Positions 1-64,000 of a stretch of DNA of 64,000 nt are shown in pieces; position 1 is the first letter of the stretch, and each line of letters begins with the position of its first letter. The stretch is from the NCBI GenBank assembly GCA_913043275.1, contig CAJWLL010000006.1, forward strand, positions 1 through 64,000, in the 5' to 3' direction. The notes under the pieces are model-generated. The model was not told where the DNA came from. It made no database searches and saw only the letters and a list, made by a program, of their open reading frames with translations. This stretch comes from an uncultured Flavobacteriaceae bacterium. GTDB lineage: Bacteria > Bacteroidota > Bacteroidia > Flavobacteriales > Flavobacteriaceae. The translations under genes were made by a program, and so were the position numbers.

Positions 1-52
1 CAGGGACACAAGGATTTTCAGTCCTTTGCTCTACCAACTGAGCTAAGGTACC
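1..52 (-). tRNA. tRNA-Phe (GAA), 3' part cut by window start
   Basis: The reverse complement begins GGTACCT, then TA, a D-arm (GCTC...GAGC), and an anticodon stem AAGGA/TCCTT enclosing CTGAAAA, which gives anticodon GAA (phenylalanine). The variable region and the start of the T-arm follow, and the gene then leaves the window. Only about 52 of the expected ~73 bases are present. It is transcribed away from coaX, and a good Bacteroidota-type promoter lies just upstream of it. Confidence 0.93.
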
Positions 53-65
53 CTTTGAAAGTGTG

Positions 66-97
66 CAAATATAAAATCCTTTTTCATCCCTCCCAAA
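66..97 (-). promoter_or_regulatory. Bacteroidota sigma-A type promoter for tRNA-Phe
   Basis: On the minus strand there is TTTG, 20 bases, then TATATTTG, which fits the -33 TTTG / -7 TAnnTTTG consensus of Bacteroidota. The -7 box ends 14 bases before the first base of the tRNA, a reasonable distance for a short 5' leader. Confidence 0.7.
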
Positions 98-148
98 GGA
101 TTTACTCTAAAAATCTTTGATTACTTTTAGCAACTAATTGATTGTGAA

Positions 149-877
149 TTGTATCTGATTGTTGATCTCGGAAATACACTAGCCAAATTTTTCTTGTACA
201 TTAAGGGTAAGTGCGTTATGGAGAAAAGGGTTGATTTGTCAAAGTTTAACGAAATGGTGGAATCTCTGATTTCAAACCATCCGGACATTGAGGGTTTGAT
301 TTACAGTGATGTAAGTAATCAAATAGGTGGTTTTTTCGAAAAATTATCTACTCAATTCCCTGTAATTGCTGTTCATTCCGAGATGCGATTGCCTTTTGAT
401 AACACATACGAAAGCCCCAACAGCATGGGATCAGATCGAATTGTTCTGGTTTCGGCTGCTTCTATAAGTCACCCTAATACCAACGTATTAATTATCGATT
501 TGGGCACTTGTATTACTTATGATTTTTTGGATTCAGATAGTAGATACAGAGGAGGGGCCATATCCCCCGGTTTTGAAATGAGATATAAATCAATGCATCA
601 CTTCACAGAAAATCTCCCTCTTTTGGAGTCCAAAAAGACAGAAAATCCTACCGGAAAAAACACTGAGCAGGCGATTCATGCGGGTGTTTATTTTGGAATA
701 CTGGACGAAATTAATGCAAGAATTGAATACTATGAACACAAATATGATTCTTTAAAGGTTATTTTAACAGGTGGAGACGCCAATAAGTTGCCTAAAACTT
801 TAAAAAATAGGATATTTGCCAATTCAAATTTTATGGCAGAAGGAATGCTCCATTTGCTAAAATTGAATTTTAACTGA
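149..877 (+). CDS. coaX: Type III pantothenate kinase
   Basis: This enzyme phosphorylates pantothenate in the first step of coenzyme A synthesis, in the cytoplasm. The N-terminus VDLGNTLAKF (residues 5-14) is the ATP/phosphate-binding motif of type III kinases. The GSDR motif (94-97) of the pantothenate site and a second phosphate motif DLGTCITYDF (117-126) follow, then GGAISPG (135-141). At 242 residues it has normal family length. The start is TTG: the conserved N-terminal strand begins at this codon, leaving no room for a downstream ATG. Its TGA stop shares one base with the next ATG (TGATG), so it heads an operon with the outer-membrane gene behind it. The upstream 148 bases hold only the divergent tRNA-Phe. 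Confidence 0.93.
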   Translation: MYLIVDLGNTLAKFFLYIKGKCVMEKRVDLSKFNEMVESLISNHPDIEGLIYSDVSNQIGGFFEKLSTQFPVIAVHSEMRLPFDNTYESPNSMGSDRIVLVSAASISHPNTNVLIIDLGTCITYDFLDSDSRYRGGAISPGFEMRYKSMHHFTENLPLLESKKTENPTGKNTEQAIHAGVYFGILDEINARIEYYEHKYDSLKVILTGGDANKLPKTLKNRIFANSNFMAEGMLHLLKLNFN

Positions 878-2139
878 TGATTAGGAATACATTGAAGCTT
901 TTTGTAATGCTAGCGGGTTCTTTTATTTTTTCCCAATCCAGTACCAATTCACCTTATTCATATGCAGGCTTGGGCGAGCAAAATTTTAGCGGGACTCATG
1001 TAAATCGTTTTATGGGTGGGCTCGAAATTTACAACGATTCGATTCACGCTAACCTTTCCAATCCTAGTTCATATGCAAAACTTAAACTTACTAATTACAA
1101 CTTGGGCTTGAACTATAGGATTAATAATATGATAGGTGCCAATGAGACTAAAAGCATCTCATCTGCAGGTTTAGATTATATTGGAGTAGCTCTTCCAACC
1201 AAGCATTTTGGTTTTGGTTTTGGAATAATTCCTTTTACCTCAGTGGGATACAAGCTATCTTATTTAGAAAATGAAAACGAGGATGACGAAATCTTAAATC
1301 TTTTTCAAGGAGAGGGGGGGGTCAATAAAGTTTTTTTTTCTGTTGGGTTTAATGCTTTAAAGTATTTCAGTTTTGGAGTTACTTTAAATTACAATTTTGG
1401 GCAGATTATCTATGAAACCGCAAGGTTTCAAGATCAAGTTACTTTAGGAACCGTTTTGGAGAATAAATCGAGTGTATCTGGACTAGATCTAAAAATTTCT
1501 TCTCATATGGAAATTCCAGTTTTGGAAGACTTGGAGCTTCAAGTCATGCTTTCCTATGCCCCTCAAGTGAATTTGACATCGACTAACTCCAGATTCTTCA
1601 ACACACGCCCTTATTCAGGAACTTCCAATTTTGGGTCTAATGTAGAAATTGATTTGATTGATTTTGGTTTAAACAAAACAAACATCAGGATACCCCATAT
1701 CATTTCTTTTGGATTGGGAGTTGGTGAAGAACGAAAATGGTTTACTGGAGCTCAATATACAATGAATGCCATGGGAAATTTCAGTCATAAATTTCTAAGC
1801 CTTGCTAATGTTGACTATCAAAATGCATATCAATTTTCATTAGGAGGGTTTTATATTCCCGATTATAGCTCTATTACCAGTTACTGGAAAAGGATTGTCT
1901 TTAGGATGGGTTTTAGACATGAGCTTACTGGCATTGTTGTGAATAATTTTGGATTAAAGGAAAGTGGTATTAATTTTGGAATTGGTTTACCTTTAGCAGG
2001 CTTTTCCAATACCAATATTGGATTTGAGTATGGAAGTAGAGGTGGCGTTGATGATAACTTGTTTAAAGAAAATTTTTGGTCATTTAGGGTTGGTTTTTCC
2101 CTAAATGACAAATGGTTTATAAAAAGGAAATTTAATTAA
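877..2139 (+). CDS. Putative outer-membrane beta-barrel protein (FadL/OMPP1-like)
   Basis: A 420-residue protein with an N-terminal signal peptide (MIRNTLKLFVMLAGSFIFSQ), followed by SPYSYAGLGEQ and alternating amphipathic strands rich in Gly and aromatic residues to the C-terminus. Phrases such as HFGFGFGIIPFTSVGY and FWSFRVGFSLNDKWF look like beta-barrel strands. It resembles the barrel proteins that commonly follow coaX in Flavobacteriia. The substrate is unknown; a FadL-like hydrophobic-compound channel is only a structural analogy. It overlaps coaX by one base and is followed closely by a TPR protein and lptC, which suggests an envelope role. No plug domain or TonB box is seen, so it is not a TonB-dependent receptor. 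Confidence 0.75.
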   Translation: MIRNTLKLFVMLAGSFIFSQSSTNSPYSYAGLGEQNFSGTHVNRFMGGLEIYNDSIHANLSNPSSYAKLKLTNYNLGLNYRINNMIGANETKSISSAGLDYIGVALPTKHFGFGFGIIPFTSVGYKLSYLENENEDDEILNLFQGEGGVNKVFFSVGFNALKYFSFGVTLNYNFGQIIYETARFQDQVTLGTVLENKSSVSGLDLKISSHMEIPVLEDLELQVMLSYAPQVNLTSTNSRFFNTRPYSGTSNFGSNVEIDLIDFGLNKTNIRIPHIISFGLGVGEERKWFTGAQYTMNAMGNFSHKFLSLANVDYQNAYQFSLGGFYIPDYSSITSYWKRIVFRMGFRHELTGIVVNNFGLKESGINFGIGLPLAGFSNTNIGFEYGSRGGVDDNLFKENFWSFRVGFSLNDKWFIKRKFN

Positions 2140-2149
2140 ATTGGATGTG

Positions 2150-3538
2150 ATGAAATTTTATAAAATATTTGTTTTTTGGATGTGGGTGATCATGATTTCC
2201 CCACTTGCAGCTCAAAACAACGAAGAGTGTATGCAAAATTTATCAATTTTTGCTGAGTACGCTAAGGTTAAGAACTACGCCGAGGCCTACGGGCCTTGGA
2301 TGAGTGTAAGGAAAGAATGCCCTTCGCTTAATGTTGCGATTTTTTCCTATGGAGAGCGTATGATAAAAGATAGAATAAAAAAAGGAACATACGAGACACT
2401 TGATGCTGAAACAGGAGATTTGATTAAGCTTTATGATGAATGGCTTGAAAACTTTTCCACCAAGAAGAATGTTAGCGTAAAAGGAGATATTATAAGCAGT
2501 AAAGCCCAAGCCATGTTGGATTACAAAACCGCTGATAAAATGGAGGTTTACAAAACTTTTGATTTGGCCTATCAGACTGATTCCAAAAGCTTTAACAAAC
2601 CTAAAGAACTCTACAATTATTTTAAAACACTTTACGACTTATATAAAGAGGGGACTAACGGGGTGTCAATGGAACAATTGTTTAATAAATACGAAGAGGT
2701 TTCTGAAAAATTTGAATTAGAATCAACTAACCTTGCCAAAAAACTGGATGTAATCTTAAAGAAACAAGAGGATGGTATACCCTTGAATAGTCGTGAAGTA
2801 AAAAGCAAAAGGGTTTATGACAGCTATAGTAAAGCAATGGGGACTTTTCTTTCCAATTTAGATGTCATTATTTATAAAGAGGCGACTTGTGTCAATTTGG
2901 TTCCCCTGTTTAAAAAGAACTTTGAGGAGTTTAAAACCGATGCTGTTTGGATGAAACGAGCTGTCAACAGAATGGATAAAAATGAATGCTCAGATGACCC
3001 CTTTTTTGTCACCCTTGTTGAAGCTATGCATACACTAGATCCCTCTGCTGATTCTGCTTACTATTTGGGCATTTTGAAAGACAAAACAGGTGATACCAAA
3101 GGGGCTTTAGAATATTATGAAGAGTCTATATCTCTTCATACAGACCCTTATAAAAAAGCCAAAATTCTATACAAGATTGCTGTTAAGTCTAAGAATGCTG
3201 GTAGAAAATCTTCTGCACGCAGTTATGCTAGAAAAGCGCTGAGATTTCAACCCTCAATGGGCAGGGCCTATTTGATGATTTCAAACCTCTATGCTGGAAG
3301 TGCAAATGAATGTGGGGAAACTCAATTCAACAAGCGAGCGGTTTATTGGTTGGCGGCACAAATGGCATACAAAGCAGGTAAAGTAGATGCCTCGATCAAA
3401 AAACTGGCCTTGAAAACAGCCAGAAGCTATGAAGGTAGAGCGCCTTCTAAAACCGAAATTTTTACCGAGGGAAATCAAGGTGCTTCCATAAAATTCGATT
3501 GTTGGATCAAAAGCAGTGTGAAAGTTCCCGAACTATAG
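2150..3538 (+). CDS. Exported tetratricopeptide-repeat protein
   Basis: The track opens at TTG 2141, but the ATG at 2150 (MKFYKIFVFWMWVIMISPLAAQ) gives a clean signal peptide and is preferred, so the protein is about 462 residues. After the signal peptide come helical repeats. The clearest TPR-like units lie in the C-terminal third (ADSAYYLGILKDKTGDTKGALEYYEESISL, then KKAKILYKIAVKSKNAGRKSSARSYARKAL). The N-terminal half is charged and helical without a recognised domain. It is probably periplasmic or attached to the outer membrane. Its stop codon directly abuts the lptC start, and the gene upstream encodes an outer-membrane barrel, so a scaffold role in envelope assembly is plausible but unproven. 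Confidence 0.75.
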   Translation: MKFYKIFVFWMWVIMISPLAAQNNEECMQNLSIFAEYAKVKNYAEAYGPWMSVRKECPSLNVAIFSYGERMIKDRIKKGTYETLDAETGDLIKLYDEWLENFSTKKNVSVKGDIISSKAQAMLDYKTADKMEVYKTFDLAYQTDSKSFNKPKELYNYFKTLYDLYKEGTNGVSMEQLFNKYEEVSEKFELESTNLAKKLDVILKKQEDGIPLNSREVKSKRVYDSYSKAMGTFLSNLDVIIYKEATCVNLVPLFKKNFEEFKTDAVWMKRAVNRMDKNECSDDPFFVTLVEAMHTLDPSADSAYYLGILKDKTGDTKGALEYYEESISLHTDPYKKAKILYKIAVKSKNAGRKSSARSYARKALRFQPSMGRAYLMISNLYAGSANECGETQFNKRAVYWLAAQMAYKAGKVDASIKKLALKTARSYEGRAPSKTEIFTEGNQGASIKFDCWIKSSVKVPEL

Positions 3539-4126
3539 ATGCGACTCTCTATTCTTAAAATTTTAAAGAAAAGATTTTTAGTTTTTGCTGTTGCCTTATT
3601 TTTTTCTTGTGATTACGGTGCCTCAACTCTCAATCAAATCAATCGGTTCAAAGAGAATCCCGTGGGTACTGCCTATGATATCCGTATGACTTATACAGAC
3701 TCTACAGTGATAAAGGCCATTTTGACAGCTCCTATAAACTTAGATTACACGCACTTAAGTTTCAAGTACTCCGAATTTCCTGAGGGGCTGAAAATTATAT
3801 TTTACAACAATAAAAACGAGGAAAATACTTTAGTAGCTGATTATGGCATACTTTACAATCAGACCAAAATAATAGATCTTAAAGGCAATGTAGTACTTTT
3901 TTCAGATGATGGCTCTCGGCTAGAGACTGATCAGATGTATTGGGATTCCGAGAATGAGTGGCTTTTTACTGAGCAACCTTTTACTTTTAAAAATGTGAAT
4001 TACGATATGGCTGCGATACGATTGGATACCAACAAAGAATTTAGTAAATTTCAAACAGGAAAACTAACCGGTACTATGTTAGTGAAAGAACAAAAAGATT
4101 CCTTAATTGTCGATGAAAAGTTATAA
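3539..4126 (+). CDS. lptC: LPS export ABC transporter periplasmic protein LptC
   Basis: A 195-residue protein with a basic N-terminus, a hydrophobic stretch (FLVFAVALFFSC) and a lipobox-like Cys, followed by an OstA/LptC-type beta-jellyroll (VADYGILYNQTKIIDLKGNVVLFSDDGSRLETDQMYWD). The pattern 'structure remembered as unmodified state, then element written with a target' is typical of LptC/LptA domains. LptC links the inner-membrane LptBFG ATPase to LptA and passes lipopolysaccharide across the periplasm. The start abuts the TPR stop, and the 3' end overlaps the next small gene by 14 bases. In Bacteroidota LptC is often predicted to be a lipoprotein, as here. Confidence 0.85.
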   Translation: MRLSILKILKKRFLVFAVALFFSCDYGASTLNQINRFKENPVGTAYDIRMTYTDSTVIKAILTAPINLDYTHLSFKYSEFPEGLKIIFYNNKNEENTLVADYGILYNQTKIIDLKGNVVLFSDDGSRLETDQMYWDSENEWLFTEQPFTFKNVNYDMAAIRLDTNKEFSKFQTGKLTGTMLVKEQKDSLIVDEKL

Positions 4127-4310
4127 AATTTCTGAAATCTTATATTGGGTAATTGCTTTAATAGCTTCCTATGAAACTTATAATCAATGGAACAGTAACC
4201 GACAAAAGGCTTATATTTTTACAGGATTTGCACTTCTTTCAGTTTTTATGTCACTCTTTAGAAGATATTACCGAATAAAGTTTAAGAAAAGGGGGAATTC
4301 CTCTCAATGA
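4113..4310 (+). CDS. Small two-helix membrane protein, function unknown
   Basis: The track starts at TTG 4107, but ATG 4113 (MKSYKISEILYW) is the better start, giving 65 residues. It has two predicted membrane helices (ISEILYWVIALIASYETY and AYIFTGFALLSVFMSLF) and ends in a strongly basic tail (RRYYRIKFKKRG). This topology puts the positive C-terminus in the cytoplasm. It overlaps lptC by 14 bases and the CNNM gene by ATGA, so translation is probably coupled. I do not recognise a domain. Similar short proteins occur at this position in other Flavobacteriia, which supports it being a real gene. Confidence 0.7.
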   Translation: MKSYKISEILYWVIALIASYETYNQWNSNRQKAYIFTGFALLSVFMSLFRRYYRIKFKKRGNSSQ

Positions 4311-5581
4311 TTATTTCTGACCTTGTCATTATTATTTGTCTGATTCTTTCAGCCTTTTTTTCTGGGATGGAAATTGCCTTTATTTCCGCTAACAAGATTT
4401 ATTTAGAAATTGAAAAGCAGCAGACTGGTATTAATGCTAAGTTTTTAAACTTTATCACCAAAAACCCATCTAGATTCATTGCCTCCATGTTGGTAGGTAA
4501 TAACATATCATTGGTCATTTATGGAATATTTATGGGTGATCGTATTTTACAATTGTTTTTTCCTAATACCCTCTTAGGTGGTGTAATTAGCATTCGAATT
4601 GTTTTTATTCAAACTGTCATCTCTACCATCATAATTTTGCTTACCGCAGAGTTTCTTCCCAAAGTTTTTTTCCAACAATTTTCTAATGTGTTAATGAAGG
4701 TCTTTGCCTTTCCCACAGCGTGCTTCTATGCTTTATTTTCCCCAGTAACTTCTATGATTATCAAGTTATCAGACTTTATTTTGATAAATTTTCTAAAGAC
4801 TAAAGGTGATCGGGTTCAATTGACTTTTTCGAAAATGGAGTTGGGTAATTATATAGAGGAACAACTGGAGTCTACTAAAGACATTGACAGCGTAGACAGT
4901 GAGATAAAGATTTTCCAAAATGCACTGGAATTTTCAGAGGTAAAAGTGCGAGAGGCAATGGTTCCCAGAACAGAAATTGTTGCCACTGAAATTATGGCGT
5001 CTTTATCCGAAATTAAAAAACTTTTTACCTCCAGTGGTTTGTCAAAAATCCCCGTTTTTGAAAATTCTATTGATAATATTTTGGGTTATATCCACGCCTT
5101 TGAGATGTTAAAAAAACCGATGGATCTCAAAAAAATATTACTTCCAGTGGCTTATGTTCCCGAGACCATGAAAATCAGTGAAGTTCTTAAATTATTGACT
5201 AAACGACATAAGAGTATTGCAGTGGTATTAGATGAGTATGGCGGAACTTCTGGAATTATTACAGTCGAAGATATCATCGAGGAACTCTTTGGTGAAATTG
5301 AAGATGAACATGATCATATTGCCCTTTTCGAAAAACAAATTGATGATAACTTGTTTGAGTTTTCTGCTCGATTGGAGGTAGACTACATTAATCAAAACTA
5401 TGACATCAACCTTCCTGAAAAAGAATTTTATGAGACGCTGGGTGGATTGATAGTGTATTTGAAGGAGGAAATTCCGGCTAAAGGAACGCTGATTAAAATT
5501 GAAAACTACGAGTTTGAAATCAAAGAAGTATCCTCAACTAAAATTGAAAGAGTAATCCTTAGAGTCAATTGTGATCAGTAA
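4307..5581 (+). CDS. CNNM/DUF21-CBS-CorC_HlyC membrane protein (hemolysin-C family)
   Basis: A 424-residue protein of the CorB/CNNM family (often labelled hemolysin), related to magnesium/cobalt efflux proteins and to GldE. Residues 1-190 form the DUF21/CNNM membrane domain with several helices (LVIIICLILSAFFSGMEIAFISANK; IIILLTAEFLPKVFFQQF). Two CBS repeats follow (about 205-330; VREAMVPRTEIVAT, ITVEDIIEELFGEIEDEHD), then a CorC_HlyC domain (about 345-420) with GFLxxxLGG-like ETLGGLIVYL. It overlaps the small membrane gene by four bases. GldE is a close relative, but gldE usually lies near gldD and ssb, so I do not call it gldE. A divalent-cation transport or sensing role is inferred from the family. 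Confidence 0.85.
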   Translation: MIISDLVIIICLILSAFFSGMEIAFISANKIYLEIEKQQTGINAKFLNFITKNPSRFIASMLVGNNISLVIYGIFMGDRILQLFFPNTLLGGVISIRIVFIQTVISTIIILLTAEFLPKVFFQQFSNVLMKVFAFPTACFYALFSPVTSMIIKLSDFILINFLKTKGDRVQLTFSKMELGNYIEEQLESTKDIDSVDSEIKIFQNALEFSEVKVREAMVPRTEIVATEIMASLSEIKKLFTSSGLSKIPVFENSIDNILGYIHAFEMLKKPMDLKKILLPVAYVPETMKISEVLKLLTKRHKSIAVVLDEYGGTSGIITVEDIIEELFGEIEDEHDHIALFEKQIDDNLFEFSARLEVDYINQNYDINLPEKEFYETLGGLIVYLKEEIPAKGTLIKIENYEFEIKEVSSTKIERVILRVNCDQ

Positions 5582-5700
5582 AGGTTTTATACCCTGTCAA
5601 GTACAGCAAATTAGCCATTTCCACTCTATAAATAACAAAGCGATTCTTTTTTATAATCGAAAAGGAAATCGTATTTTCACATCCGAATCAAAAAAATGAT

Positions 5701-7809
5701 ATGGCAGTATTAGGTCAAATTAGACAGCGTTCAGTATTTCTTATTCTAGTGATAGGTATGGCATTGTTTGCCTTCGTGATTTCTGGGGTTTTTGACGGGA
5801 ATTCCGCAGCTAGTAATCCCAATGACCCAATAGCAGTTATCAATGATGAAGAGATTGAACTGATTTTCTATAGACAATTGGTTGAGAATACCGAGAGAAA
5901 CTATAATTTTTCAACCATGCAGGCGGTAAATTCGGTTTGGGATCAATTGGTAAGAGCGACCATTTTCAGACAGGAATTCGAACGTTTGGGAATTGACGCA
6001 GGGAAAGAACAGATAGAAATGATTTTGACACAGGATCAGAGAATTTTGGAAGACCCTAGGTTTAGAAATGAGACAGGGTTTTTTGATTTTGGAATTTTCA
6101 CGGATTACATCAACCAGTTGCGGGTTCAAAATCCAGAGGCTTATAACAACTGGAAAATACAGGAGGAGAATATTGTCGGAATGGCTAAAGAAAACATTTA
6201 TTACGGCTTGATTAAATCCAGTAGCGGATTTACGGAATTAGAAGGTAAAAATGCCTACCACAGTCAAAACGACAAGGTCAACCTCAAGTTTGTCAGGGTT
6301 CCTTATGAGGAGGTTCATGATACGCTTTTTAAAATATCAGATGCCGAAATCAAGAAATATATCAAAAAATCAAATAAGAATTATGAGACTGAAATGAGCA
6401 GAAGTGTTCGTTATGTAACTTTCCCTGAAGTTGCATCAGAGGCTGACGAAAATCAAATAAGATCGGATTTGGAAAAACTTAAAACCCAAAGGGTAGATTA
6501 TAATGACGTGTCGAAGTTGGCTGATACGATTGATGGCTTGGCCACCACCGAAAATATAACGGATTTTATTGAGGAGTATTCCGAAACTCCTTTCGACTCT
6601 ATATACAGAACCAAAGGAAATTTATCCAATGAATATGCAGATATTCTCTTTGGCCTTAATCCAGGGGATGTTTTTGGACCCTACAAGGATCGCAATCAAT
6701 TGAAAATCTCTCGTTTTTTGGATCGAAAAAAAGGTGGTGCGATTAAAGCAAGTCATATCTTGGTTGCTTTTGAAGGAGCTACAAGAGCCAATCCTGATGT
6801 TACAAGAAGTAGTGAGGAAGCCAAAAAAATGGCTCAAGACTTGTATCGTAAAGTGCGAAGAAATCCCAATGATTTTTCCCAACTGGCTTCCGAAAACTCT
6901 GATGGTCCTTCAAAGAACCAAGGGGGAGATTTAGGTTTTTTCCAAGAAGGTATGATGACCGAAAAGTTTTTTGATTTCTGCGACCGTTCCAAAGTCGGAC
7001 AAATTGGGTTAGTGGAAACCGAGTTTGGTTTTCATATCATCAAAGTCACTGACAAGGAAGATGTGGTCTTAACAGCCGATATTGTGAAAGAGATTGTTCC
7101 CTCAGTGGAAACTTCCAATGAAGTTTTTCAAAAAACAACCCAGTTCGAGATGGAAAGTATTAAAACCGAACAGCTGGATACGGTTGCCAATAATTATGAC
7201 GTTAAGTTTGTTCAAAAAGTTAATCTTTTGGATGAAAATCTTCCCGATTTAACACGCCAAAGGAACTTGGTTCAGTGGTTGTTTAATAAAGAGACTAGGA
7301 TGGGAGATATCAAAAGATTTAGTATGACAAATGGCGGCTATGTAGTAGCCCAATTGTCTGGGATTACTCCCAAAGGATCTGTAAATATTGAGTCTGCCAG
7401 GTTTGAAGTTGTCCAAGAGATGTTAAAGGAGAAGAAGTCAGCTCATTTGTTAAAAAAATATGCCGATAAAAAATCTTTAGACTCCTTGGCTAGTGCTACC
7501 GATAAAGAAATTGAAACCGCTTCAGCAGTAACCCAAGAAAATACAGTTTTGCCCGGTGCGGGAACCGAACCCTATGTTATTGGAACTGCTTTTGCATTGG
7601 AACTTAATCAAGCTTCGGCCTTGATCAAAGGTAACAATGGAATATATATGATCGAAGTTACTTCCAAAGAAATTGCTGAAGAGATGGAGAGCTACAGGGC
7701 TTATGCCAATGCGTTGCAAAACGAGGAGAATACAATGATCAACAATTCTATTTATGAAGCGCTTCGCTCTAGCGCAAAGATTGAAGACAATCGTCAGTTG
7801 TTCTACTAG
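5701..7809 (+). CDS. PpiD/SurA-type periplasmic peptidylprolyl isomerase
   Basis: A 702-residue membrane-anchored foldase. One transmembrane helix lies near the N-terminus (about residues 11-31, SVFLILVIGMALFAFVISGVF). A SurA_N-like chaperone region follows (45-240). A parvulin PpiC domain spans about 346-451 (ASHILVAFEG, QLASENSDGPSKNQGGDLGFF, EFGFHIIKV), and there is a long C-terminal helical region. The layout matches E. coli PpiD, which helps folding of outer-membrane proteins leaving the Sec channel. It lies 119 bases after the CNNM gene and may have its own promoter. Its TAG stop overlaps the stop of the convergent GYDIA kinase gene within a CTAG tetranucleotide. The general function is firm; the clients are unknown. 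Confidence 0.9.
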   Translation: MAVLGQIRQRSVFLILVIGMALFAFVISGVFDGNSAASNPNDPIAVINDEEIELIFYRQLVENTERNYNFSTMQAVNSVWDQLVRATIFRQEFERLGIDAGKEQIEMILTQDQRILEDPRFRNETGFFDFGIFTDYINQLRVQNPEAYNNWKIQEENIVGMAKENIYYGLIKSSSGFTELEGKNAYHSQNDKVNLKFVRVPYEEVHDTLFKISDAEIKKYIKKSNKNYETEMSRSVRYVTFPEVASEADENQIRSDLEKLKTQRVDYNDVSKLADTIDGLATTENITDFIEEYSETPFDSIYRTKGNLSNEYADILFGLNPGDVFGPYKDRNQLKISRFLDRKKGGAIKASHILVAFEGATRANPDVTRSSEEAKKMAQDLYRKVRRNPNDFSQLASENSDGPSKNQGGDLGFFQEGMMTEKFFDFCDRSKVGQIGLVETEFGFHIIKVTDKEDVVLTADIVKEIVPSVETSNEVFQKTTQFEMESIKTEQLDTVANNYDVKFVQKVNLLDENLPDLTRQRNLVQWLFNKETRMGDIKRFSMTNGGYVVAQLSGITPKGSVNIESARFEVVQEMLKEKKSAHLLKKYADKKSLDSLASATDKEIETASAVTQENTVLPGAGTEPYVIGTAFALELNQASALIKGNNGIYMIEVTSKEIAEEMESYRAYANALQNEENTMINNSIYEALRSSAKIEDNRQLFY

Positions 7810-8705
7810 ATTAGTATTTGTTTATAAGTCATCACAATATCAAATCCTTTATTTTTAAAGTATTCCGGTGTGCTCTTGTTCCCTGTCGCCAAAATAAAGT
7901 CCCCTCCCCAAGCTCCCAAACTTTTGATCGCTCCCTGAAAATCGGGGAATTGCTTTTCCTTTAAAGAGATCACACCTGTAATTTTTGTGATAAAATTTTC
8001 GTGTTTGTTTAATATTTGCTCAAACTCATCCAATGTATTTACATTGATCATAGACCTTGTAAGCGCCGAGGCATAATCGATTTGCTTCTCAGTGATGTTA
8101 TGACTTTTAAACTGCCTAATGGCTTTCCTGCTACTTATCTTTTTGTTGAGATAGACAAAGTATAAGTTGGATTTGAATGGGGGGTCAAATTCACATGTTT
8201 CAATAAGAGTGCCTGTTGGGGCTTTTCGGTAGATCAGCGGACTTTTAGCGGTCGCACAGGCAATATCATATCCACTGCCCCCAAAGCTTTTTTGGAGTAG
8301 GATATAGGGATTGGTTTGAGACCACTGGGCCAGATTGGAAATCAATGTTGAGGAAGTCCCCAATCCCCATTGACGGTCAAATTCTAAGTGGGTTTTTACT
8401 CTTCCTCCTGTATCCTCTAGAAAATGATTGTTTTGAGCACGCACGGCTTTTAAGATTTGAACCAAGCGTAGAGCGATATTAAAATCATTAGTTTTTGAAA
8501 TACTAAAATCCTGTATTTCAATACAAGCAGTAAACCACAGCTGATTTTTATGGTCCCAACTTTCCCATTTTAGCGTTCTTGAATGATTGGACTTAAATTC
8601 TAGTAACTGTCCCATTTTGGAAGGTATGGCCAATGCTTCAGCACCTCTTAAAACCATATATTCTCCAGTGATTAAAAGTTTTCCGTGGCTGTAAAATTTA
8701 GTCAT
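7806..8705 (-). CDS. GYDIA family GHMP kinase (mevalonate pathway kinase)
   Basis: A 299-residue GHMP-superfamily kinase. GKLLITGEYMVL (8-19) matches the N-terminal motif of mevalonate-type kinases. WGLGTSST (113-120) is the glycine-rich ATP loop, and GSGYDIAC (143-150) carries the GYDIA signature of this Bacteroidota family. The gene starts 4 bases after the HMG-CoA reductase stop, so the pair is an operon. The neighbour implies a step in mevalonate use for isoprenoid synthesis, either mevalonate or phosphomevalonate phosphorylation. The exact substrate cannot be read from the sequence. Confidence 0.85.
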   Translation of the reverse strand: MTKFYSHGKLLITGEYMVLRGAEALAIPSKMGQLLEFKSNHSRTLKWESWDHKNQLWFTACIEIQDFSISKTNDFNIALRLVQILKAVRAQNNHFLEDTGGRVKTHLEFDRQWGLGTSSTLISNLAQWSQTNPYILLQKSFGGSGYDIACATAKSPLIYRKAPTGTLIETCEFDPPFKSNLYFVYLNKKISSRKAIRQFKSHNITEKQIDYASALTRSMINVNTLDEFEQILNKHENFITKITGVISLKEKQFPDFQGAIKSLGAWGGDFILATGNKSTPEYFKNKGFDIVMTYKQILI

Positions 8706-8709
8706 TAGA

Positions 8710-10023
8710 TTAGGGGTTAGATTTTAAAAAATCGGTTACAGCCTTAAAGGTGACGGTATTGGTTTTAAAAAACTCCAAGGCTTTTTCTTTTTGATCGTCC
8801 CTGGCTTGTTTTTGATTGAGAATGTTGAGCAAATGCATTTTCATATGGCCTTTTTGGATTCCTGAGGTTATCAATGATCCTACGGCTGCAAAGTTTTGAG
8901 CTAAACCGGCTACAGCAATGATTTCCATGAGATTTTTGGCATTGGGGTTGCCCAATAATTCCATTGACCATTTTACCATGGGGTGCAATTGGGTTAGTCC
9001 TCCCACAGTTCCAATAGATAGAGGTAATTTGAGCCGGAAAACGAATTCATCGCCTTCCAAAAAAGCATGGCTTAGACTGGAGTAAACACCCTCCCGAGCA
9101 GCGTATGAGTGAACACCAGCCTCTACTGCTCTAAAGTCATTTCCGGTAGCAATGACCACTGCATCAATACCGTTCATGATTCCTTTGTTGTGGGTGACTG
9201 CCCGGTATGGTTCCTTTTTAGCAATTTCCAGTGCTTGAATGAATTTTTCGGCAAATTGCATGCCCGACATTTGGTTTGCAACTTCCAATTTTCCTACTGG
9301 GCATCTAACCTCTGCTTGCACTAGGCATTGGGGCACATAATTTGAAAGAATACTCATGATAACCTCTATTGAAAGTTGCTCTTTTAAAAATGCTTTATGA
9401 TCTTCTGCCAGAGATTGTAATGTTTTGGCGATTTGTTCGAGGCATGAATTGATAAAATTTCCTCCCATAGAGTCCACCGTTTTAAAAGAGAGGTGCAATT
9501 GATAATAGTTCTCGATTAAATCTGACCTGTCTTTGAGTTGAATATCCAGAATTCCTCCGCCGCGCCGACGCATGTTTAAGGTAAGTGAGGAAGTACTGTC
9601 GATGAGCATTTGTTTTTTCTCTTCAAAAAAAGACAGAAGATGCGCTGTTTTTCCCTCGAATAAAAAGTGAACTTGTCCTGTTTTTTGGGTTCCTATAATT
9701 TGAGTTTTGAACCCCCCTCTTGAGGCCCAAAATTTTGCTGACTTACAGGCGGCAGCCACTACAGAACTCTCCTCTATAGCCATAGGTAGGGTGTATTCCT
9801 TTCCGTTGATTAAAAAATTGGGAGCTACAGCTAAGGGGAGGTAGAAGTTTGCGATGGAATTCTCAATGAACTCATCATGAAGATTTTGTGTCTTTTCATT
9901 GATGTGGTTGTAGGAAGAAAGCATCTCTTTGGCTTTAGGAATATCCTCAAAATGCATTTGGGTAATCCAATTTATTTTTTCTGCTTTTGACAGTTTAGAA
10001 AAACCCTCCACTTTCTTTGACAT
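8710..10023 (-). CDS. Hydroxymethylglutaryl-CoA reductase, class II (degradative type)
   Basis: A 437-residue class II HMG-CoA reductase. It contains the substrate loop ENSIANFYLPLAVAPNFLINGKEYTLPMAIEE, where the canonical family has ENVIG...GVAGP. The catalytic stretch NKGIMNGIDAVVIATGNDFRAVEAGVHSYAA and a C-terminal catalytic His (SGIQKGHMKMH) are also present. The family label is 'degradative', but in Flavobacteriia the enzyme serves the biosynthetic mevalonate pathway, making mevalonate from HMG-CoA with NAD(P)H. The downstream GYDIA kinase supports that direction. The 127-base gap upstream separates it from the divergent peptide transporter; I see no clear promoter in it. Confidence 0.92.
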   Translation of the reverse strand: MSKKVEGFSKLSKAEKINWITQMHFEDIPKAKEMLSSYNHINEKTQNLHDEFIENSIANFYLPLAVAPNFLINGKEYTLPMAIEESSVVAAACKSAKFWASRGGFKTQIIGTQKTGQVHFLFEGKTAHLLSFFEEKKQMLIDSTSSLTLNMRRRGGGILDIQLKDRSDLIENYYQLHLSFKTVDSMGGNFINSCLEQIAKTLQSLAEDHKAFLKEQLSIEVIMSILSNYVPQCLVQAEVRCPVGKLEVANQMSGMQFAEKFIQALEIAKKEPYRAVTHNKGIMNGIDAVVIATGNDFRAVEAGVHSYAAREGVYSSLSHAFLEGDEFVFRLKLPLSIGTVGGLTQLHPMVKWSMELLGNPNAKNLMEIIAVAGLAQNFAAVGSLITSGIQKGHMKMHLLNILNQKQARDDQKEKALEFFKTNTVTFKAVTDFLKSNP

Positions 10024-10150
10024 ATTGATCTTTTCATTAATCGTTAAAGATACATCATTCTATTTTTTTTAATTATGGTGTTTGAGTAGTTTCCAAAATC
10101 TCACTCTCCTATTAAATGAGTAACTTTAAAATTAAAATCTACTTTGAATT

Positions 10151-11497
10151 ATGGCTGAATTTTATCCGAATATATCCAGTGAAAAAACCTTTTGGGGTCA
10201 CCCCGCTGGATTATTTGTTTTGTTTTTTACTGAACTATGGGAACGCTTTTCCTATTACGGAATGCGGGCCTTGTTTACTATTTTTTTAGTTGCGGAGACC
10301 ACAAGTCAAAATCCCGGTTTTGGGTGGACTAATGAAGAGGCAATTTGGCTCTATGGTTGGTACACTATGTTGGTTTATTTAGCAGCTATCCCAGGAGGAT
10401 GGTTTGCGGATAATCTTATTGGTCAAAAAAAGATGGTCATGTTGGGCGGGCTTTTACTTTGCTTGGGTCATGGAATTTTGGCTTTCGACAGTGAGTTGAG
10501 TTTTTACATAGGCTGTGCATTTATCGTTATGGGAGTAGGAGGCCTAAAACCCAATATATCCAGTATGGTAGGTGGATTATACCCCAAAGGAGATGAGAGA
10601 AGAGATTTAGGGTTTTATATTTTTTATATGGGCATTAATTTGGGTGCATTTTTGGCTCCGTTATTTTGTGGCTGGGTTGGGGAGACTTACAATTGGCACT
10701 ATGGCTTTGGACTTGCTGCTGTTGGAATGTTGATTGGTCAAATCACTTATTATTTCGGTCAAAAATATCTTGTTGGAGTGGGGGAATTAAAAAAACGCTC
10801 GACTAAGGCAGAAAAGGAATTACTTCAAAAAAAATTAACCTCTGTGGAGATGGATAGGGTTAAGGTATTGTTAATCTCATTTTTAATGATTATCATTTTT
10901 TGGGGTGCTTTTGAACAGGCTGGTGGACTGATGAATTTGTATGCTAAACAAAAGACTGACCGTATGCTGATGGGCCTAGAAATTCCTGCTTCTTGGTTTC
11001 AGGCCTTAAATGCCTTTTTTATTATAACCCTTGCGGTTGTGGTGGGAGGAATATGGATGAGGATAAAATCCAAAGGAAAGGAAGCTTCTGCTATTTTTAA
11101 AATAGCGATTGGAATTATGATTATGGGATTTGGGTTTTTATTCATGCGTTTTGCAGCTTCAGAATATGAGCTGATGGGATATTCATCCATGCATTGGTTA
11201 TTGCTGGCCTATTTGTTTCATACAATGGGGGAATTATGTGCCTCCCCTGTGTCTTTGTCTTACATTACCAAGTTGGCTCCTGAAAAATATGCTTCCCTGA
11301 TGATGGGCTTTTATTTTGCCGCTACTGGTTTGGGAAATAAACTGGCAGCTAATATTGGAGAGAATGCAGCTTCTTCTGGAGAAAAGGCTACTTTTACAGG
11401 GATTTTTGTCTTTTGTACTTTGTTTGGCATTTTGGTCATTGCCATTTTAAAACCCTTAAAACGTCTTGCTCATGGGGCGGAGGATTTAAGTAAATAA
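10151..11497 (+). CDS. Peptide MFS transporter (POT/PTR2 family)
   Basis: A 448-residue proton-dependent oligopeptide transporter. The N-terminal FTELWERFSYYGMRALFTIFL holds the ExxER-like motif that couples protons to peptide uptake. It is followed by GGWFADNLIGQKKMVMLGG (the PTR2 signature) and FYIFYMGINLGAFLAP. About twelve membrane helices are visible. It takes up di- and tripeptides at the inner membrane. A thioredoxin gene follows after a few bases, so the two may be co-transcribed. It is slightly shorter than typical POT proteins (about 460-500) but has both ends intact. Confidence 0.9.
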   Translation: MAEFYPNISSEKTFWGHPAGLFVLFFTELWERFSYYGMRALFTIFLVAETTSQNPGFGWTNEEAIWLYGWYTMLVYLAAIPGGWFADNLIGQKKMVMLGGLLLCLGHGILAFDSELSFYIGCAFIVMGVGGLKPNISSMVGGLYPKGDERRDLGFYIFYMGINLGAFLAPLFCGWVGETYNWHYGFGLAAVGMLIGQITYYFGQKYLVGVGELKKRSTKAEKELLQKKLTSVEMDRVKVLLISFLMIIIFWGAFEQAGGLMNLYAKQKTDRMLMGLEIPASWFQALNAFFIITLAVVVGGIWMRIKSKGKEASAIFKIAIGIMIMGFGFLFMRFAASEYELMGYSSMHWLLLAYLFHTMGELCASPVSLSYITKLAPEKYASLMMGFYFAATGLGNKLAANIGENAASSGEKATFTGIFVFCTLFGILVIAILKPLKRLAHGAEDLSK

Positions 11498-11511
11498 ATT
11501 GTTTGATTATC

Positions 11512-12054
11512 ATGAATGCGAGAGTCTTATTTATTATTTTTTACCTTAGTTTTTTTTGGATCCATGCTCAAACCATTGAATGGATGACTTTTGGTCAGGC
11601 CATGGAAGCACAGAAAAAAAATCCTAAAAAAATTCTTGTCGATGTTTATACCGATTGGTGTGGGCCTTGTAAATTGATGGATAAAAAAACCTTCCAAAAT
11701 CGCGATGTGGCGAACTATATTTCTGAGCATTATTACCCCGTAAAATTCAATGCTGAGGGACAAGAGACTATTAGCTACTTCGGAAATACTTTTGCTAACC
11801 CTAATTATGATCCGAATAGAAGAGGAAGAAATTCAACCCATCAGTTTACCCAATTTTTGGGGGTCAGAGGTTACCCAACGATCATTTTTATCAGTGAAAT
11901 GGGTGATTTGATTACCCCTTTGGTGGGCTATCAAAATCCGCAACAGATAGAACTTTATCTCAAAATGATCAAGCAAGGAGATTACATGATTTTTAGTAAG
12001 CCTGATGATTTTGAAAAGTATCGAAAGAATTTTAGACCTAAGTTTAGAGGTTAA
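11512..12054 (+). CDS. Exported thioredoxin-family protein
   Basis: Start moved from TTG 11503 to ATG 11512 because MNARVLFIIFYLSFFWIHAQ is then a clean signal peptide; the protein is 180 residues. The thioredoxin active site is YTDWCGPCKLMD, and the cis-proline loop is VRGYPTIIFI. There is an insert of about 25 residues (NTFANPNYDPNRRGRNSTHQF) between the fold's central strands. The CGPC site and the export signal suggest a periplasmic reductase or a DsbD-dependent thiol protein; the partner is unknown. The gene follows the peptide transporter with only 14 bases between. Confidence 0.85.
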   Translation: MNARVLFIIFYLSFFWIHAQTIEWMTFGQAMEAQKKNPKKILVDVYTDWCGPCKLMDKKTFQNRDVANYISEHYYPVKFNAEGQETISYFGNTFANPNYDPNRRGRNSTHQFTQFLGVRGYPTIIFISEMGDLITPLVGYQNPQQIELYLKMIKQGDYMIFSKPDDFEKYRKNFRPKFRG

Positions 12055-12254
12055 TGGATTAAGCCTCCATATCTCTAGAATCAAGAACTGGATGGTGCAT
12101 TTTGATATTTTTTTAATGGTGAAAATTCCATGGAGATACTGCCGTTAGATAAAAAAATGAGGTTCAGAAAAGAAATTCATTTTCCTTACAAGGACAATTA
12201 AATGTTCTTATTCTAGAAATAGGAGTGAAAAGATATAAATTAATTGCAAAAAAA
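12055..12254. other. 200-base gap between convergent genes, no feature recognised
   Basis: This spacer lies between the thioredoxin stop and the lpxB stop. I find no open frame of useful length, no tRNA, and no stem followed by a T-run that would pass as a terminator. Most other convergent gene pairs in this window have almost no gap, so this one is unusually long and may hold an unrecognised RNA end or decayed sequence. Confidence 0.4.
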
Positions 12255-13364
12255 TTATTGCAAGGCTTCGACGATCAGTTGTGCCGTTTTCTTACTTGCC
12301 CCTCCAGTACCTAGAAGGGTTCGGAGTTTTTCATAATCCTCCTTGATTTTTATTTGTCCTGTTTCGGAAAGAGCATATTCCAAATGCTTTGCTAATTCAA
12401 TTACATTGAACTCCTTTTGAATCAGTTCTTTGACAACTTCGCGATCCAAAATAAGATTGACTAGAGAGATGTATTTTAAATTCACAAGCCATTTTGCAAT
12501 TTGATAGGTCAAAAAACTACTGCGGTAGCAGACTACTTGTGGAACATTAAGCAGGCCTGTTTCGAGTGTAGCCGTTCCACTAGAAACTAACGCCGCCCTT
12601 GCATTTAAAAGTAAGTCGTGGGTTTTGTTTTGGATAATTTTTATATTTTCTCCACTAAAGAATCTTTCATACCACTCTGGATCTATGCCGGGAGCTCCGG
12701 CGAGTACAAATTCAAATCGTGGAAACAAGACTATTACCTTTAAAAAAATGGGTAACATTTTTTTGATCTCTTGCTTTCTGCTACCCGGCAATAGTGCTAT
12801 GAGATTATTTTTATTAGACAATTCATTTTGTTTGATAAAGGCAGTTGATTTTTTTCTATTGGTGAGGCTATCCAGTAAAGGATGTCCCACAAATTCCACT
12901 TTGAATTGGTGTTTTTTTTCAAAAAAATCTTTTTCGAAAGGAAGAATGACGTAAAGTGCATCCAAATCTTTTTTCATCTGATACACCCTGCTTTCTTTCC
13001 ACGCCCATATTTGGGGACTAATATAAAAATGATTTTTAAACCCTTGTTGCTTAGCCCATTTTGCGATTCTGAGATTGAACCCAGGGTAGTCAATGTAAAT
13101 GATAACATCCGGTTGAAATAGGGTGATGTCCTTTTTACAAAATTTGATGTTTTTTAAAATGGTTTCCAAATGGGTGATAACCTCCCAAAAGCCCATAAAA
13201 GAATGCGTTTTATAATGCTTTACCAGCACACCACCAGCTTTTTGCATCAAGTCCCCTCCCCAGAAACGAATTTGAGCCTTGTCATCCTTTTCTATTAAAG
13301 CCTCTATCAATTTTGATCCGTGGAGATCACCGGAGGCCTCACCTGCAATGATGTAATATTTCAA
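12255..13364 (-). CDS. lpxB: Lipid-A-disaccharide synthase
   Basis: A 369-residue GT19 enzyme that joins UDP-2,3-diacylglucosamine and lipid X to form the lipid A disaccharide on the inner face of the inner membrane. The N-terminal YYIIAGEASGDLHGSKLIEAL is the diagnostic motif. Also present are the stretches HFYISPQIWAWKESRV, VGHPLLD, ALLPGSRKQEIKKMLPIF and SSGTATLETGL that mark LpxB. Length is normal. It is the last gene of surE - small membrane protein - lpxB on the minus strand, with its start two bases after the previous stop. Confidence 0.95.
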   Translation of the reverse strand: MKYYIIAGEASGDLHGSKLIEALIEKDDKAQIRFWGGDLMQKAGGVLVKHYKTHSFMGFWEVITHLETILKNIKFCKKDITLFQPDVIIYIDYPGFNLRIAKWAKQQGFKNHFYISPQIWAWKESRVYQMKKDLDALYVILPFEKDFFEKKHQFKVEFVGHPLLDSLTNRKKSTAFIKQNELSNKNNLIALLPGSRKQEIKKMLPIFLKVIVLFPRFEFVLAGAPGIDPEWYERFFSGENIKIIQNKTHDLLLNARAALVSSGTATLETGLLNVPQVVCYRSSFLTYQIAKWLVNLKYISLVNLILDREVVKELIQKEFNVIELAKHLEYALSETGQIKIKEDYEKLRTLLGTGGASKKTAQLIVEALQ

Positions 13365-13365
13365 T

Positions 13366-13647
13366 CTAAATAATTTTAAGAGTCCCTACCATGAGGACAA
13401 TAATAATGGACGTAATCATAACACCTTTGGCAAAATTTATTTTTCTCTTGTGCATCCCCAAAAAGAATAATGGCAAGTTGATTAGTGCACCTATACTTAT
13501 AAGCCCTCCCAATTTTTTTTGTTGAAACAAAGAAGAAATGGCATGCTCAATGGGTTCCTCTGAAAAATAGATGAGGATAAAAATTATCGTACTGGAACTG
13601 GCAAAAAAACTTGCAATTACTCCCTGAAAAAGTTCTTTATTTTTCAA
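13366..13647 (-). CDS. Small membrane protein between surE and lpxB, unknown function
   Basis: A 93-residue protein with three hydrophobic stretches (GVIASFFASSSTIIFILIYFS; GGLISIGALINLPLFFLGM; GVMITSIIIVLMVGTLKII) and basic connecting loops (KRKINFAKG). It overlaps the surE 3' end by 11 bases and sits one base before lpxB, which supports it being a real, co-translated gene. No domain is recognised. The position next to lpxB hints at an envelope role, which is inference only. Confidence 0.7.
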   Translation of the reverse strand: MKNKELFQGVIASFFASSSTIIFILIYFSEEPIEHAISSLFQQKKLGGLISIGALINLPLFFLGMHKRKINFAKGVMITSIIIVLMVGTLKII

Positions 13648-14413
13648 AATTCCAAGTGTTTAATCGTTGTATGGCATGATGAGCCGTTAGGTCAAATTCT
13701 ATTGGGACTACAGAGATATAACCTTGACTTAGGGCCCACTCATCAGTATCTTCCCCCTTATCTTCATTGACAAATTTACCAGTTAGCCAGTAATAATCGA
13801 GTCCCATGGGGTTGGTCCTTTTGTCAAATTCCTCCACCCAATACGCCTTGGCCTGTCTACAAATTTTGATGCCTTTTATTTCTTCCTCCGAAAGTTTTGG
13901 GAAATTGACATTCAAAACTACATTAGAGGGGATTTTGTTTTCCAAAGCACTCAAAGTTATTTTCTTGACGTTATTTCTAATCGCATCAAAATTAGCATTC
14001 CAGCGATAATCTAACAATGAAAACCCAATGGCTTGAATCCCCTCAATTCCAGCCTCAACGGCAGCACTCATGGTCCCAGAGTAAATAACATTGATGGAAG
14101 AATTGGATCCGTGATTTATTCCTGAAACACAAAGGTCAGGTTTTCTATCTAAAATTTCATTGACTGCTAGTTTTACACAGTCTGCAGGTGTTCCTGAACA
14201 ACTATATTCTAAGTGAGTGCCTTCTTTTACATCGATATTTGTGCAATGGAGTGTGGAGTTGATGGTAATGGCATGCCCCATTGCAGATTGTGGACTGTTT
14301 GGAGCGACGACAACGACTTCTCCAATTTCGTTCATTACTTCAATCAATTTTCTAATTCCCGGGGCTGTAATTCCATCGTCATTGGTTACTAGTATGAGGG
14401 GTTTTTTGTCCAT
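13637..14413 (-). CDS. surE: 5'/3'-nucleotidase SurE
   Basis: A 258-residue metal-dependent phosphatase acting on nucleoside 5'- and 3'-monophosphates. The N-terminus LILVTNDDGITAPGI holds the Asp-Asp metal pair (residues 12-13). VVVVAPNSPQSAMGHAIT carries the conserved Ser/Asn region, and VSGINHGSNSSINVIYSGTMSAAVEAG is the second signature. Length is typical (about 250-260). It is the first gene of the minus-strand surE-lpxB operon. The promoter should lie in the 131-base gap shared with the divergent S41 protease, but I could not assign one. Confidence 0.95.
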   Translation of the reverse strand: MDKKPLILVTNDDGITAPGIRKLIEVMNEIGEVVVVAPNSPQSAMGHAITINSTLHCTNIDVKEGTHLEYSCSGTPADCVKLAVNEILDRKPDLCVSGINHGSNSSINVIYSGTMSAAVEAGIEGIQAIGFSLLDYRWNANFDAIRNNVKKITLSALENKIPSNVVLNVNFPKLSEEEIKGIKICRQAKAYWVEEFDKRTNPMGLDYYWLTGKFVNEDKGEDTDEWALSQGYISVVPIEFDLTAHHAIQRLNTWNFEK

Positions 14414-14544
14414 GATTTTTTAATACTGAGTAAATTTAAAAAATATTAACCCCCTATAGTCAATTTAGTATCAACAAAAAGTTTTTTAGTGTATAGGTTT
14501 AATAAGGGGTTTTTGGTTAAATTTACTTTATAATACAATTTTTT

Positions 14545-16659
14545 ATGAGGTTTTTTTGGCTATTTGTCTTCAGTGTATCTTCACTCATTCTACTAGGAGG
14601 TTCTTCCAAGTATATAGACAATCCGGATAAAGACAAATTACTGATTGAGGTCATTACTTATGTTATGCAAAGAGGTCATTATGATCCTAAAGATATTGAT
14701 GATACTTTTTCAGAGCACGTTTTTAATAATTTTATTCAAGGCATTGATGGTCAACACAGGTTTTTCCTTCAATCTGACATCAATAATCTCAGAAGGTATA
14801 AAGACCAAATTGATGATCAAATTAGGGTGTCCGATGTTTCTTTTTTCAATTTGACCTACGATAGATTGATTGCGCGCATGGGTCAAGTAAAAGAATTTTA
14901 TGGGGAGTTGTTGGTTAATCCTTTTGATTTTAGTGAAAAGGACTCTATTAATCTTAATTTTGAGGAGATTCCCTACGCAATAACCCTAAACGGTCTTAAA
15001 GACCTATGGAGAAAAAGATTTAAACTTTCTACACTGGAATATTACTCAGATTTGGTAGAACAGGAAGATTTTGAAAAAGAAAAGGACAGTGCATATCAAG
15101 TAAAGTCGAAAATTGTATTGGAGGAAGAAGCTAGGTTAAAAACAAGGGAAAATATTGCAAATTATTTTGATGTTTTTGATGAGGTTGAACGCAAGGACTG
15201 GTTTTCGATTTATGTAAACTCCATAACACTTCAATTTGACCCACACAGTAACTATTTTGCCCCGGACGATAAAGATAAGTTTGATCAAAATATTTCAGGA
15301 AAGTTTGAGGGTATCGGTGCACGATTGCAGAAGAAAGATCAGGTGGTTAAGATTGTAGAAGTCATCGTTGGAGGTCCGGTTTGGAAAGCCAAAGCACTTG
15401 AGGTTGGTGATGTTATTATAAAGGTTGCTCAAAAAGACAAAGATGCCATAGAAATTGGTCCAATGCGTTTGAGTGATGCGGTAAAGTTGATTAAAGGACC
15501 CAAGGGAACTCAGGTATTTTTGACCGTCAGGAGAGTGAGTGGCATAATTGAGGAGGTAGTCATTAAAAGGGATGTTGTAGAGTTGGAAGAGTCCTATGCA
15601 AAATCAAGCATTATACATAAGAACGGAAAAAGTTACGGGCTAATTCAGTTACCTAAATTTTATATTGATTTCAAAGATCAAAAAGGCAGAAATGCTGCCA
15701 GCGATGTTAAAAAAGAATTGGAGTCCCTAAAAAAAAGAAATGTTAGCGGGATCATAGTGGACTTAAGAAACAATGGAGGTGGATCTCTTAAGACTGTTGT
15801 TGACATAACTGGATTTTTTATTGAAGAAGGCCCTGTGGTTCAGGTAAAAAGTACCGGCGGTGAAAAAGATGTTTTGTATGATGAAGACTCTTCTATTGTT
15901 TGGGATGGTTCATTGGTCATAATGGTCAATGAATTTTCTGCTTCTGCATCCGAAATTCTAGCTGCTGCACTTCAAGATTACAAAAGAGCCATCATTTTGG
16001 GGAGTAAAAAAACTTTTGGTAAGGGAACCGTACAAAATATTATTGATTTGAATCGTATTATTTCAGGTGGAACACATGGAGACTTGGGGGCTGTAAAGAT
16101 TACAACAGACAAGTTTTACCGTATTAATGGAGGTTCTACACAACTGGAGGGTGTAAGAAGTGATATCATTTTAAAAAATCAATATTCTTACATTGAAATG
16201 GGTGAAAATGACCAAGATAATCCTTTGCCTTGGGATAGAATTGAACCCGTATACTATAAGCAATGGGGAAAACAGGCCAACCATGATTATACTTTAAATC
16301 AGAGTGCCAAAAGATTAAAAGATAATCCTTATATCCAGCTTGTAGAACAACAGGCAAGAAGAATAGAGGCCCAACAAGACGACTATGTCTATACCCTTAA
16401 CTATGAAGATTACCTGATAGAACGTGCGGCCAACAAAAAAATATCTGAAGAATTCAGCGTGCTTAAAGATTACAAGTCAGATTTGAACTTTGAATGGATT
16501 CCGGATTCAAGAGTTCTCATTGATGATGTGGTCGAAGAGAAAAAGGTCAGATGGATAGAAGTCCTTCAAAAGGATTTTTATATTTCAGAAGCAGTGAGTA
16601 TTTTAGAAGATTTGAATATTGACCTTAAGAATTATCCTTTAGCTCAGATAAAAAAGTAA
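14545..16659 (+). CDS. Tail-specific carboxy-terminal processing peptidase (S41)
   Basis: A 704-residue periplasmic S41A protease of the Prc/Tsp type. A signal peptide (MRFFWLFVFSVSSLILLGGSS) is followed by the Tsp N-terminal helical domain (about 25-235), a PDZ domain (about 245-335, GIGARLQKKDQVVKIVEVIVGGPV) and the S41 core. NEFSASASEI contains the catalytic Ser at about residue 467, and FGKGTVQ contains the catalytic Lys at residue 493. A C-terminal DUF3340-like tail follows. Prc trims or degrades periplasmic proteins by their C-termini. The gene diverges from surE and is followed 11 bases later by an OppC-like permease. Confidence 0.93.
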   Translation: MRFFWLFVFSVSSLILLGGSSKYIDNPDKDKLLIEVITYVMQRGHYDPKDIDDTFSEHVFNNFIQGIDGQHRFFLQSDINNLRRYKDQIDDQIRVSDVSFFNLTYDRLIARMGQVKEFYGELLVNPFDFSEKDSINLNFEEIPYAITLNGLKDLWRKRFKLSTLEYYSDLVEQEDFEKEKDSAYQVKSKIVLEEEARLKTRENIANYFDVFDEVERKDWFSIYVNSITLQFDPHSNYFAPDDKDKFDQNISGKFEGIGARLQKKDQVVKIVEVIVGGPVWKAKALEVGDVIIKVAQKDKDAIEIGPMRLSDAVKLIKGPKGTQVFLTVRRVSGIIEEVVIKRDVVELEESYAKSSIIHKNGKSYGLIQLPKFYIDFKDQKGRNAASDVKKELESLKKRNVSGIIVDLRNNGGGSLKTVVDITGFFIEEGPVVQVKSTGGEKDVLYDEDSSIVWDGSLVIMVNEFSASASEILAAALQDYKRAIILGSKKTFGKGTVQNIIDLNRIISGGTHGDLGAVKITTDKFYRINGGSTQLEGVRSDIILKNQYSYIEMGENDQDNPLPWDRIEPVYYKQWGKQANHDYTLNQSAKRLKDNPYIQLVEQQARRIEAQQDDYVYTLNYEDYLIERAANKKISEEFSVLKDYKSDLNFEWIPDSRVLIDDVVEEKKVRWIEVLQKDFYISEAVSILEDLNIDLKNYPLAQIKK

Positions 16660-16669
16660 CATTAATGTT

Positions 16670-17743
16670 TTGATTGGAGCCAGCGTCAACAAAAAATTTA
16701 TCAAAGACTTATGGGCAGTTTTCAGCATCTTTTATATACTTATGCTGATTGTGATTGCAATTTTTGCTTATCAAATTGCTCCTGACAGTACTTCCAATGC
16801 CAATCAAATGCATCTATCTATTCATTCTAAACCACCTGGTTTTAAAGTGCTTATGCTTCATACCGAAAACGCTACTAATAACCAGAAGTCTTTTTTTTTA
16901 GGGGAGGTAAATAGTAGTGATGAAATTCCAATACAAGAATATAAGCTTCAGTCCAATGGAGTTGAGATTCAACCTTACGGTTCCCCATCAGATTATTATG
17001 AGTTTATAGAGGCGTCAAAATTCCAATCTCCCCTTTCAGAAGATAGCTTTAAAAAACAAAACTTAAAAGAGAAAATTTTTTTATTGGGAACAGACAAATA
17101 CGGAAGAGACTTGTTGAGTAGACTGATAATTGGATCTCGGATTTCAATATCTATTGGGTTCATTGCAGTACTAATTTCACTTTTGATAGGGCTTGTTTTG
17201 GGAGCTTTGGGCGGATTTTTTGGAGGCTATTTGGATAAGGGAATTGTTTGGTTGATCAATGTTTTTTGGTCTATTCCTACCTTGTTGATGGTTATTGCCA
17301 TTACATTGGCTTTAGGGCGGGGTTTTTGGCAAGTTTTTATAGCTGTGGGCTTGACAATGTGGGTAGAGGTGGCCAGGGTAGTTAGAGGTCAGGTATTAAG
17401 TCTAAAAGAAAAAACCTTTATCAAGGCTGCTCAAACCCTGGGATATGGCAAAATTCGAATAATATGGTATCATATTCTACCATTGCTTATCCCTCCTTTG
17501 ATTGTAATTTCGGCAGCTAACTTTGCGAGTGCGATATTGATTGAAAGTGGATTGAGTTTTTTGGGTATAGGTGTTCAACCTCCCGAACCTAGTTGGGGTG
17601 GAATGGTAAAAGATCACTTCAGGTATTTGCTATTAGGGAAACCTTATTTGACTTTATTACCGGGATTAGCCATCATGAGTTTGGTTTTGGCGTTAATGAC
17701 ATTGGGGAACAGTCTTCGGGATATTTTGGACGTAAAACATTGA
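16670..17743 (+). CDS. ABC transporter permease, OppC/DppC/YejE-like, orphan
   Basis: A 357-residue inner-membrane permease of the oligopeptide type. The first helix (AVFSIFYILMLIVIAIFAYQIAP) is followed by a periplasmic insert of roughly 100 residues. Then comes LLGTDKYGRDLLSRLIIGSRISISIGFIAVLIS, typical of OppC, and the EAA coupling loop KAAQTLGYGKIRIIWYHILP. The start is TTG; no in-frame ATG precedes the first helix. There is no partner permease, ATPase or binding protein in the window, so the rest of the transporter must be elsewhere. It follows the S41 protease by 11 bases, and its stop lies two bases from the convergent rodA stop. Confidence 0.82.
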   Translation: MIGASVNKKFIKDLWAVFSIFYILMLIVIAIFAYQIAPDSTSNANQMHLSIHSKPPGFKVLMLHTENATNNQKSFFLGEVNSSDEIPIQEYKLQSNGVEIQPYGSPSDYYEFIEASKFQSPLSEDSFKKQNLKEKIFLLGTDKYGRDLLSRLIIGSRISISIGFIAVLISLLIGLVLGALGGFFGGYLDKGIVWLINVFWSIPTLLMVIAITLALGRGFWQVFIAVGLTMWVEVARVVRGQVLSLKEKTFIKAAQTLGYGKIRIIWYHILPLLIPPLIVISAANFASAILIESGLSFLGIGVQPPEPSWGGMVKDHFRYLLLGKPYLTLLPGLAIMSLVLALMTLGNSLRDILDVKH

Positions 17744-17745
17744 GC

Positions 17746-19005
17746 TTACCAATCATTAAGTCTATTGGCATCGAAGTTCAAATGGATAAAAATCATAATA
17801 CTAAAGGCCAATAAACTTGAACCACCATAGCTAACAAAAGGTAGAGGAATACCAATTGTTGGAACTATTCCCAAAGACATTCCGATATTAATAAAAAAAT
17901 GGGTGAAAATTAATCCAGCTATTCCATAAGAGAAAACTCTTCGGAACTTATTAGTTTGTTTTTCAGCCTGAAATATTATTCTCAAAATGACGAAGCAAAA
18001 AAGGAAAATTATAAAAGAGCTTCCAACGAATCCCCATTCCTCTCCTATGGTGCTGAAGATATAATCGGTATGTTGTTCTGGAACAAAATTGCCTTTAGTT
18101 TGTGTACCTTCCAAAAATCCTTTTCCCTTTAACCCTCCAGAACCAATTGCGATTATTGATTGATTGATATTATAACCCACTCCTTTTGTATCAGTCTCTT
18201 TTCCTAGAACAATATTGATTCTGTCTCGGTGACGCTGTTCAAATAAATTGTTAAAGATATAATCTATAGAAAATGAAAATCCAATTGAAACAATCAGTAA
18301 GATCAGAAAAGGCCAAATTTTGATTTTTGGAATATGTTTTTTAACAATAAAATAGAGCAATAATATTAACAAAGTGATGATTACAATGACCAAATTCAAG
18401 GGAAAAATGAGTGTGATAAAAAACAATGCAAATGCAGAGAGGAAAATTATTAAATAGGTATAATTTAGCCCTTCTCTAAACAAGGGAAAAAAGAAAGCTG
18501 CAAAAACCAAAGCAGATCCTGGATCAGGTTGCAAAATGATCAAGAAAAACGGAAGGAGAATATATGCACCAATTTTAAATAATGTTTTAGGGTACTTTAT
18601 ATCTGATTTAAATTTACTCAAAATACTTGCGATTATTAATGCAGTAGTTACTTTAGCCAGCTCAGAGGGTTGAAAACTTATTGCCCCAAAAGTGTACCAA
18701 GAAGTTGCTCCAGATACTGTCTTTCCAAAGAAAAAAAGACCTAACAACAGTAGCATGCTGATAAAAAAACCTAATGTTGCAAATTGTTCAAAGAATTTAC
18801 TGTTTATCAAAAGGATAATCAACCCAATACAAAAACTAAAAATTATGAATAAAAATTGCTTTCCTATAGCTTCAGAGAAATCAAAAAGACCATTGAGTGT
18901 TTCACTATAAGTGGCAGAATAAACATTGACAATACCAAAGTAGACTAATATCAAGTAAACGATTAATAACAACCAGTCAATTCGAAAAATTATACTATTA
19001 TTCAT
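17746..19005 (-). CDS. rodA: Rod-shape peptidoglycan polymerase RodA (SEDS family)
   Basis: The track extends upstream to 19062, but the true start is ATG 19005 (MNNSIIFRIDWLLLIVYL), giving 419 residues. It overlaps the mrdA stop in ATGAATAA. About ten membrane helices are present, with SEDS-family marks: FGAISFQPSELAKVTTALI, LQPDPGSALVF, QSIIAIGSGGLKGKGFLEGTQT, FVPEQHTDYIFSTIGEEWGF and PFVSYGGSSLL. RodA is the glycosyltransferase of the elongasome and works with PBP2, encoded immediately upstream. Confidence 0.94.
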   Translation of the reverse strand: MNNSIIFRIDWLLLIVYLILVYFGIVNVYSATYSETLNGLFDFSEAIGKQFLFIIFSFCIGLIILLINSKFFEQFATLGFFISMLLLLGLFFFGKTVSGATSWYTFGAISFQPSELAKVTTALIIASILSKFKSDIKYPKTLFKIGAYILLPFFLIILQPDPGSALVFAAFFFPLFREGLNYTYLIIFLSAFALFFITLIFPLNLVIVIITLLILLLYFIVKKHIPKIKIWPFLILLIVSIGFSFSIDYIFNNLFEQRHRDRINIVLGKETDTKGVGYNINQSIIAIGSGGLKGKGFLEGTQTKGNFVPEQHTDYIFSTIGEEWGFVGSSFIIFLFCFVILRIIFQAEKQTNKFRRVFSYGIAGLIFTHFFINIGMSLGIVPTIGIPLPFVSYGGSSLLAFSIMIFIHLNFDANRLNDW

Positions 19006-20863
19006 TGATAACAAAGGGTTTTCCAGAGTAAGGTTTCTCATACTCTTCGAGCAAACTTCCATTCAACATTCTTTCTTCCAACCATTTTCTTTTGACACTT
19101 CTATTGAGGTACCTTTCAATCATTAGACTGGCAATAGGCGCTGCCCATCTTGCTCCCCAATAACCGTTTTCTACATATACTGCAAGTGCAATTTTAGGAT
19201 CTTCTTTTGGAGCAAAAGCAATGAAAATTGAGTGATCTGAAAGTGTAGTTTTTACTCCATTTATTTTTATAAAATTTTCAACAGTCCCTGTCTTACCACA
19301 TACTTCAATTCCCTTTATTTTGGCAACTCTGGCAGTGCCTATCTCTACAACCTGATGCATGCCATCGATAACTGATTCAAAATGAATGGAATCAATGGAG
19401 GTTTCTTTTTTTTCATATACTTTATTCAAATTATCATTATTTATAGACTTTAGAAAATGAGGTTGGATAAAATACCCTCTGTTGGCAATTGCAGCTGTGA
19501 AGTTGGCCATTTGGATGGGGGTAGTCAGGAGTTCCCCTTGACCAATTGCGTTGGAAACTACTGTAGCAGATTTCCAGCCCCCTTTATTGTACCAATAGTT
19601 GTAATAACTAGCATCTGGGATAAAACCTTTTTTTCCAATGGGCAAGTCATATCCAAGGTAATTGCCCAAACCAAAACTTTTTAAATGTTCATTCCAAACA
19701 TTCATTCCTTCCTCAACATTTTCTCCTGCTTTGTCTATGATTCTTCTGTAAATGTTGGCAAAATAAGTATTACAAGATCGGTAAAGTCCAGAGAGTAAAT
19801 TGTTTTTGGTTCCAGGTCTACAATGACACTCCATAAACATTCCATGGGCGTAGAAGTGGCCTTTTTTACAAAGGAAAGCTGTCTCATTATCTATTACTCC
19901 CTCTTGTAATGCAATCAGTGCGTTGAGGGTTTTAAAAGGTGATCCAGGCGCATATTGAGCCTGAAGGCCTCTGTCAAAGAGGGGTTTTGCCAAAGTGTCT
20001 AATACAAGTTTTTCAAAGTTTTTAGATCGCTCTCTACCCACCAACATATTGGGATCATATCCAGGTGCGGATACCAAAGAAAGTACCTCTCCCGTTTTTG
20101 GTTCTATGGCAACAATAGCTCCCCTTTTGTTTTGTAATAATTCTTCACCGTACTGTTGAAGTTCCATATCTATGGTCAGGAAAAGATTTTCTGCTCCTTC
20201 CACAGGCATATCAAATTTTCCTTCTTTATAGGGACCTATGATACGATTGAAGTGATCTTTTTGATAGAATTTTTTCCCTTTTTTCCCTCTTAATAAAAGT
20301 TCATAATATTCCTCTATACCCTGTCTACCTATCAATTCCCCTGAGCGATAGTAATTGTCTTTTTTAATGTCATTTTTGTTGACTTCACTTACATATCCTA
20401 ACAAATTGGAAGCAATAGGAATAGGGTAGTGTCTGATAGAGTTTTTTTGCAGAAAAAAACCGGGGTATTTCCATATCTTCTCTTGGATTACAGCATTGCG
20501 TTCTTTGGAAATTTTTCCAAAAATAATTGAAGGTAGTTTTACAGAAAAAGTTCTAGCGGATTTAATTTTTTCTTTCAGCTCAGCTTTTGAAGTCCTAAGT
20601 ATTTTGGAAAGCTCAAGGGTGTCGAAGGGTATGATATTTTCTGGAATAGACATTAAATCATATACGGGCTGGTTGGAAACTAATAGTTTTTGATTACGGT
20701 CATAGATGTAGCCACGTTCTGGATAAATAGAATTTTGAATTACGGCATTGCTATTAGATAGAAGCTTGTAGGATGAGTTGAGCAATTGTAAGCTGATCAA
20801 CCTACCAACAAAAACGATAGCGGTTAAAAGAGTTACAGCCGGCAAAAAAAAACTCCTAATCAT
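18998..20863 (-). CDS. mrdA: Penicillin-binding protein 2, elongasome transpeptidase
   Basis: A 621-residue class B PBP. An N-terminal membrane helix (LPAVTLLTAIVFVGRLISLQLL) is followed by a dimerisation domain with RGYIYDRNQKLLVSNQPVYDLM, then the transpeptidase. The catalytic motifs are SPFK (Ser308-Lys311), SCN (in YRSCNTYF) and KTG (in EVCGKTGTVENF). PBP2 crosslinks new peptidoglycan during rod elongation together with RodA and MreBCD. It starts 8 bases inside the mreD end and overlaps rodA by 8 bases, so the set is tightly co-translated. Confidence 0.95.
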   Translation of the reverse strand: MIRSFFLPAVTLLTAIVFVGRLISLQLLNSSYKLLSNSNAVIQNSIYPERGYIYDRNQKLLVSNQPVYDLMSIPENIIPFDTLELSKILRTSKAELKEKIKSARTFSVKLPSIIFGKISKERNAVIQEKIWKYPGFFLQKNSIRHYPIPIASNLLGYVSEVNKNDIKKDNYYRSGELIGRQGIEEYYELLLRGKKGKKFYQKDHFNRIIGPYKEGKFDMPVEGAENLFLTIDMELQQYGEELLQNKRGAIVAIEPKTGEVLSLVSAPGYDPNMLVGRERSKNFEKLVLDTLAKPLFDRGLQAQYAPGSPFKTLNALIALQEGVIDNETAFLCKKGHFYAHGMFMECHCRPGTKNNLLSGLYRSCNTYFANIYRRIIDKAGENVEEGMNVWNEHLKSFGLGNYLGYDLPIGKKGFIPDASYYNYWYNKGGWKSATVVSNAIGQGELLTTPIQMANFTAAIANRGYFIQPHFLKSINNDNLNKVYEKKETSIDSIHFESVIDGMHQVVEIGTARVAKIKGIEVCGKTGTVENFIKINGVKTTLSDHSIFIAFAPKEDPKIALAVYVENGYWGARWAAPIASLMIERYLNRSVKRKWLEERMLNGSLLEEYEKPYSGKPFVINE

Positions 20864-21362
20864 TTTTTTCTTTGAATAACCCCAAGGAAATGTAAATCAA
20901 TATAAAGGTAAAAAAAGATGTGAAAAGAGTATTTTTTAAAATGGTCAAGGTATTGTCAAGGCTAAAGTAAATGACAATGAATAGCAATAAATGGTGAATT
21001 AAAATCATTAAAATCAGATACAGTAACCTTTGCGAGAGTAGACTTCCTTCAATCATTCCCAAAGGAACTTCAAAATTCACACCAAAAGAGAACTTAATGA
21101 TGAATTGCCTTAAGAAGGCGATAGTCAATGTAGCAATGGTATGACCTCCTGATCCTTGTGTTAATAGATCAAGCATTAGACCCAGCAAAAAGCCCAAAAT
21201 GATTAAAATGGTAGCATTTCCATTCAAACGGTATACAATTATGAACAAAAGATATAGGTTAGGGTTTATGAACCCAAAGAAATTGATGTTGTTCAGTAAA
21301 AAAGACTGAAGAAACAGCAAAATAATAAAATGAAAAATTGATATTAAGTTATCTCGATTCAT
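20856..21362 (-). CDS. mreD: Rod-shape determining protein MreD
   Basis: A 168-residue protein that is mostly membrane helices, with FGFINPNLYLLFIIVYRL near the second helix and GFLLGLMLDLLTQGSGGHTIATLTIAFLR, which is characteristic of Bacteroidota MreD. It is an inner-membrane part of the Mre elongasome. It overlaps both mreC (14 bases) and mrdA (8 bases). The order mreB, mreC, mreD, mrdA, rodA leaves little doubt about the identity despite weak sequence conservation in the family. Confidence 0.9.
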   Translation of the reverse strand: MNRDNLISIFHFIILLFLQSFLLNNINFFGFINPNLYLLFIIVYRLNGNATILIILGFLLGLMLDLLTQGSGGHTIATLTIAFLRQFIIKFSFGVNFEVPLGMIEGSLLSQRLLYLILMILIHHLLLFIVIYFSLDNTLTILKNTLFTSFFTFILIYISLGLFKEKND

Positions 21363-22161
21363 TTTTCAATTGATTGAGTTCAAACTTTTTTTTGTTCTTT
21401 AAAACATAAACGATTTTTTTTTGAGTAAGATTACTAAACAATTCAATTTCAATATCATAGTATCCTTCGATTTCGGGTTTTTCAAAACTAAAAACCTTTC
21501 CAATCGGAATGCCATGAGGAAAGTAATCTGACATGCCACCGGTCACAATGGTGTCCCCTAACATCACATGATTTAAGGTGGAAACATCATCCAATTTCAT
21601 TCTTTTGGGGTGGTTCCCTTTCCAAGATAAAGATCCATAAGCACCGTTCTTTTTAAAACCAGCATTGATTTTTACATCACGGTTTAAAATGGAAATCACA
21701 CTGGAAAAATTGGCAGTAACCTGATTGATAATACCCAAAACTCCATCGCTGGAAATTACCCCCATTTCTACTTCTATTCCATCTTGGTAGCCTTTATCTA
21801 TCATCAAGTAATTTCTTGCATTATTATAACTGTTTTTGATGATTCTTGCTCCAAAAACCTGAAAATCAAAAGTGTCGATTACTTTATTTTCTGGTAATTG
21901 CTTGGTAAAATGAATTAATTCTAGTGCTTTGAGTTTAATATTTTCATTTAGTAGTTTTTCATTTCTCTTATTGAGACTCATATATTTAAAAACATTTTCA
22001 CCAACTAGTTTGAAGCTACTGGAAATTATAAGGGCTGTGTTGCTGAAGATAGATTGGTGAAAAAAACTTCGTTGGTATAAAAAAGTAAGCGAGATGATTA
22101 GTAGACCCGAATATAATAGGGTATTTTTGTACTTAAGTAGGGCATTGATTAGCTGCCGCAT
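21349..22161 (-). CDS. mreC: Rod-shape determining protein MreC
   Basis: A 270-residue protein. A single N-terminal membrane helix (NTLLYSGLLIISLTFLY) is followed by a short coiled coil (about 60-85, NKRNEKLLNENIKLKALELI) and a periplasmic beta-domain. That domain contains GARIIKNSYNNARNYLMIDKGYQDGIEVEMGVISSDGVLGIINQV and GDTIVTGGMSDYFPHGIPIGKV, both family signatures. MreC links the cytoskeleton to PBP2 in the periplasm. It starts six bases after the mreB stop and overlaps mreD by 14 bases. Confidence 0.94.
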   Translation of the reverse strand: MRQLINALLKYKNTLLYSGLLIISLTFLYQRSFFHQSIFSNTALIISSSFKLVGENVFKYMSLNKRNEKLLNENIKLKALELIHFTKQLPENKVIDTFDFQVFGARIIKNSYNNARNYLMIDKGYQDGIEVEMGVISSDGVLGIINQVTANFSSVISILNRDVKINAGFKKNGAYGSLSWKGNHPKRMKLDDVSTLNHVMLGDTIVTGGMSDYFPHGIPIGKVFSFEKPEIEGYYDIEIELFSNLTQKKIVYVLKNKKKFELNQLKNESR

Positions 22162-22167
22162 AAGTCA

Positions 22168-23187
22168 TTATTTGATCAAAATAGTTTTATATCGCTCGAT
22201 ATTTTTTAGGGCGATTCCAGTTCCTCTAACAACGGCTTGTAAGGGGTCTTCAGCAATATAAACGGGGAGATCAGTTTTTCTGGAAAGCCTTACATCCAGC
22301 CCTTTGAGCAGTGCTCCGCCTCCAGCCAGATAAATTCCCGTATTGTAGATATCAGCAGCTAATTCGGGTGGGGTTTGAGATAGAGCTTCCATGATGGACT
22401 CTTCAATTCTTAAGATGGACTTGTCCAGGGCTTTGGATATTTCAACGAAAGAAATCATTGCTTGTTTAGGTTTTCCGGTAACCAAGTCTCTTCCCTGAAC
22501 AGACATGTCATCAGGTGGGTTTTCAAGATCCTCGATTACAGAGCCAATCAATATTTTAATTTTTTCAGCGGTGCGTTCCCCTATATATAGGTTGTGCTTG
22601 CTTCTCATATAATTTACGATATCATTGGTAAAAACATCACCCGCAATCTTGATTGATTTATCGCAGACAATTCCGGATAATGCTATTATTGCTATCTCAG
22701 TGGTACCTCCACCTATATCAACAATCATATTTCCTTTAGGCTGCATGATGTCTATTCCAATTCCAATAGCCGCCGCCATGGGTTCGTGTATCAAATAAAC
22801 CTCTTTACCATTAACGCGCTCTGCAGATTCTTTTACAGCTCTCATTTCCACCTCTGTGATTCCAGAAGGAATACAAATAACCATTCTTAAGGAAGGGGTA
22901 AAAAATTTTTTCTTGAGTGTGGGTATACTCTTGATCAAGGTATTTATCATTTGTTCCGAGGCATTAAAGTCGGCAATTACACCATCTTTTAAGGGTCTGA
23001 TGGTCTTGATGTTTTCATGGGTCTTTCCATGCATCATACTGGCCTCATCTCCAATGGCAATAATTTTATTGGTAGTCCTATCGATGGCGACAATGGAGGG
23101 ACTATCAACCACTACCTTATCGTTGTGGATGATTAATGTGTTTGCAGTTCCTAAATCTATAGCAATTTCCTCGGTTAGGAGACCCAT
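22168..23187 (-). CDS. mreB: Rod-shape determining actin homologue MreB
   Basis: A 339-residue bacterial actin. Phosphate loop 1 is EEIAIDLGTANTLI; also seen are SIVAIDR, GITEVEMRAVKESAERVNGKEVYLIHEPMAAAIGIG (connecting region), MIVDIGGGTTEIAIIALSG (phosphate 2) and GIYLAGGGALLKGLD (adenosine motif). It polymerises under the inner membrane and positions the wall-elongation machinery. It lies 36 bases after purH, and the linkage purH-mreB is common in Flavobacteriia, so transcription from the purH promoter is likely. Confidence 0.96.
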   Translation of the reverse strand: MGLLTEEIAIDLGTANTLIIHNDKVVVDSPSIVAIDRTTNKIIAIGDEASMMHGKTHENIKTIRPLKDGVIADFNASEQMINTLIKSIPTLKKKFFTPSLRMVICIPSGITEVEMRAVKESAERVNGKEVYLIHEPMAAAIGIGIDIMQPKGNMIVDIGGGTTEIAIIALSGIVCDKSIKIAGDVFTNDIVNYMRSKHNLYIGERTAEKIKILIGSVIEDLENPPDDMSVQGRDLVTGKPKQAMISFVEISKALDKSILRIEESIMEALSQTPPELAADIYNTGIYLAGGGALLKGLDVRLSRKTDLPVYIAEDPLQAVVRGTGIALKNIERYKTILIK

Positions 23188-23223
23188 AACTCCTTGATTT
23201 TATAAGTCGTAAAGTTATGAAAA

Positions 23224-24747
23224 TTAATGTTTAAAATGACGTGTACCTGTAAAGACCATCGATAAACTATTTTCGTTGCAATAATCTATGGAAAGCTGGT
23301 CCTTAATTGAACCACCTGGCTGTAAGACACTTTTGACTCCTGTTTTGTTTGCAATCTCTACGCAATCAGGGAAAGGGAAAAAAGCGTCACTTGCCATAAC
23401 GGCTCCATTTAAGTCAAAATTGAAGTGTTTAGATTTTTCAATGGCATGATTTAATGCATCTACTCTTGATGTTTGTCCTGTACCGGAGGCTAGCAATTGC
23501 CTATTTTTTGCCAAAACAATGGTATTCGATTTGGTGTGTTTACAAATTTTTGAAGCAAAGATCAAGTCTTCAATCTCTTGCTCACTGGGTTTTTTGTAAG
23601 TAATAAACTCTAGTTTCTCTGCAACATCTGTTTTAGAATTCCTGTCCTGCACCAATATGCCGTTGAGACAGCTTCTATAGGTGGTCGATGGTAAGTGAGT
23701 GCCTTTTTGCACCAATAATATTCTGTTCTTTTTCCCCTTCAAAAGTGCTAGGGCGTCCTGCTCGTATTTTGGCGCAATAACCACTTCGCAAAATAGGCTG
23801 TGGATTTCGGTGGCAGTGTCTAGGTCAATTGTTTTATTAGTAATCAAAACCCCACCAAAAGCAGATACCGGGTCTCCTGCAAGTGCGTCTAAATAGGCTT
23901 CTTTAAGCGAAGAGCGAGTAGCAAAGCCACATGCATTGTTGTGTTTGAGAATGGCAAAACTGAAATCCCCCTCATAAAATTCGAGCATGAGATTTACTGC
24001 TGCATCGATGTCCAATAGATTATTGTAGGAAATTTCTTTTCCATGAATTTGCTTCAGAAGGTCGGATAAAGAACCAAAAAATTGACCTTTTTGATGCGGG
24101 TTTTCCCCATAGCGAAGGGTTTTAGCAGTTTTAAGACTCAGTTTGAGCACTTCCTCCTCTTGGTTAAAATGGTTAAAAATGGCAGTATCATAATGTGAAG
24201 AGGTTTGGAAAGCCTTGACGGAATACCTTTTTCTTTGTTCCAAGCCCAGGGCACCTTTCGATTGGGTTAGAATGTCTAGAAAACCTTCATAATCGTTTTT
24301 GTCAGAAACACAAAAGGTATCCTTAAAATTTTTTGCGGCAGCTCTTATTAGGGCAATTCCCCCGATATCTATTTTTTCGACTATTTCTTGTTCATTCCCT
24401 CCCGCAGTAACAGTATCTTCAAAAGGATATAAATCCACAATGACCAAATCTATTTGTGGTATTTCAAATTGTTCCAAAGCAGTTTGATCGTCTCTCACTT
24501 CTTTGCGATTCAGAATACCTCCAAAAACTTTGGGGTGTAGGGTTTTTACACGACCTCCCAGTATGGAAGGGTATCCCGTGAGGTCTTCAACCGCAGTAAC
24601 TTCATAGCCCAAATCACGAATGAATTTTTCTGTCCCTCCGGTGGAGTAGAACTCAACCCCATATGAGTTCAATTGATGAATAATAGGGGCCAACCCTGTC
24701 TTGTCATAAACCGAGATGAGAGCAGATGAAATTTGTTTTTCACTCAT
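23224..24747 (-). CDS. purH: Bifunctional AICAR transformylase / IMP cyclohydrolase
   Basis: The last two steps of de novo IMP synthesis. The track begins at 24879, but the conserved N-terminus MSEKQISSALISVYDKTGL starts at ATG 24747, giving 507 residues, the normal family length. Residues 1-200 form the MGS-like cyclohydrolase domain (SALISVYDKTG, FYSTGGTEKFIRDLG, GGRVKTLHPKVFGG). The rest is the transformylase, with LRYGENPHQKGQFF and the catalytic LKHNNACGFA. The 44 extra codons upstream encode a hydrophobic stretch not found in PurH and are best read as leader. A TAnnTTTG box inside that stretch supports this. Confidence 0.95.
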   Translation of the reverse strand: MSEKQISSALISVYDKTGLAPIIHQLNSYGVEFYSTGGTEKFIRDLGYEVTAVEDLTGYPSILGGRVKTLHPKVFGGILNRKEVRDDQTALEQFEIPQIDLVIVDLYPFEDTVTAGGNEQEIVEKIDIGGIALIRAAAKNFKDTFCVSDKNDYEGFLDILTQSKGALGLEQRKRYSVKAFQTSSHYDTAIFNHFNQEEEVLKLSLKTAKTLRYGENPHQKGQFFGSLSDLLKQIHGKEISYNNLLDIDAAVNLMLEFYEGDFSFAILKHNNACGFATRSSLKEAYLDALAGDPVSAFGGVLITNKTIDLDTATEIHSLFCEVVIAPKYEQDALALLKGKKNRILLVQKGTHLPSTTYRSCLNGILVQDRNSKTDVAEKLEFITYKKPSEQEIEDLIFASKICKHTKSNTIVLAKNRQLLASGTGQTSRVDALNHAIEKSKHFNFDLNGAVMASDAFFPFPDCVEIANKTGVKSVLQPGGSIKDQLSIDYCNENSLSMVFTGTRHFKH

Positions 24748-24852
24748 TTTTTTATTAACCAATGAATATTGATTGGGATAATTTTTTATTTTTTGATCCG
24801 ACACAGATGCATTTTTATTTAATTTTAGATAAAAAAGAACTGCTGACCAGAA

Positions 24853-24879
24853 CAAAAGTATTAAAAACATCATTCTCAA
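24853..24879 (-). promoter_or_regulatory. Candidate promoter of purH-mre operon
   Basis: On the minus strand TTG, 16 bases, then TACTTTTG gives a -7 box matching TAnnTTTG and a -33 half-site with slightly short spacing. Transcription would start near 24846 and leave a leader of about 100 bases before the purH ATG. It would also place the upstream hydrophobic ORF extension largely in untranslated leader. The call is by pattern only. Confidence 0.4.
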
Positions 24880-24940
24880 AAATTTAATTTTCTCCTTATT
24901 TATTGTGTTTAATTAACCAAAAAGAGCCCACTTTTCAACA

Positions 24941-25660
24941 ATGAAACAAAACATTAAAATTTCTGGTATGACATGCAAGGATTGTGTTTCCTCTGTGACT
25001 GAAAAATTAATTAGTTTGGATGAGGTAAAAGACCTCAAAATTGATTTGGAAAATGGAATTGCAGAGTTGGAGGTTTTAAAAACATTGACATTGGAAAAAC
25101 TGTCCGTTGTATTACTCCCAAAGTACATACCTACAATGGAAAACCAACCCTTTAATAAAGCATTCTTAGAGCAAAGTCCTTCGAAGTTAAAGCAGCTTTT
25201 TCCGCTTTTTTTCATTTTTTTATACCTGATTGCGGGTTCTGTTTTACTTCAAAGGAACACTTTCCGCTTCACAAATTTTATGATTGATTATATGGGGTTA
25301 TTTTTTGTGGTTTTCAGCTTCTTTAAATTTTTGGACTACAAGGGATTTCCCTCTGCTTTTGCCCAATACGATCCCTTGGCCAAAAGAATCGTTTTCTATG
25401 CTAAAATTTATCCCTTTATCGAGACCCTTTTGGGTTTGATGTTCTTGTTGCGTTGGGAGTTGAATTTTGCCTTTTTCGCCACCATTGTAATTTTATCGAT
25501 TACCACTTTAGGAGTTGTTTTTACCCTATTTGACAAAAACAAAATCAACTGCGCCTGTTTGGGAACATCCTTGAAGTTGCCAATGACGGAAGCGTCTTTG
25601 ATAGAGAATGTAATCATGATTATGATGGCTGTTGCCATGCTATTTTACCAATTTGGATAA
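24941..25660 (+). CDS. HMA domain fused to MauE/DoxX-like membrane domain
   Basis: A 239-residue fusion. Residues 1-65 form a heavy-metal-associated domain with the metal motif GMTCKDC (Cys12, Cys15). Residues 80-239 form four membrane helices of MauE/DoxX type (FPLFFIFLYLIAGSVLL; FMIDYMGLFFVVFSFFKFLDYKGF; YPFIETLLGLMFLL; FFATIVILSITTLGVVFTLF). After the last of these comes CACLGTSLKLPMTEASLIEN, a conserved Cys-x-Cys segment also seen in MauE-like proteins. The domain combination suggests that a bound metal ion, probably copper, is handed to a membrane partner or affects a thiol-redox protein. It is the first gene of the metal locus, and it diverges from purH. Confidence 0.82.
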   Translation: MKQNIKISGMTCKDCVSSVTEKLISLDEVKDLKIDLENGIAELEVLKTLTLEKLSVVLLPKYIPTMENQPFNKAFLEQSPSKLKQLFPLFFIFLYLIAGSVLLQRNTFRFTNFMIDYMGLFFVVFSFFKFLDYKGFPSAFAQYDPLAKRIVFYAKIYPFIETLLGLMFLLRWELNFAFFATIVILSITTLGVVFTLFDKNKINCACLGTSLKLPMTEASLIENVIMIMMAVAMLFYQFG

Positions 25661-25678
25661 AATCCATAAATTTATAGT

Positions 25679-26092
25679 ATGAATACTAGGAATTGCAAAG
25701 CCGTTTTATTAACCTTGATTTTTTTGACTTCAAAAATCGGGCTGGCTTTAAATGTCCACTATTGTGGAGGTCATATTGAGGAAATTGCTCTGGCTTGGAA
25801 TGCCGAGGGTTGTGAAATGTCTGCGCAAAAAGTCCAAGAGCCCCGCCAAGATTATAAGTTTACAAAGAACCACTGCTGCAAGGATCAAACTATTTTTATC
25901 CAAAACAATGAGCCTCAAAAAACGGCAGATTATGAACTTCATTTTGCTTTCTTTGGGATTTCACCGAACAAGCCCTTCCAGTTTGATGCCTCAAAAATGA
26001 TCCTTTTAAAGACGGTTTTTACCCCACCTAAATTTCTTGTTCCTAAGAACAAAATCTTCCTCCTTTACCAAAGCCTTATTTTTTACGGTTGA
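25679..26092 (+). CDS. HYC_CC_PP family cysteine-rich exported protein
   Basis: A 137-residue protein with a signal-like N-terminus (KAVLLTLIFLTSKIGLALN). The family's conserved Cys and His residues follow: HYCGG (His27, Cys29), Cys45, and HCC (His65, Cys66, Cys67). A TPP motif comes near the end (VFTPPKFLVPK). The set of three motifs gives the family its name; its function is unknown. The His/Cys arrangement looks suited to binding a soft metal outside the cytoplasm. It lies 18 bases after the HMA-MauE gene and 53 before a TonB receptor, consistent with one metal-related operon. Confidence 0.82.
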   Translation: MNTRNCKAVLLTLIFLTSKIGLALNVHYCGGHIEEIALAWNAEGCEMSAQKVQEPRQDYKFTKNHCCKDQTIFIQNNEPQKTADYELHFAFFGISPNKPFQFDASKMILLKTVFTPPKFLVPKNKIFLLYQSLIFYG

Positions 26093-26145
26093 TTCAATTT
26101 AAATAAACACACTTCTTATTTAACGTTGAATCTAACCCTAAAATA

Positions 26146-28377
26146 ATGAAAAAATACATACTCATTGTATGTCTTTCATGGGGGGTGGTATATTCGCAAG
26201 ACCCCCTCAGTGGACTTTTACAATACCGACAGAACAATAAAATTTATCCCCTTTCAGGAGCCAGTGTTTTTTGGAAAAACACTACCATTGGAACGGTTAC
26301 TGATATGGAGGGTATTTTCCAGTTGGAAAGACCACCAGCAAGTGATCTGTTGATCATTAGTTATATCGGTTTTAAAACCGACACCTTAAAAATTAATACT
26401 TCATTCATCAGCCACCAAATGACTCAAAATCAGGAGTACGAATTGGACGAATTCACCGTAAACCAGCGTAGAAAAGCTTCTCAAAAATCCTTTATTGAGA
26501 CGCAAAATATTCGAAAGTTAAGCAGCGAGGAATTACTCAAGGCTGCTTGTTGTAATCTTTCGGAGAGTTTTGAAACCAACCCAGCCATAGATGTGAATTT
26601 TGCAGATGCGCTAACCGGAACCAAACAAATTAAAATGTTAGGGCTTTCGAGTCCCTACCTATTGATTTCGGAAGAAAGTATTCCTATGGTTCGGGGTGCT
26701 TCACAGGCTTATGGATTGACCTTTACGCCCGGGACTTGGGTAGAAAGTATTCAAATCAGCAAAGGGGCAGGGTCGGTAAGCAATGGTTTTGAAAGTATTG
26801 CAGGACAAATCAATACTGAATTGAAAAAACCGCTGACCGATATTCCCTTTTTTCTCAATCTATTCGCCTCAATCAATGGGAGGTATGAAATGAATACACA
26901 CTTCAATCTTAAGTTTTATGACAATTGGAGTGCTGGGCTTTATGTCCACGGTAACAAAAGAACTCAAAAGTTTGACAAAAACAACGATGGTTTTCTCGAT
27001 CTTCCTGTTTCAGAGCAAATTAATTTGATGAATCGTTGGCAATACACCGATTTAGAAAATGGATGGGTCAGCTTTTTGAGTTGGAGGTATATGAATGATG
27101 AAAAATTATTGGGTGCTTTAAGCTACAATTCTCAAAAAGATAAGGGAATGAAAAATCGCTGGGGCAGTGAAATTAAAACCGAACGATGGGATGCTTCCTT
27201 CAAGGTAGGCTATGTTTTTCCCGAGATACCCTATCAGAGTTTTGGTTTTCAAACAGCCTACAGCAGCCACATCCAAGACTCATATTACGGATTGCGTGCC
27301 TATGATATCAATCAGCAAAGTTTTTATACCAATTTGATTTTCAACTCCATAATTGGCAATACCCTCAATAAATTCAAAGTAGGGTTAAATTATAGTTTTG
27401 ATGAATATGTTGAACAGGTCGATGGTGACTTATACAATAGGTCGGATTGGAATGTGGGCAGCTTTTTTGAGTTTTATCATGACAACAATGACAACTTCAG
27501 TTGGATCGCCGGTATCAGAGTGGATTTTCACAATAATTTCGGCAGTTTTTTAACGCCAAGGATTCATGTTAGATATGTTCCGCTAGAGGATTTTGTCATC
27601 AGGCTATCGGCGGGCGGTGGCAGAAAGGCAGCCAATATTTTTGCGGAAAATCAAACCCTTTTTGCAACCAATAGAGCGATCAATATTCAATCCTCTCAGG
27701 GGAAAATTTATGGTCTTAATCCCGAAAAAGCATGGAACTACGGATTGGGTCTGTCGAAATCATTTTACATTAGTAGTCCACACAAAATGACTCTTTCTGC
27801 CGATTATTACATTACCCTTTTTACAGATCAGGTGGTTGTAGATTGGGAAGTGCCTCGTCAAATTTCATTTTATAACTTAGAGAGACAAAGCTCTGCAAAA
27901 AGCTTTCAATTGGAATTGGATTATTACTATCGAAACTTTTTGAATTTTAGAGTAGCATTCAAGAATTACGATGTACAAATGGACTATAAAAGTGGACTCA
28001 TGCAAAAACCTTTATTGGCCAAGAATCGTTTTTTTGCCAATTTAGGTTGGGAAAGTAAAATCAGCCCAATGGATAATCAATGGAGGTGGGATTTAACCTA
28101 TCACTATTTAGGGGCGCAGCGATTGGTTCACAATATTTTGGATTTGGATCACCCAAGAGGTTTTTCTCCCAGTTATTCGCTTTGGAACACCCAATTGACT
28201 CGTTCTTTCTCGAAAAAATTTGAAATATATTTGGGGGCAGAGAACATTGGAAATTATAGACAACTTTCTCCCATTATTGGATCTGACGATCCTTTTGGAG
28301 AGGACTTTGATGCTGCTCAAATTTATGCCCCCATTTTTGGAGGAATTGTTTACTCTGGTTTAAGACTCAAAATTTAA
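26146..28377 (+). CDS. TonB-dependent receptor with Cys-Cys plug motif, likely metal-related
   Basis: A 743-residue outer-membrane receptor. A signal peptide is followed by a carboxypeptidase-like regulatory (CarboxypepD_reg-like) domain (about 22-98, PLSGASVFWKNTTIGTVTDMEGIFQL, YIGFKTDTL), then a plug and a 22-strand barrel. The plug contains KAACCNLSESFETNPAIDVNFADALTGTKQIKMLGL, with adjacent cysteines 135-136, a pattern shared with receptors placed next to HMA and HYC_CC_PP genes. The barrel ends in GGIVYSGLRLKI. It has no adjacent SusD, so it is not a glycan receptor. Import of copper or a copper complex is the best guess from the neighbours, but the ligand cannot be read from the sequence. 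Confidence 0.9.
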   Translation: MKKYILIVCLSWGVVYSQDPLSGLLQYRQNNKIYPLSGASVFWKNTTIGTVTDMEGIFQLERPPASDLLIISYIGFKTDTLKINTSFISHQMTQNQEYELDEFTVNQRRKASQKSFIETQNIRKLSSEELLKAACCNLSESFETNPAIDVNFADALTGTKQIKMLGLSSPYLLISEESIPMVRGASQAYGLTFTPGTWVESIQISKGAGSVSNGFESIAGQINTELKKPLTDIPFFLNLFASINGRYEMNTHFNLKFYDNWSAGLYVHGNKRTQKFDKNNDGFLDLPVSEQINLMNRWQYTDLENGWVSFLSWRYMNDEKLLGALSYNSQKDKGMKNRWGSEIKTERWDASFKVGYVFPEIPYQSFGFQTAYSSHIQDSYYGLRAYDINQQSFYTNLIFNSIIGNTLNKFKVGLNYSFDEYVEQVDGDLYNRSDWNVGSFFEFYHDNNDNFSWIAGIRVDFHNNFGSFLTPRIHVRYVPLEDFVIRLSAGGGRKAANIFAENQTLFATNRAINIQSSQGKIYGLNPEKAWNYGLGLSKSFYISSPHKMTLSADYYITLFTDQVVVDWEVPRQISFYNLERQSSAKSFQLELDYYYRNFLNFRVAFKNYDVQMDYKSGLMQKPLLAKNRFFANLGWESKISPMDNQWRWDLTYHYLGAQRLVHNILDLDHPRGFSPSYSLWNTQLTRSFSKKFEIYLGAENIGNYRQLSPIIGSDDPFGEDFDAAQIYAPIFGGIVYSGLRLKI

Positions 28378-28401
28378 TCCTAAATATTAATTTTATACAT
28401 C

Positions 28402-28740
28402 ATGAAAAAAACCCTTTTCTTATTGCTTGCTTTACCATTGGGAATGGTAGCTCAAGAGAAACAAAAAAAGAATACCAAAACACAATTTACAGTTCATGGT
28501 AATTGTGAAAAATGTAAAAAAAGAATTGAAAAAGCTGCTTTTTCAATCAAAGGTGTCAAATGGGCCGATTGGGATATTTCTTCCAATCAAATCAGTCTGA
28601 TCTACAATCCACAAAAAGTAGACTTGAAAATGATTCATATGGGGATTGCAGCCCAAGGTCACAATACAACAGAAGCTAAAGTCAAAGAAGAAGATTATGA
28701 TGAACTGCCCAAATGTTGTCAGTACGAAAGGAAAGAATAA
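28402..28740 (+). CDS. Secreted heavy-metal-associated (HMA) domain protein
   Basis: A 112-residue protein with a signal peptide (MKKTLFLLLALPLGMVAQ). One HMA fold follows (about 28-90) with the metal motif HGNCEKCKKRIEKAA (Cys35, Cys38) and the loop GVKWADWDISSNQISLIYNP. The tail ends in LPKCCQYERKE, adding a second Cys pair. It is probably a periplasmic chaperone that passes a metal from the TonB receptor to other carriers. It sits 24 bases after the receptor, as the last gene of the operon, and a strong hairpin follows it. Confidence 0.85.
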   Translation: MKKTLFLLLALPLGMVAQEKQKKNTKTQFTVHGNCEKCKKRIEKAAFSIKGVKWADWDISSNQISLIYNPQKVDLKMIHMGIAAQGHNTTEAKVKEEDYDELPKCCQYERKE

Positions 28741-28750
28741 GTAATAAAAA

Positions 28751-28778
28751 AACCTGCTTTTTCAAGCAGGTTTTTTTT
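28751..28778. terminator. Bidirectional intrinsic terminator between HMA gene and groEL
   Basis: The hairpin AACCTGCTT-TTTC-AAGCAGGTT is followed by a run of T on the plus strand and preceded by a run of A, so it reads as a stem plus U-tract from either side. It sits in the 54-base gap between the convergent HMA and groEL genes and can stop both. Confidence 0.88.
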
Positions 28779-28794
28779 GCTGAAAAAAAATGTA

Positions 28795-30447
<1,653 letters not shown>

Positions 30448-30726
30448 TTAAACAATTGCTAATATGTCACTTTCTCTCATGATCATGTAGTCTGAACCAT
30501 CGTGTTGTAGTTCGGTTCCAGCATATTTACCATAAAGCACATTATCCCCTATTTTGACAGTTACAGGGTTTTCGGTAGTTCCAGGGCCTACAGCGACCAC
30601 AGTTCCTTTTTGAGGTTTTTCTTTAGCGGAATCAGGAATGATGATACCGGAAGAAGTTTTGGTTTCTGCAGCAGCAGACTCGATTAATACACGGTCTGCT
30701 AGAGGCTGAATTTTTACTTTACTCAT
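30448..30726 (-). CDS. groES: Co-chaperonin GroES
   Basis: A 92-residue Gro[46 protein letters not shown] includes the mobile loop ([12 protein letters not shown]), and the end [14 protein letters not shown] is also typical. It caps the GroEL ring. It is the first gene of the groES-groEL operon; a sigma-54-like element and TGTCA boxes lie in the gap upstream. Confidence 0.97.
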
Positions 30727-30762
30727 CGTTAATTTTTTTATTTAAAGTTTTTAATGAATTTT

Positions 30763-30824
30763 CATAAATCATGCCAAACTCAAAGTAGATGACAAATTTT
30801 AGCTATACACAATTAATGCTGACA
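30763..30824 (-). promoter_or_regulatory. Candidate groESL regulatory region with -24/-12-like element
   Basis: On the minus strand TTTGGCATGATTTATGAA resembles the sigma-54 pattern TGGCA-N7-TTGC; the -24 GG is present, and 10 bases later there is GA instead of GC. Two TGTCA boxes lie upstream, at 30790-30794 and 30820-30824 on the plus strand written as TGACA, 30 bases apart (about three helical turns). ATGCCAA at 30771 and TTGGCAT at 30827 also form a wide inverted repeat. The groES start lies 37 bases below the element. A chaperonin promoter with special control is plausible; the sigma factor is an inference. Confidence 0.4.
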
Positions 30825-30841
30825 GCTTGGCATAAAAATTA

Positions 30842-31192
30842 TTATCGAGAATCGTCTTGAGGTGTTTCAGGGATTACTTCAGGTAAGGTTTCCGGAATCA
30901 CTTCTGGAATAGGTTCCAAAGCATTTTCTTGTAATAGGCGGGAGTCAGAACTATAACTTTTGGTTCCAAGTGAAATATTTGAAAGTAAGATGAGTATTAA
31001 CAAAAGTCCAGCAAGCAACCAAGTACTGCGGTCCAAAAAGTCAGAGGTTTTTTGGACCCCTCCCATTTGTTGTCCTCCGCCGCCAAAAGAAGAGGATAGC
31101 CCACCACCTTTAGGATTTTGAACCATTACTACTAATACGAGTAGAAAACAAACAAAAATGATTAAAGCGATGAAGATTGAAAAGCTTCCCAT
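30842..31192 (-). CDS. secG: Preprotein translocase subunit SecG
   Basis: A 116-residue membrane protein. The first helix IFIALIIFVCFLLVLVVMVQ is followed by NPKGGGLSSSFGGGGQQMGGVQKTSDFLDRSTW and a second helix LLAGLLLILILLSNISLG, the pattern of SecG. A Pro/Glu-rich tail (EPIPEVIPETLPEVIPETPQDD) is an extension seen in Bacteroidota SecG proteins. It supports SecYE during protein export. It is the last gene of the miaB - activator - lptE - TPR - secG run and starts six bases after the preceding stop. Confidence 0.92.
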   Translation of the reverse strand: MGSFSIFIALIIFVCFLLVLVVMVQNPKGGGLSSSFGGGGQQMGGVQKTSDFLDRSTWLLAGLLLILILLSNISLGTKSYSSDSRLLQENALEPIPEVIPETLPEVIPETPQDDSR

Positions 31193-31198
31193 AATAAT

Positions 31199-32026
31199 TT
31201 AACGTTGTTGTAATTCCTTTATTTTTTTAATTTGCCCTGCAAAGAAAACATTTTTTTCCGGATATTTCAAAATTAAAATCTTGTATGCCCTGATGGCCTT
31301 TTTGTACTTTTTTTGTTTGACCAGAACTTTGGCTAAAGATTCAGTCATCAACTCCTCAGGATTAAAGTTTTGTTTTGCAACTGGGTCGATGATTTCGTTT
31401 TTTTCAACTGGAGGAATTTTGGGATCCGATTCAATGAAACGATCTATAATATTTAATTTAGCAATTAATGGCTCTTCTTTTTCAGATTCTATAAGGTCGG
31501 TAATTTTTTCTTCTTTTGTAAACTGAATCCAATCCAAAAAATTCATTTTAAGATCCTTTGAAATGAGAACTGATTTTTTTGCTTTTGTTTTTTTTGAAGG
31601 TGCTTGTGAAATATTTTCGTCTGCTTTTAGGGCATCTTTTTTTTGAGTTTCATCAACTTTGGAATTAACTTTTTGATCCACTTTTTTTGTGTCAATGGAT
31701 TTTTTCTCAATGGCTGATTTATTAGTAGTTTTAGAATATTCAATGGGTTGTTCAACATCCGAAGTCAATCCCTCTATCTTTTTTAACGATTTAAATTTAG
31801 AATCTATATTTTCTTTCAGCAAAACTCTATCAGCAGTGTATAGTGCCAGTTGATTAAGTGCCAAATAAAGATCATTTTTCTTTTGATCTTTAAGGGATTT
31901 AGTATAGAAGAAACGTGGCAGTTGAAAATATGGATACTGTTCAATTAACAATGCCATTTTTGAAACCAAAATTTCGTCTTGAGAATCATAATTTTCAACC
32001 AACTTTTCGAATGCTTCTCTAGTCAT
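31199..32026 (-). CDS. TPR-like protein between lptE and secG, function unknown
   Basis: The track begins at GTG 32038, but ATG 32026 (MTREAFEKLVENY), 5 bases after the lptE stop, is a better start; the protein is 275 residues. It has a helical N-terminal part (SKMALLIEQYPYFQLPRFFYTKSLKDQKKNDLYLALNQLALYTADR) and a Lys-rich, low-complexity middle (KSAIEKKSIDTKKVDQKVNSK). A C-terminal TPR-like pair follows (ESLAKVLVKQKKYKKAIRAYKILILKYPEKNVFFAGQIKKI). No signal peptide is seen, so it is probably cytoplasmic. It sits in the conserved lptE-secG position, but its role is unknown. Confidence 0.75.
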   Translation of the reverse strand: MTREAFEKLVENYDSQDEILVSKMALLIEQYPYFQLPRFFYTKSLKDQKKNDLYLALNQLALYTADRVLLKENIDSKFKSLKKIEGLTSDVEQPIEYSKTTNKSAIEKKSIDTKKVDQKVNSKVDETQKKDALKADENISQAPSKKTKAKKSVLISKDLKMNFLDWIQFTKEEKITDLIESEKEEPLIAKLNIIDRFIESDPKIPPVEKNEIIDPVAKQNFNPEELMTESLAKVLVKQKKYKKAIRAYKILILKYPEKNVFFAGQIKKIKELQQR

Positions 32027-32031
32027 TTGGG

Positions 32032-32550
32032 TTACCACTTTGCTAATGTTTCGTTAAATATATTTTGAGTAATTCTCTCAAATATTTCATCATGAGCTTG
32101 ACCCTGTATGTCATAAAGTTGTTTATCTGCGGCAAAGTCATAAAAAAAAGAAAATTTACTTTCGAAATCGTCTTCCTCGTTATTCGTATTCGAATAGCGA
32201 AGGTTAACAATCATTGTTAGTCGGTTTTGAGCAGCAGTGAGATTCGCAGTAGATGTCATGGGGGTAATACTGTACTCAATAATTTCTCCCTCATAAATTA
32301 GATCACCCCCTGAGTTAACCAAGTTTAAATTGGTCTGTCCCAGTATGATGTCTTGAAGTGCCAAGGTAAAATCTCTATCTAACCCAGGTTCTACGGTAGA
32401 TCCTGGTCTACTACCAGCTTGGTTTTCGAAAAAATTAACCTGAAAAGTCGATGCCCCTTGGGGAATGGATGCTCCAGTAAAGGAGTAGATCCCACAAGCT
32501 TCTATTAAAAAAAGCAAAATTGAGAAGATGCTAAAAAACACTCTATTCAT
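32032..32550 (-). CDS. lptE: LPS-assembly lipoprotein LptE family protein
   Basis: Start moved from 32559 to ATG 32550 (MNRVFFSIFSILLFLIEACGIYSFTG), which gives a lipoprotein signal with the lipidated Cys in EACG; the protein is 172 residues. The mature part contains GASIPQGASTFQVNFFENQAG and DFTLALQDIILGQTNLNLV, as in Bacteroidota LptE. It should plug the LptD barrel that inserts LPS into the outer membrane. The gene ends between the sigma-54 activator and the TPR protein and slightly overlaps the activator's 3' end. Confidence 0.85.
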   Translation of the reverse strand: MNRVFFSIFSILLFLIEACGIYSFTGASIPQGASTFQVNFFENQAGSRPGSTVEPGLDRDFTLALQDIILGQTNLNLVNSGGDLIYEGEIIEYSITPMTSTANLTAAQNRLTMIVNLRYSNTNNEEDDFESKFSFFYDFAADKQLYDIQGQAHDEIFERITQNIFNETLAKW

Positions 32551-33805
32551 TGTAGTCATCTTGAAGGTCGAATTGTTTTATTTTTCGATATAGGGTCCTT
32601 TCCGAAATACCCAACTCCTTTGCCGCTATTTTTCTTTTCCCATTACTTCTTTTTAAAGCCCGCTTGATCATTTCAATCTCTTTATCCAATAAAGATAATG
32701 GTTCCTCTTCAATTACTGTTTCAGCGTAATCGTATTGGTTAATTGGAGGAGGATTATTATGGCCTTGAGGCTTTTTTTCTGGAGAGATGAATTCAACGGT
32801 CTTATTTTCATTTTCCTCTTTCCCATAGATTTTTTTGATCAGTTCAGGATTGTTTTTTTGAACCGATTTCATAGTTTCATTCTCCATCAATTCATGAGTC
32901 AGTTTTTTCAAGTCATTAAGGTCATTCTTCATATCAAAGAGGACTTTGTAGAGAATTTCTCTTTCGGATGAAAAATCAGCTTCTTTATCTGAATGGTTAA
33001 TAACTGCAGGGAGTTGAGATCCCAAGTTTGGGAGGTAATTTCTTAGGGTATTCGCATTGAGTATTCTGTTTTTTTCCAAAACAGAGACCTGTTCTGCTAT
33101 ATTACGTAACTGGCGAATATTTCCACTCCAACGGTATTGCTCCAAAACCCCTTGTGCACCTTCACCAAGCCTGAGTGAAGGCATTTTATACTTTTGGGCA
33201 AAATCAGAAGCAAATTTTCTAAATAAAAGTTGAATATCTTCCTTTCTTTCCCTAAGTGGAGGTAGATGAATTTCAACGGTACTTAGTCGATAGTAAAGAT
33301 CTTCTCTAAATTTTTCCTTCTTGATAGCTTCATTCATTTTTAAGTTGGTGGCTGCAACAATTCTTACATTTGTTTTTTGAACCTTTGAAGAACCTACTTT
33401 CATGAATTCACCGTTTTCTAATATCCTTAGAAGCCTAACTTGTGTGGTAAGGGGAAGTTCTCCTACTTCGTCAAGAAAGATGCTTCCACCATCTGCTACT
33501 TCAAAATACCCACTTCTGGTCGCAGTGGCCCCAGTAAAGGCCCCTTTCTCATGGCCAAAAAGTTCACTGTCAATTGTGCCTTCAGGGATTGCCCCGCAGT
33601 TTACGGCAATATATTTAGCGTGTTTTCTAGGTGAAAATTGATGAATTATTTTTGGAATATTTTCTTTCCCTACTCCACTTTCACCAGTAACTAGAACGTT
33701 TATTTCTGTAGTAGACACCAGTAAGGCTTTTTCCAGAGCTCTGTTGAGTCCATCATCGTTACCAATTATTCCGAAACGCTGTTTTAAATCTTGTATTGAT
33801 TCCAT
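32543..33805 (-). CDS. Sigma-54-dependent transcriptional activator without N-terminal sensor
   Basis: Start moved to ATG 33805 (MESIQDLKQRFGIIGNDDGL), 4 bases after the miaB stop; the protein is 420 residues. The AAA+ domain (about 8-245) has Walker A GESGVGKE (41-48), the sigma-54-contact loop GAFTGA (88-93) and Walker B GGSIFLDEVGEL. A linker of about 110 residues follows, then a C-terminal Fis-type helix-turn-helix (SNGKRKIAAKELGISERTLYRKIKQFDL). There is no receiver, GAF or PAS domain in front, so its activity must be governed by level, a partner or the linker. Its target genes are unknown. It sits in an operon for tRNA modification and envelope export. Confidence 0.93.
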   Translation of the reverse strand: MESIQDLKQRFGIIGNDDGLNRALEKALLVSTTEINVLVTGESGVGKENIPKIIHQFSPRKHAKYIAVNCGAIPEGTIDSELFGHEKGAFTGATATRSGYFEVADGGSIFLDEVGELPLTTQVRLLRILENGEFMKVGSSKVQKTNVRIVAATNLKMNEAIKKEKFREDLYYRLSTVEIHLPPLRERKEDIQLLFRKFASDFAQKYKMPSLRLGEGAQGVLEQYRWSGNIRQLRNIAEQVSVLEKNRILNANTLRNYLPNLGSQLPAVINHSDKEADFSSEREILYKVLFDMKNDLNDLKKLTHELMENETMKSVQKNNPELIKKIYGKEENENKTVEFISPEKKPQGHNNPPPINQYDYAETVIEEEPLSLLDKEIEMIKRALKRSNGKRKIAAKELGISERTLYRKIKQFDLQDDYNE

Positions 33806-33809
33806 AATG

Positions 33810-35306
33810 TCAGATTGATGATGAGATACCCATAGCGGTTCCAATCAAGGTGGCAGAAGTCACTTCTTCGATCTTGACGTCAACGAAATCTCCTACTTTA
33901 TATTTTTCTTTTGGAAAAACAGCTACTGTATTTTGGCTTGTTCTACCGCTCCAAAACTTACTGGATCTTTTTGAACTTTTTTCAATCAAAACACAGGCTG
34001 TTTTTCCAACAAACTGCCGGGTTCTGAATTCACTGTGGACTCTTTGCAAGTCAATGATTTCTTGAAGCCTTCTTTTTTTAGTGGATTCAGGAATATCATC
34101 TTCAATTTTTTTGGCGGCCATTGTACCAGGGCGTTCTGAGTAGGCAAACATAAAACCAAAATCATATTTTACATACTCCATCAAGGCCAGTGTGTCTTTA
34201 TGATCTTGGTCTGTCTCTGATGGAAAACCGGCAATCATATCATGAGAAATGGCACAATTTGGAATATTATTACGAATATCATCAATTAATTCTAAATACT
34301 GCTCTCGGCTGTGTTGTCGGTTCATTTTTTTCAAAATCAAGTTACTTCCAGATTGAATAGGTAGATGAATATGATTGCAAATATTTTCGTGTTTGGCCAT
34401 GGTATTGATGACATCAATTGAAAAGTCTTGGGGGTTAGAAGTGGAGAAACGAATTCTAATACTGGGTTGGGATTTAGCAACTAGTTCTAGGAGGTTAGAG
34501 AACTTGATAGCTGTTTTCTGTTGAAGAGTGCTAGCTTTTGAAAAGTCTTTTTTCAACCCTCCGCCATACCACAAGTAACTATCTACATTTTGACCTAAGA
34601 GCGTTATTTCTTTATAACCATCATGGGCTAGTTGATCAATCTCCTCCAATATACTTTTGGGATCTCGACTTCTCTCTCTTCCCCTAGTAAACGGAACCAC
34701 ACAAAAAGTACACATATTATCGCATCCTCTTGAAATGGTAACAAAAGCACTCACACCATTGCTGGCCAATCGCACAGGAGCAATATCGCCATAAGTTTCT
34801 TCTTTAGAAAGGATGACATTGACGGCCTCTCTCTCCATTTCTACTTCTTGCAACAGATTAGGTAGGTCTTTATAGGCGTCTGGTCCAACTACTAAATCGA
34901 CCATTTTTTCCTCTTCGAGAAATTTGTGTTTAAGGCGTTCCGCCATACAACCTAATACACCTATTTTAAGGTGTTTGTTCTTTCGTTTAAGTCCATTAAA
35001 AAGTTCCAATCTTTTTCGTACAGTTAGTTCTGCTTTTTCCCTTATCGAGCAAGTGTTGACCAAGACTAAGTTGGCATTTTCAATTTTTTCCGTAAGCTGA
35101 TAACCTTCTTGGTTCAAAATGGAAGCAACAATTTCACTGTCAGAAAAGTTCATCTGACAACCGTAGGACTCGATATAGAATTGTTTTTGGGCTTTTGATA
35201 ATGCACCCTTTTCATTTGACAAAACATCTGCATTAGTGAACGATCCCTTCTTTGTAAGAGGATTGCCACTATAAGCATACGGATCTTTTGTAGATATTTT
35301 TGTCAT
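33810..35306 (-). CDS. miaB: tRNA-2-methylthio-N6-dimethylallyladenosine synthase MiaB
   Basis: Radical-SAM enzyme that adds a methylthio group to i6A37 of tRNAs. Start chosen at ATG 35306 (MTKISTKDPYAYSG), 498 residues: the longer ORF from 35330 would begin upstream of the transcript predicted from the TATATTTG promoter. The N-terminal UPF0004 domain begins FYIESYGCQMNFSDSEIVA. The radical-SAM cluster is SRGCDNMCTFCVVPFTRGRERSR, and a TRAM domain ends the protein (TACVLIEKSSKRSSKFWSGRTSQNTVAVF...VDVKIEEVTSATLIG). It is the first gene of a minus-strand operon leading to secG. Confidence 0.95.
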   Translation of the reverse strand: MTKISTKDPYAYSGNPLTKKGSFTNADVLSNEKGALSKAQKQFYIESYGCQMNFSDSEIVASILNQEGYQLTEKIENANLVLVNTCSIREKAELTVRKRLELFNGLKRKNKHLKIGVLGCMAERLKHKFLEEEKMVDLVVGPDAYKDLPNLLQEVEMEREAVNVILSKEETYGDIAPVRLASNGVSAFVTISRGCDNMCTFCVVPFTRGRERSRDPKSILEEIDQLAHDGYKEITLLGQNVDSYLWYGGGLKKDFSKASTLQQKTAIKFSNLLELVAKSQPSIRIRFSTSNPQDFSIDVINTMAKHENICNHIHLPIQSGSNLILKKMNRQHSREQYLELIDDIRNNIPNCAISHDMIAGFPSETDQDHKDTLALMEYVKYDFGFMFAYSERPGTMAAKKIEDDIPESTKKRRLQEIIDLQRVHSEFRTRQFVGKTACVLIEKSSKRSSKFWSGRTSQNTVAVFPKEKYKVGDFVDVKIEEVTSATLIGTAMGISSSI

Positions 35307-35332
35307 TAAATTTAATATGGTATAATCCATTG

Positions 35333-35340
35333 CAAATATA
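35333..35340 (-). promoter_or_regulatory. Candidate -7 box for miaB operon (TATATTTG)
   Basis: TATATTTG on the minus strand is a perfect TAnnTTTG element. Transcription would begin near 35326, which puts the first possible ATG (35330) outside the transcript and favours the ATG at 35306. A clear -33 TTTG was not found at the usual distance. Confidence 0.5.
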
Positions 35341-35470
35341 GTTAAAACTGCCTTTTTGTCATGCTAAAGTGATTGAATTTAAATGCTTCGACTTGATTTA
35401 ATCTCTACTTTAAATATTAAAATTTACCACAGTTAAAAATTATAAGTAGGAGTTTTAAAAAAAAACTACA

Positions 35471-35478
35471 TAATTTTG
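35471..35478 (+). promoter_or_regulatory. Candidate -7 box for topA (TAATTTTG)
   Basis: TAATTTTG matches TAnnTTTG and ends 20 bases before the topA start. The -33 region lacks a good TTTG, so this is a tentative promoter. The 168-base gap between miaB and topA is otherwise AT-rich, without recognisable features. Confidence 0.35.
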
Positions 35479-35498
35479 CTTTCGAAAAAAATGAATAT

Positions 35499-37958
35499 AT
35501 GGCCAGCAATCTTGTAATAGTAGAATCCCCAGCAAAAGCAAGAACTATCGAAAAGTTTCTTGGGAAAGATTTTAAAGTTGCTTCAAGTTATGGTCACATT
35601 GCAGACTTGCCTTCCAATGAGTTGGGAGTGGATGTTGATAAAGATTTTTCTCCAAAATACATTGTCTCTTCAGATAAGAAGAAAGTTGTCAGGGAGCTGA
35701 AATCATTGGTAAAGAAAATGAAAACGGTTTGGTTGGCCAGTGATGAAGACAGGGAAGGAGAGGCCATTGCATGGCACCTTGCCAATACTTTGGGCTTGAA
35801 ATCTGACAGTACCAGGAGAATTGTTTTTAATGAAATAACCAAAACAGCTGTTTTGGACGCTATTGATAATCCTAGGGATATCAATTACAATCTGGTAAAT
35901 TCTCAACAGGCGAGAAGAGTACTCGATCGTTTGGTGGGCTATGAATTGTCTCCTATTTTATGGCGAAAAGTCAAAGGAGGTTTATCAGCAGGAAGAGTTC
36001 AATCGGTTTCCGTGAGACTTATTGTAGAACGGGAGCGAGATATCAATGCATTTGTTCCTCAACAAACCTTCAAAACTCAGGCTCTTTTTTATACCCAAAA
36101 AAATAAATTGATTAATACTTTCCTTGCCAAAACATTTGATTCCTTGGAAGTAGCTGAGACCTTTTTAAACCTCAATAAGTCTGCTACTTTTAAAATACAT
36201 GCAATTGAAAAAAAACCTGCATCAAAAAGCCCTACGGCCCCTTTTACTACTTCAACTCTACAGCAAGAAGCTGCCAGAAAACTTTTTTTTTCAGTCAGTA
36301 AAACCATGAATATAGCTCAGAGGCTGTATGAAGCTGGTTTGATAACTTATATGAGAACAGACAGTGTGAATTTGTCCAAAGAAGCCCAGCGAGGGGCTTT
36401 AAAACAAATCGAAAAACATTACGGAGAAGCTTACAAAAATCCTAGGAAATATAAGGTTAAAAGCAAGGGGGCTCAGGAAGCTCATGAAGCGATTAGACCC
36501 ACAGACTTTAGTCTAAACAAAATCAATTTGGAATACGATCAGTCCCGTTTGTATGAACTGATCTGGAAAAGAGCCATAGCGTCGCAAATGAGTGATGCGA
36601 AATTGGAACGGACCCAATTGAAAATTGCAGCCAGTACTCATTCAGAAAAGTTCATTGCTAAGGGTGAGGTGATTACTTTCGATGGGTTTCTAAAGGTATA
36701 TTTGGAAGGAGTAGATGAAGAATCAGATGAACAAAATGATCTGTTGCCGATGATCAAAAAAGGAGAGTTACTCAACTTAAAATCAATGGAAGCCAATCAA
36801 AGGTTTTCTCGACCTCCTTATCGTTTTACTGAGGCATCATTGGTCAAAAAACTCGAGGAATTAGGTATTGGACGACCTTCTACCTATGCTCCAACTATTT
36901 CAACAATCCAGAATAGAAAATACATCGAAAAAGGAACTTCTCCAGGAGAATATCGTTCATACACTCAATTGCAATTTGTCAATGACGGGGTCATTTCTAA
37001 ATCTTTGAAAGAGAAGGTTGGAGCAAATATGGGAAAATTAATTCCCACCGATGTAGGAATAATTGTCAATGATTTTTTGGTTACTAATTTCACCAATATT
37101 TTGGATTATAGTTTTACCGCCAAAGTAGAGCAAAGTTTTGATAAAATTGCCAATGGATCTGAAAACTGGACCAGCATGATCAAAGGCTTTTACGATGATT
37201 TTCACAAAACTGTTGATTTTGTAAAGGAAAATGCTACTAGAGAGTCTGGAGAGAGAATTTTGGGTAATGATCCAAAGTCTGGAAGGGTGGTAAAAGTAAG
37301 ATTAGGACGTTTTGGGCCGATTGCTCAAATTGGTGAACCTGAGGATGAAGAAAAAACTGTCTTTGTAAGTTTGACTCCTGGACAGCAGTTGGAATCCCTT
37401 AATCTAGAAGATGCATTAGAATTGTTTAAGTTACCCAAATCGATTGGAACATTTGAAGACCAAGAGGTAACAGTAAATAATGGAAGATTTGGTCCATATT
37501 TAAAATTTCAAGAGATGTTTGTTTCCCTTCCTAAGGGAGAAGACCCTATGTACGTCGAATTGGATAGGGCGATTGCTTTGATTGAAGAAAAGCGTTTGGC
37601 AAATTCTCCTATTTCTACTTTTGATCAACTTCCCGTCACAAAAGGAAAAGGTCGTTTTGGCCCTTTTTTGAAGTGGAATGGCTTATTCATCAATGTAAAT
37701 AAAAAATACGATTTCGACAATCTTACAAATGAGGAGATTCACTTGCTAATCAAAGAAAAAATCCAAAAAGAAAAAGAAAAATTGATTAAAGAGTGGCCAG
37801 AAGAAGCCATCAGAATTGAAAAGGCAAGATGGGGAAGATTTAATATTATAAAGGGCAGTAAAAAGGTAGAATTGGGGAAAGATATTGACCCAACCAAAAT
37901 CAATCTAGAGGCAGCAATACAATACTTGAAATCCAAAACTTCGAAAAATAAAAAATGA
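35499..37958 (+). CDS. topA: DNA topoisomerase I (type IA)
   Basis: An 819-residue type IA topoisomerase that relaxes negative supercoils. The Toprim domain starts NLVIVESPAKARTIEKFLGKDFKVASSYGHIADLP and holds the acidic triad region WLASDEDREGEAIAWHLA. The active-site tyrosine is Tyr284 in LYEAGLITYMRTDSVNLS. The C-terminus consists of repeated topo_C_Rpt modules (GRFGPIAQIGEPEDEEKTVFVSL; NNGRFGPYLKFQEMFVSLP; GKGRFGPFLKWNGLFINV; ARWGRFNIIKGSKKVELG) instead of zinc fingers, as in many Bacteroidota. It overlaps the next gene by ATGA. Confidence 0.97.
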   Translation: MASNLVIVESPAKARTIEKFLGKDFKVASSYGHIADLPSNELGVDVDKDFSPKYIVSSDKKKVVRELKSLVKKMKTVWLASDEDREGEAIAWHLANTLGLKSDSTRRIVFNEITKTAVLDAIDNPRDINYNLVNSQQARRVLDRLVGYELSPILWRKVKGGLSAGRVQSVSVRLIVERERDINAFVPQQTFKTQALFYTQKNKLINTFLAKTFDSLEVAETFLNLNKSATFKIHAIEKKPASKSPTAPFTTSTLQQEAARKLFFSVSKTMNIAQRLYEAGLITYMRTDSVNLSKEAQRGALKQIEKHYGEAYKNPRKYKVKSKGAQEAHEAIRPTDFSLNKINLEYDQSRLYELIWKRAIASQMSDAKLERTQLKIAASTHSEKFIAKGEVITFDGFLKVYLEGVDEESDEQNDLLPMIKKGELLNLKSMEANQRFSRPPYRFTEASLVKKLEELGIGRPSTYAPTISTIQNRKYIEKGTSPGEYRSYTQLQFVNDGVISKSLKEKVGANMGKLIPTDVGIIVNDFLVTNFTNILDYSFTAKVEQSFDKIANGSENWTSMIKGFYDDFHKTVDFVKENATRESGERILGNDPKSGRVVKVRLGRFGPIAQIGEPEDEEKTVFVSLTPGQQLESLNLEDALELFKLPKSIGTFEDQEVTVNNGRFGPYLKFQEMFVSLPKGEDPMYVELDRAIALIEEKRLANSPISTFDQLPVTKGKGRFGPFLKWNGLFINVNKKYDFDNLTNEEIHLLIKEKIQKEKEKLIKEWPEEAIRIEKARWGRFNIIKGSKKVELGKDIDPTKINLEAAIQYLKSKTSKNKK

Positions 37959-39100
37959 GCCTTGAAGCCTTAGTTCCTGTTTCTGAAGAGGCACTCTCTT
38001 CAATGATATTATACCCTAAACAGGCTTTGGGAAAAAACATTGAGATTTATACCGATCAACAAGGTTTTCCTGATCTCAAAGATTGCAGTATTGCTATTTT
38101 AGGCATTTCTGAAATCAGAAATGCCTTTTTTCCTACCTCGGCATACAAACTGGATGATTTTAGAAAATTCTTTTACCGTCTTTTTCCAGGAAATTGGAAT
38201 TTTAAAATTTGTGATTTGGGTAATTTGCCTAATGGAGCCAGTCCAGAAGACACGTATTTTGCTCTAAAAGAAATTTGTATTCACCTTCGACAACGAAATA
38301 TTGTCACTATAGTCATTGGAGGTAGTCATGATCTTATTTTTCCTATTTACCAATCTTATCAGGCCAACAATCAACTGGTCAATATTGTCTCGGTTGACAA
38401 TCAATTTGATTTTTCTCAGGAGGAAGAATTGATTTCAGGTAGATCATATATGAGCCAAATCATTATGGACCAGCCCAATTATTTGTATAATTATACTAAT
38501 TTGGGCTACCAAAGTTATTACATAGCTCAAGAGGAATTGGATCTGATGGAAAAACTTCACTTCGATTCACTTAGATTAGGTGCTTTATTGGATGACGTTG
38601 CTGAATCTGAACCTTTTTTTAGAGCTGCCAATATTTCTGGATTTGATATGAAAGCACTTAGTTGGCAAGCCCTAAATCATTCGTCGGGTCATCCCAATGG
38701 AATCGATGCTAGGAGTATATGCGCTCTTTCAAGATATGCTGGAATTAGTGACCAAATGGATTTTTTCGGTGTCTTTGAACTCTTAAACTCAGCAGTTTCT
38801 CATCAATTATTGGCTCAGATTATATGGTATTTTATTGAGGGTTTCAGTAGTAGATTTGATGAGTATCCTGTCTTGACTAGTAGCGGTTTTGTTAGATATA
38901 CTGTTGCTTTATCTGACATGGAAATGGTTTTTTTTCAAAGTGAAAAAAGCGGTCGGTGGTGGATTGAAATAATAAATCAAAGCTATCTAAATAATAAAAA
39001 TAAAACAACTGCGTTATTACCTTGCACGCATAAAGATTATTTGGATGCTTGCAATGACAAAATTCCCGACAAGTGGTGGAAGGCGACAAAAAGAACATAG
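37955..39100 (+). CDS. Ureohydrolase (arginase/formimidoylglutamase) homologue, degenerate metal site
   Basis: A 381-residue protein of the arginase fold. GGSHDLIFP (His125) matches the GGxH motif. The DxHxD motif reads D148-N-Q150-F-D152, with His replaced by Gln. The later SxDxD motif reads SGFD231-M-K233, with Asp replaced by Lys. By comparison with rat arginase I numbering these are His126 and Asp234, the two ligands used only by MnB, whereas the MnA set (His, Asp, Asp, Asp) is kept. Ordinary binuclear hydrolysis is therefore doubtful. It overlaps topA by four bases and comes just before gldK, an order I recall from other Bacteroidota. Databases usually call it formimidoylglutamase; I would not assume that activity. 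Confidence 0.8.
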   Translation: MSLEALVPVSEEALSSMILYPKQALGKNIEIYTDQQGFPDLKDCSIAILGISEIRNAFFPTSAYKLDDFRKFFYRLFPGNWNFKICDLGNLPNGASPEDTYFALKEICIHLRQRNIVTIVIGGSHDLIFPIYQSYQANNQLVNIVSVDNQFDFSQEEELISGRSYMSQIIMDQPNYLYNYTNLGYQSYYIAQEELDLMEKLHFDSLRLGALLDDVAESEPFFRAANISGFDMKALSWQALNHSSGHPNGIDARSICALSRYAGISDQMDFFGVFELLNSAVSHQLLAQIIWYFIEGFSSRFDEYPVLTSSGFVRYTVALSDMEMVFFQSEKSGRWWIEIINQSYLNNKNKTTALLPCTHKDYLDACNDKIPDKWWKATKRT

Positions 39101-39124
39101 TTAATGATTTGAAATATAAATTGT

Positions 39125-39132
39125 TATTTTTG
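39125..39132 (+). promoter_or_regulatory. Candidate -7 box for gldKLMN (TATTTTTG)
   Basis: TATTTTTG in the 140-base gap before gldK fits TAnnTTTG. The nearest TTTG upstream is 13 bases away, shorter than the usual 17-23, so support is weak. A start near 39139 would give gldK a leader of about 100 bases. Confidence 0.3.
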
Positions 39133-39240
39133 CCATTCCATGTTAGAAGGGTATGTCGATTTTGATTTAGAAATTATAGTATAGTGAAAAAATCTTTAGT
39201 TTTACATTTATGTAACAAATGGTTTCTATCACCTGTTGTG

Positions 39241-40617
39241 ATGAATAGATTTTTTATTGTCATACTTGTAGTGCTCACTGTTCTTAGTTGTGGTAAGAAA
39301 AACAGAGGAGAATTGATAGGGGTAAAACAAAAAAAATGGTTTCCTGAGAAGCCATATGGAATGACCCTTATTGAAGGCGGAGCATTTATCATGGGTAAAT
39401 CCGATGAAGACGTAGCTCGTTTAAATAATGCAGCAGCTAGAACTGTTACGGTACCCTCTTTTTACATGGATGAGACTGAAATCACCAACGGGGAGTATCG
39501 ACAATTTGTCTACTGGGTAAAAGACTCAGTTACTATGTCATTGTTGGCCAGAAAGGCAGACGAATTGGAGCTTGGAGAGGAAAATAAAGATGGAATTGGT
39601 GAATTTTCTTTCAGTGACGCCGACACTTCAAAATTGAGTGAATTTCAGAAATACATGCGAGCTAATTACTATGATTTGAGTGAAGATATATACGCGGGAA
39701 GACCCCTCAATTGGGAGAATGATATTTATTGGGATACAGGAGATTATCCAGATCAAGCTTATTCTGAGGTATTGGATTCCATGTATTTACCACCTGATTT
39801 ATGGTATAATGGTGAGATGAAAATTGACGTAACCAAATTGGCCTACAAGTATACTTGGTTTGATGCAGAAGCTGCATCAGCTGAATCTAAAAGAACACGT
39901 AAAAAGTTTATAGACCGTAAACCTTATATCAAACAAGAAGAAATTCAAATATATCCTGATACTACTGTTTGGATCAAAGACTTTATATATTCTTATAACG
40001 AACCAATGCATAACGAGTACTTCTCTCACCCTGCATTTCAAGATTACCCTGTTGTTGGTATTTCTTGGGATCAAGCAGTAGCATTTTGCAATTGGAGAAC
40101 ACATTTTAAAAACAGTTATCAAAAATCTAAAGGAAAGCCTCTGGTCAACAATTTTAGACTCCCAAGTGAGGCAGAGTGGGAGTACGCTGCTCGAGGAGGT
40201 GTTCCTTCAGGAACTTATCCTTGGGGAGGACCTTACTTGCTTAACGACAGAGCATGTTTTCTTGCAAACTTTAAGCCGCTAAGAGGAGATTATGCAGCTG
40301 ACCAAGCTGTATACACCGTAGAAGCTAAATCTTATTTGCCTAATGATTATAATCTTTTCAATATGGCTGGTAATGTTGCTGAATGGACCAGTTCATCTTA
40401 TGATTCGGGGGCTTATGAATATGTAGCTTCCCTAAACCCCAACATGTCAATTCAGACTGAATCGCGAAAAGTTGTTAGAGGAGGCTCTTGGAAGGATGTA
40501 GCTTACTTTTTAAGGGTTAGTTCAAGAGACTATGAATATGCTGATACCTCAAGAAGTTATATTGGATTTAGGACTGTTCAAGATTATCTTGGAACATCCA
40601 AGGTTAAGATCAAATAA
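39241..40617 (+). CDS. gldK: Gliding motility / type IX secretion lipoprotein GldK
   Basis: Start moved from GTG 39184 to ATG 39241, because MNRFFIVILVVLTVLSCGKK is then a clear lipoprotein signal with lipidated Cys; the protein is 458 residues. The mature part is an FGE-sulfatase (SUMF1) fold: MTLIEGGAFIMGKSDEDV, YMDETEITNGEYRQFVYWV, VVGISWDQAVAFCNW, LPSEAEWEYAARGG, MAGNVAEWTSSSYDSGA and VVRGGSWKDVAYFLRVSSRDY. GldK is not an FGE enzyme; with GldN it forms a ring under the outer membrane in the type IX secretion system. It heads gldKLMN. Confidence 0.96.
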   Translation: MNRFFIVILVVLTVLSCGKKNRGELIGVKQKKWFPEKPYGMTLIEGGAFIMGKSDEDVARLNNAAARTVTVPSFYMDETEITNGEYRQFVYWVKDSVTMSLLARKADELELGEENKDGIGEFSFSDADTSKLSEFQKYMRANYYDLSEDIYAGRPLNWENDIYWDTGDYPDQAYSEVLDSMYLPPDLWYNGEMKIDVTKLAYKYTWFDAEAASAESKRTRKKFIDRKPYIKQEEIQIYPDTTVWIKDFIYSYNEPMHNEYFSHPAFQDYPVVGISWDQAVAFCNWRTHFKNSYQKSKGKPLVNNFRLPSEAEWEYAARGGVPSGTYPWGGPYLLNDRACFLANFKPLRGDYAADQAVYTVEAKSYLPNDYNLFNMAGNVAEWTSSSYDSGAYEYVASLNPNMSIQTESRKVVRGGSWKDVAYFLRVSSRDYEYADTSRSYIGFRTVQDYLGTSKVKIK

Positions 40618-40659
40618 ATTTATATTTTTAAATAATCATAACTATAATACGATAATAAA

Positions 40660-41307
40660 ATGGAAGATAAATTATTAAAGAAAAGATTGAAAGGAAAAGT
40701 TGCAATGCATATGCTATTTGGTTTAGGAGGTGCAGTTGTAATTATAGGAGCATTATTTAAGATTCTTCACCTAGAGATTGGACCTATTACAGGAGGTTTA
40801 GTACTTGGGTTAGGTCTAGGAACCGAGGCTTTGATTTTTACGGTAGCAGCTTTGAATACTGGAGAAATAAAAGAAGAACACGATGAGTATGTTAAGAAAG
40901 TTAAAGGGGGGGCTTCTAAAGCTGCTTCAGGAGGAGGAGAAAAAGGACTTTCTTCCAAGATTGACGAAATGCTAAAAGAAGCCAAGATAGATGTCGCTTT
41001 GATGAACAATCTCACGAAAAGTATCAGAAATTTAGAAGCCTCAGCTCAGGCATTATCTCCTGCAGCAGAAGCTGCTTCATCTTCTGAAAGTTACAGCCAA
41101 CAATTGGCCGTAGCCACCCAAAAAATGGAGCAACTCAACCAAGTTTATGCAGAACAAGTAAATTCAGCAGGTAATACTTCGGCCTTTAATGAAAAAGTTG
41201 CTGAAAATGCAAACAAGCTTAAACAACAAATGGAAGCTTTATCTTCCAACTTAGCTGCATTGAATCAAGTATACAATGGCATGCTTAACGCAATGAATAA
41301 AAACTAG
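40660..41307 (+). CDS. gldL: Gliding motility / type IX secretion motor protein GldL
   Basis: A 215-residue inner-membrane protein. Two helices lie in residues 14-65 (VAMHMLFGLGGAVVIIGALFKILHLEIG and ITGGLVLGLGLGTEALIFTVAAL), and a long cytoplasmic helical tail follows. Glu56 in GLGTEALIF aligns, by my recollection of the F. johnsoniae sequence, with the proton-channel Glu49. Lys34 in ALFKILH aligns with Lys27. With GldM it forms the proton-driven motor that powers type IX secretion and gliding. There is a 7-residue N-terminal extension compared with that homologue. gldM starts six bases later. Confidence 0.96.
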   Translation: MEDKLLKKRLKGKVAMHMLFGLGGAVVIIGALFKILHLEIGPITGGLVLGLGLGTEALIFTVAALNTGEIKEEHDEYVKKVKGGASKAASGGGEKGLSSKIDEMLKEAKIDVALMNNLTKSIRNLEASAQALSPAAEAASSSESYSQQLAVATQKMEQLNQVYAEQVNSAGNTSAFNEKVAENANKLKQQMEALSSNLAALNQVYNGMLNAMNKN

Positions 41308-41313
41308 TATAGA

Positions 41314-42894
41314 ATGGCTGGAGCTAAAGAAACACCCAGGCAGAAACTCATTAGTTTGATGTATTTGGTATTCATCACCATGCTTGCTTTGAATGTAAGT
41401 AAGGAAGTTTTGGATGGATTTGGCCAGATGTATGAGAAAATTAGTGATGCTAATACTAGGGTGGATGAAAGTAATGACAACATCTTCGAAAACATTAAGG
41501 TCAATGCGGATGAAAAAGGAGGTAAATGGGTAGGTCATCTCAGGACTGCAAATGAAATTAAAAAAGAATCCGATGCATTCTATGATAGGATTTCTGACAT
41601 AATGAACCAGATAACAGAAAAACAAAGAGAAAAAGACCCTGATCTCAAAGAGTTTTCTCAAATGGATAAGGGGGAAGCTCTAGATGTTATCTTCTTTAAG
41701 GAAGGATCAGCTGGTTCAGCTGGAGAGTTTCTAGATATGATTGACAACTATAAAATGCACGTAATTCAAGTATTTGGAAGTCAATATCCAGAATATATTG
41801 AAATGGTTGAAGCTCGTTTTTTCACAGGAGACGAAAATAGAAATATCCAGAACAGAGATGGTATGGATCAGCCTTGGTTTAATTCAAATTTTCAAGGCTT
41901 TCCATTAGTATCTTCACTAGCAAAATTTGCAATGATGCAAAATGATATTCGTCAAACGGAACATGATGTTTTTGCAACCCTAATGGGTAAAGAGCTCAAG
42001 ATGTCCTCTAGTGTTAATGAATCCAATTATATTAGTTTATTGAAAACAGAGAAAGGGGCTTACTATCAAGGAGAAACTTTTGACGGGAGTGTTATATTGG
42101 GTAGAAAAGGTGGGGCACAAAATCCTAATAGTGTTGACTTAAAAATCGATGGGAGACCACTTCAGGAAAAAGACTATGATCTTATTGCTGGAGGAATCAA
42201 ACTCAATATTACTGCCGGAAACCCTGGTGATCATCAGATTTTAGGAGATTTGATTTTTCTTAACGAAGGTGTAGAATCAAAAATTCCAGTAAATCAATCA
42301 TTTGCGGTGATATCTAAACCCAACTCTGCAGTTATTTCTGCCGATAAGATGAATGTGGTTTACAGAGGTGTTGAAAATCCTATGACCATATCCATTCCTG
42401 GTATTCCAGACAATAAAGTATCTGCTTCTGCACCTGGGCTCAAAAAATCTAGGGGAAGTAAGTACAGTATGATACCAGGGAAAGGTAGAGAAATTAAAAT
42501 TTCTGCTAGTGGAACTTTACCAGATGGACAAAGGGTTACAACTACATCTGTATTTAGAATTAAAGATATTCCTGCTCCTCAAGGAACTGTGAGAAAGCAA
42601 ACAGGATCAGTTACTATTCCCAAGTCCAGTTTGGAGATTTCAAGTATTGGAGCAGTATTGGAGGATTTTGACTTTGACATTACCTTAAAAACGGTAAGTT
42701 TTAAATTCAAAGTTCCTGGACAACCAACCATAAGTATTAATGGAAGTAGACTTGATGGCAGAGCGAAAAGTGCTTTAAGAAGAGCCAAAGCCGGTCAGTC
42801 TGTTCAAATTTTTGATATCAAAGTGGTTAATCCCAAAAATCCATCTTATAAATTCAAGAAAATTTCACCTGTAATTTGTCAGTTGGTCAACTAA
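41314..42894 (+). CDS. gldM: Gliding motility / type IX secretion motor protein GldM
   Basis: A 526-residue protein. The N-terminus MAGAKETPRQKLISLMYLVFITMLALNVSKEVLDGF contains one membrane helix and Arg9, the residue I recall as essential beside the GldL glutamate. Four periplasmic domains follow, as in GldM structures: helical D1 (about 40-220), then beta-rich D2-D4 (YYQGETFDGSVILGRKGGAQNPNSVDLKIDGRPL; IPVNQSFAVISKPNSAVISADKMNVVYRGVENPMTISIPG; ISSIGAVLEDFDFDITLKTVSFKFKVPG). It transmits motor movement to GldK/GldN across the periplasm. The gldN start follows after 11 bases. Confidence 0.96.
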   Translation: MAGAKETPRQKLISLMYLVFITMLALNVSKEVLDGFGQMYEKISDANTRVDESNDNIFENIKVNADEKGGKWVGHLRTANEIKKESDAFYDRISDIMNQITEKQREKDPDLKEFSQMDKGEALDVIFFKEGSAGSAGEFLDMIDNYKMHVIQVFGSQYPEYIEMVEARFFTGDENRNIQNRDGMDQPWFNSNFQGFPLVSSLAKFAMMQNDIRQTEHDVFATLMGKELKMSSSVNESNYISLLKTEKGAYYQGETFDGSVILGRKGGAQNPNSVDLKIDGRPLQEKDYDLIAGGIKLNITAGNPGDHQILGDLIFLNEGVESKIPVNQSFAVISKPNSAVISADKMNVVYRGVENPMTISIPGIPDNKVSASAPGLKKSRGSKYSMIPGKGREIKISASGTLPDGQRVTTTSVFRIKDIPAPQGTVRKQTGSVTIPKSSLEISSIGAVLEDFDFDITLKTVSFKFKVPGQPTISINGSRLDGRAKSALRRAKAGQSVQIFDIKVVNPKNPSYKFKKISPVICQLVN

Positions 42895-42905
42895 TTATTT
42901 AGGTC

Positions 42906-43808
42906 ATGAGTCGAGCTTTTAAACTGTTTTCATTAATCATCTTAATCCTTGGAGGAATAAATTCCGCTAGTGGACAAGCTAATCTATTGAACGCTAGAGT
43001 CCCACAAGATGTAGGAGACCTTAATGACCAACAGAAAGAAGCTAATGATGAAACACCCTTAGCTTATGGTTTTGTTGATGACCGTGATATTATGTGGTCT
43101 AAGACCGTTTGGGAAATTATTGATTTGGATGAAAGGATAAACTTTCCATACTACTATCCAACCGACACCCTCAATTTAGGTCCTGAAAGAAGATCTCTTT
43201 TTGATGTCCTTAAAAAGAATCTTAGCAACAGCAACATCAAAGAGGTTTATAAATCTGCTTATTTCCAGGAAAAACTAACCTATGAGGAAATCCAAGAAAG
43301 ATTGGTAGCAATAGATACAACCGATGCAGGTTATGAGCAATTTAATGCTGATGGTTTTGTAGACGCTCAGTTTATTGAGCGTAGACGAATTACTGCTGCC
43401 GAAATCAGACAATACAAGATTAAAGGTACATGGTACTTTGATAAACGACTTGGAGAACTCAAATATCGACTGTTAGCAGTTTGTCCTGTTGCCCCTGATG
43501 TCGCTGTAAAGACTTTAGCCGGTGAGGAAGAAGATTTGGTTGAACTCTTTTGGGTTTGGTTTCCTGATGCGAGGACATCGCTTAATCAAAATAAAGTTTT
43601 TAATAGTAGAAACTCATCTCAACCAATTACTTATGATCATATGCTGAATTCCAGAAGGTTTAATTCTAATATCTATAAGGAAGAAAATGTGTACGAAGAC
43701 AGAGAAGTTAAAGACTACATCTATGAGGATGCTTTGAGAATGCTACTGGAGTCTGAAAGGATCAAATCCGTCATTCGAGATTATGAACAAGATATGTGGA
43801 ACAATTAA
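42906..43808 (+). CDS. gldN: Gliding motility / type IX secretion protein GldN
   Basis: A 300-residue periplasmic protein with a signal peptide (FKLFSLIILILGGINSASGQ) and the GldN marks DRDIMWSKTVWEIIDLDERINFPYYYPTD, IKGTWYFDKRLGELKYRLLAVCPVAP and LVELFWVWFPDARTSLNQNKVFN. It pairs with GldK in the periplasmic ring of the type IX secretion system. It is the last gene of gldKLMN and is followed by an intrinsic terminator. Confidence 0.96.
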   Translation: MSRAFKLFSLIILILGGINSASGQANLLNARVPQDVGDLNDQQKEANDETPLAYGFVDDRDIMWSKTVWEIIDLDERINFPYYYPTDTLNLGPERRSLFDVLKKNLSNSNIKEVYKSAYFQEKLTYEEIQERLVAIDTTDAGYEQFNADGFVDAQFIERRRITAAEIRQYKIKGTWYFDKRLGELKYRLLAVCPVAPDVAVKTLAGEEEDLVELFWVWFPDARTSLNQNKVFNSRNSSQPITYDHMLNSRRFNSNIYKEENVYEDREVKDYIYEDALRMLLESERIKSVIRDYEQDMWNN

Positions 43809-43830
43809 TTTGAAAGTCCTCTAAATGCAA

Positions 43831-43858
43831 AGCGTTATCGTTCGATAACGCTTTTTTT
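43831..43858 (+). terminator. Intrinsic terminator after gldN
   Basis: A ten-base-pair stem AGCGTTATCG/CGATAACGCT with a very tight loop (or nine pairs with loop GTTC) is followed by seven T. It ends the gldKLMN transcript. It lies only four bases before the ATG of the FAD oxidoreductase, so it may also affect that gene's leader. Confidence 0.88.
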
Positions 43859-43862
43859 ATTT

Positions 43863-44918
43863 ATGAAAGTAGACACATTAATTGTAGGTTTTGGAATAGC
43901 TGGACTTAATTATGCAGAACAGTTACGTAGTCATAATAAAAGCTTTGTAGTGCTAGCTCCAGATAAGGAAAGTGCTTCTCATCTTGCTGGAGGAATTGTG
44001 AACCCAGTAGTTTTAAAACGTTTCAATCCCGTTTGGAAAGCTGAGGAATTTTTAGATTATGCATTCCCTTTTTATTCCAATCTAGAAGAACAGGTTAAAA
44101 CTAGGGTCATTCATCCATTACCCATTTATAGAATTTTAAATGATATTCAAGAGCAAAATGATTGGAGTGTTGCTGCCTCAGGGACATCGCTCGAAAAGTA
44201 TTTAAACAAAGAATTTATTTCGGAGGATAAATTCACCGAGGTGAGGGCTCCTTTCTCTTTCGCTGAGGTCATCCAAAGTGCCAGAGTGGATGTCAAAATA
44301 CTTTTGACCCATTACATCAAGAAAGTTATTCCTCATCAATTCATTCCAGAAAAATTAGACCACGAGGCTTTAATCCAAGGTGAGTTTATAGAATACAAAG
44401 ACATTAAAGCTAATCAGATTGTATTTTGTGAGGGGTATCAGGGGTTTAAAAACCCCTACTTTAATTATTTACCATTGATCGGGTCTAAAGGTGAAATTCT
44501 AATCATAAAGTGTGATAAACTCACCCAGGATGTTATCTTTAAAGGACCAATTTTTCTCTCTCCTATGGGAGATAAGACATTTTGGGTGGGTGCAACTTTT
44601 AATCGAAAGGACAAGACCACTTGGGTTTCGGAAGAGGCAAAAGCGTGGTTAATTTCTAAATTAAAACAATTTTTAAATCTTCCTTTCGAAATTCTCGACC
44701 ACAAAGCGCAAATTAGAGCTACAGTAATAGACAGGAGACCCTTATTGGGCAGACACCCCAAACATCACAATTTATACCTATTGAATGGGTTGGGAACACG
44801 AGGGGTACTAATGTCTCCTCTATTATCCAAGTGGCTTTTCCAGTACATAGAAAATAACGAAAAAATCCCACGTCAAGCCGATATAAAACGTTTCGAAAAG
44901 CATTATTTTCGCAATTGA
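43863..44918 (+). CDS. FAD-dependent oxidoreductase (DAO family)
   Basis: A 351-residue protein. The N-terminal dinucleotide fold is VDTLIVGFGIAGLNYAEQL (GxGxxG). This is followed by AGGIVNPVVLKRFNPVW and a C-terminal FAD-binding segment with RATVIDRRPLLGRHPKHHNLYLLNGLGTRGVLMSPLLSKWL, typical of DadA/ThiO-like amine oxidoreductases. The substrate is unknown; the fold suggests oxidation of an amine or amino acid. The gene starts four bases behind the gldN terminator, and the ABC-F gene follows after 10 bases. Its placement next to gldN may be only conserved synteny. Confidence 0.83.
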   Translation: MKVDTLIVGFGIAGLNYAEQLRSHNKSFVVLAPDKESASHLAGGIVNPVVLKRFNPVWKAEEFLDYAFPFYSNLEEQVKTRVIHPLPIYRILNDIQEQNDWSVAASGTSLEKYLNKEFISEDKFTEVRAPFSFAEVIQSARVDVKILLTHYIKKVIPHQFIPEKLDHEALIQGEFIEYKDIKANQIVFCEGYQGFKNPYFNYLPLIGSKGEILIIKCDKLTQDVIFKGPIFLSPMGDKTFWVGATFNRKDKTTWVSEEAKAWLISKLKQFLNLPFEILDHKAQIRATVIDRRPLLGRHPKHHNLYLLNGLGTRGVLMSPLLSKWLFQYIENNEKIPRQADIKRFEKHYFRN

Positions 44919-44928
44919 TAAATTAATA

Positions 44929-46833
44929 ATGCTTGACGTTCAAAATTTGGGAGTTTCTTTTGGAGGAGAAGTGCTTTTTGAAAACCTTTCCTTTAGAATT
45001 GGTCGAGGTGATCGTATTGGGCTGATTGGAAAAAATGGTGCCGGAAAAAGTACGTTTCTCAAATTATTAGCTGGGGATAACAGTCCTTCGGAAGGGGAGA
45101 CGACTCTTGAAAAAAATGCTTCAATAGGTTATTTACCACAAGAGCTGGAAGTTGAAAATCATCGAACTGTGTTGGAGGAAACCTTTCAAGCTTTTCCCGA
45201 AATTTTAAAAAATCAATTACGACAGAAGGAAGTCAGCGAGTTGCTATATTCCCGAACCGATTATGAAAGTGATTACTATCAAGAACTCATTCAAGAATTG
45301 AGCGATCTGGTTAGTTCGTTTGAGGTTTTAGGAGGTTATCAGTATAAAGCACAATCTGAAAAAATATTGGAGGGACTAGGTTTTACGATAATAGATTTTG
45401 ACCAAATGACCGAAACCTTTTCCGGGGGGTGGCGAATGCGTATTGAATTAGCAAAAATACTCCTCAAATCTCACGACCTTCTTTTGCTTGATGAGCCAAC
45501 AAATCATTTGGATATTGACTCCATTGAATGGTTGGAAAAGTTTTTAATGATATACAAAGGTTCTGTGGTGTTAGTTTCTCATGACATCATGTTTTTGGAT
45601 CAGGTAACCAATCGGACCATTGAGATAGTCAATAAACGGCATTTTGATCTAAAAAAGCCCTATACCCTTTTTATGAGTTTAAGGGAGGAGATGAGAATAC
45701 AGCAGCAGGCGGCTCAAAAAAATCAAGAAAAGCAAATCCAACAAACCGAAAAACTCATAGATAGATTTAGGGCTAAAGCTTCTAAAGCCAGTATGGCACA
45801 ATCACTGATAAAAAAATTGGATAAAGTTGAACGAATCGAAATTGATGCAGAAGAGACAGAATTCATGAAACTGAAGTTTCCGGTTGCCCTTCAACCCGGA
45901 AAAATGATTTTTGAAACTAAAGGATTGGCCAAAAGTTATGGTGATAAAAGAGTATTAAATGACGTGGACCTCTTCATTGAGAGAGGAACTAAATTGGCTT
46001 TCGTAGGGCAAAACGGCCAAGGTAAATCGACTCTAGCTAAATTACTCGTCTCGGCCATAAAGGGGACGGGCAACCTTAGGTTGGGGCATAATGTTAAAAT
46101 AGGCTATTTTGCCCAAAACCAATCCGAAACTCTTAATGCCTCGAAAACAATTTTGGAAATTGTCCAGGATGCCGCCACGGCAGATAACAGAACTCGCGTC
46201 AGAGATATCCTAGGTGCATTTTTATTCAAAGGCGAAGCGGTAGAAAAAAAAGTGAGTGTCCTCTCGGGAGGGGAACGCAATCGATTAGCCCTCTGTAAAT
46301 TGCTATTACAACCATTCAACGTATTGGTTATGGACGAGCCTACAAATCACCTCGACATCCAATCTAAAAAAATATTGAAAGAAGGACTCATTCATTTTGA
46401 GGGAACTCTTTTGATTGTTTCCCACGACCGTGATTTTCTTTCCGGACTCTGCAATCAAGTACTGGAATTTAAGGAAGCTAAAACCAAACTGTATCTGGAT
46501 GATGTCAATACCTATTTGGAAAATAAAAAATTGGATTCACTAAAAGAACTGGAAAAGAAGGGAAGGAAAAGCAAACAGTCAAACCTTGGAGTTAATAATT
46601 ACAACCTTCAAAAGAAGGAAAAATCACTAAAAAATAAACTCAGTAAGTTGGAAGACCAAATTGCCACCCTGGAACTTGAAATCAAAGCGATTGATCTTGA
46701 ATTAGAAATAAATTATGACCAGACTATCAGTACTCCCAATTTTTTTGACCACTATCAGGAAAAGAAAAAACGATTGTCCCAGCATATGGAAAATTGGGAA
46801 GACCTCGTTGCAGCCATTGAATCCTTAGGATAA
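44929..46833 (+). CDS. ABC-F family ATP-binding protein (Uup/EttA-like)
   Basis: A 634-residue soluble protein with two ABC domains and no membrane part. Walker A sequences are GKNGAGKSTF (about 35-45) and GQNGQGKSTL. Signature motifs are FSGGWRMRIELAKILL and LSGGERNRLALCKLLL, each followed by Walker B LLLDEPTNHLDIDS / VMDEPTNHLDIQS. The linker includes the charged arm RFRAKASKASMAQSLIKKLDKVERI, and the C-terminus is a coiled coil (LKNKLSKLEDQIATLELEIKAIDLELE), as in Uup. These proteins act on ribosomes or DNA. There is no sign of a specific resistance role. Confidence 0.92.
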   Translation: MLDVQNLGVSFGGEVLFENLSFRIGRGDRIGLIGKNGAGKSTFLKLLAGDNSPSEGETTLEKNASIGYLPQELEVENHRTVLEETFQAFPEILKNQLRQKEVSELLYSRTDYESDYYQELIQELSDLVSSFEVLGGYQYKAQSEKILEGLGFTIIDFDQMTETFSGGWRMRIELAKILLKSHDLLLLDEPTNHLDIDSIEWLEKFLMIYKGSVVLVSHDIMFLDQVTNRTIEIVNKRHFDLKKPYTLFMSLREEMRIQQQAAQKNQEKQIQQTEKLIDRFRAKASKASMAQSLIKKLDKVERIEIDAEETEFMKLKFPVALQPGKMIFETKGLAKSYGDKRVLNDVDLFIERGTKLAFVGQNGQGKSTLAKLLVSAIKGTGNLRLGHNVKIGYFAQNQSETLNASKTILEIVQDAATADNRTRVRDILGAFLFKGEAVEKKVSVLSGGERNRLALCKLLLQPFNVLVMDEPTNHLDIQSKKILKEGLIHFEGTLLIVSHDRDFLSGLCNQVLEFKEAKTKLYLDDVNTYLENKKLDSLKELEKKGRKSKQSNLGVNNYNLQKKEKSLKNKLSKLEDQIATLELEIKAIDLELEINYDQTISTPNFFDHYQEKKKRLSQHMENWEDLVAAIESLG

Positions 46834-46838
46834 AGCTA

Positions 46839-47027
46839 ATGTTTGAACATTTCTTTCAATGCCCTTATTGTTGGGAAGATATTTCTATGTTGTTGGATCC
46901 CTCTTTGGATAGAACCGAGTATATCGAAGACTGTGAAATATGTTGCCACCCCATCAATGTGGTCTATGGTTTTGAAAACCAAAACTTGATCCATTTTGAA
47001 GCTCAAGATCCGGAGGAGGACTATTGA
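46839..47027 (+). CDS. CPXCG motif-containing cysteine-rich protein
   Basis: A 62-residue protein with CPYCWEDISMLLDPSLDRTEYIEDCEICCHPINVVY. The CPYC and CEICC pairs would bind one zinc ion. The family is small and conserved, with unknown function. It follows the ABC-F gene by five bases and stops one base before the convergent trxB stop. Confidence 0.85.
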   Translation: MFEHFFQCPYCWEDISMLLDPSLDRTEYIEDCEICCHPINVVYGFENQNLIHFEAQDPEEDY

Positions 47028-47028
47028 T

Positions 47029-47961
47029 TTACAAAGTGTTTAGGTAACGTTCGGCATCGAGTGCAGCCATACAACCTGTTCCTGCGGCAGTAACTGCTTG
47101 TCGATATTCTTTGTCTTGAACATCTCCGGAGGCAAACACACCGGGTATATTGGTCTTTGTCGATTTACCCTTTGTGATCAAGTAACCATCATCATCCATT
47201 TCCAGTTGATCATTAAAAATTTCTGTATTGGGTTTATGACCAATGGCAATGAACAAACCGGTAATATTTATTTCTTCTTTATCACCCGTTTGATTATTGA
47301 ATATCCTCAGTCCCTCAACCACATGACTTCCCAATACTTCGTCGATTTCTTGGTTGTAGCGCAGGTCGATATTGGGCATGTTGGTTACACGGTGCTGCAT
47401 GGCTTTGGAAGCCCTCATTTTGTCTTTTCTCACCAGCATGGTCACTTTGGAACAAATATTGGCAAGGTAAGTAGCTTCCTCTGCTGCAGTGTCTCCACCC
47501 CCCACTATGGCTACTTCTTGTCCCTTGTAGAAAAAACCATCGCAAACCGCGCAGGCAGAAACTCCTCCACCTCGGAGTTTTTGTTCACTGGGTAAGCCCA
47601 AATATTTGGCTGTAGCTCCCGTGCTGATGATAATGCTTTGAGCATGAATCTCTGTTCCATCATCTACAAAAGCTTTATGGACTTCTCCAACTTCTTCAGA
47701 GAATTCCACCCTTTTGACATGGCCAATTCGTACCTCTGTACCAAAACGCTCGGCTTGTTTTTGCAATTCTACCATCATGGTAGGGCCATCTACTCCGTCA
47801 GGATAGCCGGGAAAATTATCTACTTCTGTTGTTGTAGTCAATTGTCCCCCAGGCTCCATTCCGGTATACAAAAGAGGTTTTAGGTCTGCACGAGCGGCAT
47901 AAATGGCAGCAGTATAACCTGCGGGGCCACTGCCTATAATTAATGTTTTTACTTTCTCCAT
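47029..47961 (-). CDS. trxB: Thioredoxin-disulfide reductase
   Basis: A 310-residue flavoprotein that reduces thioredoxin with NADPH. FAD motif: LIIGSGPAGYTAAIYAARADLKPLLYTGMEPGGQLTTTTEVDNFPG. Redox site: CAVCDG in SACAVCDGFFYKGQEVAIVGGGDTAAEEA, followed directly by the NADPH fold. The C-terminus IPGVFASGDVQDKEYRQAVTAAGTGCMAALDAERYL is typical. Length is normal. Confidence 0.97.
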   Translation of the reverse strand: MEKVKTLIIGSGPAGYTAAIYAARADLKPLLYTGMEPGGQLTTTTEVDNFPGYPDGVDGPTMMVELQKQAERFGTEVRIGHVKRVEFSEEVGEVHKAFVDDGTEIHAQSIIISTGATAKYLGLPSEQKLRGGGVSACAVCDGFFYKGQEVAIVGGGDTAAEEATYLANICSKVTMLVRKDKMRASKAMQHRVTNMPNIDLRYNQEIDEVLGSHVVEGLRIFNNQTGDKEEINITGLFIAIGHKPNTEIFNDQLEMDDDGYLITKGKSTKTNIPGVFASGDVQDKEYRQAVTAAGTGCMAALDAERYLNTL

Positions 47962-48109
47962 ATTTTACAAAAATAAATCCAAAATCGGGGAAATAAAATA
48001 TTAGTTAATATCTAATGATAAGTCAAAACTGTTTTTGTTGAGAATTTTTTTGTTCATTTGAAAAAAGTTAAAGTTATATACCCTCTTCATTTTGAAAAAA
48101 ACAGCTGCT

Positions 48110-49573
48110 ATGTCTTCTAATAAAATTGGACTTTACTTGGGGCCGACTGTATTTTTTCTGACCCTTTTTATTTTTAATCCACCGGATTTAAATGCTGCTT
48201 CTAAAGCGGTTTTAGCCTCATCACTTTGGATTTCCATTTGGTGGATTTCTGAAGCCCTTCCAATTTCAGTGACGGCCCTGCTTCCTATTATTCTATTTCC
48301 TCTTACAGGCGGGATGGAATTGGCTGATACCACTGCATCCTACGGGCATAAGCTAGTTTTCCTTACCATGGGTGGATTCATGATTGCTATTGCCATCGAA
48401 AAATGGAATTTACACAAGCGTATTGCGCTCAATATCATTTATTTAATAGGAACGGATATCAAAAAAATTATTTTGGGCTTTATGCTCGCCACAGCCTTTC
48501 TTTCAATGTGGATTTCCAATACTGCCACGTCGGTTATGATGCTGCCCATTGGCATAGTGATCATTAAGCAATTAAAGGACAATTCAAAGGTTAATGTGGA
48601 TGAACGCAATACTTTTGCGAAGGCGTTAATGCTTTCGATTGCCTACAGTGCATCCATTGGAGGAATATCTACACTGATCGGTACTCCAACAAATATGGTT
48701 ATGGCTGGTGCCATTTCTCAAATCTATGGTTATGAGATATCATTTATTGATTGGTTTATTTTTGGCTTTCCACTTTCAATCATATTACTCTTCTTTTCAT
48801 GGTATTATTTGACCAGAATCGCTTTTTCTTTTAAAGAAATTGGTTTTCCAGGAGGTAGGGAAAAAATTTCAAAATTGAGGCAGAGGATGGGCAGTTTTAC
48901 TTATGAACAAAAAGTGGTAAGTTTTGTCTTTATAGCAGCAGCCATCTGTTGGATATCAAAGAATTTTTTACTGAAAAATATTTTCCCCAATATTGACGAT
49001 ACCATAATTGCTATGTTTTTTGCAACCCTTTTATTCATAATAAATTCAAAAGATAAGAAGGAAAAAATCCTGAAATGGAAGGATACAATTAATTTACCTT
49101 GGGGCATATTATTGTTGTTGGGTTCCGGTATGTCTTTTGCCAAAGCAGTGGACAGCAGCGGATTGTCTGTATGGGTTGGTAATCAAATTTCCGATTTTGG
49201 AACAATGAATCTCTTTCTTTTACTAATTCTATTGGTAACTCTGGTTAATTTTTTAACAGAGATTTCCTCAAATATGGCAACTATTGCCATGATGCTCCCC
49301 ATCTTGGCTCCCATTTGTCTTGAATTTGATTTGCATCCCTTTGTATTGATGGTTGCGGCCTCTGTATCTGCTTCATGTGCGTTTATGCTGCCGGTTGCTA
49401 CACCACCAAACGCTGTAGTTTTTGGTTCGGGCTATTTGAAAATTCCCGATATGGTCAAAAAAGGATTTTTATTGAACATTACATCAATCCTTATCATTAC
49501 CATAATGGTTTACTTTCTTTTGCCGATATTGTGGGATTTGGTACCAGACCAATTTCCCGAAGAATTAATTTAG
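48110..49573 (+). CDS. SLC13/DASS family sodium-anion symporter
   Basis: Start chosen at ATG 48110 (MSSNKIGLYLGPTVFFLTL) rather than TTG 48092; 487 residues. About eleven membrane helices are present. The paired sodium-site hairpins are marked by WISNTATSVMMLPIGIVI with SIGGISTLIGTPTNMVMAG, and by TEISSNMATIAMMLPILAPI with ATPPNAVVFGSGYL. The family carries dicarboxylates or sulfate with sodium. Beside sulfatases and a sugar locus, sulfate or a dicarboxylate are both possible; the substrate cannot be settled by eye. Confidence 0.88.
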   Translation: MSSNKIGLYLGPTVFFLTLFIFNPPDLNAASKAVLASSLWISIWWISEALPISVTALLPIILFPLTGGMELADTTASYGHKLVFLTMGGFMIAIAIEKWNLHKRIALNIIYLIGTDIKKIILGFMLATAFLSMWISNTATSVMMLPIGIVIIKQLKDNSKVNVDERNTFAKALMLSIAYSASIGGISTLIGTPTNMVMAGAISQIYGYEISFIDWFIFGFPLSIILLFFSWYYLTRIAFSFKEIGFPGGREKISKLRQRMGSFTYEQKVVSFVFIAAAICWISKNFLLKNIFPNIDDTIIAMFFATLLFIINSKDKKEKILKWKDTINLPWGILLLLGSGMSFAKAVDSSGLSVWVGNQISDFGTMNLFLLLILLVTLVNFLTEISSNMATIAMMLPILAPICLEFDLHPFVLMVAASVSASCAFMLPVATPPNAVVFGSGYLKIPDMVKKGFLLNITSILIITIMVYFLLPILWDLVPDQFPEELI

Positions 49574-49590
49574 AATTTAAATCACACTTT

Positions 49591-50715
49591 ATGGCGATTA
49601 AAATCACACAAGTCACCAGTGAGTCATTTGAATGGGAAAGACCGGGGATATGGAATGGTATGCATTTTTATGGTCCAGGCCGACTCCATAAAGTAACCGA
49701 ATATACCGATCAGGGAATTCATGGAATAGGATGGAATGGGGGAACAGCAGCCGTTCGACCTAATAATTTTTCAAAGCTTTTTGTGGACTATTACAAGTCT
49801 TTTTTGATTGGAGAAAACCCTCTAGAAACGGAAAAATTAACCGTCAAATTAGGGGAAAAGCAAAATAAAATTTTAGGTTCTGCAGGACTGCATACTCAGG
49901 TTTTGGCTGCAATAATTATTGCTTGCTGGGACATAAAAGGAAAAGTAGAAGGAAAATCAATTCACAGTCTTCTGGGAGGTTTTCAGAAAAGAGTAAGGGC
50001 CTATATTGCCGGCGGATACTATGCAAAAGATAAAGGACTGGAGGACTTACAGGAGGAACTACTTTACAATGTGAATAAACTAAATGCAACTGCCGTTAAA
50101 ATTAAGATTGGTGATCCCGCTATCGGAATCGCCATGGATATGAAGCGCGTCGAAGCAGCTAGAAATGCAATTGGACCAGAGATTGATTTACTCGTAGATG
50201 CCAATTGTGCATTTGATTTACCTTCTGCCCTAGAATATGCCAAAGAAATGGAAAACTATAATGTATATTGGTTTGAAGAACCTTTGGCTATACATGATTT
50301 TAAGGCTCACAAAACTCTAAACGCCTCAACCTCTTTGACCATTGCCACTGGAGAAAATTATTATACACTGGCCGATTTTGAAACTCTTATAGAAAATAAG
50401 GGTGCAAGCATGCTCAATGTGGATGCTACTATTTGTCCTGGTTATGATGTGGCTTTGGCGGTTGCAAAACTGGCTGAAGAAAAGGGTTTGAATATCGCAC
50501 CCCATGGATGTCAAGAGTTGCAATTAGCATTGGTAGCTGCTGTTTCGAACGGGGAATTACTCGAGTATTATCCACCTGAAGTTGACGAACTTCGAAAAGA
50601 GCTATTTTTTCCTAAATTAAAACTGGATAGCGATGGATATGTAACGGTTCCCGATACACCTGGGATTGGCTTTGATCTGAATATGGACTTATTAAATCGA
50701 TATAAGGTAGGGTAA
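49591..50715 (+). CDS. Enolase-superfamily (MR/MLE) enzyme, probable acid-sugar dehydratase
   Basis: The track ORF begins inside the upstream gene; the real start is ATG 49591 (MAIKITQVTSESFEWERPG), giving 374 residues. Catalytic elements of the mandelate racemase/RhamD type are in place: Lys170-x-Lys172 (VKIKIGD), metal ligands Asp203 (DANCAF), Glu229 (FEEP) and Glu255 (TGENY), and His305 (APHG). This is the set used by aldonate and uronate dehydratases. The exact sugar acid is unknown; L-rhamnonate, L-fuconate or a uronate derivative would fit the neighbourhood. It starts 17 bases after the SLC13 transporter, which may import its substrate, and converges on lldD. Confidence 0.83.
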   Translation: MAIKITQVTSESFEWERPGIWNGMHFYGPGRLHKVTEYTDQGIHGIGWNGGTAAVRPNNFSKLFVDYYKSFLIGENPLETEKLTVKLGEKQNKILGSAGLHTQVLAAIIIACWDIKGKVEGKSIHSLLGGFQKRVRAYIAGGYYAKDKGLEDLQEELLYNVNKLNATAVKIKIGDPAIGIAMDMKRVEAARNAIGPEIDLLVDANCAFDLPSALEYAKEMENYNVYWFEEPLAIHDFKAHKTLNASTSLTIATGENYYTLADFETLIENKGASMLNVDATICPGYDVALAVAKLAEEKGLNIAPHGCQELQLALVAAVSNGELLEYYPPEVDELRKELFFPKLKLDSDGYVTVPDTPGIGFDLNMDLLNRYKVG

Positions 50716-50743
50716 CCAAAGCTATTCCTTTTGCTTTTTTTTA

Positions 50744-51898
50744 TTATCTAATCAGCCTCTTAGTAAGATCTTTAGTGTTTTCACAGCACATCTGTTCCAT
50801 CACTTGTTTCAACTGTGCCTTGAGAATGGAGATTGTATGATCTCCTCCCTTTTTTCCCAATGCCGATACGCCATACATAAAACTTCTTCCCAGGAAAGTA
50901 AAATCTGCTCCCGATGAAAGTGCTCTACCTATATCAGCGCCACCTCGAATACCACTGTCCATCATAATTTTGATTTGGTCTTTATACTTAGGGGCAATGG
51001 TTTGTAAGGAAGTAATAGTAGCCTGTCCCATATCTACCTGTCTCCCCCCATGATTTGAAATGATTATACCGTCCAAACCCAATCGAATGGCAGTTTCAAC
51101 ATCTGCCTCAGACTCTACACCTTTGATTACCAATTTACCCTTCCACAAATCACGTAACTTTTTTACTTTTTCCTCATTAAGACGGCCTTCAAAAGTGGTA
51201 TTCATGAATTTTCCCAGTTGACTCAAGTTGAGGTTTTTCGGCATATAAGGCTTTAGTACTTCAAAATTAGGTTGTCCGTTGATTAATGTTTTTAATGCCC
51301 ATTCAGGACGTTTAATTACGCGAATTATATTTTGGAGAGTCATTCTGGGCGGCATAGACAATCCGTTTCGGATGTCTCTGGGGCGATACCCAAAAGATGG
51401 AACATCAGAGAGAATTACCAAGACGGGACACTTTACTGCATCAATTCTTTTGACGAGGTCTTTAGTCACTTTCTCTTCAGCAGGATGATAGAGCTGGAAC
51501 CAAGCTTTACCTTCTGTAATTTCAGCTATAGTCTCTATGCTGGCTGTGGTAACAGTGCTGAGAACAAATGGAATATTGTGTTCAAAAGCTGCCTTGGCCA
51601 AAATCTCTGGGGATCTGGGCCACATCAATCCCTGTAAGCCTATTGGAGAAACTCCAAAAGGGGCATCGTACTCATGTCCAAACAAATCTGTTTTTAGAGT
51701 AGTTCCATTGAAGGGAACCAAATAGCGGGGCTTCATTTCTACTTTCCGAAGCTCGTGGGTGTTTTTGTGTAAATTGATATCTTCATTGCAACCCCCATCC
51801 AAATACTCAAAGGCGAATTTGGGAATTCTTTTTTTGGCTTTTGCTTTTAGGTCTTCAATCGAAGGGTAAAGGGGATTGTATTGAATTGGTTTTGACAA
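50744..51898 (-). CDS. lldD: L-lactate dehydrogenase / FMN-dependent alpha-hydroxy-acid oxidase
   Basis: A 384-residue FMN enzyme. It contains FAFEYLDGGCNEDINLHKNT and PRYLVPFNGTTLKTDLFG at the N-terminus, PIGLQGLMWP, and GKAWFQLY. The catalytic region is GLDGIIISNHGGRQVDMGQ (His and Arg acting on the hydroxy acid), followed by IMMDSGIRGGADIGRALSSGADFTFLGRSFMYG. It oxidises L-lactate to pyruvate and passes electrons to the respiratory chain. L-Rhamnose breakdown by the nearby rhaEW/I genes yields L-lactate, so this gene closes that pathway. It follows the NCS1 permease by 11 bases. Confidence 0.9.
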   Translation of the reverse strand: MSKPIQYNPLYPSIEDLKAKAKKRIPKFAFEYLDGGCNEDINLHKNTHELRKVEMKPRYLVPFNGTTLKTDLFGHEYDAPFGVSPIGLQGLMWPRSPEILAKAAFEHNIPFVLSTVTTASIETIAEITEGKAWFQLYHPAEEKVTKDLVKRIDAVKCPVLVILSDVPSFGYRPRDIRNGLSMPPRMTLQNIIRVIKRPEWALKTLINGQPNFEVLKPYMPKNLNLSQLGKFMNTTFEGRLNEEKVKKLRDLWKGKLVIKGVESEADVETAIRLGLDGIIISNHGGRQVDMGQATITSLQTIAPKYKDQIKIMMDSGIRGGADIGRALSSGADFTFLGRSFMYGVSALGKKGGDHTISILKAQLKQVMEQMCCENTKDLTKRLIR

Positions 51899-51909
51899 AA
51901 GAGATTGAA

Positions 51910-53292
51910 TTATTTTTTCTGATTAATTTTACTAAAGATAATAAAAAGCATTCCACAGCATAGCCAAGCAGGAAGTGTTAAAAAAGAGAGGAATACTCCT
52001 TGGGTTTCTGACCACCCAAAAAAGATTACAAAACTGATAAGCCATGCAAAAAAAACGGATTGGTTAAAACCAATTTCTTTTTTTTCAGCGTAGTTTTTGA
52101 TCACCCCATATCTATCAGCAAAATAATTTTCAAAAACTATAACAGCACCCACTGGTGCGAGTATAAAACCATATAAAGCAACAAAACCCAGAAGTTTCAT
52201 GGCGAAGGCAGGGAAAATACCAGCGAGTGTTGCCACAGAACCAGCTAGAACAGTAGCCTGAGTAATGGACCATTTTGGAAGAATTGCTTGAAAAGCCAAA
52301 CCCGATCTATAAATGGTGGGATTGGCAGTCGTCCAACCGGCTAAGATTACTGCAACAATTCCAAACCAACCAATTGCGTTGTAGGCCAGTGGTCCGGGAG
52401 CGACAGGAGGGGCAGCTCCTTTTGCTAAAAAGGTTGCAGCCTCTGGTGATTTTAAATACACGGCATACAACAAACAGGCTGCAATCCAGGCCATATAGTG
52501 ACCTACATACATCCCGGCAGCGCTAGTCCAACCTGAGGTCGGAGATTTGGCGTATCGGAATACCGACAGGTCTGACATACCGATGTGCATTGCGGCATTA
52601 CAAAACCATGACCATAGAAAAACGTGCCAAAAGGTATATTTTATTTGTCCGGGAAAGGGATCCGACCCTTTGCCCCAAACAGCAATAAAATCAGAAAAAT
52701 TTTTAATCTCCAGTTTGTTGGCGGCCGCCACTCCGCAGGCTAAAAAAGCCAAGACAATTATGGGAGACATCCAGTTTGCCGCCTTGGAAACCATGCCATA
52801 TCCTTTGGCGGCAATCCATGTGGTCAATCCTCCAATGATTATTACTACGATGACCCAAGTCATACTATTGGGCATAATATCGGAGAGCTGAGGCATTTCC
52901 ATACCAGTAGGGACGCCGACAGCTGTTGCGGATACTGTAATCATTGATCCCGCCAAAAAACAAAACAGAATACCATTGGCGACATTATAGAAACTCACCA
53001 ATTTTTTCCCTGAAATTTTTTCCAATTTAAAATAAAGCGTAAAGCGTTCTTTTACTGCGATATTGGCTGTGATGAATCGCCAAGACAAAACTGCCATCAA
53101 ATTCCCCAAAAACAGGCCACCAAGTAAGTCAAAGGCGCTAACTCCCACGGTAAGGAAAAGTGGTCCAATCATAAATTCTGTACCTGCTGCGTGTTCACCA
53201 GCATACATTCCCAGAAAACTTTTCCAGCTCTTTAATTTACTTTTTGGGACGGCCTCCCTTTCAAATTCTGAATTTGTTTTTTTTACTTTCAT
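51910..53292 (-). CDS. NCS1 (cytosine/purine permease-like) transporter in rhamnose locus
   Basis: A 460-residue membrane protein with about twelve helices, resembling the NCS1 family of purine/cytosine/allantoin permeases. It shows MYAGEHAAGTEFMIGPLFLTVGV (helix 1), FLGNLMAVLSWRFITANIAV, VGVPTGMEMPQL, SDLSVFRYAKSPTSGWTSAAGMYVGHYMAWIAACLLY and TTANPTIYRSGLAFQAILPK. Its place between rhamnose genes and lldD, with no rhaT-like gene in the window, makes it a candidate importer of L-rhamnose or L-lactate instead of a nucleobase. It is divergent from rhaEW, with only 57 bases between. Confidence 0.82.
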   Translation of the reverse strand: MKVKKTNSEFEREAVPKSKLKSWKSFLGMYAGEHAAGTEFMIGPLFLTVGVSAFDLLGGLFLGNLMAVLSWRFITANIAVKERFTLYFKLEKISGKKLVSFYNVANGILFCFLAGSMITVSATAVGVPTGMEMPQLSDIMPNSMTWVIVVIIIGGLTTWIAAKGYGMVSKAANWMSPIIVLAFLACGVAAANKLEIKNFSDFIAVWGKGSDPFPGQIKYTFWHVFLWSWFCNAAMHIGMSDLSVFRYAKSPTSGWTSAAGMYVGHYMAWIAACLLYAVYLKSPEAATFLAKGAAPPVAPGPLAYNAIGWFGIVAVILAGWTTANPTIYRSGLAFQAILPKWSITQATVLAGSVATLAGIFPAFAMKLLGFVALYGFILAPVGAVIVFENYFADRYGVIKNYAEKKEIGFNQSVFFAWLISFVIFFGWSETQGVFLSFLTLPAWLCCGMLFIIFSKINQKK

Positions 53293-53349
53293 TTATTATG
53301 TTAATTTGATGACTTAAAGTAGGTATTAAACCAAATTATTAATTTATTA
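53293..53349. promoter_or_regulatory. 57-base divergent control region between NCS1 permease and rhaEW
   Basis: Both operons must be promoted from this short AT-rich gap or from within the neighbouring genes. Near its centre (53312-53320) is ACTTAAAGT, a perfect half-site palindrome around one base. I could not place convincing TAnnTTTG boxes. A shared operator for a rhamnose regulator is possible, but no regulator gene is present in the window. Confidence 0.35.
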
Positions 53350-55452
53350 ATGAAAAATATGAATAATTATAAATACGTCGACTATTTGTGGGATGAAAAA
53401 AAAGCAAATGAACTTGGAGATGATCAAGTTGCCCTCTTTTTGTATCGTTCAAATCTACTAGGGGCGGATTTAAGAATTACCAATTTTGGTGGAGGAAATA
53501 CTAGTTGTAAAACTATTGAAAAAGATCCCATTACCAATGATGAGGTAGAGGTAATGTGGATTAAGGGTTCAGGAGGGGACATTGGTACCCTCAAACGTGA
53601 TGGTATTGCAGGGTTATACAATCAAAGGCTTCATGATCTTAAAAAAGTTTATCGCGGTTTGGCACATGAAGATGAAATGGTCGCACTTTTCAACCATTGT
53701 ATATATGATCTAGACAGTAGGGCTCCTTCCATAGACACACCACTCCACGGATTACTTCCATTTAAACATATCGACCATTTACATCCTGATGCTTTAATTG
53801 CCATTGCAGCGGCAGAAGAAAGCGAAAAAATCACCAAAGAAATATGGGGAGATAGTATGGGGTGGGTGCCTTGGCAACGTCCCGGTTTTGATCTCGGTTT
53901 GCAATTGGAGGCCTGCTTGAATAAAAACGCAGATATTAGAGGGATAGTTTTGGGCAGTCATGGCGTATTTACTTGGGGAGAGACATCCTATGACTCATAC
54001 ATCAACAGTCTCGAGGTTATCGAAACTGCCTCTCAATACATCGAAGATCAAATCACTAAAAAAGGAAATGTTTTTGGAGGACAAAAAATCGATAGTTTGA
54101 CGAAAGAAAACAGGAAAGCTAAAGCAGCTCAATTGGCACCTGTTTTAAGAGGTTTGTGTTCTTCAGAAAATGCTATGATTGGTCATTTCATTGATAATGA
54201 TAAAGTCTTAGAATACATCAATTCTAATGATCTAGAGCGACTGGCTCCTATGGGAACATCCTGCCCCGATCATTTCTTAAGAACAAAAATAAAGCCTCTA
54301 ATATTGAACCTTTCTGCTGATGAAGATCTTTCTGACGAACACTCTGTTTTGGATAAAATTTCTGATTCATTTGATCAGTACCGCAAGGACTATAATGATT
54401 ATTACGAATCTTGTAAGCACCCCGAAAGCCCTGCCATAAGGGATGCAAACCCTGTGGTAATTTTATATCCCGGAGTGGGTATGTTTACATTTGCCAAAAA
54501 CAAACAAACGGCAAGGGTAGCTAGTGAATTTTACATCAATGCTATTAATGTAATGAGAGGAGCAGAAGCCATTTCCAAATACACCTCACTTCCCCGTCAA
54601 GAAGCCTTTGATATAGAATATTGGTTGTTGGAAGAAGCAAAATTACAACGTCAACCAAAAGAAAAACCTCTGTCGAGAAAAGTTGCTCTGGTAACCGGGT
54701 CTGGTGGGGGAATTGGTAGGGCTATATCTGAAAAGCTTATTTCTGAAGGGGCCAATGTTGTATTTACAGATATCTCAGAGGAATATCTTCAGGATGCAAC
54801 TCAAAAATACAGTACAGATCAAGCCATAGGTTGTCATTGTGATGTAACGAGTGCTGATAGTATTGAAGCAGCCGTTCAAAAGACTAGTTTGCAATTTGGA
54901 GGTTTGGACATTGTTGTGCATAGTGCAGGTTTGGCCATATCAAAGTCTCTTGCAGATACTAGTGAGGGAGATTGGAATTTACTTCAAGATGTTTTAGTCA
55001 AAGGCCAATTTCTACTTTCCAAAGTGGCAGCCCATGTTATAAAGAAACAGAATATTGGTGGAAGTATTATAAATATAGTTAGTAAAAATGGTTTGGTTTC
55101 TGGGCCGAATAATTCAGGTTATGGAACTGCTAAAGCTGCTCAAATGCATTTGTCAAGACTATTGGCCACAGAACTGGCACCTCATCAAATCAGAGTCAAT
55201 ACAGTGAATCCTGACGGAGTTATTTTAGGGAGTAAAATTTGGGAAGGTGACTGGGCAGAAGGCCGTGCTAAAGCCTATGGTATTTCTGTTGAAGAGCTGC
55301 CCGAATTTTATGCCAAAAGAAATCTTTTGCATCAAATCATTAGACCTGAAGATATTGCCAACGGAGTTTTTGCTTTTTTGGCAATTTTAGATAAGAGTAC
55401 GGGAAATATCATTAATGTTGATGGGGGTGTGGCAAATGCCTTTGTAAGATAA
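53350..55452 (+). CDS. rhaEW: Bifunctional rhamnulose-1-phosphate aldolase / L-lactaldehyde dehydrogenase
   Basis: A 700-residue fusion. The N-terminal class II aldolase domain (about 20-430) has the metal-site histidines in TPLHGLLPFKHIDHLHPDALI and in VLGSHGVFTWGE. The C-terminal short-chain dehydrogenase (about 440-700) has VALVTGSGGGIGRA (from Thr449) and the catalytic YGTAK (Tyr591, Lys595). The aldolase splits L-rhamnulose-1-phosphate into DHAP and L-lactaldehyde, and the second domain oxidises the aldehyde to L-lactate, as in bacterial RhaEW proteins. It is the first gene of rhaEW-rhaI-kinase; rhaI starts 10 bases later. Confidence 0.92.
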   Translation: MKNMNNYKYVDYLWDEKKANELGDDQVALFLYRSNLLGADLRITNFGGGNTSCKTIEKDPITNDEVEVMWIKGSGGDIGTLKRDGIAGLYNQRLHDLKKVYRGLAHEDEMVALFNHCIYDLDSRAPSIDTPLHGLLPFKHIDHLHPDALIAIAAAEESEKITKEIWGDSMGWVPWQRPGFDLGLQLEACLNKNADIRGIVLGSHGVFTWGETSYDSYINSLEVIETASQYIEDQITKKGNVFGGQKIDSLTKENRKAKAAQLAPVLRGLCSSENAMIGHFIDNDKVLEYINSNDLERLAPMGTSCPDHFLRTKIKPLILNLSADEDLSDEHSVLDKISDSFDQYRKDYNDYYESCKHPESPAIRDANPVVILYPGVGMFTFAKNKQTARVASEFYINAINVMRGAEAISKYTSLPRQEAFDIEYWLLEEAKLQRQPKEKPLSRKVALVTGSGGGIGRAISEKLISEGANVVFTDISEEYLQDATQKYSTDQAIGCHCDVTSADSIEAAVQKTSLQFGGLDIVVHSAGLAISKSLADTSEGDWNLLQDVLVKGQFLLSKVAAHVIKKQNIGGSIINIVSKNGLVSGPNNSGYGTAKAAQMHLSRLLATELAPHQIRVNTVNPDGVILGSKIWEGDWAEGRAKAYGISVEELPEFYAKRNLLHQIIRPEDIANGVFAFLAILDKSTGNIINVDGGVANAFVR

Positions 55453-55462
55453 ATATAAAATT

Positions 55463-56737
55463 ATGTTCGATCGAAAGAAACTAAAATCCTTAAACGAAGT
55501 CATGTTGTTAGAACACCAAAGAGATTGGGATTTCTTGGTAAAGAAATTAATCCAAAAAGGATTGGATACAGATACTTTGCTAGATCAAATTGGCGCCTTT
55601 CAAATAGCTATTCCAAGTTGGGCCTTGGGGACAGGAGGAACACGTTTTGGCAGATTTCCTCAAGGAGGAGAGCCCTCTACTTTGGAGGACAAAATCAAAG
55701 ACGTTGGGATTATTCATGCCTTGAATCAGTCCAGTGGTGCAATCAGCCTTCATATTCCTTGGGATATTCCAAAAAATTACAAGGCCATCGAGAATTTAGC
55801 TAATGGATTGGACATTAAGTTTGATGCTGTCAATTCTAATACTTTTCAAGATCAAATTGATAGTAATCATTCATACAAGTTCGGTTCACTATGTCATGTG
55901 GATGTAGGAGTGAGAAAAGAAGCCATTCGACACAACAAAGAAGTTATTGACCATGGAATTCAACTTGGTTCTAAGGCCCTGACGGTTTGGTTGGCTGATG
56001 GTTCTTCATTTGCGGGACAGCACAGTTTTCGGGGAGCATTTCAACGAACATTGGAATCCTTGGAGGAAATTTATGACCACTTACCTTCGGATTGGAAGCT
56101 GTTGATCGAGTACAAACCCTTTGAGCCTAATTTTTATTCTATGGTCATTCCCGATTGGGGTACATCGCATCTATTGGCATCAAAACTAGGGGATCAAGCA
56201 ACTACTTTGGTTGACTTGGGGCATCACCTCCCCAATACTAATATTGAGCAAATCGTGGCCTTATTAATGCATTTAAACAAACTGGGAGGCTTTCATTTTA
56301 ACGACAGTAAATATGGAGATGATGACCTTACAGTGGGAGCAATTAAACCCTATCAATTATTCTTGATTTTTTGTGAGCTGGTGCAAGGAATGAGAGAAAC
56401 CTCTAACCCTGAATTGTCTTGGATGATTGATGCCAGTCACAACCTCAAAGACCCCATGGAGGATTTATTACAGTCAGTTGAAAGCATCAAAATTGCCTAT
56501 GCCAGAGCCTTATTGGTGGACTATGATAGACTTAAAGCTACTCAGTCACAAAATGATGTTGCAGCCGCACAATCAATATTACAAGAAGCCTTTAGAATCG
56601 ATGTTAGACCATTGGTCAAAGAATCAATCTACAGAAGAGGTGGTGCGATAGATGCCCTTGGAGCTTATCGTTCTCTTGACATTCGCAATCAGTTGATGGC
56701 GGCTCGAGGGCATGATTCTAAATCAACTGGATTGTAA
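55463..56737 (+). CDS. rhaI: L-rhamnose isomerase, RhaI (Pseudomonas stutzeri) type
   Basis: A 424-residue TIM-barrel isomerase converting L-rhamnose to L-rhamnulose. It contains IAIPSWALGTGGTRFGRFPQGGEPSTLEDKI, SLHIPWDIP, FDAVNSNTFQDQ, SKALTVWLADGS and LLIEYKPFEPNFYS. VDLGHHLPNTNIEQIVALL and HFNDSKYGDDDLTVGAI are also present. These match the P. stutzeri-type enzyme and not E. coli RhaA. The metal ligands lie in EYKPFEP, VDLGHH and HFNDSKYGDDD. The stop TAA shares a base with the next ATG (TAATG), so the kinase is translationally coupled. Confidence 0.94.
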   Translation: MFDRKKLKSLNEVMLLEHQRDWDFLVKKLIQKGLDTDTLLDQIGAFQIAIPSWALGTGGTRFGRFPQGGEPSTLEDKIKDVGIIHALNQSSGAISLHIPWDIPKNYKAIENLANGLDIKFDAVNSNTFQDQIDSNHSYKFGSLCHVDVGVRKEAIRHNKEVIDHGIQLGSKALTVWLADGSSFAGQHSFRGAFQRTLESLEEIYDHLPSDWKLLIEYKPFEPNFYSMVIPDWGTSHLLASKLGDQATTLVDLGHHLPNTNIEQIVALLMHLNKLGGFHFNDSKYGDDDLTVGAIKPYQLFLIFCELVQGMRETSNPELSWMIDASHNLKDPMEDLLQSVESIKIAYARALLVDYDRLKATQSQNDVAAAQSILQEAFRIDVRPLVKESIYRRGGAIDALGAYRSLDIRNQLMAARGHDSKSTGL

Positions 56738-58050
56738 TGAAAACAAAATGTTGTTTAGTTTTTGATGTAGGCAAGACCAATCAAAAATTTTTTGTATTCG
56801 ACACTAACTTCAAAATCTTAGCCAGTGAAAAAGTGACCCTTCCCAAAATAGAAGATGAGGAAGGACACATTGCTGAGAATATCGTTAGAATTGTATCATG
56901 GATGAAGGAAAGCTTTAAAACTTTACTATTGTCCGAAACTTTTGAAATTGACAAAGTAAGCTTTTCCGGATTCGGAGCTACTTTGGTACATCTGGATGAA
57001 AAGGGTGAGGTGGTTGCTCCGGTTTACGATTATCATAAGCCGGTGGAGGCCGATACTTTTGAACCTTTTTACTTAGACTATGGACCTGAGTTTCTTTTTG
57101 CAACCCAGACTGGTTCCAAAAATTTGAATTTACTCAACTCGGGTAAACAGCTTTATTGGTTAAAACACAAACATTCAGATGTTTTCAAAAAAATCTATAA
57201 AAGCTTGCACTTACCGCAGTATCTAAGTTATGTTTTTACAGGGGAGATGCACTCAGAATTCACAAGCATAGGTTGTCATACTGACCTTTGGGATTACGAA
57301 AAAAAAGACTATCATCAATGGGTGAAAGCAGAGGGGTTGGATCGACTTTTTCCTCCGATTGTTGAGACTCAAACAACTGTAATCAAAAATATTGGAGGTA
57401 GAAAAATCACTTTTGGTATTGGGATTCACGATAGCTCTTCGGCATTACTAACCTACCTTTTAAAGGGTAAGGAGTCTTTTATCCTCTTGTCAACAGGAAC
57501 TTGGTGCATTAATTTTAATCCCTTTTCCAGTGATTCTTTTCTTTTTGATAAAAAACAGATTGAAGCTGGTGCCACGGCCTACATGAAAATCGACGGATCT
57601 CCTGTAAAAACATCTCGTCTTTTTATGGGAGAAGAATACCGATTGAAAGTTGAAAAATTGATTCAATACTTCAATCAACCAAAACCGTATCACCCATTTC
57701 TCGAATGGAAGGAACAGATCATGGAGGAAGGACTCAAAAAGTCAAAAAAATTCTTTCACTGGAAATACCTCGATAATAGCCATGCTCCACCCCAAGATGA
57801 TCTGGATTTTTCAAATTTTGAAACGGCTTATTATCAACTGATGATAGAGTTGATTGATTTACTTAAAAACAAAATAGCTGTTATCTGTGAAAGCTTGCCC
57901 AAAAAGATTTATATAGATGGAGGTTTTTCGGACAATAAAATTTTTATCAAAATTTTAAGTAAACAATTTCCTCATCAAAAAATCAAAGCTAAACCAGCCT
58001 CCTTTGCATGTGCATTAGGCGCTGCACAGTTGGTTACTAAAAAAAATTAA
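56737..58050 (+). CDS. rhaB: FGGY-family carbohydrate kinase, probable L-rhamnulokinase
   Basis: A 437-residue sugar kinase of the FGGY/ASKHA fold. The N-terminal phosphate motif is CCLVFDVGKTNQKFFVFD, the inner motif GIGIHDSSSALLTYLLKG, and the C-terminal adenosine motif IYIDGGFSDNKIFIKILSKQF; CALGAA follows. FGGY kinases phosphorylate several sugars, but the position after rhaEW and rhaI supports L-rhamnulose. It is shorter than E. coli RhaB (about 490), consistent with a distinct Bacteroidota branch. No gene follows closely; a 112-base gap separates it from the rhamnosidase. Confidence 0.85.
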   Translation: MKTKCCLVFDVGKTNQKFFVFDTNFKILASEKVTLPKIEDEEGHIAENIVRIVSWMKESFKTLLLSETFEIDKVSFSGFGATLVHLDEKGEVVAPVYDYHKPVEADTFEPFYLDYGPEFLFATQTGSKNLNLLNSGKQLYWLKHKHSDVFKKIYKSLHLPQYLSYVFTGEMHSEFTSIGCHTDLWDYEKKDYHQWVKAEGLDRLFPPIVETQTTVIKNIGGRKITFGIGIHDSSSALLTYLLKGKESFILLSTGTWCINFNPFSSDSFLFDKKQIEAGATAYMKIDGSPVKTSRLFMGEEYRLKVEKLIQYFNQPKPYHPFLEWKEQIMEEGLKKSKKFFHWKYLDNSHAPPQDDLDFSNFETAYYQLMIELIDLLKNKIAVICESLPKKIYIDGGFSDNKIFIKILSKQFPHQKIKAKPASFACALGAAQLVTKKN

Positions 58051-58162
58051 TTTTGAATATTTCACTAAACCAGTTATGAGTTATTAATAGCAGGATAAAA
58101 TTAATTTACTAACTTATGTCCGAACCAGACTTAAAATTTAATTAAGAAAATCAATTTATAAA

Positions 58163-60898
58163 ATGCGCTTTATCTATTCAATTTTAATTTTTTTATTCCT
58201 TCTTTCAGTTCAAGCTCAAAAAACAACCATTACCGAATTGGAGGTGGACAAACTCATTAATCCTTTGGGATTAGACAGTAAAAACCCTGATTTCTCATGG
58301 ATCATTAAATCCGAAGATTATAATTTAAACCAAACCCATTATCAAGTATTTGTAGCAACAGATAGAACCTTTTCAGATAAAAGTTTACTCTGGGATTCGG
58401 GTAAAGTCAATTCTTCGGAGTCTGTTTATGTGAAGTATCAGGGAAAATCACTCGAATATGCAACCAAGTATTATTGGACTGTAAAGGTTTGGACAAATCA
58501 ATCCAAAAGACCTAAACAGAGCAATATTAGCTCTTGGACAACAGGTTTGATGAATGAAAAGCAATGGAAGTCAGATTGGATAGGTGTCAATAATGATGAC
58601 AAAAAGGACCCGAAAAGCCCTTATTTTACAAATGATTTTGTTGTTGGTAATCAAATAACATCAGCCAATTTATTTATCACCTCTAGGGGTATTTATGAGG
58701 CACACATCAACGGTAAAAGGGTAGGGAAGTCTTATTTAACTCCTGGATGGACTTCGTATAACAATAGAATTCAATACCAAGCATATGATGTTAAAGATAT
58801 GATATTATCAGGTGACAATAGACTAGGAGTAATTCTTGCAGATGGATGGTATAGAAATTTTAGACCCAATAGAGGAAAGAGAAAAACGGATTATGGTGAT
58901 GAAATATCATTTATTGCAGAACTTGTAATAAACTTTCAGGATGGTACAAAGAAAAGCATCATTAATGATAAAAACTGGAATTATCACTTTGGCGCCATTC
59001 AGAGTTCATCGATATACAATGGCGAATTTTCAGATTTCAATTTATCTGATTTAAATTGGTCAAACCCTAAAAAGAATAATACAAATTCAAAAAAAGCTCA
59101 GTCTATATCCAGCTATTCAGGTAAGCTAGACCACACTAGAAATGAAATGATCAAAAAAAGAGAAGTTCTCGATGCTAAAGAACTGATCATTACTCCATCA
59201 GGGGACAAGGTGATTGATTTTGGTCAAAACCTCGTGGGATGGGTAGAGTTTAAATCGAAACTACCAAAGGGTTCGGAGGTTAGCCTTTATCATGCTGAGG
59301 TTCTTGACAAGGAGGGAGAATTTTACACTACCAACCTCAGGGCTGCCAAGCAAAAAAACACCTTTATACTTAATGGGAAAACAGATCAAATTTATCACCC
59401 CACTTTTACTTTTCAAGGATTTAGATATTTAAAAGTTGATGGAATGGATAAAATAAATATTGACAACTTTAAGGCTGTTGCACTTTATTCGGACATGGAA
59501 TTTACGGGTCATTTTACGACTTCTAATGAATTGATCAATCAGCTTCAAGAAAATATTCAATGGGGTCAGAGGGGAAATTTCCTCGATGTTCCTACAGATT
59601 GTCCGCAAAGGGACGAAAGGCTGGGATGGACAGGAGATGCACAGGCGTTTTTTAGTACAGCCGGATTCAACATGGATGTCAAAAACTTCTTTGATAAGTG
59701 GTTGATCGATTTGACTTATGACCAAAGACCTGATGGAGCCGTCCCCGGAGTTGTTCCACATAACAATTATTTAGGTCTCAATGATTCAAAAGATCTCAAA
59801 GGGAATTTTGGAAGAACCGGATGGGCAGATGCAGCGACAATTATTCCTTGGCATTCTTATTTGATTTATGGCGATACAAAAACCCTAGAGCGCCAGTACA
59901 TAAGCATGGTAAAATGGATTGATTTTATGACTCAAAACTCAGAAAATCATTTATATATAAAAGAGGACCACTGGGGAGATTGGTTGTTTTTCTCAAGGGA
60001 TGACGACAATTCCGGTAGATCTGCTGTGACTAGTAAAAAATTGATTGCCCAGGCTTTTTATTGTTATTCTACTCAATTGTTAATTAAGTCTGCAGAAGTT
60101 TTGGGTTATAACGATGATATTAAAAAATATACCGATCTCTATGCAAAATTGGTTAAAGCGTTTAACGATGAATTCGTGACTAAAAATGGAATGTTGATTT
60201 CTGATTCGCAAACTGCTTATGTTTTGGCTTTGCAATTCCAATTACTTTCTAAGGAAAATAATAAAATTGCTTTAGAGAGACTTGTCGATAATATTAATGA
60301 CTATGGTCACCTCACCACTGGGTTTTTGGGGACCCCTTTCCTTTGTCATGTATTGTCGGATAACGGAAAAAAAGAAGAAGCTGTAAAATTAATGCTACGA
60401 GCAGAATACCCCTCATGGTTATACCCTGTCACCAAAGGTGCCACTACGATTTGGGAGCGATGGAATGGAATTAAGCCCGACGGGAGTTTTCAGTATCCCA
60501 GCATGAACTCTTTCAATCACTACGCCTATGGCGCTATAGGTGAGTGGATGTATGCCAATTTAATGGGGCTAAAAATCAACGAGAAATTTCCAGGCTACAA
60601 ACGTTATAAAATCCAACCACTTTTTGATAAAAACTTTGATTACGTTAAAGGAAGTTTTGATTCCAATTATGGAAAAATTCAGATAGCATGGACCAGGAAT
60701 AAAGGAAAACTACAATTGAGCCTTGAAATACCTGCCAACACTTCCTCAGATCTTATACTCAATAAACCGATGCAAGGGAGCTGGAAACTTAACAACTCAA
60801 ATCTGGCCTCTAAAATTTTAAGTCAGAAAGAAGATAACGAAAAGACAAAGTTAGTTTTGGGATCCGGGAAATATAATTTTTCTTTTGTAGCGAACTGA
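58163..60898 (+). CDS. Alpha-L-rhamnosidase, glycoside hydrolase family 78
   Basis: A 911-residue exported enzyme. A signal peptide (MRFIYSILIFLFLLSVQAQ) is followed by beta domains typical of GH78, including Bac_rhamnosid_N (NLFITSRGIYEAHINGKRVGKSYLTPGWTSYNNRIQYQAYDVKDML-like), an (alpha/alpha)6 catalytic barrel and a C-terminal beta domain. The acid is Glu485 in DVPTDCPQRDERLGWTGDAQAF, and the probable base is Glu765 in TTIWERWNGI. It hydrolyses terminal alpha-L-rhamnosyl bonds, releasing rhamnose for rhaM, rhaI and the kinase. No type IX sorting domain is seen at the C-terminus, so it is probably periplasmic. Its stop is one base from the sulfatase stop on the other strand. Confidence 0.95.
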   Translation: MRFIYSILIFLFLLSVQAQKTTITELEVDKLINPLGLDSKNPDFSWIIKSEDYNLNQTHYQVFVATDRTFSDKSLLWDSGKVNSSESVYVKYQGKSLEYATKYYWTVKVWTNQSKRPKQSNISSWTTGLMNEKQWKSDWIGVNNDDKKDPKSPYFTNDFVVGNQITSANLFITSRGIYEAHINGKRVGKSYLTPGWTSYNNRIQYQAYDVKDMILSGDNRLGVILADGWYRNFRPNRGKRKTDYGDEISFIAELVINFQDGTKKSIINDKNWNYHFGAIQSSSIYNGEFSDFNLSDLNWSNPKKNNTNSKKAQSISSYSGKLDHTRNEMIKKREVLDAKELIITPSGDKVIDFGQNLVGWVEFKSKLPKGSEVSLYHAEVLDKEGEFYTTNLRAAKQKNTFILNGKTDQIYHPTFTFQGFRYLKVDGMDKINIDNFKAVALYSDMEFTGHFTTSNELINQLQENIQWGQRGNFLDVPTDCPQRDERLGWTGDAQAFFSTAGFNMDVKNFFDKWLIDLTYDQRPDGAVPGVVPHNNYLGLNDSKDLKGNFGRTGWADAATIIPWHSYLIYGDTKTLERQYISMVKWIDFMTQNSENHLYIKEDHWGDWLFFSRDDDNSGRSAVTSKKLIAQAFYCYSTQLLIKSAEVLGYNDDIKKYTDLYAKLVKAFNDEFVTKNGMLISDSQTAYVLALQFQLLSKENNKIALERLVDNINDYGHLTTGFLGTPFLCHVLSDNGKKEEAVKLMLRAEYPSWLYPVTKGATTIWERWNGIKPDGSFQYPSMNSFNHYAYGAIGEWMYANLMGLKINEKFPGYKRYKIQPLFDKNFDYVKGSFDSNYGKIQIAWTRNKGKLQLSLEIPANTSSDLILNKPMQGSWKLNNSNLASKILSQKEDNEKTKLVLGSGKYNFSFVAN

Positions 60899-60899
60899 C

Positions 60900-62294
60900 T
60901 TATTGGGCATATTTCACAATTTTCCGGTCGAGATTTTCCCTCATTTCTAGAACTACATTTGCATAGTCGGGATGATTCGATAGATTGTTAAGTTCTTGTG
61001 GATCATATATCAGATCATAGAGTTCGTCTTGGGCTTCAATGTCTCTGTACCTCATAAATTTCCATTTTTCGGTTCTGATTCCTTCACTGGAAGGAATGGA
61101 TTTTTTATCCCATAAATGTTCGATAAGTAATTCTTCTCTTTTAAAGGGAGATTTCCCGGTCCTTACATAAGGAACTAAAGAGTTGCCATGGGTTTTAAGT
61201 TTAGAATTTATCCCTGCAAAATCCAAAATGGTTGCCGCTAAATCTACATTGGCCACCATGTCCCGCACATCGAAGTGTTTGTTGACCCGAGGATCAAAAA
61301 TGATCAATGGTACCCTGACCGAATTATCATACATTAACCACTTCCCAGCTATTTGTCTTTCTCCTAAAAAGTAACCATTGTCCCCCATCCAAATGATGAT
61401 GGTATTGTCTTCGATACCTTTGGTTTTGAGCAATTTTCTTATTTTTCCCAGTTCATTGTCTACCCCACCAATCATTCTGTAATAGCCTTTAAGACTTTCT
61501 TGATAACGATCGGGCGTATCATAGCGCCAATACCAACGGGTTCTGTTAAACCCATCTCTAACCCCTTTGGGTAGGGCATCAAATCTTTGGTCTGAAGCAT
61601 TTTTTGGGCCGGGTATTTCCATATCTCTAAAATATCCATCCAATTCTTCTTGCCAGAAATATTGTTTTTTAATTCCCTCCCAAGCGCCGTCATGTGCATG
61701 GGGAGCACTAAAGCTAATGGACAAACAAAAGGGTTGGTTTTTAGCAGTATTTTCTATAAAACTTAGGGCTTTATGTCCAGTGTATCGAGTAAGGTGAACG
61801 GTTTCTTTCTCTATGGTTTTGTAATAATATCCTCGATGATCTTTAAATTTATTATTCCGATCAAATACTTCATGTTCAGAAAATGATTTGGTCAAGTCTC
61901 CATTATTCTTAATGCCTAGTTTACCAAAAAAACCAGTTTTGTATCCTTTTTCTTGTAGTTCATAGGCATAATTTTCTTGGTTGTAAACTGAATCCAATTT
62001 GGTCCCTCCAAGAGTGAATTTGTGCTTTCTTTCATATAATCCTGTGATGATGGTTGCACGACTGGCCCCACAGATTGGTGTGGTAACAAAAGCTTTTTTA
62101 AAATAGGCTCCCTCTCTTGCCAATTGGTCTTGTTCGGGAGTAATGATGATCTCATTTCCGGCATAGCCAATGGCATCCCACCTTTGGTCATCGGTTACGA
62201 TTACAATAATATTTGGAGGATTTTGGACAGATTTTTCTTTGTCGCATGACCAAAAAATTAGAATTAAAAAGAGTATTATTATTCTATTCATCAT
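60900..62294 (-). CDS. S1-family sulfatase, lipoprotein
   Basis: Start moved from 62378 to ATG 62294 or 62291 (MMNRIIILFLILIFWSCDKEKS), giving 464 residues and a lipoprotein signal with Cys in FWSC. It contains IIVIVTDDQRWDAIGYAGN (metal Asp pair), and the formylglycine motif CGASR in TTPICGASRATIITGLYERKHKF (Cys about residue 75), which fits CxAxR. The later metal region is IIWMGDNGYFLGERQIAGKWLMYDNSVRVPLIIFDP. The usual GKWH reads GKLGI, as in several S1 branches. It removes sulfate esters, probably from a rhamnose-rich polymer. The start overlaps the rhaM stop (ATGATGA). Confidence 0.9.
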   Translation of the reverse strand: MMNRIIILFLILIFWSCDKEKSVQNPPNIIVIVTDDQRWDAIGYAGNEIIITPEQDQLAREGAYFKKAFVTTPICGASRATIITGLYERKHKFTLGGTKLDSVYNQENYAYELQEKGYKTGFFGKLGIKNNGDLTKSFSEHEVFDRNNKFKDHRGYYYKTIEKETVHLTRYTGHKALSFIENTAKNQPFCLSISFSAPHAHDGAWEGIKKQYFWQEELDGYFRDMEIPGPKNASDQRFDALPKGVRDGFNRTRWYWRYDTPDRYQESLKGYYRMIGGVDNELGKIRKLLKTKGIEDNTIIIWMGDNGYFLGERQIAGKWLMYDNSVRVPLIIFDPRVNKHFDVRDMVANVDLAATILDFAGINSKLKTHGNSLVPYVRTGKSPFKREELLIEHLWDKKSIPSSEGIRTEKWKFMRYRDIEAQDELYDLIYDPQELNNLSNHPDYANVVLEMRENLDRKIVKYAQ

Positions 62295-62605
62295 AAAGAG
62301 AAAACTTTTTCTAGGTTCAACTGTTTTGGTGAATTGTCGGGATGGGTTTTCATCAAGTCGCTCATAAATTCCCACCATTTTTGTACTATGGGATTTTCAC
62401 CCAGTGATTGAGAATCACTTCCATTGGTTTCTTGAAATGCGAAAAGACAGTTGGTTTCAGTATCGTGGTAAATGTGATAAGTCTTGACTCCCGTTTCTTT
62501 GAGCAGTTTTTTTAACTCCGGCCAAATTCTTTCGTGACGTTTTTTATATTCCTCCACCGAATTAGGTTTTAAATACATTTTAAAGGCCAGTTGATTCAAT
62601 TCCAT
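62291..62605 (-). CDS. rhaM: L-rhamnose mutarotase
   Basis: The track starts at 62653, inside the sulfatase gene; the natural start is ATG 62605 (MELNQLAFKMYLKPN), giving 104 residues, the family's usual length. FKMYLKPNSVEEYKKRHERIWPELKKLLKETGVKTYHIYHDTETNCLFAFQE matches RhaM, with the catalytic His in KKRHERIWPEL. QKWWEFMSDLMKTHPDNSP completes the fold. It interconverts the alpha and beta anomers of L-rhamnose for the isomerase. It lies between two sulfatases and overlaps the next one by ATGATGA, tying desulfation to rhamnose use. Confidence 0.95.
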   Translation of the reverse strand: MELNQLAFKMYLKPNSVEEYKKRHERIWPELKKLLKETGVKTYHIYHDTETNCLFAFQETNGSDSQSLGENPIVQKWWEFMSDLMKTHPDNSPKQLNLEKVFSL

Positions 62606-62624
62606 TCCATTAATAATTTTATTT

Positions 62625-64000
62625 TCAATCCAATGGTTGCCACCACTCTTCAATTTGGCGACTCATTTTTGCTACTATTTCAGGGTGCTTTTCAGCCAAA
62701 TTTATTTTTTCTTCGGGGTCCTGCTCCAAGTCAAATAATTGAATCTGGTTAGAATAAAACCCATAGTAATTTGCTTGAGGATCTATAAAATCTCTAATAA
62801 CCAAATCCGAGTTAGGCATCATCAACTTCCATTTTTGACTCAAGGCAACTTTGTACAAAACTGTCTCAGTTGGTTTTTCTACATTCAAAATATCGTGATT
62901 ATAGCATTCAATAAAAAGGGTTTCCCTTTCATTCAATTTTTCTTTGTCCAGTACATTGATCCCAGGCAGTTTTTCATCAGTCACGTTTAAAAAGCTCAAT
63001 ACGGTAGGAACTAAATCAATATTACTGACTAATGTCGAACGATTCATTTCAGGTTTGATAACTCCGGGATGTTTGAACATTATTGGAGTTCGTATACCTC
63101 CTTCGTGCGGGGCTCTTTTAGAACGGGGGGCATATCGATTGTGTTTCTTGGATTGAATCCAACCGTTGTCTGTGGTGTAAACAACCAAGGTGTTTTCATC
63201 CAAGGATTTTTCTTTTAAGTAGTTTGTCAAATCTCCAACCGTCTGATCCAACCATCCACACATGGCCCAGTATTTGGCAACACTTTCATTGGGAGCTACT
63301 TTGATGTATTTGTCCAATAGGGCATCAGGAGGGTTATGGGGAGTATGAGGTAAAAAAGGCGCATACCAAACAAAAAATGGAACATTGTCTTTTTGAGTTT
63401 GATCTATAAAATTAAAGATGGGATCCAATCCCTCACGACCAATTTTTAGCCCTTCATCTCCATGCCTTCCTTTTCTTTTGTAATCGCCGTGAGTCATGCC
63501 ATCATCAAACTTTCCCTCTTCCCATGACCCAAGCCACCATTTTCCTGATTGAAAAGATCGATATCCCTTTCTTTTCAGATAATCTGTCAAAAGTTTGTTT
63601 TTATAAAACTTCTCCTTAATCATATTAAAAAGATCATTTCGTTCTTTACTGTATAGGTAATTGACAGGTTTTTTCTTAATAGATTTTTTCGGTTGGACTT
63701 TTTGATAACCATTTTTTATCCACCTACTTCCATCCCGATTTGAGTTTCCTGCATCATTTCCTGTTTGAGAATGTTGAAAAGCATATTTGCCAGTAATGAT
63801 ACTTGCCAAAGAGGGGCCACAGAGAGGACTTGTCACATACCCCCTGGTGTAAGTAGCGGATTCCTTTGCCAATTGATCTATATTAGGGGTTTTAATGTGG
63901 GGATGCCCCATAAAACTATAATCCCCCCATGCCTGGTCATCGGAAAGAATAAAAATTATATTGGGTTGTTTCTTTTCTGCAGGCTTTTGTTGTGAAGGGT
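62625..64000 (-). CDS. S1-type sulfatase with non-standard CGPSL motif, 5' end outside window
   Basis: The track starts this gene at an internal ATG (63911), but the frame stays open to the window edge and reads PSQQKPAEKKQPNIIFILSDDQAWGDYSFMGHPHIKTPNIDQL. The first metal motif (SDDQAWGD) therefore lies upstream, and the true start is beyond 64000. The formylglycine site reads CGPSL in SPLCGPSLASIITGKYAF, with Leu in place of the Arg of CxPxR, and the usual GKWH reads GKWWLGSW. Other motifs are intact: YAPFLPHTPHNPPD, YTTDNGW, RAPHEGGIRTPIMFKHPG. It belongs to the sulfatase superfamily, possibly a branch with a modified active-site signature. It is followed by rhaM after about 19 bases. Confidence 0.82.
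   Translation of the reverse strand, partial: PSQQKPAEKKQPNIIFILSDDQAWGDYSFMGHPHIKTPNIDQLAKESATYTRGYVTSPLCGPSLASIITGKYAFQHSQTGNDAGNSNRDGSRWIKNGYQKVQPKKSIKKKPVNYLYSKERNDLFNMIKEKFYKNKLLTDYLKRKGYRSFQSGKWWLGSWEEGKFDDGMTHGDYKRKGRHGDEGLKIGREGLDPIFNFIDQTQKDNVPFFVWYAPFLPHTPHNPPDALLDKYIKVAPNESVAKYWAMCGWLDQTVGDLTNYLKEKSLDENTLVVYTTDNGWIQSKKHNRYAPRSKRAPHEGGIRTPIMFKHPGVIKPEMNRSTLVSNIDLVPTVLSFLNVTDEKLPGINVLDKEKLNERETLFIECYNHDILNVEKPTETVLYKVALSQKWKLMMPNSDLVIRDFIDPQANYYGFYSNQIQLFDLEQDPEEKINLAEKHPEIVAKMSRQIEEWWQPLD

Follow-up and report, generated by a model that had tools for sequence, protein, structure and literature searches.

A candidate copper-acquisition cassette around a TonB-dependent receptor in Bacteroidota

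The window analyzed here is a stretch of 64,000 nt from an uncultured Flavobacteriaceae bacterium (GCA_913043275.1, contig CAJWLL010000006.1, positions 1-64,000 of the forward strand). At positions 24941-28740, we found four genes on the + strand, which encode an HMA-MauE fusion, a HYC_CC_PP protein, a TonB receptor, and a secreted HMA protein. These genes and the features that follow them are listed below.

24941..25660, + strand: HMA-MauE fusion, 239 aa; Pfam HMA and MauE domains above cut-off; accessory cassette member
25679..26092, + strand: HYC_CC_PP family protein, 137 aa; NF047658 above cut-off; putative periplasmic metal-binding protein
26146..28377, + strand: TonB-dependent receptor, 743 aa; domain matches, and an AlphaFold barrel like those of solved TonB transporters
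28402..28740, + strand: secreted HMA-type protein, 112 aa; signal peptide, CxxC, CopZ-like matches
about 28746..28778, + strand: intrinsic terminator; -18.4 kcal/mol, z = -5.64; bidirectional with groEL
28795-30429, - strand: groEL; convergent with the cassette and sharing its hairpin terminator

The original prediction had described a one-direction run of four genes ending at a strong terminator, paired Cys or His/Cys motifs in all four products, and a receptor without a SusD partner. We recovered all four ORFs at the positions that it gave, every motif that it quoted, and a strong hairpin; no SusD-type gene was found among the neighbouring ORFs. The intergenic gaps are, in order, 18, 53, and 24 nt, and the hairpin at about 28746-28778 is terminator-like on the - strand too. 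In addition, the upstream regions of 78 cassettes were searched for a shared regulatory box, and AT-rich words alone were recovered. The Bacteroidetes promoter pattern showed a modest excess upstream of the 78 cassettes (11 vs 2.0 in shuffles) and is absent upstream of the window's own cassette.

The first gene encodes an N-terminal cytosolic-type HMA domain (GMTCKDC) followed by five predicted MauE transmembrane helices, with CACLG preceding the last helix. Both Pfam domains scored above their cut-offs (HMA, 34.2 bits against 24.8; MauE, PF07291, 64.5 bits against 27). All four cysteines of the two motifs (C12, C15, C204, and C206) are 100% conserved among 29 homologs, in which the CAC is invariant. 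Furthermore, both pairs are predicted on the cytosolic side, a rough estimate from hydropathy and positive-inside counts.

The second gene belongs to the HYC_CC_PP family (NF047658, 66.6 bits; cut-off 28). Its product starts with a hydrophobic signal or anchor and has the complete HxC...C...CC...PP layout (VHYCGG, NHCCKD, and FTPPKF). H27, C29, C45, C66, and C67 are 99-100% conserved among 75 sequences, and P117 is conserved too. Its AlphaFold model is poor (62.7, pTM 0.39). The family also has a second habitat: in 16 of 41 HYC loci, the gene lies immediately 5' of an RND pump of the CusA type. At one of them (L041), the pump matches E. coli CusA in an alignment at M573, M623, and M672, which we take to be the copper Met triad of CusA. 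At the same locus, a P-type ATPase of the cadmium/zinc family precedes HYC, and the metal of HYC may therefore be broader than copper, to judge from this neighbour.

The receptor carries an N-terminal carboxypeptidase-regulatory-like domain (about residues 34-105), a plug (about residues 119-220), and then a beta-barrel. Its only cysteines beyond the signal peptide are the vicinal pair Cys135-Cys136 in KAACCNLSESF. This pair is invariant in 40 orthologs and retained in 19 of 20 distant ones, and none of the 19 other plugs of the window's genome contains a cysteine. In the AlphaFold model (mean pLDDT 71.8), the barrel is good and plug residues 98-224 are below pLDDT 50, which left the CC pair without a reliable position in the channel. 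A fold search of the PDB matched the barrel to solved TonB transporters, among which those for B12 and siderophores, ZnuD, and OprC scored alike, so that no substrate was singled out. A profile search of PDB sequences returned N-terminal-domain matches and weak Cir matches alone.

The secreted protein has a signal peptide, a GNCEKC site, and a C-terminal LPKCCQY motif. It reached 21.1 bits with PF00403, whose gathering cut-off is 24.8, and matched the CopZ model NF033795 with E = 7.5e-9, itself under that model's cut-off. By these scores, we class the ORF at 28402-28740 as HMA-like and not as a formal member of the HMA family. C35, C38, C105, and C106 are 100% conserved among 78 sequences, and H87 is conserved as well. 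Over all four products, conservation at this level shows that the cysteine motifs did not arise by chance. Furthermore, this protein is fused to the receptor N terminus in one polypeptide at four loci (L066, L186, L187, and L198).

To estimate the linkage of these genes, 80 loci were retrieved by the receptor alone. HYC was adjacent in 74/80 and the secreted HMA gene in 76/80, and several of the misses are contig ends. HMA-MauE, which the original prediction had expected to co-occur with the other three, was found in just 28/80, and about two thirds of the cassettes lack it. It is a frequent, non-universal fourth member, and the conserved unit is HYC, receptor, and secreted HMA. Among 148 Bacteroidota genomes, about a quarter (36) hold the cassette; 23 have both receptor and HYC, and in 22 of these the two stand side by side. 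Gene order within the trio varies between lineages, and HYC is absent from 3 of 13 intact cassettes of the window's genus. In addition, records labelled as plasmids from Parabacteroides and Bernardetia also contain the trio; no encoded relative was found in viral contigs. To judge from these neighbourhoods, the genes form one evolutionary module. The original prediction would have fallen if the families did not co-occur, and this comparison does not refute it.

With regard to the metal, a Cu-type P1B-ATPase occupies the HMA-MauE slot in eight loci, and those tested scored 581-592 bits (TIGR01511 cut-off, 397 bits). Most of these neighbours belong to a single Maribacter/Zobellia-type clade, so that as few as one or two independent events may account for them. 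Near HYC or the receptor, ten P-type ATPases were tested, and each scored as copper-type. A CusB-like adaptor in L119 and PepSY_TM genes after L086 and L132, as in CrtA loci, also point to copper (PMC12914433). Copper is most likely the metal of the cassette, as far as gene content can tell. The earlier reading of a metal locus is supported in part: the genes make up one module, with copper the best-supported metal from the Cu-ATPase slot and the HYC-CusA neighbourhood, and the order of hand-over and HMA-MauE as the end of the relay are hypothetical. With regard to direction, none of the 19 genomes of the window's genus has a CopA above cut-off, 17 being without any match, and the window's genome has no CusA/CzcA above cut-off; these absences carry some doubt, because that genome is 88% complete and those of the genus are mostly incomplete. 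Yet the receptor is retained in 16 of the 19, which favours uptake over resistance, and a role in uptake would fit best. On the same side, the window's genome encodes a haem-copper oxidase along with three SCO proteins.

We propose that this is probably a Bacteroidota copper-acquisition cassette built around a TonB-dependent receptor. The receptor would bind copper or a small copper chelate and carry it across the outer membrane, and the vicinal cysteines at the plug start could be a relay or gating site for a soft metal, Cu(I). In the periplasm, the secreted HMA protein would take the copper, together with the Cys/His-rich HYC, and both might hand it to cuproprotein assembly (Sco, haem-copper oxidase). 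Since the trio also occurs in Parabacteroides, an anaerobe not known to possess haem-copper oxidase, delivery to respiration is not general. Where present, the inner-membrane HMA-MauE or Cu P1B-ATPase would receive copper and manage it or its redox state. The import direction, copper as the substrate in this organism, the hand-over order, and the role of HMA-MauE are what we infer from sequence. A larger version is tentative and rather doubtful: a Bacteroidota-wide import pathway with a new dicysteine-plug receptor family, a contacting and sometimes fused HMA chaperone, and HYC, in which HMA-MauE would be a new inner-membrane copper importer or a copper-thiol redox protein.

Other explanations were also weighed. 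The cassette could serve copper resistance or sensing, with a copper-induced receptor and two periplasmic proteins that buffer or sense excess periplasmic copper beside Cus/Cop. The many Cys-rich proteins, the CopA genes within some cassettes, a CusB-like adaptor in one locus (L119), and the position of HYC 5' of CusA pumps are consistent with this. However, TonB-dependent transporters are energised importers, and the cassette is retained in the genus and the genome that have no CopA or CusA, respectively, above cut-off; we regard this explanation as unlikely. It is quite improbable that the cassette takes up some other metal of soft or borderline character, or a metal complex (Zn, Ni, Cd/Hg, or a thiol-containing metallophore), with HMA and HYC as general thiol carriers. 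MerP and ZntA proteins do have HMA domains too, MerTP was matched weakly here, and the cadmium/zinc-family ATPase adjoins HYC at L041; however, the ten tested ATPases are uniformly copper-type, the L041 pump keeps the Met triad, and no mer gene was found among the annotated neighbours.

Finally, the genes might be independent members of a syntenic block near groEL/purH, since purH/mreB and groEL flanks are common to many Flavobacteriaceae loci. The trio, however, is kept where gene order, flanking genes, family, and replicon differ, and it also occurs as fusions. The fusions and rearranged loci largely refute a mere block, which we hold to be very improbable. Our preferred reading remains copper acquisition.

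Little is known of how copper enters Gram-negative bacteria, and the outer-membrane copper importers with experimental support that we found in the literature are from Proteobacteria. The diagnostic CC-plug motif with a sometimes-fused chaperone offers a concrete copper-acquisition candidate in a phylum that is dominant in marine and gut habitats, and the cassette gives the HYC_CC_PP family, otherwise unexplained, its first functional context. The original prediction knew of no described pathway joining the four families; likewise, our literature search on HYC_CC_PP, on MauE with copper, and on HMA with a TonB receptor found no account of the cassette.

Several known systems resemble parts of it. 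Like SusC/RagA proteins, the receptor has an N-terminal carboxypeptidase-regulatory-like extension, but it is shorter, has no adjoining SusD, and scored 57.9 bits against 368 for TIGR04056. As in MerT/MerP and MerTP, a membrane protein is fused or paired with HMA and accompanied by a secreted MerP-like HMA protein; however, the membrane part here is of the MauE family and not MerT, the MerTP scores are 25.1 and 24.0 against 180 bits, and the neighbouring ORFs include no mer-like gene.

OprC of Pseudomonas aeruginosa is likewise a TonB-dependent outer-membrane transporter with a plug Cys as metal ligand, in a CxxxM-HxM site about 70 residues past the Ton box (PMC8610252). In our receptor, by contrast, the two cysteines are vicinal, some 30 residues past the likely Ton box, and there is no CxxxM, residue +4 from C135/C136 being S or E; the parts of the OprC account available to us report no HYC/HMA partner genes (PMC8610252). 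In Bizionia argentinensis, the Flavobacteriaceae receptor G2EC70, whose gene is near CcoG, was proposed for copper uptake from its OprC similarity and CxxxM-HxM motif, and signal-peptide HMA proteins were listed as putative periplasmic CopZ; in the portions available, the HYC-receptor-HMA cassette is not described (PMC11213822).

CrtA (BfrG) is a copper TBDT family of beta- and gamma-Proteobacteria, defined by conserved His and by a PepSY_TM gene adjoining in >75% of loci (PMC12914433). Our cassette resembles it in having a TBDT linked to copper within a small operon; some CrtA operons also include genes for periplasmic copper chaperones and PepSY_TM (PMC12914433), and PepSY_TM genes were confirmed in just two loci of our cassette (after L086 and L132) and not in the window. 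However, the partner set and taxa differ, and the CrtA logos have no conserved Cys/Met (PMC12914433), whereas the CC of our receptor is invariant. The cassette is best labelled a form of TonB-dependent copper acquisition in Bacteroidota that is uncharacterised and differs from both OprC and CrtA.

The four-gene locus and its terminator were located in the window at 24941-28778, with all four ORFs on one strand and a strong terminal hairpin, as the original prediction had described them:

24941-25660, same strand as the other three cassette ORFs, HMA-MauE fusion
25679-26092, same strand as the other three, HYC_CC_PP family protein (HYC)
26146-28377, same strand as the other three, TonB-dependent receptor with an N-terminal carboxypeptidase-regulatory-like domain
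28402-28740, same strand as the other three, secreted HMA-like protein
about 28746-28778, strong hairpin closing the four-ORF locus

The gaps between successive ORFs measure 18, 53, and 24 nt, and every motif quoted earlier was found in the window. The source genome assembly is 2.0 Mb and 88% complete, and by receptor sequence its closest relatives are uncultured Flavobacteriaceae MAGs.

Two independent samples showed that the grouping of the cassette genes is real. Among 80 loci collected with the receptor as sole bait, 74 had HYC next to the receptor and 76 had the secreted HMA next to it, and several of the misses are places where the contig ends. In addition, 148 Bacteroidota genomes were scanned with the HYC model and with a receptor profile. 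The receptor was found in 36 of them, 23 of which had an HYC match, and in 22 of these 23 the two genes were at most about 3 kb apart (binomial tail about 7e-55 if chance adjacency is generously set at 0.3% per genome, a figure giving scale only because the genomes are related). Furthermore, a small secreted Cys-rich ORF was seen by eye directly upstream of the receptor in 10 of the 14 receptor genomes scored as non-adjacent; one of them, L184, has a clear HYC homolog there that the genome scan overlooked. The expectation that four families travel together thus held for HYC, receptor, and secreted HMA, but HMA-MauE was present in only 28 of the 80 loci. Synteny alone is not enough to explain the grouping, because the gene order changes (HYC-receptor-HMA, HYC-HMA-receptor, HYC-HMA/MauE-receptor-HMA), the flanking genes change, and plasmid-labelled records of Parabacteroides distasonis and Bernardetia also carry the trio, under the annotations hypothetical protein, TonB-dependent receptor, and heavy-metal-associated protein. 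The Parabacteroides "plasmid 17" (L254, NZ_OY725762.1) has ftsK, metH, and smpB; it is perhaps a piece of chromosome with the wrong label.

Both cysteines of the plug motif KAACCNL(S/A)ESF were invariant in 40 receptor orthologs, and ACC(N/S/D/T)L(S/A)E was retained in 19 of 20 additional loci, mostly distant homologs. No cysteine was found in the inspected stretch of this genome's 19 other plug domains. Structure prediction for the receptor plug lacked confidence. Conserved residues were also found in HYC (H27, C29, C45, C66, C67), the secreted HMA (C35, C38, H87, C105, C106), and HMA-MauE (C12, C15, C204, C206), both Cys pairs of the last being predicted, roughly, as cytosolic from hydropathy and the positive-inside rule. 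Moreover, the secreted HMA and the receptor form a single polypeptide in four comparison loci:

L066:5483-8065 (-), secreted HMA at the N terminus of the CC-plug receptor
L186:5605-8268, the same fusion
L187:6589-9261 (-), the same fusion
L198:5394-8096 (-), the same fusion

These natural fusions are good targets for structure work.

Several variants were also seen. Receptor orthologs of one genus (L034-L038, genus g2) have about 668 aa and apparently miss the carboxypeptidase-like N-terminal domain. In L253 and L247, both from the genus of the window organism, a second receptor scores about 300 bits to the receptor profile. Its plug contains a CxxC (NCSICSTG); it adjoins a DtxR/MntR-like regulator and is possibly another metal receptor. 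The receptor relatives of L194 and L256 are without the CC-N-L-S-E motif and neighbour HMA-like proteins whose metal site is altered (GVGCSAD, GVCCNGD), which may mark a subfamily with a different ligand. The cassette of L114 contains two tandem secreted HMA genes, and close to it is a gene for a secreted Cu/Zn superoxide dismutase (L114:4340-4876 (-)). Immediately upstream of the cassette there is often a divergent GAF-domain protein, about 150 aa long, that resembles free-methionine-sulfoxide reductase (L104:4922-5410 (-) and many other loci); it is missing in the window.

Three lines of evidence point to copper. In 8 loci, a P1B-ATPase that combines an N-terminal HMA domain with a CPC motif is encoded upstream of the receptor, and in most of these loci it takes the HMA-MauE slot between HYC and receptor; those tested scored 581-592 bits to the Cu-ATPase model (cut-off 397), and L119 also has a CusB-like adaptor. 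Outside the cassette, 16 of 41 HYC-anchored loci have HYC immediately 5' of a CusA/CzcA-family pump. The L041 pump scored 647 bits to CusA versus 390 to the zinc pump ZneA, and retains CusA methionines 573, 623, and 672 (numbering adjusted for a 7-residue tag), which function in copper export. Finally, L086 (just below the Pfam cut-off) and L132 (above it) have a PepSY_TM gene after the cassette, the kind of gene found downstream of crtA in most loci of the CrtA copper receptor (PMC12914433). However, the P-type ATPase adjoining HYC in L041 is of the cadmium/zinc family, and the Cu-ATPase loci come mostly from one clade. The original "probably for copper" is favoured, with these two reservations. 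A candidate metal sensor lies beside a CusA/HYC cluster at L041:13049-13648: it is an AraC-type regulator whose N terminus is HMA-like (MVCDRC).

TonB-dependent receptors are, as a class, importers. No Cu-ATPase above the family cut-off was found in the 19 genomes of this genus, 17 of which had no match at all; these genomes are incomplete, and single absences are weaker than the pattern across the 19. The CC receptor, whole or in part, is kept in 16 of the 19, and in the intact relatives HMA-MauE and secreted HMA adjoin it in 13 of 13 and HYC in 10 of 13. No CusA/CzcA above the cut-off was found in this genome (88% complete), which encodes haem-copper oxidase subunit I and three SCO proteins. 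Acquisition fits better than detoxification for a lineage that lost copper export yet kept the cassette. A respiratory role is not universal, since Parabacteroides carries the trio.

Conservation, linkage, fusion, conserved thiol and histidine sites, and copper-gene association are directly supported, and we propose the following mechanism. The receptor would import copper or a copper chelate, and its plug CC may be a Cu(I) site. The secreted HMA would collect copper at the receptor, as the fusions suggest, and HYC may be a second periplasmic copper carrier. HMA-MauE would be an inner-membrane copper or thiol-redox component, which a Cu-ATPase could replace or supplement.

The literature searched, with most subscription journals outside its scope, gave no mention of HYC_CC_PP and no description of the cassette; an earlier account elsewhere is possible. 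A Bizionia copper survey proposes an OprC-like receptor different from the cassette receptor, and regards secreted HMA proteins as putative periplasmic forms of CopZ, with no HYC-receptor-HMA cassette (PMC11213822). Membership in SusC/RagA (57.9 bits for the receptor versus 368) and in MerTP was rejected. The receptor is without OprC's CxxxM-HxM site, and its plug CC is not the OprC site, because it lies about 30 residues past the likely Ton box whereas OprC Cys143 lies about 70 past; CrtA is without the CC pair. The cassette would work like the OprC or CrtA systems but is a member of neither.

Follow-up and report, generated by a model that had tools for sequence, protein, structure and literature searches.

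A remote NCS1 relative as the predicted L-rhamnose importer of a Flavobacteriaceae rhamnose locus

Uptake of L-rhamnose has been ascribed to RhaT, to an ABC system and to RhaY, and at least three carrier families have been counted (PMC3870299). RhaT is an L-rhamnose:H+ symporter of the DMT superfamily (PF06379), RhaY is an MFS sugar porter and RhaFGHJ/RhaSTPQ are ABC transporters, the latter two likewise serving L-rhamnose uptake in rha loci (PMC3870299). The NCS1 family (TIGR00800, PF02133) includes the cytosine:Na+ symporter CodB (7qoa), in which cytosine is held between Trp108 and Phe204 and also by Gln105, Asn280 and the break in TM6, and in which Na+ is bound between TM1 and TM8 (PMC9379551).

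Our literature search, which covered main texts, found no paper linking an NCS1-like protein to rhamnose transport, though a tabulated assignment may exist in supplements or fitness databases; the word rhamnose is absent from the main text of the GapMind paper. Certain Echinicola locus tags are said to carry rhamnose fitness data; a literature search for these tags returned nothing.

The window analysed here is a stretch of 64,000 nucleotides from an uncultured Flavobacteriaceae bacterium (contig CAJWLL010000006.1), and it contains a rha locus served by an NCS1-like permease. We consider it highly probable that this protein is an inner-membrane L-rhamnose importer which replaces RhaT and which belongs to a distinct NCS1-related, LeuT-fold clade of sugar and polyol carriers. 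This reading is based on homology and predicted fold, on gene linkage and RhaT complementarity, and on residue changes, while substrate, coupling to Na+ and direction of transport are predicted.

The rhamnose locus of the window

The permease is encoded on the reverse strand (51910-53292, 460 amino acids) by an intact open reading frame, read from the window, with an ATG start and no internal stop. Following it on the same strand after a gap of 11 bp is a gene for an LldD-like FMN-dependent L-lactate dehydrogenase (50744-51898; PF01070, E 3.9e-116), the top NCBIfam matches of which are L-lactate dehydrogenase models, under the model cut-offs. On the other side an AT-rich intergenic region of 57 bp, read directly from the sequence (53293-53349), separates the permease from divergent genes on the forward strand. 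These encode RhaEW, a fusion of rhamnulose-1-phosphate aldolase and lactaldehyde dehydrogenase (53350-55452; TIGR02632 and NF006191, over cut-off), the L-rhamnose isomerase RhaI (55463-56737; TIGR02629, E 2.4e-140, under the model cut-off), a RhaB-like FGGY rhamnulokinase (56737-58050; PF00370 over cut-off, best NCBIfam match rhamnulokinase, weak) and then a GH78 alpha-L-rhamnosidase (58163-60898; PF17389, E 2.4e-117) with a hydrophobic N terminus that, judged by eye, resembles a signal peptide.

Beyond the GH78 gene lies a sulfatase on the reverse strand (60900-62378; PF00884, E 4.2e-41), probably a companion in the use of sulfated rhamnan or ulvan. A RhaM-like L-rhamnose mutarotase frame (62291-62653, reverse strand) was recognised by its likeness to a cluster of 104-amino-acid neighbours in 15 relatives of the permease, which are of the same family, and its true start is likely an internal ATG. 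The frame overlaps the annotated start of the sulfatase at 60900-62378 and is bracketed by that gene and a second sulfatase gene (62625-63911). From the two sulfatases beside the RhaM-like frame, the source drawn on at this locus is probably a sulfated, rhamnose-rich polysaccharide.

The locus is a full set for L-rhamnose release and catabolism with one permease. In the window the rha genes have no second permease linked to them, and the statement of the first-pass annotation that the sole permease of the pathway, in an operon with lldD, looks like an NCS1 protein holds. Neither RhaY nor the ABC systems, which belong to other superfamilies, were found in this rha locus. The window's genome (88% complete) contains no match to RhaT (PF06379) or to PF02133, and the permease itself matches no Pfam family, PF06379 included.

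Two further observations concern the surroundings. A DASS anion symporter gene at 48092 forms, with an enolase-superfamily gene resembling sugar-acid dehydratases, a separate forward-strand pair (48092-50715) beside the rha locus; among relatives both genes are kept in some, only the DASS gene in some and neither in others. In relatives within the genus (L055, L056, L058, L060, L162 and L163) a GntR-type regulator of about 348 amino acids lies between rhaEW and the permease; the window has 57 bp at that place, and no homologue of the regulator was found in its 88% complete genome.

Kinship with NCS1 and the substrate site

Single-sequence searches of Pfam, NCBIfam and PDB sequences with the window permease returned no match, and profile-profile and fold comparisons were therefore needed. 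A 40-member permease profile gave only a chance match when run against the PDB with hmmsearch. Some relatives match the NCS1 models TIGR00800 and CytX weakly but significantly (best E about 1e-12 to 1e-13), the best value for TIGR00800 being 2e-13, far under the model cut-off. When an alignment of 40 permease relatives was compared by hhalign with a reference set of 14 canonical NCS1 proteins, among them the allantoin carrier and CodB of E. coli, the match extended over the full length (430 columns) with a probability of 99.5% and an E value of 4.5e-23. The AlphaFold2 model of the permease (pLDDT 88.9) had 7qoa (CodB, E 2e-10), 4d1a and 2jln as its top Foldseek matches, and the predicted fold is thus closest to CodB and then to Mhp1. 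SiaT and the SGLT proteins of the SSS family, which also have the LeuT fold and move sugars or sugar acids with Na+, were the next-best fold matches; however, SiaT and SGLT2 score below CodB, and the weak NCS1-model matches together with the profile match place the clade with NCS1. In the tree one long, fully supported branch parts the permease clade from all 14 NCS1 proteins, the deeper order being unsure on account of long branches.

Profile and fold comparison make the window permease a remote NCS1 relative and not a plain cytosine permease. It shares the predicted LeuT fold and the full-length profile match with CodB, Mhp1 and NCS1, but it is not filed as a plain member of the family because the models built for the family do not match it and the aromatic hallmark of TM3 is lost. 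The label of cytosine/purine permease given in the first-pass annotation therefore survives as remote kinship, seen in profile and fold, and not as plain membership, for which a single-sequence match is missing.

At the substrate-stacking position in TM3, Trp108 in CodB, all 14 NCS1 proteins have Trp and none of the 34 members of the permease clade does, these carrying Leu, Ile, Gly or Ala (Leu113 in the window permease); MAFFT alignment and hhalign agree on this register. The substrate-binding Asn280 of CodB in TM8 is replaced by Ala or Ser. Conservation of nucleobase-binding residues, named beforehand as a result that would refute the proposal, is accordingly not observed at these two positions. 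In contrast, the Na2-site threonines of TM8 (CodB Thr278 and Thr279) correspond to Thr321 and Thr322 and are invariant in 34/34 clade members, and the TM6b Arg of NCS1 proteins is likewise retained. The aromatic residue of TM6 (CodB Phe204, Mhp1 Trp220) is aligned with Ala234 by MAFFT and with Phe230 by hhalign, and the alignment of TM6 is uncertain. The clade has invariant residues of its own, E33, H34, T38 and E39 in TM1 and N232, H236 and D241 in or near TM6, which are absent from canonical NCS1 proteins save for single matches. Judging from the alignment, these polar positions could serve a sugar.

Linkage with rhamnose genes and complementarity with RhaT

Relatives of the permease are encoded in 436 stretches of GTDB genomes, the best 80 of which were used; the linkage count joins these loci with loci from further genomes, and some genomes enter it twice. 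Among close relatives flanked on each side by 6 kb or more, RhaI, RhaB or RhaEW was encoded nearby in 70/73 and all three in 68/73, and the corresponding figure for more distant relatives (any of the three) was 13/17. RhaM and a GntR-type regulator are also recurrent neighbours. Gene order varies by lineage: the window's genus has the divergent arrangement, most other lineages have rhaEW-rhaI-rhaB-(lldD)-permease, and permease-rhaI is seen elsewhere. No recurrent nucleobase gene was recognised among the neighbours; the first-pass annotation had held that frequent linkage with purine or pyrimidine genes would refute its proposal, and the genes that recur are those of rhamnose instead.

The clade is tight and spans many Bacteroidota as well as plasmids of Alteromonadales, its hosts being for the most part marine. 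In Pseudoalteromonas sp. KG3 and Catenovulum adriaticum, plasmid-borne rhaEW-rhaI is followed by a permease homologue annotated as 'nucleoside transporter'. The plasmid pAlt76 of Alteromonas sp. 76-1 (L219:2472-11409) carries a clade member by a sulfatase, a sugar kinase, a TRAP transporter and KduD/KduI, with no rha genes in that stretch, and the substrate of this member may differ from that of the main clade. RhaI, or every rha gene, was missing from the surroundings of five of the 17 distant and three of the 73 close members (e.g. L132, L139, L143). Since some members, that of pAlt76 included, lack rha neighbours, other sugars are possible for some of them.

A single sample of 396 genomes was screened for RhaI, RhaT and the permease alike, with RhaT counted only as a strong match (roughly E < 1e-35); weaker PF06379 paralogues (about 1e-22) occur in three permease genomes (G235, G409 and G433). 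Of the 66 RhaI-positive genomes, 30 encoded the permease without RhaT and 32 encoded RhaT without the permease; 2 had both and 2 had neither (Fisher p 7e-14, a value that overstates independence since the genomes are related). Counted by genus, the RhaI-positive set divides into 19 with the permease only, 18 with RhaT only, 2 with both and 2 with neither, and both solutions are present within the window's own family. Full-length RhaI was found in 32/33 permease genomes, and in the remaining one (G402) a remote RhaI-like gene adjoins the permease. Canonical NCS1 proteins (PF02133) were present in 28/198 genomes, and RhaI in 5/28 of those, near the base rate of 66/396.

This pattern is that expected of non-orthologous replacement of RhaT. 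The two proteins have the same predicted role, as sole monosaccharide permease of a rha locus, and a mutually exclusive distribution but for the two genomes with both, whereas their protein families and folds are unrelated and the proton coupling of RhaT stands against the predicted use of Na+ in the permease clade. Linkage and near-perfect complementarity with RhaT together point to L-rhamnose as the substrate; of the candidates put forward in the first-pass annotation, rhamnulose and L-lactate are not favoured.

The GH78 and sulfatase genes, which neighbour the permease in the window and in some relatives, and the KduD/KduI genes and TRAP system beside the Alteromonas 76-1 copy invite the thought that the imported substrate is not the free sugar but a rhamnose-containing oligosaccharide, or a disaccharide of uronate and rhamnose, derived from ulvan or rhamnogalacturonan. 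We regard this as improbable, since GH78 is an inconstant neighbour (16/73 close loci), the complementarity is with RhaT, a monosaccharide carrier, and the signal-peptide-like start of the GH78 enzyme argues that free sugar arises outside the cytoplasm.

That the permease transports what the pathway ends in, L-lactate or lactaldehyde, is suggested by the operon with lldD, which lies 11 bp away in the window and neighbours the permease in 62/116 loci, and by LutABC genes near several distant members. Against it, lldD is absent from 21 of the 68 close loci with all three rha genes and from 17/17 distant loci, several of which have LutAB instead; moreover, the pathway makes lactate inside the cell, and the complementarity with RhaT would go unexplained, as a lactate carrier would not replace it. 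A lactate or lactaldehyde carrier is thus very improbable, and L-lactate was rejected as the substrate on the ground that lldD is optional.

It is most improbable that the permease is a conventional NCS1 carrier of nucleobases or nucleosides which stands in a rha locus by chance. CodB and Mhp1 as nearest folds and the database label of the plasmid relatives speak for this view; against it, rha linkage recurs in many genomes of two phyla, the stacking Trp and the substrate Asn are lost and the clade lies outside all 14 canonical proteins. Linkage and complementarity led us to reject a chance neighbourhood.

The sister branch and the proposed route

A sister branch of proteins of about 570 amino acids, labelled 'hypothetical protein', has some 34% identity to the permease. 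In 5/5 Bacteroidota loci (L152, L153, L154, L156 and L157, about 8956-12180) a mannitol dehydrogenase-like gene is next downstream, with gaps of -1 to 16 bp, and in 2 of these a fructokinase-like gene is third. Two Alteromonadales plasmids (L222:7980-12179 and L223:7989-12287) repeat this order with genes annotated 'mannitol dehydrogenase family protein' and 'carbohydrate kinase'. The gene order suggests that the sister branch is a predicted mannitol carrier, and with this reading the whole clade would consist of transporters for sugars and polyols. A predicted mannitol permease of certain other species, which may belong to this family, is reportedly mentioned in a study of the Zobellia mannitol operon.

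In the route that we propose, the GH78 enzyme would free L-rhamnose outside the cytoplasm and the permease would import it, probably together with Na+ bound at the conserved Na2-type site. RhaM, RhaI, RhaB and RhaEW would, going by the known functions of their families, convert L-rhamnose to dihydroxyacetone phosphate and L-lactate, and LldD would oxidise L-lactate to pyruvate. Sugars or polyols would be the substrates throughout the clade, L-rhamnose for most members and probably mannitol for the sister branch. It appears likely, with somewhat less assurance than for the importer itself, that an NCS1-related LeuT-fold clade not covered by existing models has moved from heterocycles to sugars and hexitols, the main branches carrying L-rhamnose and the sister branch mannitol, with both modules also on Alteromonadales plasmids.

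If these readings are true, one more family of L-rhamnose carriers would stand beside RhaT, RhaY and the ABC systems, and the labels 'nucleoside transporter' and 'hypothetical protein' on members of the clade would be misleading. The clade would be a natural example of a single transporter fold exchanging flat heterocycles for polyols as its substrates, and the altered residues given above are open to test. In many marine Bacteroidota, some of them related to species that degrade ulvan, the missing step of L-rhamnose uptake would be filled.
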